A DNA stretch of 45,610 nucleotides from the NCBI RefSeq assembly GCF_014762705.1, contig NZ_JABURL010000061.1, positions 1-45,610 of the forward strand, written 5' to 3'. Source of the DNA: Cyclobacterium sp. (GTDB lineage Bacteria > Bacteroidota > Bacteroidia > Cytophagales > Cyclobacteriaceae). The position numbers and the translations under genes are program-made. Under the pieces are notes generated by a model. The model did not search any database, was not told the DNA's origin, and worked only from the letters and a program-made list of their open reading frames with translations. Shown here piece after piece: positions 1 to 45,610 of this stretch. Each line of letters begins with the position of its first letter. Positions within the stretch are counted from its first letter, which is position 1.

Positions 1-116
1 TTTTTATTGTACTTTTTGCTTGATCAAAAAGTACCAAAAAATCAAGACAAAAAAATCCTTCCTCCCTCATACCTCCCGCACCCCCGGTTTTTTGTCGGGC
101 CTGCGCTCTTTGCGTA
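1..116. repeat. Dispersed repeat, left inverted copy
   Basis: This segment begins with TTTTTATTGTACTTTTTG and continues through ATCAAGACAAAAAAATCCTT and a CCTCCCGCACCCCCGG block. Its reverse complement is found at about 17791-17953 with only short insertions in between, so the two are inverted copies about 17.8 kb apart. It lies outside any gene. The first half contains a short self-complementary stretch (ACTTTTTGcttgatCAAAAAGT). Whether it is a mobile-element remnant or a structured element cannot be decided here. Confidence 0.7.
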
Positions 117-653
117 ATTAAATGTCAATTTTCTTTTTTATTAAGGTCTACGTTTTCATTCACTTCATAAGTAGACCTAACATTATAAAAAGGCAGAAAT
201 CAGGAGGGCGATTTTTTTACATACATTGATTTACAGGTTTTTAATCAAAAACGAAACCGTTAATTCCTCGTATCCGAAATCCCTCCGCCGCGGCGGAGGG
301 ACACAGGGGGATTTTCTTTCGAAAACATTCATTTCATATGAGCTTTGAAAAGCTTGTAATTCAATTGTGAGATCCCTTAGTCATTTTGTCAAGGGGGGTG
401 TGCGATTTTGAATTGTAACTGATCCTAATGACATGACCCGGTCCATCGGTTTATCATTTGGGTATCGCACACGGGCAAAGGATCGCAGACAAAATCCCCC
501 TTTAAAAAGGGGGACAAAGGGCGATTTTTTTCTGCATGGTATTAAATAACAATGCCTTTTAAGTTGGTATTCCCATTGAAATCTTCTATTGACCTAACTC
601 AGAAAAGGCAAGTATACGGAACAAAACTGCAGCAGAATTTCACATTACCAGCT
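117..653. other. Gene-free repeat-rich stretch with hairpins
   Basis: No convincing gene is seen. The stretch holds a perfect 20-bp palindrome at 281-300 (CCCTCCGCCGCGGCGGAGGG) and a hairpin at 496-513 (CCCCCTTT-AA-AAAGGGGG) followed by GACAAAGGGCGATTTTTT. The latter resembles the CCCCCTTTAAAAAGGGGG motifs that are common between genes in Bacteroidota. The 3' end of the minus-strand gene ending at 654 is close, so one of these hairpins may serve as its terminator. Confidence 0.5.
281..300. repeat. Perfect 20-bp GC-rich palindrome
   Basis: CCCTCCGCCGCGGCGGAGGG is fully self-complementary and stands out in an AT-rich neighbourhood. It lies about 350 bases downstream of the minus-strand gene ending at 654, in non-coding DNA. 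It could be a hairpin or a protein-binding site, and its role is unknown. Confidence 0.8.
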
Positions 654-2747
654 TTACCGGGCAATGTATTTGCCTTCCCTGAAGGCAGCCACTATCCTTC
701 TGTCGGCTGTTCGGCAGGTATTCGGATAATCCTGAAAATACAGGCAGTCCGGAACCCCATCCCTGAAGGAAATTTTAACGGAATATTGTTGCCTGCCAAA
801 CAGCCCTTCAAACTGGTAGCTGGCAGACATGTTACTGGGTCGGTTTTGGGAATCCCTGGCCGTGACGCTGACACCCGCGACACTGTTGCGGATAAACTTG
901 TTCATGGCCCAGCTTTTTGAGTTTTCAAAGATCAGGTCTTCGATCAGGATCTTGAAGTTTTGGGGCAGGTTATAGTCCACTTCATTGCCCGCCACCTCGC
1001 CGGTTATTGTTAAAGCGGCCTGGTTATTGGCAAAACGGATCAGGTTTTCCTCAAATCTCTTCATGGCCTTATTGCCACAGCCATTTAACCTGACGAGTTC
1101 TGCCAGATCTGCTTTCATGGATAGTGCATCTCCTACCATACTTGTCATGGCCTGTATGCCATCCCCACTGGCCATCTGAGTCAGCATTTTGCCCAGATGC
1201 TTGAAGGTATCCCTGTCCAAAATGCTTTGTACCAGAGAATAGGCCTGGTATACATTGGGATCGGCATACAAACCCGTAGGTACTTTCACCCAATCTACAC
1301 AATAGCGACTGACTTCCACCCCAAATCCATTGGTAGTGACAGATTCTGTTTTGCACTGGTCTTCATAGATCTGTACACGGTTGTCAGGCAGGTTGGAGGA
1401 GCAGGTGCGCGCATAATGATACATGTATTCCGAAATCAATGTTCCAAAATTCATTTCGTCCCTGTTGAAGGGAATGTCTACAAAATTGCCCTTAAAAATA
1501 TTCAAAAACAGGGCACTATGTTGCAAGCCATTGGTGTTGAAATCAAATCCGAGTTGTTTCAGGGCTTCAGCCTCGGCCAGTAGCCGGTCTCTTTCGGCTT
1601 GTTCCTGCTGCCGTTTGATGGCTTCTTTTCTGGCTATTTCACGGCGGATGTTCTCTTGCCGGATTTCTTCTTTCCGATCTGCCATAATCTGGTACAGACC
1701 ACTTACTTGCAGGTTATCCGAGTATTGGATATGAGAAAGATAAAACGACTCCAGTTGGGTCAGGTCAGCGGCACTCTCTGCAGATTGAATCTTGCTCAAC
1801 AATTCGCTTTTTTCCTTCGTGACCAAAGCCACCTTAGCCGCAATGATTTCCTGATTCGCCTTTCTTACCTGATCGGCATTGAATACCCGCTGGTACTTGT
1901 TGTTAAAGGATTCAAAAAAGGCATTCAGTTCTCTTATCTGCATGGAAGGCAATGGCTTTATATCTGCCGTTACGCAAGCATCCAGGATTTGACCTGTTTT
2001 ATTTTTTATCGCCTCATCGACTTTCTTTTTGTCAGACTCATGGAGATAGGAATAATACCTGCCATTATCAGCAACAAAGGAAAGCAGGGGATTGAGTGAA
2101 GCATAAACATTATCAAGTATACTGACTTTCGCTAAGGCAAAGCCAATTTGATCATTGGCTATTTTCTGAGTATGTTGGCTGATCAGCCTTGTGAGCGAAG
2201 TGATTTCAGCAGGCATCAACAAATGGGCATACCGGGACTTCAGGGATCGATCCCAATCCACCAGGAAATCAAAGTCAGGAGATGCTTTTTCCTCTTTTAG
2301 TTTCTTTTCCAGGGCAGCAGTTTCTTTTCTGATATTTCTCAGTTCGCCTGCCTTTGCCTTGACCACTTCATAGCTGAAGTCCCGCATATTATTGGCACTG
2401 ATATTTCTGTTTTTCCCCAATGCATTTTCAGCAGGGGCAGAGAATTCAAATAAGTTTCCGGGAATGGTACTGGTACAGCCGGCAAAATAACCCGCTTTGA
2501 CAATGTATTCCAGATTTTTCTTCGATACCTCGGCTATGCTTTTTTTAAATACAGGTACAAAATATTTGTCCGAGTACATGTTGTAAATGATGCGCTTCAT
2601 CTCTGCTGCACTGGCCTGGTTCATGTCTATTCCCGGGTAATCCAGGCTGACCTGCTCTACCCACTTCACGATTTTTTTTGGACACTGTGCGGCTAGTGGG
2701 AGGCAATTAAACGCTACAACCAAAAGTACAAGGAAGGAGGTTTTCAT
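654..2747 (-). CDS. Secreted protein of unknown function, 697 aa
   Basis: The family is not recognised. The protein starts with a clear Sec signal peptide (MKTSFLVLLVVAFNCLPLAAQ, likely cleaved around residue 20), so it is exported to the periplasm or cell surface. A long helical, charged segment around residues 120-400 (rich in K/E/R, for example KRQQEQAERDRLLAEAEALK) suggests coiled coil. It is followed by a region with several cysteines (residues about 450-560), and the C-terminus ends in a compact basic segment. The ATG at 2747 directly precedes the signal peptide and fixes the start. The gene is monocistronic on the minus strand, 140 bases after the phosphoesterase gene, and its base composition resembles the core chromosome. 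No catalytic motif was found. Confidence 0.8.
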   Translation of the reverse strand: MKTSFLVLLVVAFNCLPLAAQCPKKIVKWVEQVSLDYPGIDMNQASAAEMKRIIYNMYSDKYFVPVFKKSIAEVSKKNLEYIVKAGYFAGCTSTIPGNLFEFSAPAENALGKNRNISANNMRDFSYEVVKAKAGELRNIRKETAALEKKLKEEKASPDFDFLVDWDRSLKSRYAHLLMPAEITSLTRLISQHTQKIANDQIGFALAKVSILDNVYASLNPLLSFVADNGRYYSYLHESDKKKVDEAIKNKTGQILDACVTADIKPLPSMQIRELNAFFESFNNKYQRVFNADQVRKANQEIIAAKVALVTKEKSELLSKIQSAESAADLTQLESFYLSHIQYSDNLQVSGLYQIMADRKEEIRQENIRREIARKEAIKRQQEQAERDRLLAEAEALKQLGFDFNTNGLQHSALFLNIFKGNFVDIPFNRDEMNFGTLISEYMYHYARTCSSNLPDNRVQIYEDQCKTESVTTNGFGVEVSRYCVDWVKVPTGLYADPNVYQAYSLVQSILDRDTFKHLGKMLTQMASGDGIQAMTSMVGDALSMKADLAELVRLNGCGNKAMKRFEENLIRFANNQAALTITGEVAGNEVDYNLPQNFKILIEDLIFENSKSWAMNKFIRNSVAGVSVTARDSQNRPSNMSASYQFEGLFGRQQYSVKISFRDGVPDCLYFQDYPNTCRTADRRIVAAFREGKYIAR

Positions 2748-2887
2748 CAGCTATGGATTTTGACAGAGGAGCAAAAATTGAAATATAACCAACTAAAAAT
2801 AAGATAGTTTTCCGGAAAGTTAAAGGGAATGATCCATTTTTTTTAATAAGCCGCATTTGAAAGCCTGCCAAATACATTTTTGGTGGT

Positions 2888-3691
2888 TTAATCCTCTTTT
2901 GGCAGTTCTAAAGGTACAAAATGGTGTTTGATGGTATCTGCCGAAACCTGCCAAAGCCTGAAGCCCATGGGCCTCTCGTCAAAATTCTTGCTGGTGGTTT
3001 CCCCACTTACCATTTGTATCTGCCGGTATTGGTTGACCGTCAGCTTGTGGGTATGGCCGGACAGGTAGGCCGCCACATTGTTATCCACAAACAATTCCAG
3101 CAACTGCTTCCGGGTGGTGTCCGGCAGGTTGTAGTAGTGATCGGCTTCCTCCGGATCTTCGGTATACAGGGGATAATGACCCAGTACGAAGGTAGGGTAC
3201 TGTTCTTTTTTTTGTTTTTTGATGGTCTTTTTCACCCATTGGTCGTGTTTTTCCGATTCGTTTTCCACCCGTACTTTCCATAGCTGGGTGTTGGTCACGA
3301 CAAAGGCATGTTTTTTATGCCTGAACCGGTAATAATCCTTTCCGATGGTTTTGCGGTAGTATTGGAGGCTGGTATCATTGGGGACATTGCCCACGTCATG
3401 GTTACCGGACACCAGGTAGGAGGGAAGGGTAAAGCCCTCCCGGATACTTTTGAAATCCGCATAGCTGCTGTCGCTGGCATCATTCACCAGGTCTCCGCAG
3501 ATGACCACAAAATCAGCATCCAGCGCATTGATCTGTTTTACGGCCTGCCGGAATGTTTTCACATCATGCGCATAGCCTCCCATGCCCAGCTGCGTATCGC
3601 ACATCTGTACAAAGGAGAATTCGCTTTGGGCTTTTAGCGTTAGGGAGGATAGAAGAAGGACTATTCCGGTAATGCGGTATTTTAAAATCAT
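2888..3691 (-). CDS. Calcineurin-like metallophosphoesterase, CPPED1-like
   Basis: This is a predicted exported metal-dependent phosphoesterase of 267 aa. A signal peptide covers the first ~21 residues (ending LTLKAQ). The metallophosphoesterase blocks follow in order: CDTQLG (a DxQ variant of the usual DxH), CGDLVND, SGNHDVGN, LGHYPLY and SGHTH. The overall pattern, including DTQ instead of DxH, GNHDxGN and the YYNLPDTTRKQLLELF segment, resembles eukaryotic CPPED1-type phosphatases more than nucleotidases. The substrate is unknown; a phosphoprotein or a small phosphoester is possible. It runs in the same direction as the secreted 697-aa gene, with 140 bases between them. Family assignment is firm, substrate assignment is not. 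Confidence 0.88.
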   Translation of the reverse strand: MILKYRITGIVLLLSSLTLKAQSEFSFVQMCDTQLGMGGYAHDVKTFRQAVKQINALDADFVVICGDLVNDASDSSYADFKSIREGFTLPSYLVSGNHDVGNVPNDTSLQYYRKTIGKDYYRFRHKKHAFVVTNTQLWKVRVENESEKHDQWVKKTIKKQKKEQYPTFVLGHYPLYTEDPEEADHYYNLPDTTRKQLLELFVDNNVAAYLSGHTHKLTVNQYRQIQMVSGETTSKNFDERPMGFRLWQVSADTIKHHFVPLELPKED

Positions 3692-4674
3692 TTGCTATAT
3701 TTTTAGGGTTAAAATAGGAATGTTTTTTCAAATCAGTTTTACATCCTTCAAATTATCTGGTTCATTTAGAACGCTGCCTTACCAAACCTTAATGCTAGTT
3801 TATAGGATGCTCCATCAAAAGATCCGGGCTGGATAGATGCCTGGCTTCTCTTTTAAACAAGTGTAAATTTACAGATTTTATACTATAGTGGCCTTTGGCA
3901 ATTGAAGAGACAGAGGTCCCATCTCCCAAAACTACCTATCCTTTACTGAAATTAACTTTTTAATAAATTTCAACTGCAAATATTTGTATTTTAAACTCAA
4001 ATTTCGGAAAAAATGTCAGTGCTGAATTTTTATGGAAAGGAGAGTAGTCAGTTTTTTACAAAAATTTACAATTTTTAGCTTCAAAAGCCGACTTCGGAAC
4101 CGAAACTTTGAATTTTTTATATTCAAGCCTGTCAGTTTTTGGTCGAGGCTTGTCAGTTTTTAGTCCGGGCGTCCATTTATTAAGTACCCTGTTGCGGTTC
4201 GGAGCAGCCTTTAGGGGCTTTGAAAGTACCTTTATGTTAGGCGGATCCCCATCTTCCAAAGAAAATAAGCTGTAAATCCTCACCTGTAGTCAGGATTCGG
4301 ACGGTAGGTGATGAATTTCTGCAATCTGGCAATCAGGCTGTACCAGCAAAATGTTGTTGTTTTACCGAAAAATAGGGTAGAAGCTGGAGTAGAAGCTTGT
4401 GCTACAGACCCAAAGTAGCGTGAAAGCGCATTTTTTCGCGTCATATCGTGGATTTATGGTACATACTGTGTCTGCCGGTGTATAATTGAAGCAAGAAGAT
4501 AAAAAACTGCTTTTGCTGGTCATTAAAGAAATATTTAGTATTATTAAACCCTCAATGAAAGTGTTGACATATCAGGGATATTCCCCAGATCGCTGTTGGA
4601 TAACCCTGGTTCGGTCAGGGATAAATTTGAGTTATGGCCAATAAAACAACTGCACAAATAAACAAACAATAAAT
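3692..4674. other. Intergenic stretch, no gene seen
   Basis: There are no convincing genes over about 980 bases. A 75-codon minus-strand frame at 4056-4283 has no recognisable family and is probably chance. Small features are near-direct repeats around 4130-4170 (CTGTCAGTTTTTGGTC and TTGTCAGTTTTTAGTC) and a short CCCTG/CAGGG hairpin at 4604-4620, just upstream of the defence island. Composition shifts to strongly AT-rich from about 4660 onward, so this stretch may contain the left edge of the acquired island. Confidence 0.5.
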
Positions 4675-7581
4675 ATGGAGACAGCCTCAACAGAAACGCA
4701 AGATGATGTTTCATTACATGTAGAAAAAATTATTAACGAATTGAATTTGAATGATGAAATAATAAAAAGACACCGTGGAGAAGCAAGAAGTATCTGGGAA
4801 AAAACTTACACCAAATATAAAGAAGCACTTGAGAGTGAGAATTCAAGTCGAAGATGGTTTTGGGAACTTTTACAAAATGCAGTTGATACACTTGAAAATA
4901 AAGATGATAAAATTTCAATTAAGGTAAAGATTCGAAAAAAAAATTCTGAAGGAACGAATTCAAATGAAATCGAATACTTTAAAAAATTAGAATTTGAACA
5001 TACTGGTGGTACTTTTAAGCCATCCAAAGATATTGATGAATTAGACGACTTTGAGAATTTTTTTAGACCTGGCTCAGGAAAACAGTTTAGCGGGACAGAT
5101 AATGGAGGACGTTTTGGCACAGGTTTTTTATCAACACATTGCTTATCTCCTATTATAAAGGTTGAAGGCATTTGTGAAGATTCAACTGGTAGTAAATTTT
5201 ATAGTGAAACCACACTTGATAGAAGTGAAATTCTAAAAGAAGATGAGCTGTCAATAAAATTAAACAAAATCAGAATTATAAACTCTCTTCATAATTATGA
5301 ACAATCAAAATCTGATAACACTGATATTTTAAACAAACCAATTGCACGTTTCACATATTACATCCCAGATGATAATAAATATAAAAAAACGCTAAAAACA
5401 GGGCTGGAAGCTATTTTGTTTATGATACCGTATGTTTTTGCATTTAACCAAGAAATAAAAGAAATTGAAATAGATGATTGCGGATTTATAACTAAAATAA
5501 TTAATAACGGATTTGAAAAATTCATAAAAAACATTAAATTATACAGTACTTCTGTAAAAATAGGAAATCATAAATCAGTTAAAAGGACAGTTGCATTAAT
5601 AAAATCTGACGAAAATGATGTTCAATTAGCATGGAGGGTACATAATGTTAATAATTGTCTGCAGTTTTGTGATGAAAGAAATCGCTATTCTAAAAAATTT
5701 AAAAGTAATCTAACGACATTATTTTGTAGATATCCTTTGGTAGGAAGCGATGCATTTAATTATCCGACAATCATAAATTCAAAAAATTTTCGTCCACTTG
5801 AAAAACGTCATGGTATTAATTTAAAAGAACAGGATAAAAGTAATCAAGGACTACTTGAGATAGGAAATAAATTATTTCTATCTTTTATTTCTACAGTTTC
5901 TGCCGATGGTGAGTATATATATAATATTTTAAATACGAAATATATAAAACACAATAATCACGAGTGGATAGATTATGTGTTTTATGACAAACTGATAAAT
6001 AATTTAAGAACTGACATTTTAAAAACAAAGCTTATTGATATATCATCCAACAAACAGGATAGGAAATCAATCATTGATGAAAACAGTGAAACTATTATCT
6101 ACTTCCCCGAAGAAGATTTTTCTAAAACGGAAGAGCCTGATGTAATTTTTTCAAGTTTCTATAATTACACCTGTGACCTTTATAAAAATTCTATCCCAAT
6201 TGAATCGGATAACAATAATTGGTTAAATATTCTTTGGGAAGATAAAAATATTTTAAAAATAGGAGTTGAAGACTTAGTAAAAAAAATTTCAAACTCAATA
6301 AATCTTTCCCAGTTTATTCAAGAGCTTATAGATATTGAAATTACAGATGAGAACATAGAAACATTAGAAGCTCAAACAATAGAATGGCTTAATAAATTTT
6401 ATAACTTTTTAGTAATTGATTTCAAACAAATAAATCTATTAAATCTATCTGCTGGGAAAGAAGATTTTCCAATTATTCCATCAAGGTCTAAAAATTTTTC
6501 CTTACTTAAAAATTTGAAAAAAGACGTTGGGTTTGAAGAAAAGGAAATTGATGAAGATTTATTATTAATACATGAGGATTTCTATTATTCCAGTAATAAG
6601 AAATATAAAGATAAGCTTCTTAAAAAATCATTTACGGAATTAGAAAAATTGAAAAAAGAGGACTTTATAACAGAAGAATCAATTGCAGATGAAATAATTA
6701 AAAAGCTTGAAGAATTAATTGATATACATTCTAAATATATTAAGAAAACTGAGAATGGTAATACCCTTGAAGATAAAGAAGTAAAAGAAAAACAGAATAT
6801 TGAAAGAAAATTATCTAAACTTCAAAATTGGATATCTAAACACAATTTAAAACGTAATTATTTTAAAAATTCACATAAAAAAAATATTCTTCAGACAATC
6901 ATTGATGAAAAGGAGAGTGAAAATTTAACTCATCTATTAGAGCTAAATCGTACTGGAAAAGTTTCATTAGAGAGACAGAAAGAAATAGCATCAGACGATG
7001 ACCTTGAAGAAAAATTAAAATATGGTAAAAAATATTTGGAAAGCATTCGTAAAAAGGAAGAGCGTGACGCAAAGAATAGAAAAATAGGTGACCATTTCGA
7101 GAAACTATTTATAAGTTTATTAGATTTTGAAATAGGCAGAAAGCATTATGAACATAAAGATGGTAAACAAGATTTTATTATTTATCCAAATACCGATAGG
7201 GAATTTTATATTGAATTGAAATCTGTTTCTGTAAATAAAAATTCCGTTTTACTAACACCTGACCAAGGTAAGAACTATGGTGAAAAAGGAGAACGATTTT
7301 TTGTTTGTATTGTTCCGTATTCTGGTGATTTTGCAGATTTTACCCAAGATGATTTCAAATCAAAAGCATCTTTTAACAATAAACTATCCAATGTTTTCAA
7401 ACAAAAAACTGATTATATTTCAGAGTTTATAGCATTACAGGATAATGTAAAAGGTGTATTTCCAGATAGTTTACTTGAAGATTTTAATGAAAAAAGTTTT
7501 AAATATGAACTTCGAAAAGAAAAGTCTTGGAAAGGACTGGATTATACTATGTTTATTAATTTACTAAAGTCAAATAATTAA
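4675..7581 (+). CDS. Sacsin-like GHKL ATPase with C-terminal DUF3883 nuclease-like domain
   Basis: The 968-aa predicted defence-type protein joins an ATPase and a nuclease-like domain. The N-terminal GHKL/HSP90-type ATP-binding fold shows ELLQNAVDT (residues 64-72, N-box), EFEHTGGTF (107-115) and GRFGTGFLSTHCLS (145-158), the pattern of sacsin-type N-terminal domains. The middle (about 450-780) is helical and Lys/Glu-rich. The C-terminus (about 805-930) looks like DUF3883: KIGDHFEKLF-type entry, then D833 in KQDFIIY and E847-x-K849 in FYIELKSV, a D...ExK arrangement expected of PD-(D/E)xK nucleases. It sits just upstream of a restriction-modification locus and is very AT-rich compared with flanking genes, which suggests horizontal acquisition. 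Defence against DNA is inferred from domains and context. The ATG at 4675 is the first in frame. Confidence 0.8.
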   Translation: METASTETQDDVSLHVEKIINELNLNDEIIKRHRGEARSIWEKTYTKYKEALESENSSRRWFWELLQNAVDTLENKDDKISIKVKIRKKNSEGTNSNEIEYFKKLEFEHTGGTFKPSKDIDELDDFENFFRPGSGKQFSGTDNGGRFGTGFLSTHCLSPIIKVEGICEDSTGSKFYSETTLDRSEILKEDELSIKLNKIRIINSLHNYEQSKSDNTDILNKPIARFTYYIPDDNKYKKTLKTGLEAILFMIPYVFAFNQEIKEIEIDDCGFITKIINNGFEKFIKNIKLYSTSVKIGNHKSVKRTVALIKSDENDVQLAWRVHNVNNCLQFCDERNRYSKKFKSNLTTLFCRYPLVGSDAFNYPTIINSKNFRPLEKRHGINLKEQDKSNQGLLEIGNKLFLSFISTVSADGEYIYNILNTKYIKHNNHEWIDYVFYDKLINNLRTDILKTKLIDISSNKQDRKSIIDENSETIIYFPEEDFSKTEEPDVIFSSFYNYTCDLYKNSIPIESDNNNWLNILWEDKNILKIGVEDLVKKISNSINLSQFIQELIDIEITDENIETLEAQTIEWLNKFYNFLVIDFKQINLLNLSAGKEDFPIIPSRSKNFSLLKNLKKDVGFEEKEIDEDLLLIHEDFYYSSNKKYKDKLLKKSFTELEKLKKEDFITEESIADEIIKKLEELIDIHSKYIKKTENGNTLEDKEVKEKQNIERKLSKLQNWISKHNLKRNYFKNSHKKNILQTIIDEKESENLTHLLELNRTGKVSLERQKEIASDDDLEEKLKYGKKYLESIRKKEERDAKNRKIGDHFEKLFISLLDFEIGRKHYEHKDGKQDFIIYPNTDREFYIELKSVSVNKNSVLLTPDQGKNYGEKGERFFVCIVPYSGDFADFTQDDFKSKASFNNKLSNVFKQKTDYISEFIALQDNVKGVFPDSLLEDFNEKSFKYELRKEKSWKGLDYTMFINLLKSNN

Positions 7582-7971
7582 ACAATTACTGGCCATAACA
7601 CGTAATATACGTAAGCTGAGGGACGTAGCCAATTTGAGCTTTTGCACATTGACTCAAAATCACAGCGATTTGGTAGGAGAGTGTTTTGAAATCCCAGGCT
7701 CCGCATATTGCCACCGTTACCAACAAGCCCAAAAAAAGAAACAACAGCGCAAACTTGATGAGATTTTTTTTTGCCGACCCGCAAGAAAATGATAGCCTAC
7801 GCACATTGCACACATTGTCAAGCGCCACAAGCCGATGCTCAGACCAATGCTTGCCAAAGAGTGTAATTTTTGCCGACGCACACAGATTCACAATTAAACT
7901 GACAGAAATTATATTGAATAACAAGAAATGGAAAAAATAAAAGTATTTTAGTAATTGAAATTTGTACGAAA
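7582..7971. other. Intergenic repeat-like stretch between defence modules
   Basis: The stretch starts with CTGGCCATAACACG shortly after the stop of the ATPase gene. It contains open frames on both strands that look like chance. Its right half (7790-7884) is an imperfect match to the DNA directly after the restriction-modification genes. No promoter was identified with confidence. Confidence 0.45.
7790..7884. repeat. Imperfect direct repeat flanking the R-M locus, left copy
   Basis: Matching blocks shared in the same order with about 13151-13262 are GATAGCCTACG / ATAAATGCCTACG, ACACATTGTCAA, GCCACAAGCC / GCACGAGCC, CTTGCCAAAGAGT and TTGCCGAC. The two copies bracket the regulator and both R-M genes. 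They may be remnants of a dispersed repeat or a recombination site. Identity is only moderate by eye. Confidence 0.5.
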
Positions 7972-8142
7972 ATTAACCGAATAAAGGAAGTACTAGAAGA
8001 AAAGGGAATCAAACAGAAATGGTTGGCTGATAAACTTAGAAAAAATTACAATATGGTGATTGGTTATGTAAAGAACTTACAACAACCCAGATCTGAATTA
8101 CTTTATAAAATTTCTAATATCCTTGAAATAGAAGTAAGGTAA
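7972..8142 (+). CDS. Small XRE-type HTH regulator, start uncertain
   Basis: About 56 residues read as a helix-turn-helix of the XRE/Cro type (NRIKEVLEEKGIKQKWLADK, then NMVIGYVKNLQQPRSELLYK, ending EIEVR). Small HTH proteins of this kind often sit just upstream of R-M genes as controllers, and this one ends 30 bases before the methyltransferase-half gene. There is no in-frame ATG, GTG or TTG before the domain; the first possible starts are ATT codons (7972 or 7954). An ATG at 7928 lies one frame off, separated by an A-rich run. Adding one A there would give a continuous frame starting MEKNKSILVIEI. It is therefore either a non-AUG start or a one-base frameshift. Confidence 0.6.
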   Translation: MNRIKEVLEEKGIKQKWLADKLRKNYNMVIGYVKNLQQPRSELLYKISNILEIEVR

Positions 8143-8172
8143 TTTTTAATATCAAATTAAGAAAACGATTAA

Positions 8173-9183
8173 GTGCAAACTGATATAGATATATTGGAAA
8201 ATGAAATACTTAAGCAATATCCTGAAGTGCTTGATATACTTTTACGTGACCATACAACCCATAAAAATATCTTTTGGGCTACCGATGATTATGAGAATTT
8301 AGGCAAAGACTATCATTTTGATGCCCAAATCTTACCTGAGCTAATTACAGGTAAAAATGGTAGTATTATAATGCCGAGAGTTCAGAAAGATATTTTACTT
8401 CAACAAAGCAGGTCAAGGGACATGGCAGAAGTGTTTACACCTTCATGGATTTGCAATGCTCAAAATAATCTAATCGATAATGCTTGGTTTGGTAGAGAGA
8501 ATGTTTTTAATACAGAATTAAAAAAGTCAAACGGATTTAAATGGAATATCAACAAGGATATAGTAATTTTTCCCGAGAATAAAACGTGGAGAGATTATGT
8601 AAAAGATACACGGCTTGAAATGGCTTGTGGAGAAGCACCATATATTACAAGTCGATATGATACTACAACTGGTAAATTCATTCCGGTTGAAAACCGTATT
8701 GGAATATTAGACAGAAAACTCAGAGTTATTAGTGAAAATGTTGAAAGTACTGGTGAATGGCTTAAATGGACCCAAATGGCATATAAAAATACGTATGGTT
8801 TCGAATTTCATGGCGATAGCTTATTAATAGCAAGAGAAGCAATGCTTGTTACATTTATTGATAACTATAAAGAGAAATTTGGAAAAGAACCTTTATTAAA
8901 GTCAATTCAATATATTGCCTATATTATTTCATGGAATGTTTGGCAAATGGATGGGTTAAAAGGTGTTGTTCCAAATACATGTGGGGAAATTACAATAACT
9001 GATATAGATCTTTTTGGAAATAAAAAAACTGAAAGTAGTTTTTGCAGGGGTTGCATGGATAATAATATTTTAAGACACAACGGTACTTATTGTTTAATTA
9101 AAGACTGGTCTAACAAGGATTTAACAACCGGAAAAAAAGGCCGAAAGATTAGGTTTGTTGATTTGTTAAAGAACATGAGATAA
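8173..9183 (+). CDS. AdoMet-binding half of a split adenine methyltransferase (R-M subunit)
   Basis: The 336-aa protein resembles annotated 'restriction endonuclease subunit M' proteins. Visible motifs are EVFTPSWICN (residues 86-95, motif X-like), RLEMACGEAPYITSRYD (147-163, motif I-like AdoMet loop) and FEFHGDSLLIAREAM (211-224). No catalytic (N/D)PPY motif is present. The C-terminal part has C270, C291xxC294 and C307, a possible zinc site. The start is GTG at 8173, immediately after an in-frame TAA, so no upstream start is possible. The stop overlaps the start of the next gene (TAATG at 9181-9185), implying translational coupling to the protein that carries NPPY. Together the two would form one N6-adenine methyltransferase; this split is inferred from motif distribution. 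Confidence 0.72.
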   Translation: MQTDIDILENEILKQYPEVLDILLRDHTTHKNIFWATDDYENLGKDYHFDAQILPELITGKNGSIIMPRVQKDILLQQSRSRDMAEVFTPSWICNAQNNLIDNAWFGRENVFNTELKKSNGFKWNINKDIVIFPENKTWRDYVKDTRLEMACGEAPYITSRYDTTTGKFIPVENRIGILDRKLRVISENVESTGEWLKWTQMAYKNTYGFEFHGDSLLIAREAMLVTFIDNYKEKFGKEPLLKSIQYIAYIISWNVWQMDGLKGVVPNTCGEITITDIDLFGNKKTESSFCRGCMDNNILRHNGTYCLIKDWSNKDLTTGKKGRKIRFVDLLKNMR

Positions 9184-12100
9184 TGAAATTCACATCATCG
9201 CTAAAGCTTAAATTGATTTATGTGTTTCGAATTAATGACCAGGCACACGAGGGCTGCTTAAAAGTTGGTGAAGCAACTTCTGACAATGAAAATATTTGGG
9301 GATTAGAACCAAATAGTAAGGCGTTAAACAGAGCTGCAAAAGCACGCATCGACCAATATACTCTAACAGCTGGCATTGCATATGATTTACTTTATACAGA
9401 AGTATCTGTTTATGCTGAAAAAGGAACAATTAAAGCATTTTCTGATGCTGAGGTTCACAATGTTTTATTGCGTTCAGGTATTAAAAGAAAAACTTTTGAT
9501 AAAAAAAATAAAGCCAATGAATGGTTTGAAACCGACCTAGATACCGTTAAAAAGGCAATATCTGCTGTAAAAGAGGGAAAAGATTCACTACAGTCCAGGG
9601 AAATTACAATATCCCAAAATCCTATTGTTTTCAGACCGGAACAATTAGACGCCATCGAAAGAACAAAAAAGCAATTTAAAAGGAGCAGTGAAATGCTTTG
9701 GTTTGCTAAAATGCGTTTCGGAAAAACCCTATCGGCACTTCAGGTAGCAAAGGAACATTTGTTTAACAGAACACTTATTTTAACCCACCGACCTGTTGTT
9801 GATAAAGGTTGGTTTGAAGATTTCGGAAAAATATTTTACGATTTACCTGAATATACCTACGGTTCAAAAAATCAAGGAAATACTTTTGATATATTAGAAA
9901 ATCTATTCAAAAAAGGGGAAACAAAATATGTCTATTTTGCTTCAATGCAAGACTTACGGGGCTCAGAACTCGTAGGCGGAAACTTTGACAAAAACGACGA
10001 GATTTTTTCAACAATTTGGGATTTCATTATTGTTGATGAAGCACACGAAGGCACTCAGACAGAGCTTGGTAAGGCTGTATTGAGAGAATTAAAAAAAACA
10101 AATACCAAAATTTTACATTTATCTGGCACACCATTTAATTTGCTCGACAATTACAAAGAAGAAGAAATATATACATGGGATTATGTGATGGAGCAAAAAG
10201 CAAAGGCTGACTGGGACAAAGTCCACTTTGGCGACCCAAACCCTTATGCATCACTTCCAAAATTAAATATCTTCACGTACGATATAGGTAAACTTGTTGT
10301 AGGTTTTATTGATGAAGAAGTAGCTTTTAATTTCCGTGAGTTTTTTAGAGTGGATAAAACTGGAGGTTTTATTCACTGCAAGGATGTGCTTTCATTTTTA
10401 AATCTTATTTGTAAGCACGATGTAGAAAGTAATTATCCTTATTCCACCAATGAATATCGTGATAATTTTCGCCATTCACTGTGGATGGTTCCTGGTGTAA
10501 AAGAAGCAAAAGCATTAAGTAGAATGCTTCAATCTCATCCTGTTTTCGGGCAATTCAAAATTGTTAATGTAGCAGGAGAAGGCGATGAAGAACAAACCAA
10601 AGAAGAGGCACTTAAAAAGGTCGAAAGTGCAATTACAGATAAACCACATGAAACTTATACTATTACACTTTCTTGCGGTAGGTTGACTACAGGGGTATCG
10701 GTAAAGGCATGGACGGCAGTTTTTATGCTTTCGGGTTCGCATAATACAGCAGCATCTTCTTATATGCAGACTATTTTCCGAGTACAAACACCAGCAACAA
10801 TCAACGGAAAAGTGAAAGAGGAATGTTTTGTTTTTGATTTTGCACCCGACCGGACTTTAAAAGTGATTGCCGAAACAGCAAAAGTGTCTGCAAAGGCGGG
10901 CAAAACCTCAGGCGAAGACCGTAAATTAATGGGTGAATTCCTCAATTTTTGCCCAATAATAGCGGTGCATGGTTCGCAGATGCTCAGCTACGATGTTAAC
11001 GGCATGCTCGAGCAGCTTAAAAAAGTGTATGTTGAACGTGTAGTTCGAAATGGTTTTGAAGATGGCTATTTATACAACAACGACCAACTGATGAAATTAG
11101 AGTCGGTGGAATTAGAAGAATTTGACGGACTTAAAGAGATTATTGGAAGCACCAAGGCAATGCCCAAAAGTGGCGACATTGATGTAAATAAGCAAGGATT
11201 TACTGATGAAGAATACAAACAGCTTGAAACAGCTAAGAAAAAAAAGAAAACAGAATTGAGCGAGGAAGAAAAACAATTGCTAGCTGAAAAATCAGATAAA
11301 AAGAAAAACCGTGATAGTGCCATCTCAATACTTCGTGGAATTTCTATCCGTATGCCTTTGCTTATTTATGGAGCCGATGTAATAAACGAGGAAACTGAAA
11401 TTTCTATTGACAACTTTACCGAATTAGTTGACGACCAATCGTGGGAAGAGTTCATGCCCGAAGGAGTTGATAAACCAACCTTTTTGAAATTCAAAAAATA
11501 TTACGAACCCGATGTTTTTCGAGCGGCAGGTAAACGAATTAGGGCGCTTGCCAGAGCCGCTGACCAACTTACGATTGAAGAACGCATAGAACGGATAACT
11601 TCAATATTTGGCACTTTCAGGAATCCCGACAAAGAAACCGTTTTGACTCCTTGGCGAGTGGTAAACATGCACTTAGGCGATTGCTTAGGAGGTTACGTGT
11701 TTTTAGATGAAAATCGGGAGAAAACCATCGATGAACCTCGTTTTGTATTGCAGGGTGAAGTAACCGAAAATGTATTTTCTTCCGATGCTAAAATATTAGA
11801 AATAAATTCAAAATCAGGTCTTTATCCGCTTTATGTTACTTACAGTATTTTTCGAAAGCGTGTGGCAGAAATATATCCCGATAAAGAACCAAATACTTTA
11901 ACCATTAGGCAACAATTGGAACTTTGGAATAAAACAGTAGTAGAAAATATTTTTGTTATCTGTAAAACCCCAATGGCAAAAGCTATTACCAAACGTACCT
12001 TAATTGGTTTTAGAGATGGTAAGTTAAATATGCACGCTTTCGAAGACATAGTGAATCAGATAACAAACAAAACAGGAAATTTTGTAAAACGTCTTAAAAA

Positions 12101-13142
12101 AGGCAATACTTATCGTAAAGAATTAAATATTAATAATATGAAATTCAATGCCATTGTAGGTAATCCACCGTATCAAATAAAAGGTGGCGCAGGAGGAACA
12201 AGTGACTCTTCAATTTATCATCATTTTGTTGAAATGGGTAAAAAAATAGAACCTAAATATCTGTCTATGATAACCCCATCTCGCTGGTTAGCAGGAGGTC
12301 GAGGACTTGGGGATTTTCGACAAGAAATGCTTAGCTCCAATAATATTATAAAGCTAATTGACTTTCCTGTTTCCAGAGAGGTTTTTCCTAATGTTGAAGT
12401 TAAGGGGGGAATTAGTTATTTTCTTTGGTCTGGTGATTACAATGACAAATGTGAAGTCTCTGTGATACGTGGAGAAGATAAAGCTTCATCATTTCGGCAG
12501 CTGGATGAATTTGATGTTTTTGTACGACACCCTTTAGCCGTTGAAATTTTGAGAAAAGTCATAAGAGCAGATGAACCATCAATTATGGAGATTCTAACAG
12601 CAGACACTCCCTTTGGAATTGCTACCAACTTTGATGGCTTTCATAAACAAAAACAACCAGGAGATATAGCTCTATATTACGTTCGTTCAGGTAAACGTGA
12701 TATAGGTTTTGTTCCCAGAGAGTTAATAAGAAAAAACAAACATCTTATTGATAAATGGAAGGTTTTTGTTCCTAAAGCAGGCTCGGATGGTGGTCAAAAA
12801 ATACCAGACTCTGTACTGGGCAAGCCTTGGGTAAGTATAAAGCCATCTGTTGCATCACAGACATTCTTGGCTTTCTTTGTAGAAAGCGAAAAGCAGGCAC
12901 AAAATGTTGAATCTTATTATAAAACGAATTTTTTTAGGCACCTTGTTTCATTGAGAAAAATTACCCAAGATGCTCTCCGTCCAATGTATTCTTGGGTTCC
13001 ACTTCAAGATTTCTCTCAAAAGTCAGACATTGATTGGAATAAGTCTATACCTGAAATTGACCAGCAGCTTTATACGAAATATGGATTGAATGAAGAAGAA
13101 ATAGCATTTATTGAAAGAATGATAAAACCAATGACAGAGTAA
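9183..13142 (+). CDS. GIY-YIG nuclease / SF2 helicase / Eco57I-type methylase fusion, R-M protein
   Basis: This 1319-aa protein has several domains. Residues about 8-120 resemble a GIY-YIG (T5orf172-like) nuclease: IYVFRI (12-17), CLKVGEA (25-31) and FSDAEVHNVL with a candidate catalytic Glu at 90. Residues about 148-600 are an SF2 helicase: MRFGKT (177-182, Walker A), VDEAHEG (284-290), LSGTP (313-317) and GRLTTGVSV with a downstream QTIFRVQTP-type motif VI. Around 690-740 is a Lys/Glu-rich linker. Residues about 985-1319 are an Eco57I-like methylase part with GNPPYQI (NPPY at 994-997), SRWLAGGRGL and a likely target-recognition region. No motif I is visible here; it is on the preceding 336-aa protein. 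Base composition is AT-rich like its partner. Predicted role: translocating restriction plus modification. Confidence 0.78.
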   Translation: MKFTSSLKLKLIYVFRINDQAHEGCLKVGEATSDNENIWGLEPNSKALNRAAKARIDQYTLTAGIAYDLLYTEVSVYAEKGTIKAFSDAEVHNVLLRSGIKRKTFDKKNKANEWFETDLDTVKKAISAVKEGKDSLQSREITISQNPIVFRPEQLDAIERTKKQFKRSSEMLWFAKMRFGKTLSALQVAKEHLFNRTLILTHRPVVDKGWFEDFGKIFYDLPEYTYGSKNQGNTFDILENLFKKGETKYVYFASMQDLRGSELVGGNFDKNDEIFSTIWDFIIVDEAHEGTQTELGKAVLRELKKTNTKILHLSGTPFNLLDNYKEEEIYTWDYVMEQKAKADWDKVHFGDPNPYASLPKLNIFTYDIGKLVVGFIDEEVAFNFREFFRVDKTGGFIHCKDVLSFLNLICKHDVESNYPYSTNEYRDNFRHSLWMVPGVKEAKALSRMLQSHPVFGQFKIVNVAGEGDEEQTKEEALKKVESAITDKPHETYTITLSCGRLTTGVSVKAWTAVFMLSGSHNTAASSYMQTIFRVQTPATINGKVKEECFVFDFAPDRTLKVIAETAKVSAKAGKTSGEDRKLMGEFLNFCPIIAVHGSQMLSYDVNGMLEQLKKVYVERVVRNGFEDGYLYNNDQLMKLESVELEEFDGLKEIIGSTKAMPKSGDIDVNKQGFTDEEYKQLETAKKKKKTELSEEEKQLLAEKSDKKKNRDSAISILRGISIRMPLLIYGADVINEETEISIDNFTELVDDQSWEEFMPEGVDKPTFLKFKKYYEPDVFRAAGKRIRALARAADQLTIEERIERITSIFGTFRNPDKETVLTPWRVVNMHLGDCLGGYVFLDENREKTIDEPRFVLQGEVTENVFSSDAKILEINSKSGLYPLYVTYSIFRKRVAEIYPDKEPNTLTIRQQLELWNKTVVENIFVICKTPMAKAITKRTLIGFRDGKLNMHAFEDIVNQITNKTGNFVKRLKKGNTYRKELNINNMKFNAIVGNPPYQIKGGAGGTSDSSIYHHFVEMGKKIEPKYLSMITPSRWLAGGRGLGDFRQEMLSSNNIIKLIDFPVSREVFPNVEVKGGISYFLWSGDYNDKCEVSVIRGEDKASSFRQLDEFDVFVRHPLAVEILRKVIRADEPSIMEILTADTPFGIATNFDGFHKQKQPGDIALYYVRSGKRDIGFVPRELIRKNKHLIDKWKVFVPKAGSDGGQKIPDSVLGKPWVSIKPSVASQTFLAFFVESEKQAQNVESYYKTNFFRHLVSLRKITQDALRPMYSWVPLQDFSQKSDIDWNKSIPEIDQQLYTKYGLNEEEIAFIERMIKPMTE

Positions 13143-13150
13143 AATATGAT

Positions 13151-13262
13151 AAATGCCTACGATTCGCAGTCATACACATTGTCAAATCGCACGAGCCAAA
13201 GCGCAAACCAAAACTTGCCAAAGAGTATACCTGCCCAATCGCATGGGAAGATTGCCGACCCT
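13151..13262. repeat. Imperfect direct repeat flanking the R-M locus, right copy
   Basis: This partner of 7790-7884 shares ACACATTGTCAA, CTTGCCAAAGAGT and TTGCCGAC in the same order, with several differences. It begins about ten bases after the stop of the helicase-methylase gene. Confidence 0.5.
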
Positions 13263-13589
13263 GATAAAACAAAAATTAGTGCTATATTGAAACCTAAGTA
13301 ATTGAAATCGAATAAATGCCAGTTGGTAATAGTATAGACGGCCCCGCCAGATTCCTCTGACGGGGAGCGGCTCACACACCACTCGGGGTACGGCTCTTCC
13401 CGATGAATCGGGACAGGCTGTAGCTTCTATTCATCCCGGCTCGTTGTTAAAATGAATCGCCGCGGTGAACCATTTCATAACGCTCTGCCCCAGTTCACTG
13501 GATTGTAGGTTTCGACCGCTTGAATGACTTCGTCGGGCAGGTTTTGAGGTTATAACATATTAAAAGCTTTGTAAGATGGAATCTTTGCC

Positions 13590-13662
13590 ATTTATCTATT
13601 TTGGCTAAAGCCCATGATTTTGAAATGCTTTCAGTTGGAATGGGCTAAAGCCGCATTCCTAT
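13590..13662. repeat. Palindromic intergenic repeat (TTGGCTAAAGCC family)
   Basis: It contains TTTTGGCTAAAGCCCAT followed by GGAATGGGCTAAAGCCGCAT and TCCTAT. The second block folds as a hairpin (GGAATG-GGCT / AGCC-g-CATTCC). The same two blocks recur at six or more other intergenic places in the window. Confidence 0.8.
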
Positions 13663-13801
13663 CGATTCAGTTAGGCCTGGGAATTACAAAGTGCTATATT
13701 CTGGAATGTTTTTTTTTTTTTAGGTGATACAGGCAAAGGTGCCATTCAAAAAAATGTTAATATGCCGCTTGCCATCTTGTCCGAAATGATTAATTTGAAA
13801 G
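13637..13801. repeat. Direct repeat, copy 1 of 2 (~160 bp)
   Basis: It runs from GGAATGGGCTAAAGCCGC through TTAGGCCTGGGAATTACAAA, a T-run, GGTGATACAGGCAAAGGTGC and GTCCGAAATGATTAATTTGA. It matches 15435-15593 almost base for base, differing mainly in the length of the T-run and a few substitutions. The pair encloses the SHOCT-like and TlpA-like genes. Confidence 0.88.
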
Positions 13802-13933
13802 CGGAAAGAAGAGGAGGTTTGTAGTTATTGGTGAATCTTGCTAAGTAACAATAGGGTTTAGAGGGACAACAAGTTTTTGCCGGATTTATATTCCATTGGT
13901 AAACAGATAGGCAATTTGTGGCTAATTTGAAAA

Positions 13934-14521
13934 ATGACAACACTAAAACAGAAATATTATTTGTCAAATAAGACTTTTGAGCTTACTGACCGAAAAGTTC
14001 TGATTGTAGAAAAGTCTGTATTTGATGATAAAGAATGGGAAGCCAGATACAATGAACTCGGACTTGACTTGGTTAAGGTTAAATCGAGAGAAGGAATTGG
14101 CAATGTTGTGTTTTTTGGCGGACTATTGATATTGACGGTCTTTTTGACATTTAAGGCTTTTACGGATGGAACCGATTATAAATTGGCATTCTTCTTTCTT
14201 TTAGGGTGTTTTATGTGGGGAACTGTAATTTGGTGGAGTATTCAGAAATACTTTGTATCTCAATATGTTTTAGCTGGAGGAGATAAAATATTGACTTTCT
14301 TCATCAATAGTCCAGATGAAAAGACCGTTAAGGGCTTTATTGACCAAATTAGAGAGCGAACGAGGAGAAGACTGAAGGATGAATTAACTCATTTCGATCC
14401 AGACTTAAGTTTTGAAGACCAATTGAACAACTTGAAATACTTAAAAAATATTGATGTGATTGACCAGGAAGAATTTGAAAAGATTAGAGAACAGTTAAGG
14501 GAAAAACATTTGATAAAATAA
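13934..14521 (+). CDS. Membrane protein with SHOCT-like C-terminus, 195 aa
   Basis: The function is unknown. After a soluble β-rich start (residues 1-50), two hydrophobic segments (about 56-76 and 84-105) form a membrane hairpin. The soluble C-terminal half (about 107-195) looks PH-like (QYVLAGGDKILTFFI) and ends with a short helical pair, LKYLKNIDVIDQEEFEKIRE, typical of SHOCT domains. These architectures are usual for small bacterial membrane proteins that anchor or oligomerise. It lies between the two copies of the 160-bp direct repeat, and the TlpA-like gene follows after 14 bases, so the two may be co-transcribed. The ATG at 13934 follows in-frame AT-rich non-coding DNA. Confidence 0.7.
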   Translation: MTTLKQKYYLSNKTFELTDRKVLIVEKSVFDDKEWEARYNELGLDLVKVKSREGIGNVVFFGGLLILTVFLTFKAFTDGTDYKLAFFFLLGCFMWGTVIWWSIQKYFVSQYVLAGGDKILTFFINSPDEKTVKGFIDQIRERTRRRLKDELTHFDPDLSFEDQLNNLKYLKNIDVIDQEEFEKIREQLREKHLIK

Positions 14522-14535
14522 AAAATTGGCCATAA

Positions 14536-15330
14536 TTGAAACGCAAAATAATTCTACTATTACTTCTTCCCCTTCTATTTTCCGCCTGTAAGGAAAAAAC
14601 AGAAGAGAATTTAATATCCGGTAAAGTGGATAAGCTTGATCCAAAAGTAACTATCAATAAAATTGAATCTGATATCAGCCAATGGTGGACTTATCATTCA
14701 GCTAACATCTCCTTATCATCGAATTTTATAGGTTTAAATGAAAAATCCGACACAATCCAAAAAGAGCAATTTTTAGAACAATTAACTTCCGGGGATTTTA
14801 TTCCTTTAAAGTTAAAATCTAAAATAGAAACCTATAAGTTGTACAAATTAGACGCTTTAGCTGATAAGGGTATTGGAAGTACCATAAAAAATGCCTCTAC
14901 CACCAATCTCGAGCACTTCAAAATGGAAGGTAAAACCTTTCCCAAATTTGATTTTAGAGATTTGAATGGCCAGCACTACAACAATGAAAACACCAAAGGT
15001 AAAACCATCCTTATTAAAACCTGGTTTATTGGATGTACGGCCTGTATTGCTGAGTTTCCTGAACTTAATAGGATTGTTGAAGATCATGAAAATGACGACG
15101 ATATGGTTTTTATTAGCCTGGCATTGGATGCCAAACCCGAATTAGAAAGGTTCCTATTAAAAAGGCCTTTCAAATATCAGGTGGTTCCGGAAAAAAGAGA
15201 TTTTTTAGAAAAAGAATTAAACCTGCAAATCTATCCGACGCATATAGTAGTAGATAAAAATGGTACAATTGTAAAAGTGGTAAATAAGGCATCAGAAATG
15301 ATTGCATTTATTGAAAATAACATAGATTGA
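14536..15330 (+). CDS. TlpA-like thioredoxin-fold lipoprotein
   Basis: The 264-aa thiol-disulfide oxidoreductase is predicted to be attached to the outer side of a membrane. The N-terminus is a lipoprotein signal (KRKIILLLLLPLLFSAC, lipid-modified Cys at residue 18). The C-terminal half (about 130-255) is a TlpA/AhpC-TSA thioredoxin fold with WFIGCTACIAEFPEL: the CxxC pair is C167-TA-C170. ITPThis-type closing strand is represented by YPTHIVVDKNGTI, with the cis-Pro region. It probably reduces or isomerises disulfides of envelope proteins. The start is TTG at 14536, right after an in-frame TAA, so no earlier start exists. It sits 14 bases after the SHOCT-like gene, within the direct-repeat-bounded segment. 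Confidence 0.82.
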   Translation: MKRKIILLLLLPLLFSACKEKTEENLISGKVDKLDPKVTINKIESDISQWWTYHSANISLSSNFIGLNEKSDTIQKEQFLEQLTSGDFIPLKLKSKIETYKLYKLDALADKGIGSTIKNASTTNLEHFKMEGKTFPKFDFRDLNGQHYNNENTKGKTILIKTWFIGCTACIAEFPELNRIVEDHENDDDMVFISLALDAKPELERFLLKRPFKYQVVPEKRDFLEKELNLQIYPTHIVVDKNGTIVKVVNKASEMIAFIENNID

Positions 15331-15434
15331 CGCTATAAAGCTGACATCCACCGTTGTAAAAAACCAGTCACCATTTAAAAGACAATTTTCTCATTTCGGA
15401 TAAAGCCCGGGAGGGGGTGAAATTTTATTTAATA

Positions 15435-15593
15435 GGAATGGGCTAAAGCCGCATTCCTATTGATTAAGTTAGGCCTGGGAATTACAAAGTGCTATATTCT
15501 GGAATGTTTTTTTTAGGTGATACAGGCAAAGGTGCCATAAAAAAAATGGTAATATGCCGCTTGCCATCTTGTCCGAAATGATTAATTTGAAAG
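15435..15593. repeat. Direct repeat, copy 2 of 2 (~160 bp)
   Basis: This is the near-identical partner of 13637-13801, starting with the GGAATGGGCTAAAGCCGC palindrome and ending GATTAATTTGAAAG. An ATG inside this copy (15554) opens an artificial N-terminal extension of the cupin reading frame. Confidence 0.88.
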
Positions 15594-15742
15594 TGCAAAG
15601 AAAATATGGGAGATTTGGTGCAGTTGATTCTTTTTGGTCAGTGTCAATAAGGTATTCAGATTTATCACACCTGGGATGGAATTGTATCTCTTTGTTTAAC
15701 AGATTAACGAGTTGGCGGCAACAAAAAAGAGAGCTTCGGGAA

Positions 15743-16225
15743 ATGAATGAAAGGAATAAAAATTGGAAACCGATAATACTTCAAGCAGACGAGGGCGAGA
15801 AAGTACTTTTTCGTATTGGACTAATGACTTTTAAAGTGTCATCAAACCAGACCAATGATAACTTTATGATATGTGAAACAGAATTGCCCCCAAAAGCATA
15901 TGTTGAACCTCATTCACACCCGGAAGCTGAAACATTTTATATACTTGAAGGCGAATTCATATTTTACGTTGAAGATATGAACAAAGGAATAAAATGTAAA
16001 AAAGGAGCATTTATTAGTGTACCGCCACATGTAGAACATAGTTTTAAAAACACAGGTGGGTATAAAGGAAAAATACTTGGAACTATGACGCCAGGCGGAG
16101 CAAAAGGATTAGAAAGTCTATTCAGAACGTTTGGAGTGGGAATTACCGACAAAGACGTTATTCCGGATTTGAATAAACCTATTGAGGATTGGGTAGCAGC
16201 AGTTGACACTATTAGAAAAAAATAA
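15743..16225 (+). CDS. Cupin-domain protein
   Basis: This is a single-domain cupin of about 160 aa. The β-barrel motif 1 is visible as PHSHPEAETFYILEGEF (His, His, Glu metal-type ligands) and motif 2 as VPPHVEHSFKNTG. The protein ends shortly after a conserved-looking SLFRTFGVG segment. Cupins of this kind may bind small ligands or act as simple dioxygenases or isomerases; the substrate cannot be told. The reading frame is open back to 15554, but that upstream part lies in the 160-bp direct repeat and does not look like a cupin. The start was therefore placed at the ATG at 15743 (MNERNKNWKPI). The gene stands alone among palindromic repeats. Confidence 0.75.
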   Translation: MNERNKNWKPIILQADEGEKVLFRIGLMTFKVSSNQTNDNFMICETELPPKAYVEPHSHPEAETFYILEGEFIFYVEDMNKGIKCKKGAFISVPPHVEHSFKNTGGYKGKILGTMTPGGAKGLESLFRTFGVGITDKDVIPDLNKPIEDWVAAVDTIRKK

Positions 16226-16304
16226 TTAAGTGAAAAAATGTCAGCCGCCAACATCAATGTTTCTTTTTGGCCGCTTCCCAAACGATCGTCCCATTCCCGA
16301 TAAT

Positions 16305-16616
16305 ATTCATCCCGGATTATGTATACCGCTATAAATTTTCCGTTCATCCATTTTGGCTAAAGCCAGGAGTGCTTGTTCAAACATTTCGGAATGGGCTATT
16401 TTCTATTGAGTAATAATCATTTAAAAAAAGGATTTTTTCCCTCAATTGTCCACTGCTTTAGCTGTGGGCAACCTGGCATTTATGGAAAATTGGCTTTAGC
16501 CAAACCCTTTATCCATAACCCTTCAAATCCATATTTCACAATTTTATCCAATTCGGCTTAAGCCGGGATAGGTAATGCTATTTCAGGGGATGGGCTAAAG
16601 CCGCATTCCTATTGAA
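16305..16616. repeat. Long palindromic intergenic repeat element
   Basis: Modules in order are CCATTTTGGCTAAAGCC; GGAATGGGCTATTTTCTATT; a hairpin around CCACTGCTTTAGCTGTGGGC; GAAAATTGGCTTTAGCCAAA; CCATAACCCTTCAAATCC; and GGGCTAAAGCCGCATTCCTA. The whole ~300-bp layout recurs at 17345-17622, including a shared upstream GGATTATG...ATTTTCCG segment, so this is a composite repeated unit rather than isolated palindromes. Confidence 0.85.
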
Positions 16617-16875
16617 GAAGAGTTGGTTAAATGATAAAATAAATATGGCAAGTGAGCGATTTTTGGGCAATAATGTTATTTCCGATTTATTACCGAGCTA
16701 TGCGAAAAGATGATCAGGACGAGCCATTCAAACAAATAACAGCTGCTCTTGATGTACATTTGGGGTTTTTTTCCGATTTCCACGATATTTCCAATAAAAC
16801 CAACTATATTGTTCGCAATAACTATTTAGATGGTAAAACCATCTATGTGATTTTATTCCTAAATAAAATTTTATC

Positions 16876-17313
16876 ATGAAGTACCTGATTATTTTGCATT
16901 TATTTTTTCTACCCCTCGTCATTTCTGCACAAAGCCCATCCAGCAGGGTAGTGCATACCGTTTTGGCTGACTCCATTGTGGGCAGGTATATGGCAGATTA
17001 TGGTGGGGTGGATACCACGAGTTTTGTGCTGTACGGTAAATCCGGGTATTATTCTTTTGGCGAGGGAAATGTGGTGTTAAAATCGGAAAGATGTGACACT
17101 CCCATAAGCGGTACCATTACCAAATTGAAGATCCGTAAAAATACCGCTTCTGTAAAAGTGCTATTTAGCGAAGGCAAGCGCTATTACACAAAAGTCAGGT
17201 TAAAGCGTTTTAATCCAATGTCACCCTGGAGGGTAAAAACAAGGATTATTTACCCCATCTTGTCCATCCCCCGAAAAGAGCCCCTGATCATGCATTATAG
17301 CCTTAATATCTGA
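16876..17313 (+). CDS. Small secreted protein of unknown function, 145 aa
   Basis: The family is not recognised. It begins with a Sec signal peptide (MKYLIILHLFFLPLVISAQS) and continues as a β-rich, basic polypeptide with no obvious catalytic motif. Two short stretches, SIVGRYMADYGG and SGYYSFGEGNVVLK, suggest a compact β-sandwich. The start at 16876 is the ATG that directly precedes the signal peptide. It is flanked on both sides by the long palindromic repeat elements and has no co-oriented close neighbour, so it is probably transcribed alone. An overlapping frame just upstream (16652-16879) was judged to be non-coding. Confidence 0.65.
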   Translation: MKYLIILHLFFLPLVISAQSPSSRVVHTVLADSIVGRYMADYGGVDTTSFVLYGKSGYYSFGEGNVVLKSERCDTPISGTITKLKIRKNTASVKVLFSEGKRYYTKVRLKRFNPMSPWRVKTRIIYPILSIPRKEPLIMHYSLNI

Positions 17314-17344
17314 GGATTTTCTGTCGTACTGGCCAGGATGAAGA

Positions 17345-17622
17345 ATACCGTTCGGATTATGGATGCCCTTATAGATTTTCCGTCCATCCATTTTGGCTAA
17401 AGCCCATGGTTTGTTATTCAATTCTAAGGAATGGGCTATTTCCTATTGAAGAGTATCCATTGGGAATCAGAATTTTTATAATCAATTGCCCACTGCTTTA
17501 GCTGTGGGCAACCTGGTATTTATGGAAAATTGGCTTTAGCCAAACCCTTTATCCATAACCCTTCCAATCCAAATTTCACAATTTTTTTCAATTCGGCTAA
17601 AGCCGCATTCCTATCGATGACA
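17345..17622. repeat. Long palindromic intergenic repeat element, second full copy
   Basis: It has the same module order as 16305-16616: TTTTGGCTAAAGCCCATG, GGAATGGGCTATTTCCTATT, TTGCCCACtgctttagctGTGGGCAA (8-bp perfect stem), AATTGGCTTTAGCCAAACCC and GGCTAAAGCCGCATTCCTAT. Confidence 0.87.
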
Positions 17623-17790
17623 CTTTTGTTAAATATCTGTAAACCAGCTTATTGAAAAATAAACAATATTATCCTGATTTGTATAATTTCCAAATGCTAA
17701 GCCTAGCGGTGACGAAATTGAATCAGCTATTTTTGGTAAAGAAGAAACCCTAAAAAATCTTTAAAATAAAGAAGGAATAGGATTTAAAAC

Positions 17791-17953
17791 AAAAAGAGCG
17801 CTGGCCAGACAAAAAACCGGGGGTGCGGGAGGATTGCGGGGGGAAGGATTTTTTTGTCTTGATTTCCTGTCTGCCGGCAGGCAGGTTTGGTAATTTTGGA
17901 TCAAAGCCTGTCCCGAGCAGCGCAGCGAATCGGGGCCAAAAGTACAATAAAAA
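17791..17953. repeat. Dispersed repeat, right inverted copy
   Basis: It is the reverse complement of 1-116: GACAAAAAACCGGGGGTGCG, GGAAGGATTTTTTTGTCTTG and AAAAGTACAATAAAAA match. It carries two extra inserts, one with CCTGTCTGCCGGCAGGCAGG (near-palindromic) and one with CCCGAGCAGCGCAGCGAATC. These look like smaller repeats nested in the larger one. Confidence 0.75.
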
Positions 17954-18369
17954 TACGTTAAAACACCAAAAATAACCTTCAACTCACCATTATCCATTAA
18001 AAAATGAAAATTTTACATCACAATATAATACAAAAAACCAATTATCATCCCTATTTCTGCTTTTTAATATGTTAGGTCTATTGAGGAAGCGTGTTTTTAA
18101 CCAACGCCTCCTTATGTTTTGCCGGGGCTAAAAAAATAATTGGATATCTCATCTTCAGAATTATTTCCATAATTTCTAGCCTGCAAGACTATTGCGGGTA
18201 AAAATTATTAGCAGATTGCCTGAATATAAGTAATTTTGTGTCTCGGAAGCCTGATTTGCCATTTTTTGGAAAAGCCTGGCACCAGCATACCTGGGTGTAC
18301 AGTAAATAGTAGAGCCGGAAAAAATGAAGCCATTGCTATCAGAACCTTTAAACAGAACAGCTAAACACC

Positions 18370-19314
18370 ATGGAAATACTAGATGAGATCAGGCTGAATT
18401 TTAACCGGGAGAGCTTGCTCTTGCTGAATATCTGCATGGGTCTGGTCATGTTTGGCGTAGCCATAGAGTTAAGTCTAACCGACTTCAAAAAGGTATGGCA
18501 AAAGCCTAAAAGTTTAATTATTGGGTTAATTGCCCAATTCCTGGCTTTACCCTTGTTGACCTATTTGCTGATTTTTTTCATTGACCCTATTCCCAGTGTA
18601 GCTTTGGGTATGCTCCTGGTAGCCAGCTGCTCAGGAGGTAACTTATCCAATTTGTTATCCGTGATGGCCGGTGGGAATGGGGCTTTATCCGTAAGCCTGA
18701 CCAGCATTGCCACCCTGGCAGCCGTGATCGCTACACCGGCCAATTTTACCTTCTGGGGAAATCTGTACCTGAGCGGCGGAACTTCCTTACCTCAGATTAA
18801 CATCAGTTTTATGGATATGCTGGAAACCATACTGCTGATCGTGGGCATTCCCTTGCTGCTGGGCATGTTGCTCAATCATTATTTCGCCAAATTAATTGCT
18901 GCCATCCGCAAGCCGATCCGCATCCTCTCCATGCTTATTTTTATCGCCTTTATCGTGGGTGCCTTTGCTGCTAATTTTCATATTTTTCTGGAATACATTC
19001 ATTTCATTATTCTCATTGTGCTTTTGCACAATGCCCTTGCTTATGGAGCAGGATATGGCCTCGGACAGCTTTTTGGCTTATCTCTGGCGGACAAAAAAGC
19101 GATCACCATAGAAACGGGGGTTCAAAATTCAGGCATTGCTTTGGTGTTGATCTTCAACTTTTTTGATGGACTGGGAGGCATGGCCATTATCGCCGGATGG
19201 TGGGGCATTTGGGATATGATTTCCGGCCTGGTGCTCGCCTGGGGTTTGTCTAAAGTAAACTTTTCAGCCATAAAAGCAGTATCAGCGCATTCCAAAAGAC
19301 TCCCGGGCAGTTAA
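18370..19314 (+). CDS. Bile acid:sodium symporter (BASS) family transporter
   Basis: This 314-aa inner-membrane protein has about nine to ten hydrophobic segments, the usual length for BASS transporters. Family marks are the substrate/sodium region SCSGGNLSN (residues 86-94), followed by GGNGALSVSLTSIATLAAV, and the later ETGVQNSGIALVLIFNF motif in a discontinuous helix. These proteins move organic anions (bile acids, pantoate, pyruvate or keto acids, depending on subfamily) with sodium; the substrate is not decidable here. The ATG at 18370 fits the first conserved stretch. A decayed cyclase gene follows; it may once have been in the same operon. Confidence 0.9.
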   Translation: MEILDEIRLNFNRESLLLLNICMGLVMFGVAIELSLTDFKKVWQKPKSLIIGLIAQFLALPLLTYLLIFFIDPIPSVALGMLLVASCSGGNLSNLLSVMAGGNGALSVSLTSIATLAAVIATPANFTFWGNLYLSGGTSLPQINISFMDMLETILLIVGIPLLLGMLLNHYFAKLIAAIRKPIRILSMLIFIAFIVGAFAANFHIFLEYIHFIILIVLLHNALAYGAGYGLGQLFGLSLADKKAITIETGVQNSGIALVLIFNFFDGLGGMAIIAGWWGIWDMISGLVLAWGLSKVNFSAIKAVSAHSKRLPGS

Positions 19315-19391
19315 CATTGCCAACTCATTAGATTTCTCTGGATTTACTTACTTCTCATAGCTGGAACAAGCCTTTAAGTTTGATACCATGA

Positions 19392-19883
19392 ATCTTTCCT
19401 GCACTTGTCGGAAAGGTTACGGGACATCCTTTTGTAGGAAATATTCATATATACGCCGCTTTTGTGCTAATCGGGGCAGGCTTTTTAAAAGAAAATAATT
19501 TGCAGTTGCGTCCCGGAATGATTGTGCTGATCAAAACCGGCAGGGATAAGTATAACGGCATGAAAAACTTTCATAAAGTAGGAACCGGGATGAGTGCCGA
19601 GGCTACCGAATGGCTCATCGATCAGGGGATCAAAGTGATGGGGATAGATCAGTGGGGCTGGGATTTACCTTTACCCTATATGGCAAAAAAGGCAAAGGAA
19701 AGCGGGAATTCAGAATTGTTCTGGGAAGCACATTTGGTAGGCAAGAAGAAAGAATATTGTCATATGGAGCAACTGGTCAATCTGGATGCACTGCCCTATA
19801 CAGGTTTTAAAGTAGCAGTGTTTCCCCTAAAAATCGTCGGAGCATCAGCGGCACCTGCCAGGGTAGTGGCGCTGATGGATTAA
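19392..19883 (+). pseudogene. Decayed cyclase family (kynurenine formamidase-like) gene
   Basis: The open frame from 19392 encodes only the middle and C-terminal part of a PF04199-type cyclase. Recognisable parts are LRPGMIVLIKTG, GMSAEATEWLIDQGIKVMGI, DQWGWDLPLPYM, a HMEQLVNLDALP segment, and the end PLKIVGASAAPARVVALMD. The N-terminal metal-binding HxDxPxH-type motif and about 100-120 residues expected of the family are missing. An in-frame TGA (19389-19391) precedes the fragment, and no ATG start exists; a GTG at 19464 is the best available initiator. Without the metal site the product should be inactive. It directly follows the BASS gene. Confidence 0.7.
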
Positions 19884-19885
19884 CC

Positions 19886-20060
19886 AATGATAGGAATGGG
19901 CTATTTCCTATTGAGGCATTTTTTTACAATCCAGAATTTGGAAATAAAAATCCTCCAAATCAATTGCCCACTGCTTTAGCTGTGGGCAACCAGGTATTTA
20001 AGGAAAATTGGCTTTAGCCAAAGCCTTTATCCATAACCATTCAAATCCAAATTTCACACG
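19886..20060. repeat. Palindromic intergenic repeat (partial long element)
   Basis: It contains ATAGGAATGGGCTATTTCCT, the TTGCCCAC...GTGGGCAA hairpin, AATTGGCTTTAGCCAAAGCC and the CCATAACCATTCAAATCC tail. The left TTTTGGCTAAAGCC and right GCATTCCTAT modules are absent. It begins three bases after the cyclase remnant. Confidence 0.82.
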
Positions 20061-20204
20061 TGAAAAGGAGGGGGCGCCTGGCCTCTTTTTCATTCGGTTT
20101 TACCTGATGCAACATTCAAGATGATAATCGGGGAACAATTATTTCCAGGGCTTTTCCTGCTTGCGGTATCATTTTTGTCACTTTATGGAGAAATCTCGAT
20201 AATT

Positions 20205-21206
20205 ATGAATAAGACCATACTTTTGCACAAACGCCCGAAAGGAAAGCCAACCCTTGAAAATTTTAAAACGGTTGATGAGGAAATTCCAACCGCAGAGGAA
20301 GGGGAGCTTTTGCTAAAAACTGTGTATGCTTCCGTTGACCCCTATCTTCGGGGCAGGATGAATGATGCGAAATCCTATATTCCACCCTTCGAATTAAACA
20401 AACCGATTCAGTCGGGTATAATAGCCGAAGTAGTGGATTCCCATTTACCGGATTTCAAAAAGGGAGATTTTGTCTCTGGCATGTTGGCCTGGAAGGAGTT
20501 CCAGACCTCCACAGGCAAAGGCCTGAATAAGGTAGACCCTAAGCTGGCAAAACTATCCAGTTATTTGGGTATTTTGGGAATGACCGGGCTTACCGCCTAT
20601 TTGGGATTGATGGAAATTGGAAGGCCAAAGGAAGGGGAGACCCTGGTGGTTTCCGGAGCTGCCGGAGCCGTAGGTAGCGTAGTCGGACAGATCGGGAAAT
20701 TGCTGGGTTGCAAAGTGGTGGGCATTACCGGCAATGATGAGAAAGTAAAGTTACTTACCTCTACGTTTCATTTTGATCATGCCATCAACTACAAAACATC
20801 CCTGGATATGAAAAAGGCGATCAAAAGCAGCTGCCCTGATGGGGTAGATGTTTACTTTGATAACGTGGGAGGGGAAATATCCGATGCGGTATTGGCAAAT
20901 ATCAATAAGTTCGCACGATTGCCCGTTTGCGGTGCCATCTCACTCTATAACGAAACAGAGGTGCCAATGGGCCCCCGGTTGCAGCCCATACTCCTCACCA
21001 AAAGTGCGACCATGCGGGGATTTATCATCGGCGATTTTGCTTCCAAATTCCCATCAGCAACCCGGCAATTGGCTGCCTGGCTAAAAGACGGAAAGCTACG
21101 ATCCAGCGAAACCATCGTAGAAGGGTTCGACAATATTCCGCAAGCCTTTCTGGATTTATTTGAGGGGAAAAATAAAGGCAAAATGATCGTTAAAGTAGGA
21201 GATTAG
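20205..21206 (+). CDS. NADPH-dependent medium-chain oxidoreductase (CurA/PTGR-like)
   Basis: This 333-aa zinc-independent MDR enzyme is predicted to reduce the C=C bond of α,β-unsaturated carbonyls with NADPH. Its N-terminal domain carries the family signature VDPYLRGRM (residues 44-52). The Rossmann part has GAAGAVGSVVGQIGKLLGCK (about 150-170) and DVYFDNVGGEISDAVL, and the C-terminus ends with GKMIVKVGD. Length and motif spacing match the leukotriene-B4-dehydrogenase/CurA family. The frame is open to 20121, but the conserved start MNKTILLHKRP begins at 20205, preceded by GGAGAAA, so that ATG is preferred. It appears monocistronic; a convergent cupin gene follows. Confidence 0.9.
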   Translation: MNKTILLHKRPKGKPTLENFKTVDEEIPTAEEGELLLKTVYASVDPYLRGRMNDAKSYIPPFELNKPIQSGIIAEVVDSHLPDFKKGDFVSGMLAWKEFQTSTGKGLNKVDPKLAKLSSYLGILGMTGLTAYLGLMEIGRPKEGETLVVSGAAGAVGSVVGQIGKLLGCKVVGITGNDEKVKLLTSTFHFDHAINYKTSLDMKKAIKSSCPDGVDVYFDNVGGEISDAVLANINKFARLPVCGAISLYNETEVPMGPRLQPILLTKSATMRGFIIGDFASKFPSATRQLAAWLKDGKLRSSETIVEGFDNIPQAFLDLFEGKNKGKMIVKVGD

Positions 21207-21257
21207 CTGCAAGACTCTTCTGCCGGATGGGGATTTAATTGATAAACCTCAATCCGA

Positions 21258-21557
21258 TTATTCGCCTTGGGATAAAATACACAAGCTGTCTTCCATTGCC
21301 TCCACTGAATGGGTAATTTCCAGTGGAATGTCTACTTCCTCATATTGCTTTAGTTCTAAAACCCTGTTTTCTTCTTTGTAAATTACCGCCCCTTCCAAAA
21401 CGGTTAGTTTTGATACGGTATGGGCTTTGTGTTCTTTTAAAACCATCCCTTTAAGGAACCCCATGAGGAGTACTTTAAAGCCTGTTCCGTGATGCAGTGA
21501 TTTTGCAATGGGATGATTAGATGTTTTTAGCTCCTCTTTTATTTCTTTAATCGTCAT
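21258..21557 (-). CDS. Small cupin protein, 99 aa
   Basis: This one-domain cupin-like protein shows FLKGMVLKEHKAHTVSKLTV, then LEGAVIYKEENRVLELKQYE and IPLEITHSVEAMEDS, the usual alternation of β-strands around motifs 1 and 2. The canonical HxH pair is reduced (EHKAHT), so metal binding is uncertain. Its function is unknown; stress-related or ligand-sensing roles occur in similar small cupins. It is convergent with the MDR oxidoreductase (51 bases between stops) and is followed upstream by a kilobase without genes. The ATG at 21557 is the only start that keeps the whole domain. Confidence 0.75.
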   Translation of the reverse strand: MTIKEIKEELKTSNHPIAKSLHHGTGFKVLLMGFLKGMVLKEHKAHTVSKLTVLEGAVIYKEENRVLELKQYEEVDIPLEITHSVEAMEDSLCILSQGE

Positions 21558-21746
21558 TTGGTTATTTTTTAGGGGTTTTCTGAAAATTTTTTTCTTTTTG
21601 AATAATGCCAGGCGCAGCGGCTTGTTTGATCCAGACCTTTGGGATTTATTCCGGCCGCATGTTGGGTTGTTTTTTTTGGTGATACCAAGTTAAGAAAAAA
21701 CAGCGGGATGATTCATTTTTTAAAAGCCTGGAATATTTACCATTCA

Positions 21747-21816
21747 TACATTTCGGCTAAAACCCAGATTTTAGAATGCGATTAGGAAGAATGGGCCAAA
21801 GCTGCATTCTAATTGA
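21747..21816. repeat. Degenerate palindromic intergenic repeat
   Basis: This is a weakened copy of the GGCTAAAGCC family: CATTTCGGCTAAAACCCAGA, then AAGAATGGGCCAAAGCTGCA and TTCTAATTGAA. The positions of the blocks agree with other copies, but several palindrome bases have changed. Confidence 0.65.
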
Positions 21817-22512
21817 ATGGGTTTGCTTTTGGCTTATAGGCTATATGCGGATATAAGTTTTCTATTGATCAAAGTGTCTTTCCTTGAGCTATAGGCATCA
21901 ATTCTGGCTAATGCCGGCTATTATGTGGAATAGGCACTGGAAGGGGTGTTTAAAGTATGATCATAAGCGAAGAGGGCAAAAGCAAGAACAAGCAGAGCCG
22001 AAATTGCGGAAGCATAGTGCTTTCCCTCAATTAAAAACCCCGGGAAATGAATTTTTTAACGACAACAGAATATAGAATTGACTCAAAATGCCATTTATTC
22101 TGTGTTTTTCCGTAATAACATAGAATAACTATATTTCTCCTGTTTTTTTTAGATAAAAAATACGTCTTTATGAAATAATCTTTATATTGCTAATGTGGTT
22201 TTGAAAAAGGTGCGGTTTGGAATATCGAGCCGGTTTTTAATAAAAGCGAAAAAAACCTTTACGCTTTTTTTTATAAATAGGGTATCTATTTTGATTTCCC
22301 CTGTTTGATGTAGCCCAAGTAAGCTATAGAGAAATTTTGAATAAAATTCCAGAAAGCCAGCATTGAGACGCATGATAAATTTGTCCGGTGGCTGACTTCT
22401 GTTTGGCCAGCATAGGTATCCACATGGATTGGGTGATTGGTATAATAAATAGCCTTAAAAATATATAATTCTAACAACCAGTCAATAAAAGGGTGACTTC
22501 CTATTTATGAAA

Positions 22513-22529
22513 GAAACTCATAGAGTTTC
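22513..22529. promoter_or_regulatory. Inverted repeat upstream of the precursor gene
   Basis: GAAACTC-ATA-GAGTTTC is a perfect 7-bp inverted repeat with a 3-base spacer, 38 bases before the precursor ATG. It could be an operator or a 5'-UTR hairpin. No regulator gene lies beside it in the cluster. Confidence 0.45.
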
Positions 22530-22567
22530 ATTATGAAAATTATTTATATACACTTAAACCTAAACAA

Positions 22568-22882
22568 ATGAGCAATTTATTAGAAAATTACGAAGACTTT
22601 AATACTCCAATTGGGGAATTATTGGAGGGTCATGATGTAAGTATTTTAACTGATGAAGCTAAAAAATTAGTAGAAGGAGATCTGGTGGCGTTGGCATGGA
22701 AAAATCATACGCCTCGTACTGAAAAATTAGGAGTAAGAGATTTGCAATCGATCGAAGAAGCGTTCTCCAAACACAGCCTTTTTGGAAGTTCAAATTCTCC
22801 CGTAGTGGGCGCAGCATGTTGCTGCTGTACCTGTACTCCGGCCTGTTGTTGTACTGCGGCCGCTGTCATAAAAGCAGCTTAA
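22568..22882 (+). CDS. TOMM/LAP precursor peptide with poly-Cys core
   Basis: This 104-aa RiPP precursor has residues 1 to about 82 as an acidic, Leu-rich leader (LTDEAKKLVEGDLVALAW, residues 27-44; VRDLQSIEEAF, 56-66), resembling leaders that are read by RRE domains. The core is residues 84-96, CCCCTCTPACCCT, followed by AAAVIKAA. It has eight Cys (84-87, 89, 93-95) and three Thr (88, 90, 96) as candidate thiazol(in)e and methyloxazol(in)e sites, interrupted by P91-A92. The leader ends in SPVVGAA, with G81-A82 a possible cleavage point. It is the first gene of the cluster, and a terminator-like hairpin separates it from the modification genes, as expected for a product needed in excess. The functional call rests on the composition plus the adjacent YcaO, E1-like and SagB genes. 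Confidence 0.9.
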   Translation: MSNLLENYEDFNTPIGELLEGHDVSILTDEAKKLVEGDLVALAWKNHTPRTEKLGVRDLQSIEEAFSKHSLFGSSNSPVVGAACCCCTCTPACCCTAAAVIKAA

Positions 22883-22896
22883 TCTCGTCCTCCTTT

Positions 22897-22931
22897 TTGA
22901 AAGTGGGGAAAGCTCCTCACTTTCAATTTTT
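22897..22931 (+). terminator. Terminator-like hairpin between precursor and enzymes
   Basis: The stem TTGAAAGTGGGGA / TCCTCACTTTCAA (13 pairs, one G-T) with loop AAGC is followed at once by TTTTT. It has the form of an intrinsic terminator. The enzyme genes start 26 bases later in the same direction with no obvious own promoter, so it probably acts as a partial terminator that lowers enzyme expression relative to precursor, or as a transcript stabiliser. Confidence 0.75.
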
Positions 22932-22956
22932 AAATTCATAAATCCAACTTCGTATT

Positions 22957-24045
22957 ATGGAAATTAAATTAAAAGCCCTTCCATTTCAGGTTATTGAATT
23001 GGAAGATAGGGTTGTATTGAAGCGTGGACTTTCTTCCATGTCAATTCCCGATAAGAGTGTACTCCTTATCATTAAAGTTATCCAAAAAGCGCTAATACAA
23101 AGTCCTAAAACAGTAAATGAACTGGCGGGTTTATTCACAGGAAGTATCCATAATTTGATCACGAATTTCGTTCGCCATTTGATAGATAAAAAATTTATTG
23201 TTGACGTCAACGATACCAATACCTATCCCCACGATAAGGAAACTCCCCAGGACGTATTTTACTGGCATTTCAACGCCCATCAAACCCAGGTTTCCGACTT
23301 ATTAAATGAAAAACCATGGGCATTTATAGGAATTAACGAACTAAATAAGAAGCTAATTCGCTCTCTTTTTTTAGACGGTAAACACAGCTTCCTGGTGGTG
23401 GATGATCCCTCTCTACGAAATATTCGTTTTTTCGACGACAACCACGGCCTCCTGGATGATTTTTGGAAAGATGAGCGAATTCAAATAATAGCTGAAACCC
23501 ATTTTTTGGAAAATACGAGAGAGGCAGGTTTTATGATCGCATCCTCTGAATTTGGTAGTTTTTATTTGTTGGAATCATGGAATGCCTTTGCTATAAAAAA
23601 TAACATTGCTTTTTATCCACTTTTATTACAGAACATGGTGGGCTACGCCGGCCCCTTGGTTATTCGGGATGAGGGGCCTTGTTTGGAATGTTTAAAACTT
23701 CGACAAAACTCCGCCAGTTCCGATTTTACAGAGAAACGCCTTACCGAAAAATTTGCCTTTGAAGGACAGCAAGTTGCAGCGTATCACCATGCCATGTTAA
23801 ATGTACTGGCAGAAGTAGGAGCGTTTGATTTAATCAAATTTAAATCCAATATTCAGTGGAATCTGGGTACCATCTGTGAAGTAGATCTATTGGCAGGTTC
23901 AATGATGAGAAGAAATCTGGTAAAAGCGCCACGCTGTTCAGTATGTGGACCTTTAGATGAGATGCCTTTAATCAATATTCACCGGAAACTGACCTCTGAA
24001 GATGCCTGGAAAGAAATTGAGCAAACGGTAGGCTACGATGAATGA
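22957..24045 (+). CDS. TOMM cyclodehydratase partner protein (E1-like, RRE-containing)
   Basis: The 362-aa protein resembles the 'bacteriocin biosynthesis cyclodehydratase' partner (C protein) of YcaO enzymes. The N-terminal ~85 residues form a winged-helix RRE-like unit (KTVNELAGLF, LITNFVRHLIDKKFIVDV) that would bind the precursor leader. The rest is an E1/ThiF-like fold with two zinc-type pairs, C242-LE-C245 (GPCLECLKLRQ) and C327-SV-C330 (APRCSVCGPL). Motifs for adenylation are not expected, since in this family ATP is used by YcaO. It overlaps the YcaO gene by 8 bases, so the two are translationally coupled and should form the cyclodehydratase complex that converts Cys and Thr of the core into azolines. 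Confidence 0.85.
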   Translation: MEIKLKALPFQVIELEDRVVLKRGLSSMSIPDKSVLLIIKVIQKALIQSPKTVNELAGLFTGSIHNLITNFVRHLIDKKFIVDVNDTNTYPHDKETPQDVFYWHFNAHQTQVSDLLNEKPWAFIGINELNKKLIRSLFLDGKHSFLVVDDPSLRNIRFFDDNHGLLDDFWKDERIQIIAETHFLENTREAGFMIASSEFGSFYLLESWNAFAIKNNIAFYPLLLQNMVGYAGPLVIRDEGPCLECLKLRQNSASSDFTEKRLTEKFAFEGQQVAAYHHAMLNVLAEVGAFDLIKFKSNIQWNLGTICEVDLLAGSMMRRNLVKAPRCSVCGPLDEMPLINIHRKLTSEDAWKEIEQTVGYDE

Positions 24046-25369
24046 CCTAATTACACCAATACGAAGGCTCACGGATACTTTGCCTTTTCTGCTTGATCCC
24101 AAAGTTGGGATTATCACAGGCGTCAGAGAGCATCCGCTTGAGGTCGATTCTCCCAGATTTTTTCGTTTTAATGGTTCAGCTGCCAACACAGAGGCCTTTG
24201 GAGCGTACCGAAACTTCGCCATTGGCGGAGGTGCTGCCATCAACCGGGAGTTGGCCTTAGCCAAAACAATAGGGGAATGTGTGGAGCGCTATTGTGCAGC
24301 AATTTATGACAAGAAACAATTTCCATTGTGTTCCTATAATAAGGCACCGTTTACCTGTGTTCATCCGAAGAAATTTGCTTTATACAGTCAAGAGCAATAC
24401 AACCACCCCGAATTTGAATTTGACGAATTTACTGAAGACGCACCTGTTCGGTGGATAGAGGCCATAAATTTAGAAACTAAGGAGAGAACAGCAGTTCCCG
24501 CTTCAATGGTTTTTGTCCCTTATTTTTTTTATGAAAATGGCGATGAAACGCCGATTGTCCAACCAATTTCGTCAGGGTTGTCTTGTCATTGCTCCTTGGA
24601 AGAGGCTGTGGTGGGGGGGATTTGTGAAGTTATCGAAAGAGATAATTTTATGATTACCTGGCAAGCAAAGCTATCCAGAAGGAAAATCAGGAAACACACA
24701 TTAAGCAAAAATAACCAGGATTTGATTCAGCGTTTTGAAGAAGTAGGATATGAGATCCACCTGATGGACATTTCCAATGAAACGAAGATCACCGGAATAT
24801 TAGCGGTGGCGACTGGTACAAAAACGAACTTTGTACCGCTCGTAGTTGCGGCATCGGTAGCCTTATCCCCGGAAGAAGCGGTTAGAAAAGCAATAGAGGA
24901 GTTAGCGCATACGGAAAGGTATGCCTATCAAATTAAAAATGAATTGCCCCGTCTGGAATCGGATCCTGAATTTGACAATGTACTGGGGCAAGTCCACCAC
25001 GTTAATTTTTGGGTAAATTCTGCAGTCAGTAAGGAGGCTGAATTTTTATATAGCTCAGACCAATGGATGGATTTTAAGGAATTGGTGGATTATTCTCAAG
25101 AAACTCCGTCGGAAGACATGAAAGCCCTGGTTGCTTTGATCAAAAAATCAGGATACGATGTATTGGTTACAGATATAACGACCTCTGATATCAGGAGCCT
25201 GGGGATGACCGTCATTCGGGCGATTATACCCGGATATCATCCGCTATTTATGGGGTACCACAAGCGGCCTTTGGGAGGTGATCGTCTTTGGACGATACCT
25301 CAGCAATTAGGTTTTGAAGGGTTGGTTCCCGGAAAAGCAGATTATCCATTTCCCCATCCCTTCCCCTAA
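24038..25369 (+). CDS. YcaO cyclodehydratase of a TOMM cluster
   Basis: The 443-aa ATP-dependent cyclodehydratase activates backbone amides by phosphorylation during azoline formation. The nucleotide- and Mg-binding glutamates of YcaO proteins are visible in IGECVERYCAA (E80, E83), CSLEEAVVGGICEVIERDNF (E188/E189, E197, E200) and AIEELAHTERYAYQ (E287/E288). The C-terminus is DYPFPHPFP, a PxPxP-type tail that in characterised TOMM YcaOs is needed for activity, so the protein is complete and probably active. It begins inside the end of the partner gene (ATG at 24038) and is followed after 33 bases by SagB. This is the strongest single marker that the cluster makes an azole-containing peptide. 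Confidence 0.93.
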   Translation: MNDLITPIRRLTDTLPFLLDPKVGIITGVREHPLEVDSPRFFRFNGSAANTEAFGAYRNFAIGGGAAINRELALAKTIGECVERYCAAIYDKKQFPLCSYNKAPFTCVHPKKFALYSQEQYNHPEFEFDEFTEDAPVRWIEAINLETKERTAVPASMVFVPYFFYENGDETPIVQPISSGLSCHCSLEEAVVGGICEVIERDNFMITWQAKLSRRKIRKHTLSKNNQDLIQRFEEVGYEIHLMDISNETKITGILAVATGTKTNFVPLVVAASVALSPEEAVRKAIEELAHTERYAYQIKNELPRLESDPEFDNVLGQVHHVNFWVNSAVSKEAEFLYSSDQWMDFKELVDYSQETPSEDMKALVALIKKSGYDVLVTDITTSDIRSLGMTVIRAIIPGYHPLFMGYHKRPLGGDRLWTIPQQLGFEGLVPGKADYPFPHPFP

Positions 25370-25402
25370 CAGAAAAATATTCACTGATAAAATAATTAAC
25401 TT

Positions 25403-26209
25403 ATGTTAGATTCATTGTGGAAAGAAGCAGCACTTAACAGCGAATCCGTTACTCCTTCCTGGGAGATTTTTCATGAAAATTCAAAAACGGGCCATTATGA
25501 CGGTTCTTTGACAAATGAACGGGTAGTGGAAGAAATGAGCAATTTATACGACGTGTTTCCTTATAACCAATTCCCGTCTATTCCTTTACCTACGAATTTT
25601 GCGCGGATCCAACGCTCCTTTATGGAAACAGTTACCAATCGAGTTACTCCTAAAGAAATCGTACCTCAAACCCTAAGCCTGGAGCAGCTTCACACCATCT
25701 TATATTGTGGCTACGGAGTTACCAGAGACAACAAAGACAACGAATACATCCGACGCCCTTTCCGTACTGTGCCCTCGGGAGGAGCCCTGTACCCGCTGGA
25801 GTTGTATTTTTATACCAACGAAAAGGTTGAATCTTTAAAAGCGGGACTTTATCACTATTCTCCAGTAGAAAATTCCATTCAATTGATTCGGGAGGGAAAT
25901 TTTGATGAGGAAATTGCGAATGCCCTGGTGGGTTTTCAAACCCACCTTGCCTACGACACTTCTATGATCCTTTTCATTACAGCTGCATTTAACCGATCCA
26001 CCTTTAAGTACAAGGAAAAAGGCTACCGATTTACCCTTTTTGAAGCCGGGCATGTGGCGCAGAATATTAATTTGGCCGCCACCGCCATGGAATTAGGGGT
26101 CATCAATATCGGCGGGTATCACGATCGGCTGGTCGATCGTTTTTTGAAAATTGATGGGTTGAATCACGCAACGGTTTATCTGAATGGAATTTGCAGCGGA
26201 AAAAAATAA
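25403..26209 (+). CDS. SagB-type FMN dehydrogenase (azoline oxidase)
   Basis: This nitroreductase-fold enzyme of 268 aa oxidises azolines to aromatic azoles with FMN. The FMN-binding signature of SagB-type proteins is present, R121-TVPSGGALYPLELYFY, together with TNRVTPKEI (residues 78-86), SLEQLHTILYCGYGVT, and the C-terminal GHVAQNINLAATAMELG and INIGGYHD segments. It sits between YcaO and the 746-aa protein and overlaps the latter by 26 bases, so it belongs to the same transcript. The presence of a dehydrogenase predicts thiazoles/oxazoles rather than only azolines in the mature product. The ATG at 25403 keeps the full family length. Confidence 0.9.
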   Translation: MLDSLWKEAALNSESVTPSWEIFHENSKTGHYDGSLTNERVVEEMSNLYDVFPYNQFPSIPLPTNFARIQRSFMETVTNRVTPKEIVPQTLSLEQLHTILYCGYGVTRDNKDNEYIRRPFRTVPSGGALYPLELYFYTNEKVESLKAGLYHYSPVENSIQLIREGNFDEEIANALVGFQTHLAYDTSMILFITAAFNRSTFKYKEKGYRFTLFEAGHVAQNINLAATAMELGVINIGGYHDRLVDRFLKIDGLNHATVYLNGICSGKK

Positions 26210-28424
26210 GGCAAGGCCCATCATTTCCCGATCCAATGAAACAACATGCTTAAAAGGATTTCATTTTGAATCCTGGGCCATTTTGCAAAAACAACTTGAT
26301 GTAGCGTGTCTGAGCGGGGATTGTGTTTTTTCGGATTTGTCATTGGGTGCCTGGAAAGGTCACTGGGTGGTGCATGAGATATGCAGTCAATTAGCTATCG
26401 AACGCTATGACTATTTACAGCCGCTGATAGGCGTCGATAGCCAAGGTGAGGAATACGCCTCCATTATTAGTCGCTTGATTGATAACGAAAGTACAGGTGA
26501 CCAAAACTTTATCATCGCTTATGAGAGCTGTAAGAGAATCATTTCTGAGCTTGTCAAACAACATATTAAATGCGTTGTAATCATTTCTCCTTTGCCGGGA
26601 TATTCCTGGGAACGGGAAAATATTGAATTTATCCAATTGCTTTCAGAAGGTTTGAAAACTACCTCATGTAAGGTCGTACTGTTGAATTTTGGCGACGCTT
26701 CTTTTCCCTTGGGCTGGCAGGTAACCTATGATTTTCCACGAACTGATCAAAGGAGTCCCACAGGGTCGTTTCCGATCCCCGGACTAATTGAAGGCCAATT
26801 GGCATCTAAACTTCAGGAATTAATTCCACCTTCCAGTCTTATTTTATCCAGGAGCCATGTGGTGATTGCTCCTTCAGAAAGAAAAAAAGAAACCAGCAAT
26901 CGCAGCTTGTTTATCAGTAGGTTAAAGCCAATTGATGACGCTTCTCATTTGCGGGTTTATTTTGAAATTCAGGAGCTTACAAATGATAGAGAGATTGGAT
27001 TTTTACAATGGGAAGCTGCCAGGCGTTTTTCGGAAGGCGGTTATGCCATTGCTCTTAGAATTTTAGAGGCTATTCGAAAAAAAATCCCCGATAAATTGAA
27101 ATTAGCATCCGTGGTCTCCCAAATTCAGAATATTCGGATTGCACTCATGTACTTTTCGGAGGCAGCAAACGAAGCAGCTCCTCAGGAAGATTTACCCAAT
27201 GAATACAAAGCTTCTTTGTACCAAAGTAAGGCCTGGGGACTGGTGATGACCAACAGGGCACCTGAAGCTGAACCATTTTTTGAACTGGCAAGAGAGCATC
27301 TCTCTGAAACAGATTATCCCAGAGTCTATCTTTATTTATTAAATATTTCCGCTTTAAATAAATTAAAAAATGGTGATGTGGATGCGGCATTTGAGTTTGA
27401 AAGGGAGATAGAGAATAAACTTGCTCAACAAAAAGATATCGATTGGCATATATTGTATATAAACTCGATCAACCAAGCACGCCTTTACAAGAAAATCAAA
27501 GAATTTGAATTGGCTCAAACTTATTATTTGAAAGCTTTTGAAGTGAATAATAGTCTAAGGGTAGAAAGCGATTTATTATATTTTAATTTTTGCTTTGCGC
27601 AATTAGAAGAATTAAAGGGGAATAATAACAGGGCCTTTATTTTTTGGCTGCGATCAAGTTTGCACTGGCTGAGTAACGAACATCCTGAAGCATTAGCTCC
27701 CCGGGTTGCACAAGCTATTTTGGGCAGTGGATTGTCGTCCAATGTTGTATCTGTAGCGTCTATATCGATTCAATTAAAAAATGCATTGCTCTCAATTTGT
27801 CGGAAAATGAACCTCTTTTTCGAGGCTTTTGAACCGAATGGAATGATTACGTTTAGCAGAATAGAAAGAGCGGGCGAACATCCGGAGATGGCTTTAGGTA
27901 CGGCAGGTTTGGGCATTATGGCGTCATCCAAGGTGGTCAGAAGCGTTTACAACGGCCCGGAATATATTTCATTAAAAGGATTAACCCATAGCATTTTGTG
28001 TACGTTATTGCCTGAATTGAAAAATTATAAAACAGTTTATACCGATTCACAATTTGGAAATGAATTGCCTGTGTCATCTCAGGAATTGTTATCCTCATGC
28101 ATCAGGTATCAGGTTTCAAGAATTATTTTTGGTGAAAAAAAATATCATTTTACGGAAAAGGAGCAGTTTGAATTTTTGTTGTCTTCCAAAGTCAGGATTT
28201 GTCAGGCGATTGCTTCAGTTAAGCGGGGAGAAAATAAGCTTATTGTTTATTTTAAACGCTACAGAAGGCCCTTGACTTTAACAAAGACCGAGAAAACAAT
28301 TTTGGAAAATATCCATCTTTATTCTAATGTCAGAAGTATTTATGAAGCGTTCAATAAGGATGAATTTCTTTTGGAAGTTTTGAGGCAAATGGAGGAAAAG
28401 CGTTTAATCACCATTTTTTTGTAA
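26184..28424 (+). CDS. Large TPR protein of unknown function in the TOMM cluster
   Basis: The 746-aa protein has no family recognised. Residues 1-235 look like a compact α/β domain (KCVVIISPLPGYSW at 129-142; CKVVLLNFGDASFPLGW at 162-178) without a recognisable Walker A. Residues about 270-515 are helical with TPR-like pairs (ALRILEAIRKK; APEAEPFFELAREHL; FELAQTYYLKAFEVN; NNRAFIFWLRSSLHWLS). Residues about 530-690 are unassigned. The last ~50 residues resemble a winged helix (LTKTEKTILENI then LLEVLRQMEEKRLITIFL), as in RRE/PqqD-like leader binders. It overlaps SagB by 26 bases and is followed by the protease after 2 bases. A scaffold, leader recognition, extra tailoring or immunity are all possible. 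Confidence 0.7.
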   Translation: MEFAAEKNKARPIISRSNETTCLKGFHFESWAILQKQLDVACLSGDCVFSDLSLGAWKGHWVVHEICSQLAIERYDYLQPLIGVDSQGEEYASIISRLIDNESTGDQNFIIAYESCKRIISELVKQHIKCVVIISPLPGYSWERENIEFIQLLSEGLKTTSCKVVLLNFGDASFPLGWQVTYDFPRTDQRSPTGSFPIPGLIEGQLASKLQELIPPSSLILSRSHVVIAPSERKKETSNRSLFISRLKPIDDASHLRVYFEIQELTNDREIGFLQWEAARRFSEGGYAIALRILEAIRKKIPDKLKLASVVSQIQNIRIALMYFSEAANEAAPQEDLPNEYKASLYQSKAWGLVMTNRAPEAEPFFELAREHLSETDYPRVYLYLLNISALNKLKNGDVDAAFEFEREIENKLAQQKDIDWHILYINSINQARLYKKIKEFELAQTYYLKAFEVNNSLRVESDLLYFNFCFAQLEELKGNNNRAFIFWLRSSLHWLSNEHPEALAPRVAQAILGSGLSSNVVSVASISIQLKNALLSICRKMNLFFEAFEPNGMITFSRIERAGEHPEMALGTAGLGIMASSKVVRSVYNGPEYISLKGLTHSILCTLLPELKNYKTVYTDSQFGNELPVSSQELLSSCIRYQVSRIIFGEKKYHFTEKEQFEFLLSSKVRICQAIASVKRGENKLIVYFKRYRRPLTLTKTEKTILENIHLYSNVRSIYEAFNKDEFLLEVLRQMEEKRLITIFL

Positions 28425-28426
28425 AG

Positions 28427-28912
28427 ATGGGTGCTGTTAAATTAGATTTTGAAATTGAACCTCAAAGCGATTCCCGCTTATGTTGGGCAGCGGTTGCAGT
28501 GTCAGTTGCCCGATTTTATAAAGAAAGCAGTGGACTTTCTCAACTTGATTTAGCAAAACGAATGTTGGGAAATAATTACAATCGATTTTTTGCACCTGAA
28601 AAAGCCCTGGTTTGGCTGGGTATTTTTTCCGAATGCCTGGACAGACCTTTGTCCCGGGAAGAAATCTTTTCTGAATTACAAAATTCCCACCCAATTGCCG
28701 CATGTATGAAGCATTTTGTGGGTTGGCACCTGGTTGTGATCTATGGTATCGATGAAGTTGGTAATTTACTAATTGCAGATTCTATGCTTGGAAATAGCAT
28801 TTGGAGTTTGCATGCCTTTACCCATGAGTATCAGAAATATTACCATTGGACTCATGCCTATAAAACAATTGGGAGATCGGATCCTATAGATCTCCATCCT
28901 GGAATGGGCTAA
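28427..28912 (+). CDS. Papain-like (C39-type) cysteine protease, candidate leader peptidase
   Basis: The 161-aa protease-like protein has a papain-type active site: Q13-x5-C19 in EPQSDSRLCWAAVAV (oxyanion Gln and nucleophile Cys), H101 in GWHLVVIYGID, and D118 in LLIADSM. The length and CWAA motif fit small peptidase C39/papain-like enzymes. In a RiPP cluster the natural role is removal of the precursor leader. It lacks the transporter part found in C39-ABC exporters. It starts 2 bases after the 746-aa gene. The last codons, GGA-ATG-GGC-TAA, are the beginning of the GGAATGGGCTAAAGCC intergenic repeat, so the C-terminus was fixed by insertion of that repeat and may be shortened. Confidence 0.75.
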   Translation: MGAVKLDFEIEPQSDSRLCWAAVAVSVARFYKESSGLSQLDLAKRMLGNNYNRFFAPEKALVWLGIFSECLDRPLSREEIFSELQNSHPIAACMKHFVGWHLVVIYGIDEVGNLLIADSMLGNSIWSLHAFTHEYQKYYHWTHAYKTIGRSDPIDLHPGMG

Positions 28913-29206
28913 AGCCGCATTCCTATTGAGGTTAGGGCTTTGATTAATAGGATTGTGTTTTATGGAATGGGATGATTTTTCTTTAAGAAATTGAATATGG
29001 ATCATTTTTTAAATCCAACTTGATTTTGGCTAAAGCCAGGTTTTGGTTTTTCTTCAATAGGAATGGCCTATTGCCTATTGAAGGCGAGCCATTTGTTGGC
29101 AATTCCTGATTTGTAATCAAAATACATTTAAAACAATTGCCTAATAGCTGCAGGCAATAAAGATATTCCAGTATTATTGGCTTTAGCCAAAACCTCTCCT
29201 CTCAAA
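28901..29206. repeat. Palindromic intergenic repeat element at the cluster end
   Basis: It begins GGAATGGGCTAAAGCCGC inside the last codons of the protease gene and continues with TTTTGGCTAAAGCCAGG, AATAGGAATGGCCTATTGCC, CAATTGCCTAATAGCTGC and TATTGGCTTTAGCCAAAACC. These are diverged versions of the modules of the long elements at 16305 and 17345. Confidence 0.8.
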
Positions 29207-29235
29207 AATTGCTTTTAACCTAATTGCACTTAAAA

Positions 29236-29285
29236 TTTAAAAGGCCTCTCATCCTCACATGAAAGGCCTTTTAAATCTAATTTGA
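29236..29285. terminator. Hairpin downstream of the aldehyde dehydrogenase gene
   Basis: TTTAAAAGGCCT / AGGCCTTTTAAA form a 12-bp stem around a 26-base loop. It lies 8 bases beyond the end of the minus-strand gene and is A/T-flanked on both sides, so it can work for either strand. Confidence 0.65.
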
Positions 29286-29292
29286 ACCCTAT

Positions 29293-30696
29293 TTATGGCA
29301 ATAATTTGCTTCTGAAAACCATCAGCTTCTCCCTGGTCATGTCATGCATGGAGTGGGGGATGCCGCCCAGGCCTTCACCCGAGGCATCTCTGCCCCCAAA
29401 GGGCATCCAGTCTACCCGGAAGGCGGTATGGTCGTTGACCATGACGGCCGTGGCATTCAGCTTTTGTACTGTATCCAGGGCCAGATCAATATTCTTGGTG
29501 AATACAGCGGCCTGGAAATGGTATTCCAGACTATTGGCCAATGCTATGGCCTTATCCCTGTCCGCATAAGCATACACACAGACCACAGGGCCAAAGATTT
29601 CTTCTTTGGATACACGGGCATCATGGGGAGGATTGAACAACACCGTTGGTTCAAAACAGGTGTCGCTGATGCGCTTGCCTCCGCAAAGCAGTTCAGCACC
29701 GCCGGCTACGGCTTCCTTCACCCATTCTTCTACCCGGTCCACTTCTCCGGTGCGGATCAGGGGGCCTACTTCGGTAGCCTCATCCAGGGGATCGCCGACC
29801 TTTAGTTTTTTGGCCGCTGCAGCCATGTCCTGCGCCAGTTTTTTGGCTATTTTCTCATGGACAAATACTTTCTGCACCGATACACAAACCTGTCCGGCAT
29901 GGTAAAAGCCACCTTTTACCAGCAGGGGCAACATGTCTTCTACATCTGCATCGGGTTCTACGATCACAGGAGCAGCGCCACCATGCTCCAGGGCACAGCG
30001 GGTACCGGGAGCCAGTTTGGATTTCAGGTACCAGCCGATTTTTCCTGACCCAATAAAAGACAGGAAATTGATCCTCGGATCGGTAGCTAGTTTTTCGGTC
30101 TGCTCATTGGAACAAAGCACCATTTGCACCCAACCATCAGGTACGCCGGCCTCTTCTAAAATATCCACCAATGCCTGGCAGGAGAGAGGCGTGGTGCTGG
30201 CGGGTTTGATGATCACCGGGCATCCTGCAGCAAAGGCCGTGACAGTCTGATGGACGATAAGGTTCAGCGGATGGTTAAAGGCGGAAATAGAGGTCACTAC
30301 GCCTATGGGCTCCCGGATGGTAAAGGCCATCCGGTTTACAGAGGCTGCGGTAAGCCCCATAGGAACTTGTTCTCCTTTCAGATGAGAAATCTCTTCAGTG
30401 GCAATTTTCACCCCGTTGATGGCCCGCATGACTTCCACTTTGGAATCTTTGTAGGGTTTACCGCCTTCCCGGGCTGCGGTTTTGGTCAATTCTTCTACCT
30501 TGCCCTCCATAAGCTGACGGGCCTTTTCCAGGATGGCAATTCTTTTGTAAGGTGGAATCCAGCCGGATTGGTCCAGGAATAAGGCATGCGCCTTTTGAAT
30601 GGTTTTTTCCACCTCAGCTTCATCCATTAAGGGCAACTCACTGATCAGGCTTTGGTCATAGGGTGATGTTATTTTCAATTTTTTATCGTTACTCAT
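29293..30696 (-). CDS. NAD(P)-dependent aldehyde dehydrogenase
   Basis: The 467-aa ALDH-superfamily enzyme oxidises an aldehyde to an acid or acyl intermediate. Visible are the cofactor region SAFNHPLNLIVHQTV with VIIKPAS (residues 139-167), FIGSGKIGW (214-222), the catalytic Glu E237 in ALEHGGAAP, the nucleophile C271 in HAGQVCVSVQKVF, and EEIFGPVVCVY. The E-H-G-G variant and CVSVQ context are closer to phosphonoacetaldehyde/succinate-semialdehyde-type ALDHs than to betaine aldehyde enzymes, but the substrate cannot be fixed. Its ATG overlaps the stop of the upstream TPP-enzyme gene by 4 bases (ATGA). The pair is therefore one operon, and the TPP enzyme's aldehyde product is a plausible substrate. 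Confidence 0.9.
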   Translation of the reverse strand: MSNDKKLKITSPYDQSLISELPLMDEAEVEKTIQKAHALFLDQSGWIPPYKRIAILEKARQLMEGKVEELTKTAAREGGKPYKDSKVEVMRAINGVKIATEEISHLKGEQVPMGLTAASVNRMAFTIREPIGVVTSISAFNHPLNLIVHQTVTAFAAGCPVIIKPASTTPLSCQALVDILEEAGVPDGWVQMVLCSNEQTEKLATDPRINFLSFIGSGKIGWYLKSKLAPGTRCALEHGGAAPVIVEPDADVEDMLPLLVKGGFYHAGQVCVSVQKVFVHEKIAKKLAQDMAAAAKKLKVGDPLDEATEVGPLIRTGEVDRVEEWVKEAVAGGAELLCGGKRISDTCFEPTVLFNPPHDARVSKEEIFGPVVCVYAYADRDKAIALANSLEYHFQAAVFTKNIDLALDTVQKLNATAVMVNDHTAFRVDWMPFGGRDASGEGLGGIPHSMHDMTREKLMVFRSKLLP

Positions 30697-32333
30697 AGTT
30701 TGGCTGTTTTTTCTTTTAACATTACATTTAATATAGGGTGGTTGAGGGAATAATCCACAGGCAGGTCAATGACATGAACGCCGGGGCTATTCAGGCTTTT
30801 GTCCAGGATCTCCTGGAAGTTGGCATCACTCTCAGGCCGGTAACCGTGAGCCCCATAGCTGTTGGCATACTGGATAAAATCTGGATTGTTAAAGTCCAGA
30901 CCGTAATTTTTAAATCCCATATCTTCCTGTTTCCATTTGATCATGCCGTAGCCATGGTCATTAAGGATGATGACCACCAGATTCAATCCCAGTCTTACAG
31001 CGGTTTCCAGTTCCTGGGAATTCATCATAAAACCGCCGTCCCCGACTACGGCTACTACTTTTTTATGGGGATACAAAAGGTTTACCGCCATGGCCGAAGG
31101 CAGCCCGGCACCCATAGAAGCCAGGGCATTGTCCAGCAAGAGGGTATTTGGGTGGTAACAGGTATAATTGCGGGCAAACCAGATTTTATACACCCCATTG
31201 TCCAGGGTGATGACATCTTTTTCCCCCAGATTTTTACGAAGCAGGTTGACCAGCCGCTGGGGGAGCATGGGGAAGCGCTCGTCCTGAAAATATTTGGAAA
31301 GGTGACCGGCCACTTCTTCCTTCACTTTTTTATAGTAGGAGAAATCCCAATTTTGGGTCGGGGAGACCTGTTCGGTCAGCTTTTTCACCGAGTGGGTGAT
31401 GTCACCGACCACATTAAGTTGCGGGAAATAGACAGGATCTACCTCTGCCGGTGAAAAATTGATATGGATGACTTTTTTGCCTCCATGTTTCATAAAAAAA
31501 GGTGGCTTCTCGATCACATCGTGTCCCACATTGATGATCAGGTCTGAAGCATCCAGGGCTGCATGAAGGAAATCATTGCTGGAAAGGGCCGCCGTACCCA
31601 GGTACTGGGGATGGCGTTCATCGATTACCCCTTTGCCCATCTGGGTGGTGAAGAAATAGATACCGGTTTCGTCTACGAATTCCGCCAGCGCCTGGCAGGT
31701 GACTTTCCGGTTGGCACCGGCTCCGATGAGCAGCAGGGGCATTTTGGCCGCCTCTATCATTTTTACTGCTGCTTCAATGGCTTTTTCATCGGGATTGGGG
31801 ATAATATGACCCACTACATCAAAAACCATATCTTCTGTTTCTTCCTGTGCAATGTCTTCCGGTAACTCCAGGTGCACAGCACCAGGCCTTTCCTCTGTAG
31901 CCAGTCGGAATGCCTCGCGGATTTGGGAGGCGATCACATTGCCATTGACAAGCTGTTTGGTGAATTTGGTGATGGGCTGCATCATGTCCACTACATCGAT
32001 GATCTGAAAGCGGGCCTGCTTGCTTTTTTTGATGGGCTTTTGACCGGTGATCATCATCATGGGCATGGCACCCAGCTGGGCATAGGCTGCCGGTGTGACC
32101 AGATTGGTGGCACCGGGACCAAGGGTGGCCAGGCAAACGCCGGGTTTGCCGGTGAGCCTGCCGTAGGTGGCCGCCATAAAGCCGGCGCCTTGCTCATGCC
32201 GGGTAAGGATCAATTTGATACTTGAATTACTCAGTGATTCCAATAAATCTAAATTTTCCTCCCCGGGTACGCCGAAAATATATTCCACCCCTTCTTTTTC
32301 CAGGGCTTTTACAAATAAATCTGATGCTTTCAT
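30693..32333 (-). CDS. TPP-dependent enzyme, acetolactate synthase large-subunit-like
   Basis: The 546-aa thiamine-diphosphate enzyme has three domains. The N-terminal Pyr domain has the catalytic Glu E47 in RHEQGAGFMAATYGR and the GPGATNLVTP segment. The central domain holds IGAGANRK, and the C-terminal PP domain has VVGDGGFMMNSQELETA followed by LNDHGYGMIKW (the GDG...N TPP/Mg motif). The pattern is that of catabolic acetolactate synthase (AlsS-like) and related decarboxylases; no regulatory small subunit (IlvN) gene is beside it. It is coupled by a 4-base overlap to an aldehyde dehydrogenase, which is unusual for branched-chain biosynthesis. A 2-oxoacid decarboxylation followed by aldehyde oxidation is a possible alternative. 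Confidence 0.85.
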   Translation of the reverse strand: MKASDLFVKALEKEGVEYIFGVPGEENLDLLESLSNSSIKLILTRHEQGAGFMAATYGRLTGKPGVCLATLGPGATNLVTPAAYAQLGAMPMMMITGQKPIKKSKQARFQIIDVVDMMQPITKFTKQLVNGNVIASQIREAFRLATEERPGAVHLELPEDIAQEETEDMVFDVVGHIIPNPDEKAIEAAVKMIEAAKMPLLLIGAGANRKVTCQALAEFVDETGIYFFTTQMGKGVIDERHPQYLGTAALSSNDFLHAALDASDLIINVGHDVIEKPPFFMKHGGKKVIHINFSPAEVDPVYFPQLNVVGDITHSVKKLTEQVSPTQNWDFSYYKKVKEEVAGHLSKYFQDERFPMLPQRLVNLLRKNLGEKDVITLDNGVYKIWFARNYTCYHPNTLLLDNALASMGAGLPSAMAVNLLYPHKKVVAVVGDGGFMMNSQELETAVRLGLNLVVIILNDHGYGMIKWKQEDMGFKNYGLDFNNPDFIQYANSYGAHGYRPESDANFQEILDKSLNSPGVHVIDLPVDYSLNHPILNVMLKEKTAKL

Positions 32334-32580
32334 AAATAAAAATTGTAAAGAATTGGTAAAGGTTTAGTCCATGCAAATTTGATACTAATCTACTCTTTAA
32401 GAATTTAAATACCGAATTTTTTCGCTATAAGGCCTGAATGCCTGTGATTTTATCCTAATCTATGATCAACAGCATTTAGTGAAAAAAACAGGCTTTCTGA
32501 GATTTAGGATTCAGAAAATGTCCCAATTAGGATGATGATAGGTTTTTCAATAAATTGATTTACAGGTGTTCAAAAAACAC

Positions 32581-32985
32581 GTCAAAGGTAGTTCGGCGCA
32601 GCAATCTGAAACGGAGCGGGAACATGAGGAAACCGAAGAAAGGACGGTAAGATCGGATATGCGTATAGGTAATTTTTCAGACTGCCGCGGGTGCCGGGTT
32701 ATTTTCGATTCCTTATCATTCAGATCGGCACACTCTCAGTGACGAAAATGCCGTCATCGCGAGCCCAGCGAAGCGATCTGAACCGGAGCGGTGGCATAAG
32801 GAAATCGAAGAAGGGACGGTAGGATCGGATTTGCATATCCGTATTACTACAGACTGCCGCGGATGTCGGGACGTTTTTGATTCCTTATCATTCCGATCGG
32901 CACCCTACCATTGACGAAAATGCCGTCATCACGAGCATAGCGAAGCGATCTGAACCGGAGCGGGGACTAAGAAAAATGAAGAAAG
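32581..32985. repeat. Tandem repeat, ~171-bp unit, 2.4 copies
   Basis: Unit 1 is about 32581-32751, unit 2 is 32752-32923, and a partial unit is 32924-32985. Shared blocks are CGAAGCGATCTGAACCGGAG, GAAATCGAAGAAGGGACGGT, CAGACTGCCGCGG, GATTCCTTATCATTC and TGACGAAAATGCCGTCATC. Unit 1 is more diverged at its start. The GTCATCGCGAGC...GCGAAGCGATCTGAA block resembles repeats found between genes in many bacteria. Confidence 0.85.
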
Positions 32986-33092
32986 CAACCTTGGACTCCC
33001 CTTAACCATCGTTGAGTCCTGCTTTTCCATTCTCCCTCACATTCCGGGTAAATGGCTGATAGCCTGATGAAACCAATAATTTTAGCATCCAT

Positions 33093-33123
33093 AAAAAAAA
33101 AGGAGGAGGTAACCTACCTCCTC
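33093..33123 (-). terminator. Rho-independent terminator of the metalloprotease gene
   Basis: On the minus strand a GAGGAGGTA-GGT-TACCTCCTC hairpin (9-bp perfect stem) is followed by an uninterrupted T run (33101 down to 33093 read on the plus strand as A's). It lies 53 bases past the stop of the gene at 33176. Confidence 0.85.
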
Positions 33124-33175
33124 TTTTCCTTTCCAACTTATTAAAGATTAAAAAATTAACCCTAGTTAATGGTTA

Positions 33176-35662
33176 TTAATGTGCTGTTTCACAAATAGGG
33201 GATAACCAATTTTCTACCATCTGACCTATGGGAGCTCCGTCAGGGGCGGGCAAGGGTTTCAGGATCAACATCTCCTTATCTGGATTTTCTTTGAATTGGC
33301 GGATTTGATCCATGCAATACATGTAGTGCGCTTTTTGAGAAAAGTCAGCAGTATCCTGTGATTTCATCCAATCGTTTAATACCGAGGCTTTCATCAAAGC
33401 AACAGCCCTTACCTGAGCCGATGTGCCTGAGTTGCTTCCCAACTGCATCAAATGCTGCAGGACCAATTTTTCAACTGATCTCTTGATTTCAGCGGCATAT
33501 CCGGATTCGGCCGGAGCCTTCCAGGTAGCCTCCAATACCTGATCGATCATTTCATCCAACCCGATTTGCTGGGGATCCATGGCTTTTTGGCTGATCAACC
33601 GGGAGGCTCTTTCGGGATGAAAGAGGAGGGAAAGGCAGTGGTGGGCCGCAATCTCCGCCGGGCTTAAAGGATCAAACACCAGTCCTGTGGTTCTGTGGAA
33701 AGTTTCTCTTGGATTTGGGTTGTAACCAAATGGTCTGGGAGGCAGGTGATTCAGGATTTGTTCCGGTAAGGCCAGGTTTTCAGCCTGCAGGATTTCTAAA
33801 ATCTGAGACAAAGCATTTTCCTGCTCTTCCCTGGAAATGGTTTTGTGAAATGGGGTTTTATCTCCCTTTACAGCATACCCATAATTCACTCCACCCAACA
33901 CCTTGGAGGCGGCCTCTACCTGATAACGGTGGTACATGTAGACAGGAACCAGCAATTCTTCCAGTTTGGCAAGGGGAGTCCCATCGGGTATTTTATGGAG
34001 ACCAAAATCATCCAGAACCAGTTTTCTGATAGCCAGTGTTTGCTTTAATTCGGTTACAGGGTCCGATCCATTGTCCCATAAATGGGTTTCGGGATGTGCT
34101 GAACCTGCTGGCCTGGCGTCCTGGTCAGACAAAAAATCCAGCCCATTTTCCTTATATTCAGCTATCCACTGGTTGATCGCAGCTTGCTCCTCCATTCCAT
34201 CCGGCAGGGCTGAATAGGCCATTTTGATGGCCGCGATATCCCATTCACCAATTCCTTCCGCATAGGCATCAGACAGGTCTATCGCACCGTCTTTAATCCT
34301 GATGGTAGGATGGGGGTAATCCATGACAGAAGTTCTTCCTTTTGCACTTGCGATATAATTATGTGGCAGTCCAAGGGTATGCCCCACTTCATGAGCAGCC
34401 AATTGTCTCATCCTGGCAAGTGCCAGGTCCATAATGGCCTGATCATCAGCGTTGGTGGAGTCGAAGTTGCCTGCCAGGGCCTGAGCAATCAGGTAATCCT
34501 GCCTTACCCGCAGCGAGCCTAAAGTTACCTTTCCTTTGATGATTTCTCCGGTGCGGGGATCCGTCACCCCTCCTCCGTAAGACCATCCACGGGTAGATCG
34601 GTGTACCCACTGCACCAGGTGATAGCGCACATCCATGGGGTCGGCATCCTCAGGTAGCAATTTAACCTGAAAGGCATCCTTAAAGCCTGCTTTTTCAAAG
34701 GCCTCGGCCCACCAAAGGGTGCCTTCCATAAGTGCAGTTTTTATGGGTTCGGGAGTTCCGGGATCAATATAATAGATGATGGGGTTTTCTACTTCACTCA
34801 AAGCTGTTCCTGGATTCTTTTTTACCAGCCGGTGCCTGCGCATGATCTGCTTTTCTATGGGTTCATTGATTGGGGTAGAATAATCATAATAGCTGACCGC
34901 ATTGACTCCGGCTCTGGGATCGAATTTTCTGATTTCAAATTTATCGTCTGGTAAGGCCACAAAAGAATGGTGCAGTCTCAGGCTGATGGCATTTGGGTCG
35001 GGTAAAATTTGCCGGATATAATTTCCTGCCAGCTCTCCTGTGAAGGTGATGGTAGCTTCTATTTCCGTGTTTTTGGGGAAGCTTTTTGTTCTGGGTTTAT
35101 AAAGGGCTGATCTGGATAAATCAATCTTGAAATTGCCCTGTCCGTTTCTTTTGATGGTTTCTACCACGCCTATGGCATCCTGAAGGAAAAAATCAGTTCC
35201 ATCCACAAGAATTTGCTTGTTTCCACGGCCGGCAATTTTGAAACCCCAAATAATGGAATTAGCAAAGGATTCTTCCACTGCCGCTTGTTCCAGGTTGTTG
35301 TTTGCTGAGGCCCTGAAGTTGTAATTATTGGCTTGAAGAAGTAATTTTTCACCAACAGGAATAAAACTTACAATCCTTGCTCCGGATATCCTACCCCTGT
35401 CCAAACCGATATCATTGGAGCCCAGCCCAGCAGACAGGGAAGGGTAATACAGCATTTCCGAAACGGATTCAGGAATGGCCATCCATATTTTCCCTTTTGA
35501 ATCATCCCAGTACAGGTCAATTAGTCCCGGCATTTTTTCCATGTCCTGGGTTAGGGATTGGATATCCTGAGTTTTTGTTTCCCGGGATTGACCTATTGCC
35601 TCAATTTTACAAATGAAGATAAGGAGTAATACACCAAATAGTTTAAGTTTAAGCAAATCCAT
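33176..35662 (-). CDS. Secreted zinc-dependent metalloprotease (DUF5117/DUF4953 type)
   Basis: This exported metzincin-like protease has 828 residues from the preferred start. A signal peptide (MDLLKLKLFGVLLLIFICKI, ending EAIGQS) starts the protein. The N-terminal third matches the DUF5117/5118-type β-rich region of Bacteroidota metalloproteases, and the zinc site is HEVGHTLGLPH with its first His near residue 424. The Met-turn-like SVMDYPHP follows about 35 residues later. Upstream frame extends to 35710, but the ATG at 35662 places the hydrophobic signal properly. The protein probably degrades peptides in the periplasm or outside the cell. It is monocistronic, with its own terminator and a 288-base gap to the next gene. 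Confidence 0.9.
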   Translation of the reverse strand: MDLLKLKLFGVLLLIFICKIEAIGQSRETKTQDIQSLTQDMEKMPGLIDLYWDDSKGKIWMAIPESVSEMLYYPSLSAGLGSNDIGLDRGRISGARIVSFIPVGEKLLLQANNYNFRASANNNLEQAAVEESFANSIIWGFKIAGRGNKQILVDGTDFFLQDAIGVVETIKRNGQGNFKIDLSRSALYKPRTKSFPKNTEIEATITFTGELAGNYIRQILPDPNAISLRLHHSFVALPDDKFEIRKFDPRAGVNAVSYYDYSTPINEPIEKQIMRRHRLVKKNPGTALSEVENPIIYYIDPGTPEPIKTALMEGTLWWAEAFEKAGFKDAFQVKLLPEDADPMDVRYHLVQWVHRSTRGWSYGGGVTDPRTGEIIKGKVTLGSLRVRQDYLIAQALAGNFDSTNADDQAIMDLALARMRQLAAHEVGHTLGLPHNYIASAKGRTSVMDYPHPTIRIKDGAIDLSDAYAEGIGEWDIAAIKMAYSALPDGMEEQAAINQWIAEYKENGLDFLSDQDARPAGSAHPETHLWDNGSDPVTELKQTLAIRKLVLDDFGLHKIPDGTPLAKLEELLVPVYMYHRYQVEAASKVLGGVNYGYAVKGDKTPFHKTISREEQENALSQILEILQAENLALPEQILNHLPPRPFGYNPNPRETFHRTTGLVFDPLSPAEIAAHHCLSLLFHPERASRLISQKAMDPQQIGLDEMIDQVLEATWKAPAESGYAAEIKRSVEKLVLQHLMQLGSNSGTSAQVRAVALMKASVLNDWMKSQDTADFSQKAHYMYCMDQIRQFKENPDKEMLILKPLPAPDGAPIGQMVENWLSPICETAH

Positions 35663-35904
35663 GAGCTGATAGGGTTGGTTTTTTTCCAAAAATAAGGAGG
35701 AATGCATCAACTATCTATTCTGCAGATAGAAAGTCCTGAAATAACCTTTCAAGATGGCGGAAATCCCTTTATTGGAAAAAAGCTGAAAAAAATGCGTAAT
35801 GCTGTCCGGTATACCCTTGAACTTCAATCTTCCTGCTTTAAAAATATTTCTTTTTAATAAATTTTTCATAGATTTGAAATGAATTAGTTGTTAGTGGCTA
35901 AGTT

Positions 35905-35950
35905 CAATCTGAGGAGACCCTTGGGCCCTAACCCGGGGTTTCCTCTTTTT
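35905..35950. terminator. Hairpin with flanking T-run near the FAD oxidoreductase 3' end
   Basis: GAGGAGACCC / GGGGTTTCCTC pair around a GGGCCC-containing loop, followed on the plus strand by TTTTTTT. It lies just beyond the stop of the minus-strand gene at 35951. The T-run is on the wrong side for that gene, so a terminator role is only tentative. Confidence 0.4.
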
Positions 35951-37117
35951 TTATCCTTTTAGTTCTTCCATCATGTCTTCCACGGTTGTGAGAAATTTTT
36001 CCTTTACTGCAGGATCAGGAGTAGTATCCCAATTGCCTTCAATATGATTGCCACCCAGCATGATTCCGTCTCTTCTCGGAATAAAATAGACACCGGACAT
36101 GTTTGCCCTGTAAGTCAGTTCTGGCTGGGGTATCAAAAAACACAATTGTCCGGATACGGGTACCAAATCATCATCTCCGAATATTTTTTTTGCACCTAAT
36201 CCGGTGCAATTCACGATACATTTCTCAGGTAGGGCATCCACATCTTCCGGCCTGTTGAATACCCTGATATCTATTTTACCTCCTGCAAGTAAAAAATCAT
36301 CTTTCAGCATCTTCAGATAGGAGGGGATGTTGAAAATATTGGTGGGGCTTTTGGATACGTTTTTGATTTTGAAAGGGTTTTCCCTGCGGGACAGGCTTTC
36401 ACCTTTTGGATAAAAATCCATCTCCTTCGTAATCAGAAGGTCTTTGATAGAGGCTTCCCCGGGATTGGGTCTTTCCGACCTGTCATCTGTCCGTATGCTG
36501 TAATTGTCCATCCAATCCACTACCTGGTTCAATCCAAGCAGGCGTTGGTAGGTATGATAGGAATGGTAATAGGCTTTTTTAAATTTTTCCTGAAATGCTT
36601 CCGTTATCAGCCCAGGCTCAATAAGTTTGTGGGAAGGAGACCAGGTACCTGTAGCCATGGCAGAGGTAATATTGGGGTACAGGTCTTTGGTATAAATCGT
36701 CACTCCATAGCCTTTTTGTTGTAGTGTTCGTGCTGTAGAAAGACCCAATACACCACAACCCATCACAGCTATCTTGTTTAATTCTGGGTCTGAGGGCACC
36801 ATTTCGCAAGCCAGCATGGCTGAGCCCCAGGATAGTGACCAACCGCTGCCGCCATGACCATAATTGTGGATCAAAACCTTGCTGCCCAGTTCCTGGGTTT
36901 CAATTCTGGGCCCGGATCGCCTGAATGGCCTCAAGCCGACGCTTTCCTTGATTACCCTGGAGGAGGATACCTTTACTTTTGGCAACCTTACCCGCTTTCC
37001 AATATAAAATCCAGCATCCTTCTCAACAATACCTGAAAATGCAGGATTACCAATGCATCCGGCACCCAGCGCTGCTAAACTAACTTTCTTAATAAAGTCT
37101 CTTCTTGGATGAATCAT
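35951..37117 (-). CDS. Tat-exported FAD oxidoreductase, DAO-like with permuted motif order
   Basis: This 388-aa flavoprotein is related to D-amino-acid oxidases. A Tat signal opens the preferred start (MIHPRRDFIKKVSLAALGAG), so it is exported folded. Next come GLRPFRRSGPR (61-71) and IHNYGHGGSGWSLSWGSA (83-100), which in canonical DAAO lie at the C-terminus. Only after them comes the FAD-binding GCGVLGLSTA (120-129), which is normally at the very N-terminus. The protein then ends with VPVSGQL, a FIPRRDGIMLGGNH stretch and a helix. The order therefore is a circular permutation of the DAO domain. The frame is open to 37222, but the Tat start at 37117 is more sensible. It probably oxidises an amine or amino acid in the periplasm. 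Confidence 0.82.
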   Translation of the reverse strand: MIHPRRDFIKKVSLAALGAGCIGNPAFSGIVEKDAGFYIGKRVRLPKVKVSSSRVIKESVGLRPFRRSGPRIETQELGSKVLIHNYGHGGSGWSLSWGSAMLACEMVPSDPELNKIAVMGCGVLGLSTARTLQQKGYGVTIYTKDLYPNITSAMATGTWSPSHKLIEPGLITEAFQEKFKKAYYHSYHTYQRLLGLNQVVDWMDNYSIRTDDRSERPNPGEASIKDLLITKEMDFYPKGESLSRRENPFKIKNVSKSPTNIFNIPSYLKMLKDDFLLAGGKIDIRVFNRPEDVDALPEKCIVNCTGLGAKKIFGDDDLVPVSGQLCFLIPQPELTYRANMSGVYFIPRRDGIMLGGNHIEGNWDTTPDPAVKEKFLTTVEDMMEELKG

Positions 37118-37431
37118 TTCAATGTGGTTAAAGTGATAATAAGCTTGGGTCAGATTGGGTTCACTGGAAAGTGTAGTTGTTTGTGTGGTTGAAATAATAA
37201 CCAATATTATCAAATAATTCATTTAAATTCAAAATAAGGGTGAAAAAAATATGTTATAAATTATTCAATAAATGAAAAAATAGCATATAGGGATAAAAAA
37301 ATAATCGGTATTTTGAATACGGGTCAATTTAAAAATAAAGATCCTTGTATCTGACACCCTGGTTTTCCAGGTCCTGAGGGGTATGGCTGATCAAAAAGTA
37401 CAGATTAAAATATATTCCGGGTTATACTCCT

Positions 37432-38286
37432 TTAGTAGGACAATATATCAAAGCGAATTTTTCCGGAAGGTCTCAATTGTGCCAATTTCGAAAGGGAATA
37501 CCGGGATAATTGCAGGACCCTGGGATATCCGCCCGTTACCTGTGCATCTTTCATCAAAACAATCAACTTTCCTGAAGGGGTCAATTGTACCGTTCCCGGA
37601 TATACCGGAGCCGAAATCAATTCTTTCAGCTCATGAATCATTTTTTCTTCCAGCTGAATGCCCATTCTGCTTTGGGCCTGAGATAGGGTAAAGGTGTTTT
37701 GACCAAGTTGCTGCCTTTGCTGCTCATTCAACTGTGCAAAGGAGGGGCCGGGATAGGCTTCAAGGCATTGGTATTCAGTAAATATCAGGGGTTTTATTTT
37801 GGCGAGGTCATTAGGTATATTTTCGCTTTTTGGATAAAAAACAATACGATCATTGTTGGCAAATTTAGCCTTTTGGGTAATACCAGGGTAAAAGGAATGG
37901 CTTCCCAGTACCTGATCAGCAGCAAAATTTCCATTGATGGCCATATAGGCCCATTGACCTTTAGCAGGTGGTGTAATGGTCAAAACTTCACCTTTTTGGA
38001 CGGGAATGATTTGGTTGCCAGAAAAGGAGGCTCCCTGGCTGGATATTTTTCCGACGGCTCCGGTAAAAACCACCTGAGCGGATGCCTCAAAAATCATTTC
38101 CACTCCTCCCATATATATTTCCAGGCAGACAGCACCCGATGGCCTTCTTATCAGCCGATTGGCCATAACAAAGGAATCAAGGTCCATCGGGCCGGATTGG
38201 GGTACACCCAAAGCAGCAAATCCGGTCCTGCCGCTGTCCTGTAAGGTGGTCATGACACCTGCTTTCTTCAACCTGATGTTAGCCAT
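37432..38286 (-). CDS. pxpC: 5-oxoprolinase subunit PxpC (biotin-dependent carboxyltransferase-like)
   Basis: This 284-aa subunit belongs to the ATP-dependent 5-oxoprolinase PxpABC, which opens 5-oxoproline to glutamate. Its start, KKAGVMTTLQDSGRTGFAAL, and GVPQSGPMDLDSFVMANRLI are the hallmark of the KipA/PxpC family, and its length is normal. The frame is open to 38316, but the family start is at the ATG at 38286, which overlaps the pxpB stop by 8 bases. It is the last gene of the minus-strand pxpA-pxpB-pxpC operon. Translation coupling with pxpB suggests equimolar subunits. Confidence 0.92.
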   Translation of the reverse strand: MANIRLKKAGVMTTLQDSGRTGFAALGVPQSGPMDLDSFVMANRLIRRPSGAVCLEIYMGGVEMIFEASAQVVFTGAVGKISSQGASFSGNQIIPVQKGEVLTITPPAKGQWAYMAINGNFAADQVLGSHSFYPGITQKAKFANNDRIVFYPKSENIPNDLAKIKPLIFTEYQCLEAYPGPSFAQLNEQQRQQLGQNTFTLSQAQSRMGIQLEEKMIHELKELISAPVYPGTVQLTPSGKLIVLMKDAQVTGGYPRVLQLSRYSLSKLAQLRPSGKIRFDILSY

Positions 38287-38995
38287 GATATGCTGTTTTT
38301 TCCCAATTAAAATCATTCAGAGCAACTATTTCTTCATATGCTTTCCTGGGGATGGCTTCAAACCGGACCCTGTCCCCAGGCGAGAAAGGAAGTTGCAATT
38401 TTCCATTCTGGAAAAACCCTACCGGGCACCGGCCAACCACATACCATCCTCCCGGACTATCCATGGGATAGACCCCTGTTTGGCTTCCCCCAATGGCAAC
38501 AGATCCTTTGACAATTTTTTTCTCAGGGATGGCCTTTCTTGGAACATGCAATTCCTTATCAAGCCCACCTAAATACATAAACCCTGGCAAGAAACCATAA
38601 AAGTATAGCAGATAGGAAGGAGCAGTATGTTTTTCTATAAAAGCCGATCGTTTCAAGCCTGATTTTTCTAAATATTCCTGCAGCTCAGGCACCAGGTCCC
38701 TATCATAGCAAACCGGTAATTTCCATTCTACCGGCAGCATTTCCGGGTTTGGTTTGGAAGATCGCTTCAATTCCCGTAAGATTGGAACGAAGGATTTGGC
38801 ATCAACCCCCTCATTCAGTTGGATGCCAATGACCTGGTAACCATGGTGGATGGAACGTATTTTGTCTTTCCATTTCCGGGTTATGCGCTCTTTAAATGCA
38901 AGGATATCCAAAAGTATTTCTTCCTCGATCCTCTCGGGCCAGTGAACTTCAACAATCTCAGGACTTAGTGCAAAAATTTTTACAGGATAATTCAT
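38279..38995 (-). CDS. pxpB: 5-oxoprolinase subunit PxpB (KipI family)
   Basis: The 238-aa protein is the KipI-like partner that forms a complex with PxpC and PxpA. Recognisable are GFLPGFMYLGGLDKEL (residues 134-149) and GSVAIGGSQTGVYPMDSPGG (164-183), the conserved cyclophilin-like C-terminal domain. It starts 4 bases inside the end of pxpA and overlaps pxpC at its own end. All three genes are therefore tightly coupled. The same family includes the Bacillus KipI kinase inhibitor, but with pxpA and pxpC present the oxoprolinase role is clear. Confidence 0.93.
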   Translation of the reverse strand: MNYPVKIFALSPEIVEVHWPERIEEEILLDILAFKERITRKWKDKIRSIHHGYQVIGIQLNEGVDAKSFVPILRELKRSSKPNPEMLPVEWKLPVCYDRDLVPELQEYLEKSGLKRSAFIEKHTAPSYLLYFYGFLPGFMYLGGLDKELHVPRKAIPEKKIVKGSVAIGGSQTGVYPMDSPGGWYVVGRCPVGFFQNGKLQLPFSPGDRVRFEAIPRKAYEEIVALNDFNWEKTAYHG

Positions 38996-39729
38996 GAATG
39001 AGGGTTTGTGGTTTCTGCAAGTTTTGTAGCGACCAGCTTCGCGATTTCCACTGCCCTGGGATGATCACCATGGATACAAATCGTATCTGCCTTAACTTTA
39101 TAAAAATCTCCGTCAATTGTTTTTACGCTACTTTTTGCCAGCAATAAGGAAACCTGTTCATCAATTTCCTTTAAATCCGTTAATATTGCCCTGGGATGTT
39201 TCCTGGGAAGCAATTCCGTAGCAGATGCATACTTACGGTCTGCAAAAACCTCATGGCATAGTGGAATACTGGTCCGGACTGCCGCATTGGCCATACAGGA
39301 ACCAAAGGGGGCATAAAGGATTTGATTTGGAAAATGATGTTTGATGAATAAGGCCAGTTCAAGTGCTAATTCCTGATCAATCAAACTGTCCAGGTAGAGG
39401 GCTCCATGGAATTTGATATGGTGGAGATTAACCTTTTCCTGTATGGCCATACTTTTTATCTTTTCGATTTGTGATTTAAGGCTATCTTTTAAAATTTCAA
39501 TATCAAGGTCTAAGGAAATCCTCCCAAAATTATCCTTATCCGGATAGGAGGGGTGGGCCCCGATTTTTACCTGATGTTTTTTTGCCAGACCTATGGTATG
39601 CTCCATACTGGCATCATCTCCGGCATGGCCTCCGCAGGCGATGTTACAGCTTCCCAAATAGGGCATGATTTTTTGATCAAATGGCATGCCTTCCCCCAGG
39701 TCACAGTTAATATCAATTTCTTTTTTCAT
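38992..39729 (-). CDS. pxpA: 5-oxoprolinase subunit PxpA (LamB/YcsF family)
   Basis: This 245-aa LamB/YcsF-type catalytic subunit of PxpABC is a cytoplasmic protein. The signature DINCDLGEGMPFDQKIMPYL (residues 6-25) and ACGGHAGDDASM (31-42) are at the N-terminus, followed by GAHPSYPD (57-64) and HIKFHGALY. The length is typical. It is first in the pxpABC operon. The 262-base gap to the divergent DUF4136 lipoprotein gene should hold both promoters. The operon recycles 5-oxoproline formed spontaneously from glutamine. Confidence 0.94.
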   Translation of the reverse strand: MKKEIDINCDLGEGMPFDQKIMPYLGSCNIACGGHAGDDASMEHTIGLAKKHQVKIGAHPSYPDKDNFGRISLDLDIEILKDSLKSQIEKIKSMAIQEKVNLHHIKFHGALYLDSLIDQELALELALFIKHHFPNQILYAPFGSCMANAAVRTSIPLCHEVFADRKYASATELLPRKHPRAILTDLKEIDEQVSLLLAKSSVKTIDGDFYKVKADTICIHGDHPRAVEIAKLVATKLAETTNPHS

Positions 39730-39991
39730 TCTAAAAGGAGCTTATTGACAAAAAATAGAAACTGATACAGCTGCCCGCACGTCCCGAGTTTAACAATTTT
39801 TGTCAAAAATCTTACAACATTCCTCATTTTAATTACGTCTTGAAGGTAAAAATTAAGGAGTAAAATAGGAAATCGACAAGATTAAAATCACCATTAAACA
39901 CACAATTCAATGATGATTTTTATCGTTAAAGATTCCCCCGAAAAAATGATCGGGACAAGTTATGTTGCAAATAATAAACAATTATAAACTC

Positions 39992-40552
39992 ATGAAATAT
40001 ACACAGCGTATATTGATATTATCGGCTATGATTATGTTGGCTTCCTGTAGTCCTGTGAGGGTCTTTCTGGAAAAAAACGAGGTAGCAGAGGTAGCCGATT
40101 ACAAAACATTCTATGTCATCAATCAATATTATGATAAAGATGCATTTGAATCACCCGTTTTGGAAGACAACCTGCAAAACAGCCTTACCGAAGGTATGAA
40201 GGGTTTTGGTTTTGAACAGGATATGGAAATGCCGGATTTGATTGTCAGGTACAATACCAACCTTACCGACCGGCAGAAAGAGGTGAATTCCACTCCAATG
40301 ATGAATCCTTATATGGGCATGGGTTGGTACAATCCCTGGATGATGCCATGGGGATCAAATATGGGTAGTTTCAGGGTGGAGAATTATGACATGGGCGAAT
40401 TGGTCGTAGATTTTATTGATACCAAACAGGATAAGGTAGTCATGCGGATCAGTGCCGTAGGTGAAATCACCAAACCCCAGCAAAAAAGCAGAAACCTGAA
40501 GACTTCCGTTGAGAAGATTCTGAAGACCTTTTCGAAAAAAATCGCCTCCTGA
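39992..40552 (+). CDS. DUF4136 lipoprotein
   Basis: This is a lipoprotein of 186 aa with a lipobox at LASC (Cys 19 of the preferred start MKYTQRILILSAMIMLASC). It is followed by a DUF4136-like domain: DYKTFYVINQYYDKD, LEDNLQNSLTEGMKGFGF, DLIVRYNTNLTDRQ, a Met/Trp/Asn/Gly-rich loop (PMMNPYMGMGWYNPWMMPWG), and VDFIDTKQDKVVMRISAVGE at the end. This family is common in Bacteroidota envelopes and has no known activity. The frame is open from 39962, but only the ATG at 39992 gives a proper lipoprotein signal. It is convergent with maf, with 10 bases between the stops. Confidence 0.88.
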   Translation: MKYTQRILILSAMIMLASCSPVRVFLEKNEVAEVADYKTFYVINQYYDKDAFESPVLEDNLQNSLTEGMKGFGFEQDMEMPDLIVRYNTNLTDRQKEVNSTPMMNPYMGMGWYNPWMMPWGSNMGSFRVENYDMGELVVDFIDTKQDKVVMRISAVGEITKPQQKSRNLKTSVEKILKTFSKKIAS

Positions 40553-40562
40553 TTTTTTCCGA

Positions 40563-41201
40563 TCAATACTTTAGATCATAATTCGATTTTAAGTAGGCAT
40601 AAATTTTATGCACGGGTAATCCCATAACGGTATAGTAAGAGCCATGGATGCTGTTGATGCCAATTAGCCCTATCCATTCCTGAATTCCGTAGCCTCCTGC
40701 TTTGTCGAAAGGTTTGAAGGCATTGATGTAATGCTTGATTTCGAAAGTATCCAAATGGGAGAAACTTACCTCGGTGCAATCAGAAAAGAGTATTTGATGT
40801 TCCAGGTCCATGATACAGACCCCGGTGATCACTTTATGGGTTTTTCCTTGAATCGACTCCAGCATCTCCATGGCTTCGGCTTCATTTCCAGGTTTATTCA
40901 AAATAGCCGACCCGGCCAGGACTGTCGTGTCAGCAGTGATCAAGAGGTCTTTATCGTACAAGTAGGGCAAAAAAGCTTTGGCCTTCTTTTCAGCAAGATA
41001 TTCAGCTACCCTGCTCGGGTCCAGGTCATTTGGGAAGGATTCATCCGTATCCAGAGATTGGGTGGTGAAATGAAGACCTAAATCCCTGAGCAGTTGTTGC
41101 CTTCTTGGGGATTTAGAGGCCAGAATGATATTTTTGTCAGGGATTTCCAATTTGGTTTCGTTAGTTGATTTTTCTTTTCTTCCATTTGGAAGGACTGCCA
41201 T
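40563..41201 (-). CDS. Maf-family nucleotide pyrophosphatase
   Basis: This 212-aa Maf/YhdE-type house-cleaning enzyme hydrolyses (d)NTPs, probably dTTP/UTP or modified nucleotides, to monophosphates. Conserved parts are IILASKSPRRQQLLRDLGL (SPRR at residues 31-34), DADE-like DTDESFPND, a TADTTVL segment, GKTHKVITGVCI and KAGGYGIQEWIG. The annotated ATG at 41201 lies 41 bases inside the upstream biotin carboxylase gene and adds a ~20-residue non-conserved N-terminus. A TTG at 41150 right before EIPDKNIILAS is an alternative. The overlap suggests co-transcription with the carboxylase gene. Confidence 0.9.
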   Translation of the reverse strand: MAVLPNGRKEKSTNETKLEIPDKNIILASKSPRRQQLLRDLGLHFTTQSLDTDESFPNDLDPSRVAEYLAEKKAKAFLPYLYDKDLLITADTTVLAGSAILNKPGNEAEAMEMLESIQGKTHKVITGVCIMDLEHQILFSDCTEVSFSHLDTFEIKHYINAFKPFDKAGGYGIQEWIGLIGINSIHGSYYTVMGLPVHKIYAYLKSNYDLKY

Positions 41202-42651
41202 TTTCCATTTGCTTTATTCCTGATGCAGGAGGAATGCTCAGAAAGTCTGAAACGAAAAAGGCGACGGCTTCTTTTTCTTCCATACCCGGCTCATCCTCCA
41301 GCATATCCGGTTTAAAATACTGGTCTATGAAATGTGTGGTAAAGGTACCGTTTACAAAAGCCTCCTGCTGCATTACCCAATTGCAAAAGCCGAGCGTATT
41401 TTTGACTCCATGTATTTTAAATTCACCAATGGCTCTTTTCATTTTGTCAATGGTGCTGCTCCTGTCCTCCGCATACACTATTAATTTCCCTATCAGGGGA
41501 TCATAAAAAATGGGTATTTCCATGCCTTCTTCGTATCCGATATCTACCCTTATTCCGGGTCCTTCTGGTTTATTGAAGACCTGTAATGATCCGGTATCGG
41601 GTAAGAATTGATTTTTTGGGTCTTCGGCGTATACCCTTATTTCCATGGCGTTTCCTCTGATTTTCAGGTCATTTTGTGACCATGGCAGTGCTTTTCCTTC
41701 AGCAATGTTGATCTGGGCTTTTACCAAATCAATACCGGTTATGCATTCCGTTACCGGATGCTCTACCTGAAGCCTTGTGTTCATCTCCAGAAAATAAAAA
41801 TTCTGATCCCTGTCTAAGATGAATTCTACCGTTCCTGCTCCGGTATAGTTGCAAGCTTTGGCCACCAATATGGCTGCATCACCCATGGCCTTTCTGGTCG
41901 CAGGGCTAATGGAAGGGGATGGTGCTTCTTCTATTACTTTTTGATGGCGACGTTGTACGGAACATTCCCGGTCAAATAAATGGATGGTATGCCCTTGCTG
42001 GTCAGCCAGTATTTGAATTTCTACATGTTTGGGTGATTGGATGAATTTTTCCAGAAAAACGGCGGCATCTCCAAATGCACTTTTGGCCTCTCCCATGGCC
42101 CGTGATAATTCTTCCCCTAAATCCACCGGATCATGAACAATGCGCATACCTTTTCCACCTCCTCCGGCACTTGCTTTGATCATCAAAGGAAATCCTATAT
42201 TGCGGGCAGCTTTGTCCGCTTCCACAAGGTCAGTAACTGAAGCTGTGGTTCCTGGAACCAGAGGGATATCAAATGCTGCAACAGCTTTTTTTGCAGCCAG
42301 TTTGTCACCCATGGTGGCAATGGCCTGCGGTGTGGGGCCAATAAACAACAAACCGGCATCGATCACCCTTTGGGCAAAAGCAGCATTTTCCGATAGAAAA
42401 CCATATCCCGGGTGAATGGCGTCCACATCAAACTTTTTTGCCGCCTGGAGGATAGCATCCTGGTTCAGATAGGATTGGGATGCCGGGGAAGGACCAATAC
42501 AGACGGCCTGGTCTGCAAACCTGACATGGGGAGCAAAAACATCCGCCTCGCTGTATACGGCCAGGGTTTTGATACCCATTTCTTTGGCTGTTCTCATGAT
42601 ACGGAGACTAATTTCTCCCCGATTGGCTACCAAAAGTTTTTTAATTTTCAC
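41161..42651 (-). CDS. accC: Biotin carboxylase (AccC-like)
   Basis: The 496-aa ATP-grasp enzyme carboxylates biotin on a carrier protein, the first half-reaction of acyl-CoA carboxylases. Markers are KKLLVANRGEISLRIMRTAK (residues 4-23), HPGYGFLSEN (80-89), the ATP loop SAGGGGKGMR (161-170), EAPSPS, and MNTRLQVEHPVTE (about 290). It has a C-terminal tail of some 45 residues beyond a minimal AccC (ending KWKKRKIN). No biotin carrier or carboxyltransferase gene is adjacent, so whether it serves acetyl-CoA or another acyl-CoA cannot be told. It is divergent from the oxoamine synthase gene and probably co-transcribed with maf. Confidence 0.9.
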   Translation of the reverse strand: MKIKKLLVANRGEISLRIMRTAKEMGIKTLAVYSEADVFAPHVRFADQAVCIGPSPASQSYLNQDAILQAAKKFDVDAIHPGYGFLSENAAFAQRVIDAGLLFIGPTPQAIATMGDKLAAKKAVAAFDIPLVPGTTASVTDLVEADKAARNIGFPLMIKASAGGGGKGMRIVHDPVDLGEELSRAMGEAKSAFGDAAVFLEKFIQSPKHVEIQILADQQGHTIHLFDRECSVQRRHQKVIEEAPSPSISPATRKAMGDAAILVAKACNYTGAGTVEFILDRDQNFYFLEMNTRLQVEHPVTECITGIDLVKAQINIAEGKALPWSQNDLKIRGNAMEIRVYAEDPKNQFLPDTGSLQVFNKPEGPGIRVDIGYEEGMEIPIFYDPLIGKLIVYAEDRSSTIDKMKRAIGEFKIHGVKNTLGFCNWVMQQEAFVNGTFTTHFIDQYFKPDMLEDEPGMEEKEAVAFFVSDFLSIPPASGIKQMENGSPSKWKKRKIN

Positions 42652-42816
42652 AGGTCAGGTTTTCATGGTGCATCACGAATTAAACAAATATGCACTATAA
42701 AAGAAAGGATTTACCAAAAGTCCCTGTAATTTTGGGGAAGCCGCTTAAAAACATTACTTTTGAGGGTTTAAATCATCGATCTAAAGATATTTGTTATACA
42801 GTAAAGTCGTTACAAG

Positions 42817-44067
42817 TTGGATATATTTGAAAAACTGAACACAAATCTGGGTCCTTTGGGAAAGCATTCCGAATTATCGGAAGGTTATTTTATGTTTCCT
42901 AAGCTTGAGGGTGAAATAGCTCCCCGAATGAAGTTTATGGGAAAAGAAGTACTCACCTGGAGCCTGAATAATTATTTGGGGTTGGGAAACCACCCGGAAG
43001 TCAGAAAAGCGGATGAAGAAGCTGCCAAAAAATGGGGTGCGGCCTATCCCATGGGAGCAAGGATGATGTCCGGGAATACCGACCTCCATGAAAAACTGGA
43101 GCATGAACTGGCGGAATTTGTTGGTAAGGAAAAAGCCTACCTGCTCAACTATGGTTATCAGGGCATTATGAGTGTGATAGATTCTCTGATCGACCGAAAG
43201 GACGTAATCGTATATGATGGAGAATGTCATGCCTGTATCATTGATGCACTGAGAATGCATATGGGAAAGCGCTTTGTCTTTCCCCACAATGACATGGAAA
43301 GCTTTGGAAAACAACTTGTTAGAGCGGAAAAACTTACCCGTGTAACAGGGGGTGGAATTCTGGTAATTACCGAGGGTGTATTTGGAATGACCGGAGATAT
43401 GGGTAACTTGAAGGATATTGTTGCCTTTAAGGAAAAATTTCAATTCAGGCTATTGGTAGACGATGCGCATGGTTTTGGCACCATGGGAAAAACCGGTGCA
43501 GGCAGCGGTGAAGAACAGGGTGTACAGGATCAGGTAGATCTATATTTTTCTACTTTTGCCAAATCAATGGCCAGTATTGGCGCATTTATTGCAGGAGATG
43601 CAAAAATAGTGCATTACTTAAAATATAACATGCGTTCTCAAATATTTGCCAAAGCTTTGCCGTTGATTATGGTGGAAGGTGGCTTGAAGCGCCTGGAGAT
43701 GCTCAAAAACAGACCTGAATTCAGGGAAAATCTCTGGAAGATTGTCAATGCATTGCAAAATGGCTTAAAGGAAAAAGGTTTCAGTATTGGAAAAACCAAT
43801 TCACCGGTGACACCTGTAGTATTGAATGGAACGGTAGGAGAGGCGGCAACATTGAGTAAAGACCTTAGAGAAAATTATAATATTTTCTGTTCTGTGGTGA
43901 TTTATCCTGTAATTCCAAAAGGAATGATCATATTGCGATTGATTCCTACAGCAGTACATTCACTGGCAGATGTGGAGGAAACCATTGCTGCATTTGAGGC
44001 AATTAAAGGTAAATTGAGCAGTGGATTTTATAAAACCACAGCACTGGCCACTTCATTTGGCGAATAA
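42817..44067 (+). CDS. Alpha-oxoamine synthase (serine palmitoyltransferase/KBL-like)
   Basis: The 416-aa PLP enzyme is of the aspartate-aminotransferase fold, alpha-oxoamine synthase family. It has the usual NNYLGLGNHPEV entry (residues 51-62), a stacking His (H138 in GECHACIID), DDAHGFGTMG (215-224) and the PLP lysine K249 in YFSTFAKSMAS. The family condenses an acyl-CoA with an amino acid; candidates are serine palmitoyltransferase (Bacteroidota make sphingolipids), glycine C-acetyltransferase, or 8-amino-7-oxononanoate synthase. The substrate cannot be assigned from motifs alone. The start is TTG at 42817, with no ATG nearby. It lies 97 bases before the small Hc1 gene. Confidence 0.88.
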   Translation: MDIFEKLNTNLGPLGKHSELSEGYFMFPKLEGEIAPRMKFMGKEVLTWSLNNYLGLGNHPEVRKADEEAAKKWGAAYPMGARMMSGNTDLHEKLEHELAEFVGKEKAYLLNYGYQGIMSVIDSLIDRKDVIVYDGECHACIIDALRMHMGKRFVFPHNDMESFGKQLVRAEKLTRVTGGGILVITEGVFGMTGDMGNLKDIVAFKEKFQFRLLVDDAHGFGTMGKTGAGSGEEQGVQDQVDLYFSTFAKSMASIGAFIAGDAKIVHYLKYNMRSQIFAKALPLIMVEGGLKRLEMLKNRPEFRENLWKIVNALQNGLKEKGFSIGKTNSPVTPVVLNGTVGEAATLSKDLRENYNIFCSVVIYPVIPKGMIILRLIPTAVHSLADVEETIAAFEAIKGKLSSGFYKTTALATSFGE

Positions 44068-44163
44068 ATGGAGAAAAAGCTACTATAACTGTAGATTTAT
44101 AAACATTTTAACTATATTGAATCAAAAATTAATCTTATCATCAACCTTAATTAACTTTTAATT

Positions 44164-44337
44164 ATGAACAGATTTAGTGAAATCAAAGATCTTATTATGT
44201 CGCTGGAAGCTGATTTTGAAAAATTCTACGACAAGAAGAATCAAGCAGCTGGTACACGGGTAAGGAAAGGAATGCAAGATTTGAAAAATTTGGCACAGGA
44301 TATCCGAAAAGAAGTTCAAGACATCAAGAATACTTAA
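44164..44337 (+). CDS. Histone H1-like protein Hc1, 57 aa
   Basis: This is a short basic/acidic helical protein: MNRFSEIKDLIMSLEADFEK, KKNQAAGTRVRKGMQDLKNL, ending KEVQDIKNT. The AAGTRVRKGMQxLK core is characteristic of the Hc1-type histone-like family found in Bacteroidota and chlamydiae. It probably binds DNA and affects nucleoid compaction. It begins with an ATG after an AT-rich 97-base gap and is followed by a strong terminator. It is too short to be noticed by length-filtered gene finding. Identification is by sequence memory only. Confidence 0.85.
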   Translation: MNRFSEIKDLIMSLEADFEKFYDKKNQAAGTRVRKGMQDLKNLAQDIRKEVQDIKNT

Positions 44338-44350
44338 GATTTAAATAAAA

Positions 44351-44387
44351 AAAGAGGGCTGTTTAAATATAGCCCTCTTTTTTTTTT
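44351..44387. terminator. Bidirectional terminator between Hc1 and dapA
   Basis: AAAGAGGGCT / AGCCCTCTTT form a 10-bp stem around a GTTTAAATAT loop, with a T-run of ten on the plus strand and an A-run on the left. It serves Hc1 on the plus strand and, read the other way, dapA on the minus strand. It overlaps the first base of the dapA stop codon. Confidence 0.9.
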
Positions 44388-45279
44388 ATTCCAGGTGGGG
44401 AGAGTAAAATTGTTTGGTATTGACTTTCTCAGCTGCCGTTTTTATCCTCTGGCTTAAATCAGGGGATGCTTTTAGCAAGGGCAACCTCACATGTTCCTCA
44501 CAAATGCCCAAATGCTTCATCAAACATTTCACACCTACAGGATTACTTTCCTCATACATTAGCGGATTAATTTCCAATAGGCTGAAGGTTCCCTTTTTAG
44601 AGTAGGTAGCATTGCCATGAATAATGGAACCCATTATTTCAGGATAGGCATTGGCCATGACGGAAATTACTCCTTCCGCTCCTATACTGCGCATTAAGGT
44701 GGTGATCATATCATCTCCTGAAATCAACAAAAAGTCATCAGACTTGTCCTTGGCTATGCGCATACACTGTTCCAGATTTCCGCTGGCCTCTTTTACGCCA
44801 ATAATATTCGGATGCTGGGCCAATTTCAGACTGGTTTGGTAAGTCAGGTTTGAAGCGGTTCTTCCGGGAACATTATATAGGATTACCGGAACGGGACAGT
44901 GATCTGCGATTTTGCTGTAATGGGCAATGATTCCCTGCTGACTGGGTTTATTGTAGTAGGGACTTACCGACAATATGGCATCTATGTCCGAGAAATCGAT
45001 TTTTTTCATCTCGTCCAGGACTTTTTGGGTATTGTTTCCACCCAGTCCGTAAACAATTGGCAGTCGCGATCGGTTTACCTTTTTGGTGAATGCAAGTACC
45101 TGCATTTTCTCGGTTTCGGATAGGGTGGCAGATTCTCCGGTGGTACCTTGAACTACCAGGTAATCCACATTTCCGTGAATTACATGCTCAATAACTTTTT
45201 CCAAAGCCGGAAAATCAATAGTTCCGTCTTCAGAAAAAGGCGTTACCAATGCTACACCGGTACCTTTGAATTTTTCCAT
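44386..45279 (-). CDS. dapA: 4-hydroxy-tetrahydrodipicolinate synthase
   Basis: The 297-aa class I aldolase-fold enzyme condenses pyruvate with aspartate semialdehyde at the branch point of lysine and diaminopimelate synthesis. The catalytic set is visible: T46-T47 in VVQGTTGESATL, Y135 and R140 in ILYNVPGRTASN, and the Schiff-base lysine K163 in IIGVKEASGNLEQC. Length is normal. It is 4 bases downstream of the DUF6913-like gene on the minus strand, a pairing seen in other Bacteroidota, so the two are likely one operon. Confidence 0.96.
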   Translation of the reverse strand: MEKFKGTGVALVTPFSEDGTIDFPALEKVIEHVIHGNVDYLVVQGTTGESATLSETEKMQVLAFTKKVNRSRLPIVYGLGGNNTQKVLDEMKKIDFSDIDAILSVSPYYNKPSQQGIIAHYSKIADHCPVPVILYNVPGRTASNLTYQTSLKLAQHPNIIGVKEASGNLEQCMRIAKDKSDDFLLISGDDMITTLMRSIGAEGVISVMANAYPEIMGSIIHGNATYSKKGTFSLLEINPLMYEESNPVGVKCLMKHLGICEEHVRLPLLKASPDLSQRIKTAAEKVNTKQFYSPHLE

Positions 45280-45283
45280 TGTA

Positions 45284-45610
45284 TTAATTGATCTGCTTTA
45301 AATATTTTATCAATAGTGCCGTACCTGATTGGATATCTTTTTCTTCCTTGTTTAACATCAGGTCCAAATAGGGCTTTAACTCATCACTGAAAAACCCCAT
45401 GCTATAAGACGCAGACTGTAACTGTAGCAGATAGAGGGTGAAGTAATTCAGTTTCTCAGAAGTAAAAATAATCAAATCTGGTTTAAGGGAAAGTAATTGA
45501 TTTAGTTTTTCTCCTGGTTTACCAAATAAAGTAAAATCTTTATAGGAAAATGCCTGTTCATCTACAGAATTTTCATCATAATAATTCCCCAATACCTTTA
45601 TATCTTTATT
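45284..45610 (-). CDS. DUF6913-like protein, truncated by the window edge
   Basis: Only the C-terminal ~108 residues are in the window; the frame is open through position 45610, so the start lies outside. The visible part, NKDIKVLGNYYDENSVDEQA, SYKDFTLFGKPGEKLNQLL, KPDLIIFTSEKLNYFTLYLL, and a closing DLMLNKEEKDIQSGTALLIKY, fits the DUF6913 family placed next to dapA in many Bacteroidota. The internal TTG at 45592 is not thought to be its start. Function is unknown. It ends 4 bases before dapA begins. Confidence 0.75.
   Translation of the reverse strand, partial: NKDIKVLGNYYDENSVDEQAFSYKDFTLFGKPGEKLNQLLSLKPDLIIFTSEKLNYFTLYLLQLQSASYSMGFFSDELKPYLDLMLNKEEKDIQSGTALLIKYLKQIN

Follow-up and report, generated by a model that had tools for sequence, protein, structure and literature searches.

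Six co-directional genes on a Cyclobacterium contig raise the question of whether they form a genuine biosynthetic unit and, if so, what kind of peptide that unit makes. A first-pass annotation of the window (the whole stretch of 45,610 nucleotides analysed) had read them as a TOMM/LAP-type cluster in a Bacteroidota background.

Gene order and predicted ring-forming enzymes

The gene order given in that annotation is borne out. Six plus-strand open reading frames encode a precursor of 104 aa (22568–22882), an E1-like (SagC-type) partner of 362 aa (22957–24045), a YcaO cyclodehydratase of the SagD family of 443 aa (24038–25369), a SagB-type azoline dehydrogenase of 268 aa (25403–26209), a 746-aa protein termed U746 (26184–28424), and a stand-alone papain/C39-like cysteine peptidase of 161 aa (28427–28912). 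The intergenic distances, from precursor through peptidase, are 74, −8, 33, −26 and 2 nt; the description of overlaps or tiny gaps after the second gene fits −8, −26 and 2 nt, and the 33-nt gap is small rather than tiny.

Of the 247 ORFs in the window that reach 40 aa, only the precursor packs eight Cys into 16 residues; the runner-up has five. This unique Cys density, together with the HMM matches of the enzymes, argues that the cluster is not a product of chance. A colinear plus-strand stretch (21979–28870) matches the cassette of Cyclobacterium jeungdonense at 84% over 6902 aligned columns, and one YcaO gene was found in the host genome (125 contigs). The window has no Rfam matches at gathering scores.

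The YcaO protein matches PF02624 (2.6e-65) and TIGR03604 (287 bits against a cut-off of 219), placing it with the TOMM-type YcaO proteins. As noted in the first pass, its tail is of the PxPxP type: the C-terminus reads YPFPHPFP, and PHPFP is found in five of six aligned sequences including that of the window, with PHAYP in the sixth. In a profile search of the PDB its best solved relatives are the cyanobactin enzymes MusD, TruD and LynD; the matched chains are 775–784 aa long with YcaO as the C-terminal half, whereas E1 and YcaO are separate here. SagB scores 151 bits with TIGR03605, has McbC among its PDB matches (1e-13), and carries a K202-Y203 pair that is invariant in 16 of 16 sequences. 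The E1-like protein barely passes TIGR03882 (37.3 bits against 36.9), stays under the cut-off of TIGR03603 (61.5 against 187.65 bits) and has no Pfam match. It shows sequence similarity to MccB (E 8.9e-5) and contains two CxxC pairs that all 16 sequences share and that presumably form a zinc site; a RiPP recognition element is presumed at its N-terminus.

The precursor core and its relatives

The precursor consists of a conserved leader ending in VVG-A and a predicted core, ACCCCTCTPACCCTAAAVIKAA (8 Cys, 3 Thr), in which Cys or Thr account for 11 of 22 residues. In the sections covered of Cox 2015 (PMC4603692), TOMM precursor cores contain 45–65% Gly/Cys/Ser/Thr, and the TOMMs described likewise combine separate E1-like and YcaO proteins, a SagB-type dehydrogenase and a small precursor with a Cys/Thr-rich C-terminal core. 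The TOMM/LAP reading is upheld by the cyclodehydratase pair, the SagB dehydrogenase and a conserved leader that precedes a core rich in Cys and Thr. The further statement that the core and the 746-aa protein match no familiar TOMM product (microcin B17, plantazolicin, SLS, goadsporin) needs qualifying: leader and gene set differ, but in composition the core resembles those of SLS-type peptides and gallolytisin.

This resemblance bears on one rival explanation, in which the product would be a streptolysin-S-like, membrane-active cytolysin made by the same cyclodehydratase logic and acting on cells once exported. Streptolysin S-type cytolysins share the B, C and D enzymes and have a Gly with contiguous Cys behind it, the Cys-run core here likewise follows soon after a Gly, and a scan of seven precursors yielded weak NCBIfam matches to TIGR03602 (one precursor, 0.0011), NF033222 (two, best 3.5) and the thiopeptide family TIGR03892 (one, 0.048). 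The gene set, however, is different. Cytolysin clusters, as presented in the sections covered of Cox 2015 (PMC4603692), have ABC transporters, a CaaX-like protease and a Gly followed by at least 10 heterocyclisable residues; neither an ABC transporter nor a CaaX-like protease was recognised among the six cluster and ten other window proteins scanned, the longest heterocyclisable run in the core is 7 (CCCCTCT), interrupted by Pro-Ala, and the window precursor has no Pfam or NCBIfam family up to E 1 (best curated match 3.5). A cytolysin is accordingly very unlikely. Gallolytisin also has two Cys runs flanking a short spacer, but its core is Cys4-Xaa-Cys4 and its cluster includes ABC transporters and a regulator (same source and sections); here the core has CCCCTCTPACCC, and the proteins scanned include no ABC transporter.

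We file the cluster as a new TOMM family, neither cytolysin nor gallolytisin, which supplementary tables or subscription papers may already hold. The sections of PMC4603692 covered do not describe the precursor family, U746 or the six-gene order, and its main text contains none of the terms 'Bacteroidetes', 'Tistrella', 'Bradyrhizobium', 'Pectobacterium' and 'C39'; a literature search with core strings found no paper.

Across 18 aligned precursors, mean pairwise identity is 0.78 in the core versus 0.56 in the leader, and core conservation exceeds that of the leader in 134 of 153 pairs. Over the last 20 core codons, comparison with two Cyclobacterium relatives shows 10 synonymous differences and 1 and 0 non-synonymous ones, demonstrating that the core is under purifying selection. 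Both the higher conservation of the core and the mostly synonymous codon changes argue for one conserved product. Bacteriocin cores are usually variable, unlike the near-constant core here.

Homologous precursors, whose absence from related genomes had been named as a refutation of the first reading, were found: a same-family precursor lies upstream of E1 at 26 of 43 related loci (16 of the 26 were already in the HMM's own alignment). The search it had proposed for the same six-gene order recovered the complete order at 12 of the 43 loci and in one more genome, G036. In the YcaO tree, a 16-row clade (SH-aLRT 99) has a same-family precursor at 16 of 16 loci. The Bacteroidota assignment is correct for the host but does not extend to the cluster, as cassette relatives span Bacteroidota, Balneolota and beta-, gamma- and alphaproteobacteria; very similar peptides and cassettes in such distantly related bacteria likewise point to one conserved product. 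Within the genus the cassette is patchy (3 of 12 genomes, own counted). The locus represents a compact TOMM system whose core hardly varies across several phyla, together with a large accessory family without known relatives. Two routes of spread were rejected: viral contigs held no YcaO or U746 relative and phages no precursor match, and among plasmids only Tistrella pTM3 carried precursor and U746. The neighbours of more distant relatives include Rieske, B12-radical SAM or DyP proteins, with a B12-radical SAM gene at seven more distant loci.

A second rival holds that the modified peptide is no antibiotic but serves the producer itself, as a conserved cofactor, a metal ligand or a signal, the cassette being its maturation system. 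A core that is near-invariant across phyla and more conserved than its leader suits this explanation, as do the neighbours just named, the lack of a Pfam-recognised exporter among the ten other window proteins, and the listed flanks of L025–L030, in which no exporter was seen by eye rather than by HMM scan. It is nevertheless doubtful in view of the patchiness within the genus, the finding of U746 in 2 of the 395 genomes drawn from the phylum (own counted), and the ABC-type exporter genes adjoining Burkholderiaceae clusters. A broader version, which we regard as a long shot, extends this to a widespread superfamily: one conserved polythiazole would serve the producer in redox, metal or signal functions instead of diffusing as an antibiotic, in a Tat branch the ring-bearing protein, modified in the cytoplasm, would leave in folded form by the twin-arginine route, and U746 would be a dedicated new maturation factor.

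Predicted precursor supply, cleavage and export

A 13-bp hairpin followed by a T tract (22897–22926, plus strand) lies in the gap between precursor and E1 and is likely an intrinsic terminator or attenuator that yields an excess of precursor. Uninterrupted stems of at least 10 bp occur in this gap at nine of 16 loci examined; at the other seven, none outperformed shuffled sequences.

The papain/C39-like protein is the predicted leader peptidase. Its best Pfam match is PF12385 (Peptidase_C70, 1.7e-8), with C39 at just 0.008, and it has no match among PDB sequences up to E 1. Its Gln, Cys, His and Asp positions, which we take to be the catalytic positions of C39/C70-type cysteine peptidases, are invariant in 14 of 14 sequences. 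C39 peptidases of peptidase-containing ABC transporters have the same Q-C-H-D set and a Gly-Ala/Gly/Ser-type cut site akin to that seen here: the Gly preceding the predicted cut is invariant in 18 of 18 aligned precursors, and the next residue is A, S or G in 17 of the 18. Unlike those transporters, the 161-aa protein stands alone and is fused to no ABC part. Two Pandoraea clusters have no peptidase, yet their precursors retain an MGS site.

Pfam scanning recognised no exporter among the six cluster and ten other window proteins, and no immunity gene was identified for the cluster. In Pandoraea L037, an ABC ATPase and an ABC-2 permease adjoin the cassette; a permease also adjoins L060. Five related precursors (L051 among them) bear twin-arginine-like signals at the N-terminus; if confirmed, these would represent a TOMM export route absent from the portions of the literature surveyed.

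Taken together, the whole is best explained, with a probability of roughly three in four, as a TOMM (linear azol(in)e peptide) cassette making, cutting and exporting one peptide. Judged from sequence, the E1-like protein would bind the conserved leader and present the core to YcaO, which with ATP would close core Cys (up to eight, perhaps the three Thr too) to azolines; SagB would oxidise some or all of these to thiazoles, with U746 working alongside the ring enzymes in the cytoplasm. The C39-like peptidase would cut after VG-A/S/G to give a peptide of about 22 residues, and in the host genome a transporter encoded elsewhere would export it. This explanation draws on the HMM identities and the solved relatives of YcaO and SagB, the recurrence of the complete gene order, the YcaO clade with its precursors, the conservation of the core and the selection on it, the correlated enzyme distances, the invariant peptidase catalytic set and the invariant Gly before the cut, and the hairpin after the precursor along with the ABC and permease genes beside L037 and L060. 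Counted against it are the lack of a recognised exporter among the proteins scanned and of an identified immunity gene, the Pandoraea clusters without peptidase, the N-terminal domain of U746 with no detected relative, the low correlation of precursor with enzyme distances (only 0.47–0.50), the hairpin null at seven loci and the thin E1 margin of 0.4 bits.

The accessory protein U746

U746 is a large, cassette-linked accessory protein family. No relatives were detected for its N-terminal domain; its central part is of TPR type, and its C-terminus weakly resembles a winged helix. Its distances track those of E1, YcaO and SagB (r 0.86–0.94 over 16 loci). The likeliest role, though at less than even odds, is that of a TPR scaffold that would hold the precursor or the enzymes. 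The main alternative would make U746 a modifying enzyme, with its N-terminal domain introducing a modification beyond azoles; since that domain has no detected relative, it may be catalytic. D51, G55, W57, D100, E102 and G105, three of them acidic, are invariant there in 22 of 22 sequences, and U746 persists even when the peptidase and the type of leader differ. However, searches detected neither a catalytic motif nor a fold already known, the TPR and winged-helix parts suit binding, and U746 was not found at 20 of the 43 related loci, some of them on short contigs; tailoring is therefore possible, though we lean against it.

Besides the host genome G000, strong U746 matches were found in G036 and G251 when 291 genomes of the order were searched, in G623 for 395 genomes of the phylum, and in G843, G846 and G1108 for 299 genomes of a Burkholderiaceae draw (G843 and G846 being the genomes of L033 and L036). 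A role outside YcaO contexts was rejected, as every strong match beyond G000 has an adjoining YcaO; so was a defence function, PADLOC giving no match. The 291 genomes of the order also contained four weak matches (E 3e-5 to 4e-4), all to the TPR region.

The six-gene cassette and its relatives

The first-pass annotation had claimed a six-gene cluster of the thiazole/oxazole-modified peptide (TOMM/LAP) type at 22568-28912, and the six plus-strand genes were confirmed at these positions, with intergenic gaps of 74, -8, 33, -26 and 2 nt. The YcaO gene matched PF02624 in Pfam (2.6e-65) and TIGR03604 in NCBIfam (287 bits; cut-off 219), and SagB matched TIGR03605 in NCBIfam (151 bits; cut-off 78). 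With TIGR03882 of NCBIfam, the E1-like partner barely exceeded the cut-off (37.3 against 36.9 bits); it stayed below that for TIGR03603 (61.5 against 187.65 bits) and gave no match in a Pfam search. The peptidase is papain-like, matching PF12385 at 1.7e-8 and C39 at just 0.008. The precursor had no family match in Pfam and NCBIfam, and the sole matches there of U746, the 746-aa protein, were sub-threshold TPR models. One YcaO gene was detected in the window's genome, and YcaO occurs in three of 12 genomes of the genus, this one included.

Relatives were collected by scanning genome contigs with a YcaO alignment, using two peptide patterns only, which yielded 43 YcaO-related loci besides the window, probably an undercount. 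U746 was found in 23 of the 43 and the peptidase in 13 by tblastn (1e-3), with identical counts from HMMs that were built largely from the same loci. A same-family precursor was recovered in 17 loci by tblastn and in 26 by an HMM whose own alignment already held 16 of those 26. When the six-gene order proposed in the first-pass annotation was sought elsewhere, it was found complete in 12 of the 43 loci (L025-L035, L039) and additionally in genome G036. The hosts comprise Cyclobacterium, other Bacteroidota, a Balneolaceae MAG, Brenneria, Pectobacterium, Burkholderia, a Methylococcaceae MAG, Janthinobacterium and the Tistrella plasmid pTM3; one MAG locus (L027) carries two precursors.

Several loci depart from this arrangement. 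Two Pandoraea loci (L036, L037) are without the peptidase; an ABC ATPase and an ABC-2 permease adjoin the cassette in L037 (13418-15207; both by Pfam), and an ABC-2 permease lies beside it in L036 (14389-15207; by eye), where no ATPase frame of at least 200 aa is open. In Burkholderia multivorans (L060; Burkholderiaceae), a permease identified by Pfam and an ATPase identified by eye (13420-15466) lie beside a cassette in which YcaO, SagB and U746 are fragmented and the precursor and peptidase are open; because runs of N occur in that stretch, assembly gaps may explain part of the fragmentation, with decay as a possible alternative. The Bradyrhizobium locus L038 comprises five genes on a contig that stops 433 bp past U746. 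In L033 (14642-17588), M16 peptidase and B12-radical SAM genes adjoin the cassette and possibly constitute a second peptide system. In L055 and L057, two E1-YcaO-SagB sets stand in tandem.

Cox 2015 (PMC4603692) lists about 20 TOMM families, and this gene set belongs to none of those described in its sections 5, 8, 21, 24 and 27. A literature search returned no paper on the gene set, although the family may appear in supplementary tables or subscription papers. The cassette is best filed as a new TOMM family, and we infer the ring chemistry of its product.

Conserved residues, precursor and proposed maturation

In YcaO, E80, E83, R84, E197, E200, R201, E287 and E288 were kept in six of six aligned sequences, and PxPxP forms the C-terminal end in five. 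Two CxxC pairs were kept in the E1-like protein (16/16), as were K202 and Y203 of SagB (16/16), which we take to be its catalytic pair, and Q, C, H and D of the peptidase (14/14).

The precursors were aligned as 18 sequences (window, L025-L039 with L027 twice, and L060). Mean pairwise identity was 0.776 in the Cys/Thr-rich predicted core versus 0.558 in the leader, the core being higher in 134 of 153 pairs, a comparison possibly biased by the greater ease of aligning a Cys-rich core. Over the last 20 codons, the window differs from L025, the Cyclobacterium jeungdonense cassette, by 10 synonymous and 1 non-synonymous changes and from L026 by 10 and 0; the leader (82 codons) differs from that of L025 by 26 and 6. 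The Gly preceding the core is invariant (18/18), with A (10), S (5), G (2) or I (1) as the next residue. A 13-bp hairpin and a T tract lie 3' of the precursor gene; an uninterrupted stem of at least 10 bp within 60 nt of the precursor stop, reached in at most 0.008 of 500 letter shuffles, was present at 9 of 16 loci and absent at 7.

The order of action used here follows TOMM biochemistry as given in section 5 of Cox 2015 (PMC4603692). The E1-like protein would first bind the precursor leader, YcaO would then cyclodehydrate the core, and SagB would next oxidise the YcaO-made rings. The peptidase, together with the VG-A/S/G site, suggests that the leader is removed in the cytoplasm. On contig C121 of the window's genome, a 735-aa frame with a C39-type peptidase match might be a candidate transporter exporting the product in trans. 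C39-type peptidase matches occur in C121:8089-13124, one in a frame with stops.

Phylogeny and the insertion region

YcaO sequences, 37 of the 44, were placed in a quick tree in which 11 of 34 inner branches fell below 80. The 16 window-type rows (window, L025-L039) formed one clade (SH-aLRT 99) in which Pseudomonadota, Bacteroidota and Balneolota are intermingled; the root of the tree is unsure because the chosen outgroup did not form one side of a branch. Across the 16 loci, enzyme distance matrices correlated pairwise at 0.86-0.94, and therefore the cassette tends to move as one unit; precursor versus enzyme distances correlated at only 0.47-0.50.

In three YcaO-free sister genomes (G455, G195, G067), both window flanks are colinear and the cassette is absent, which fits gain or loss alike. 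The cassette-free gap in G455 is filled by tandem units of ~200 bp (array L106:8154-10611). In G174 and G458, the cassette lies on the opposite side of the alcohol dehydrogenase gene from its position in the window. A ~200 bp repeat family is dispersed around the insertion region (window 16343-17605, 19892-20058 and 29020-29195). A defence-like block at 4675-13142 encodes three proteins: one is TmtA-like, one is a type II methyltransferase, and the third (1319 aa) matches type II/IIG methyltransferases in its C-terminal part.

More distant relatives and U746

Seven loci (L041, L043, L047, L048, L050, L051, L053) have their precursor and E1 genes separated by one for a B12-binding radical SAM protein (Pfam, 7/7) and do not form one clade in the YcaO tree; in L050, L051 and L053, genes for Rieske proteins and for alpha/beta hydrolases come after. 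In Nitrospirota clusters, a DyP-type peroxidase lies directly 3' of SagB (L045:8134-9633 and L046:10682-12202 by Pfam; the similar L049 by eye).

Five related precursors (L042:7285-7743, L047:232-723, L051:5901-6389, L058:7410-7853 and L115, minus strand, 398-877) begin with an N-terminal twin arginine followed by a hydrophobic segment with an AxA-like end, judged by eye and hydropathy, and this Tat-like start precedes the TOMM leader and CCCC-type core. These putative signals suggest Tat export of the modified precursor in the five clusters. The L054 precursor has a comparable start with a single Arg. The precursor profile matched in 5 of 385 genomes of the class of L051: L051's own, the Tistrella genome of pTM3, that of L115 and two others, whose matches are Tistrella-like window-type precursors with no Tat-like start.

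In a 22-member alignment of U746, D51, G55, W57, D100, E102 and G105 of the N-terminal domain are invariant; a search of PDB sequences with this domain found nothing up to E 10, and any one Pfam family matched it in one of the 22 members at most. The middle matches TPR models, the best single one in 13 of 22. The last 50-60 residues match winged-helix domains weakly (PDB best 0.022; HTH_20 in 4 of 22, best 0.00018), a fold that RiPP recognition elements use too. Every strong U746 match in the genome searches lies beside a YcaO.
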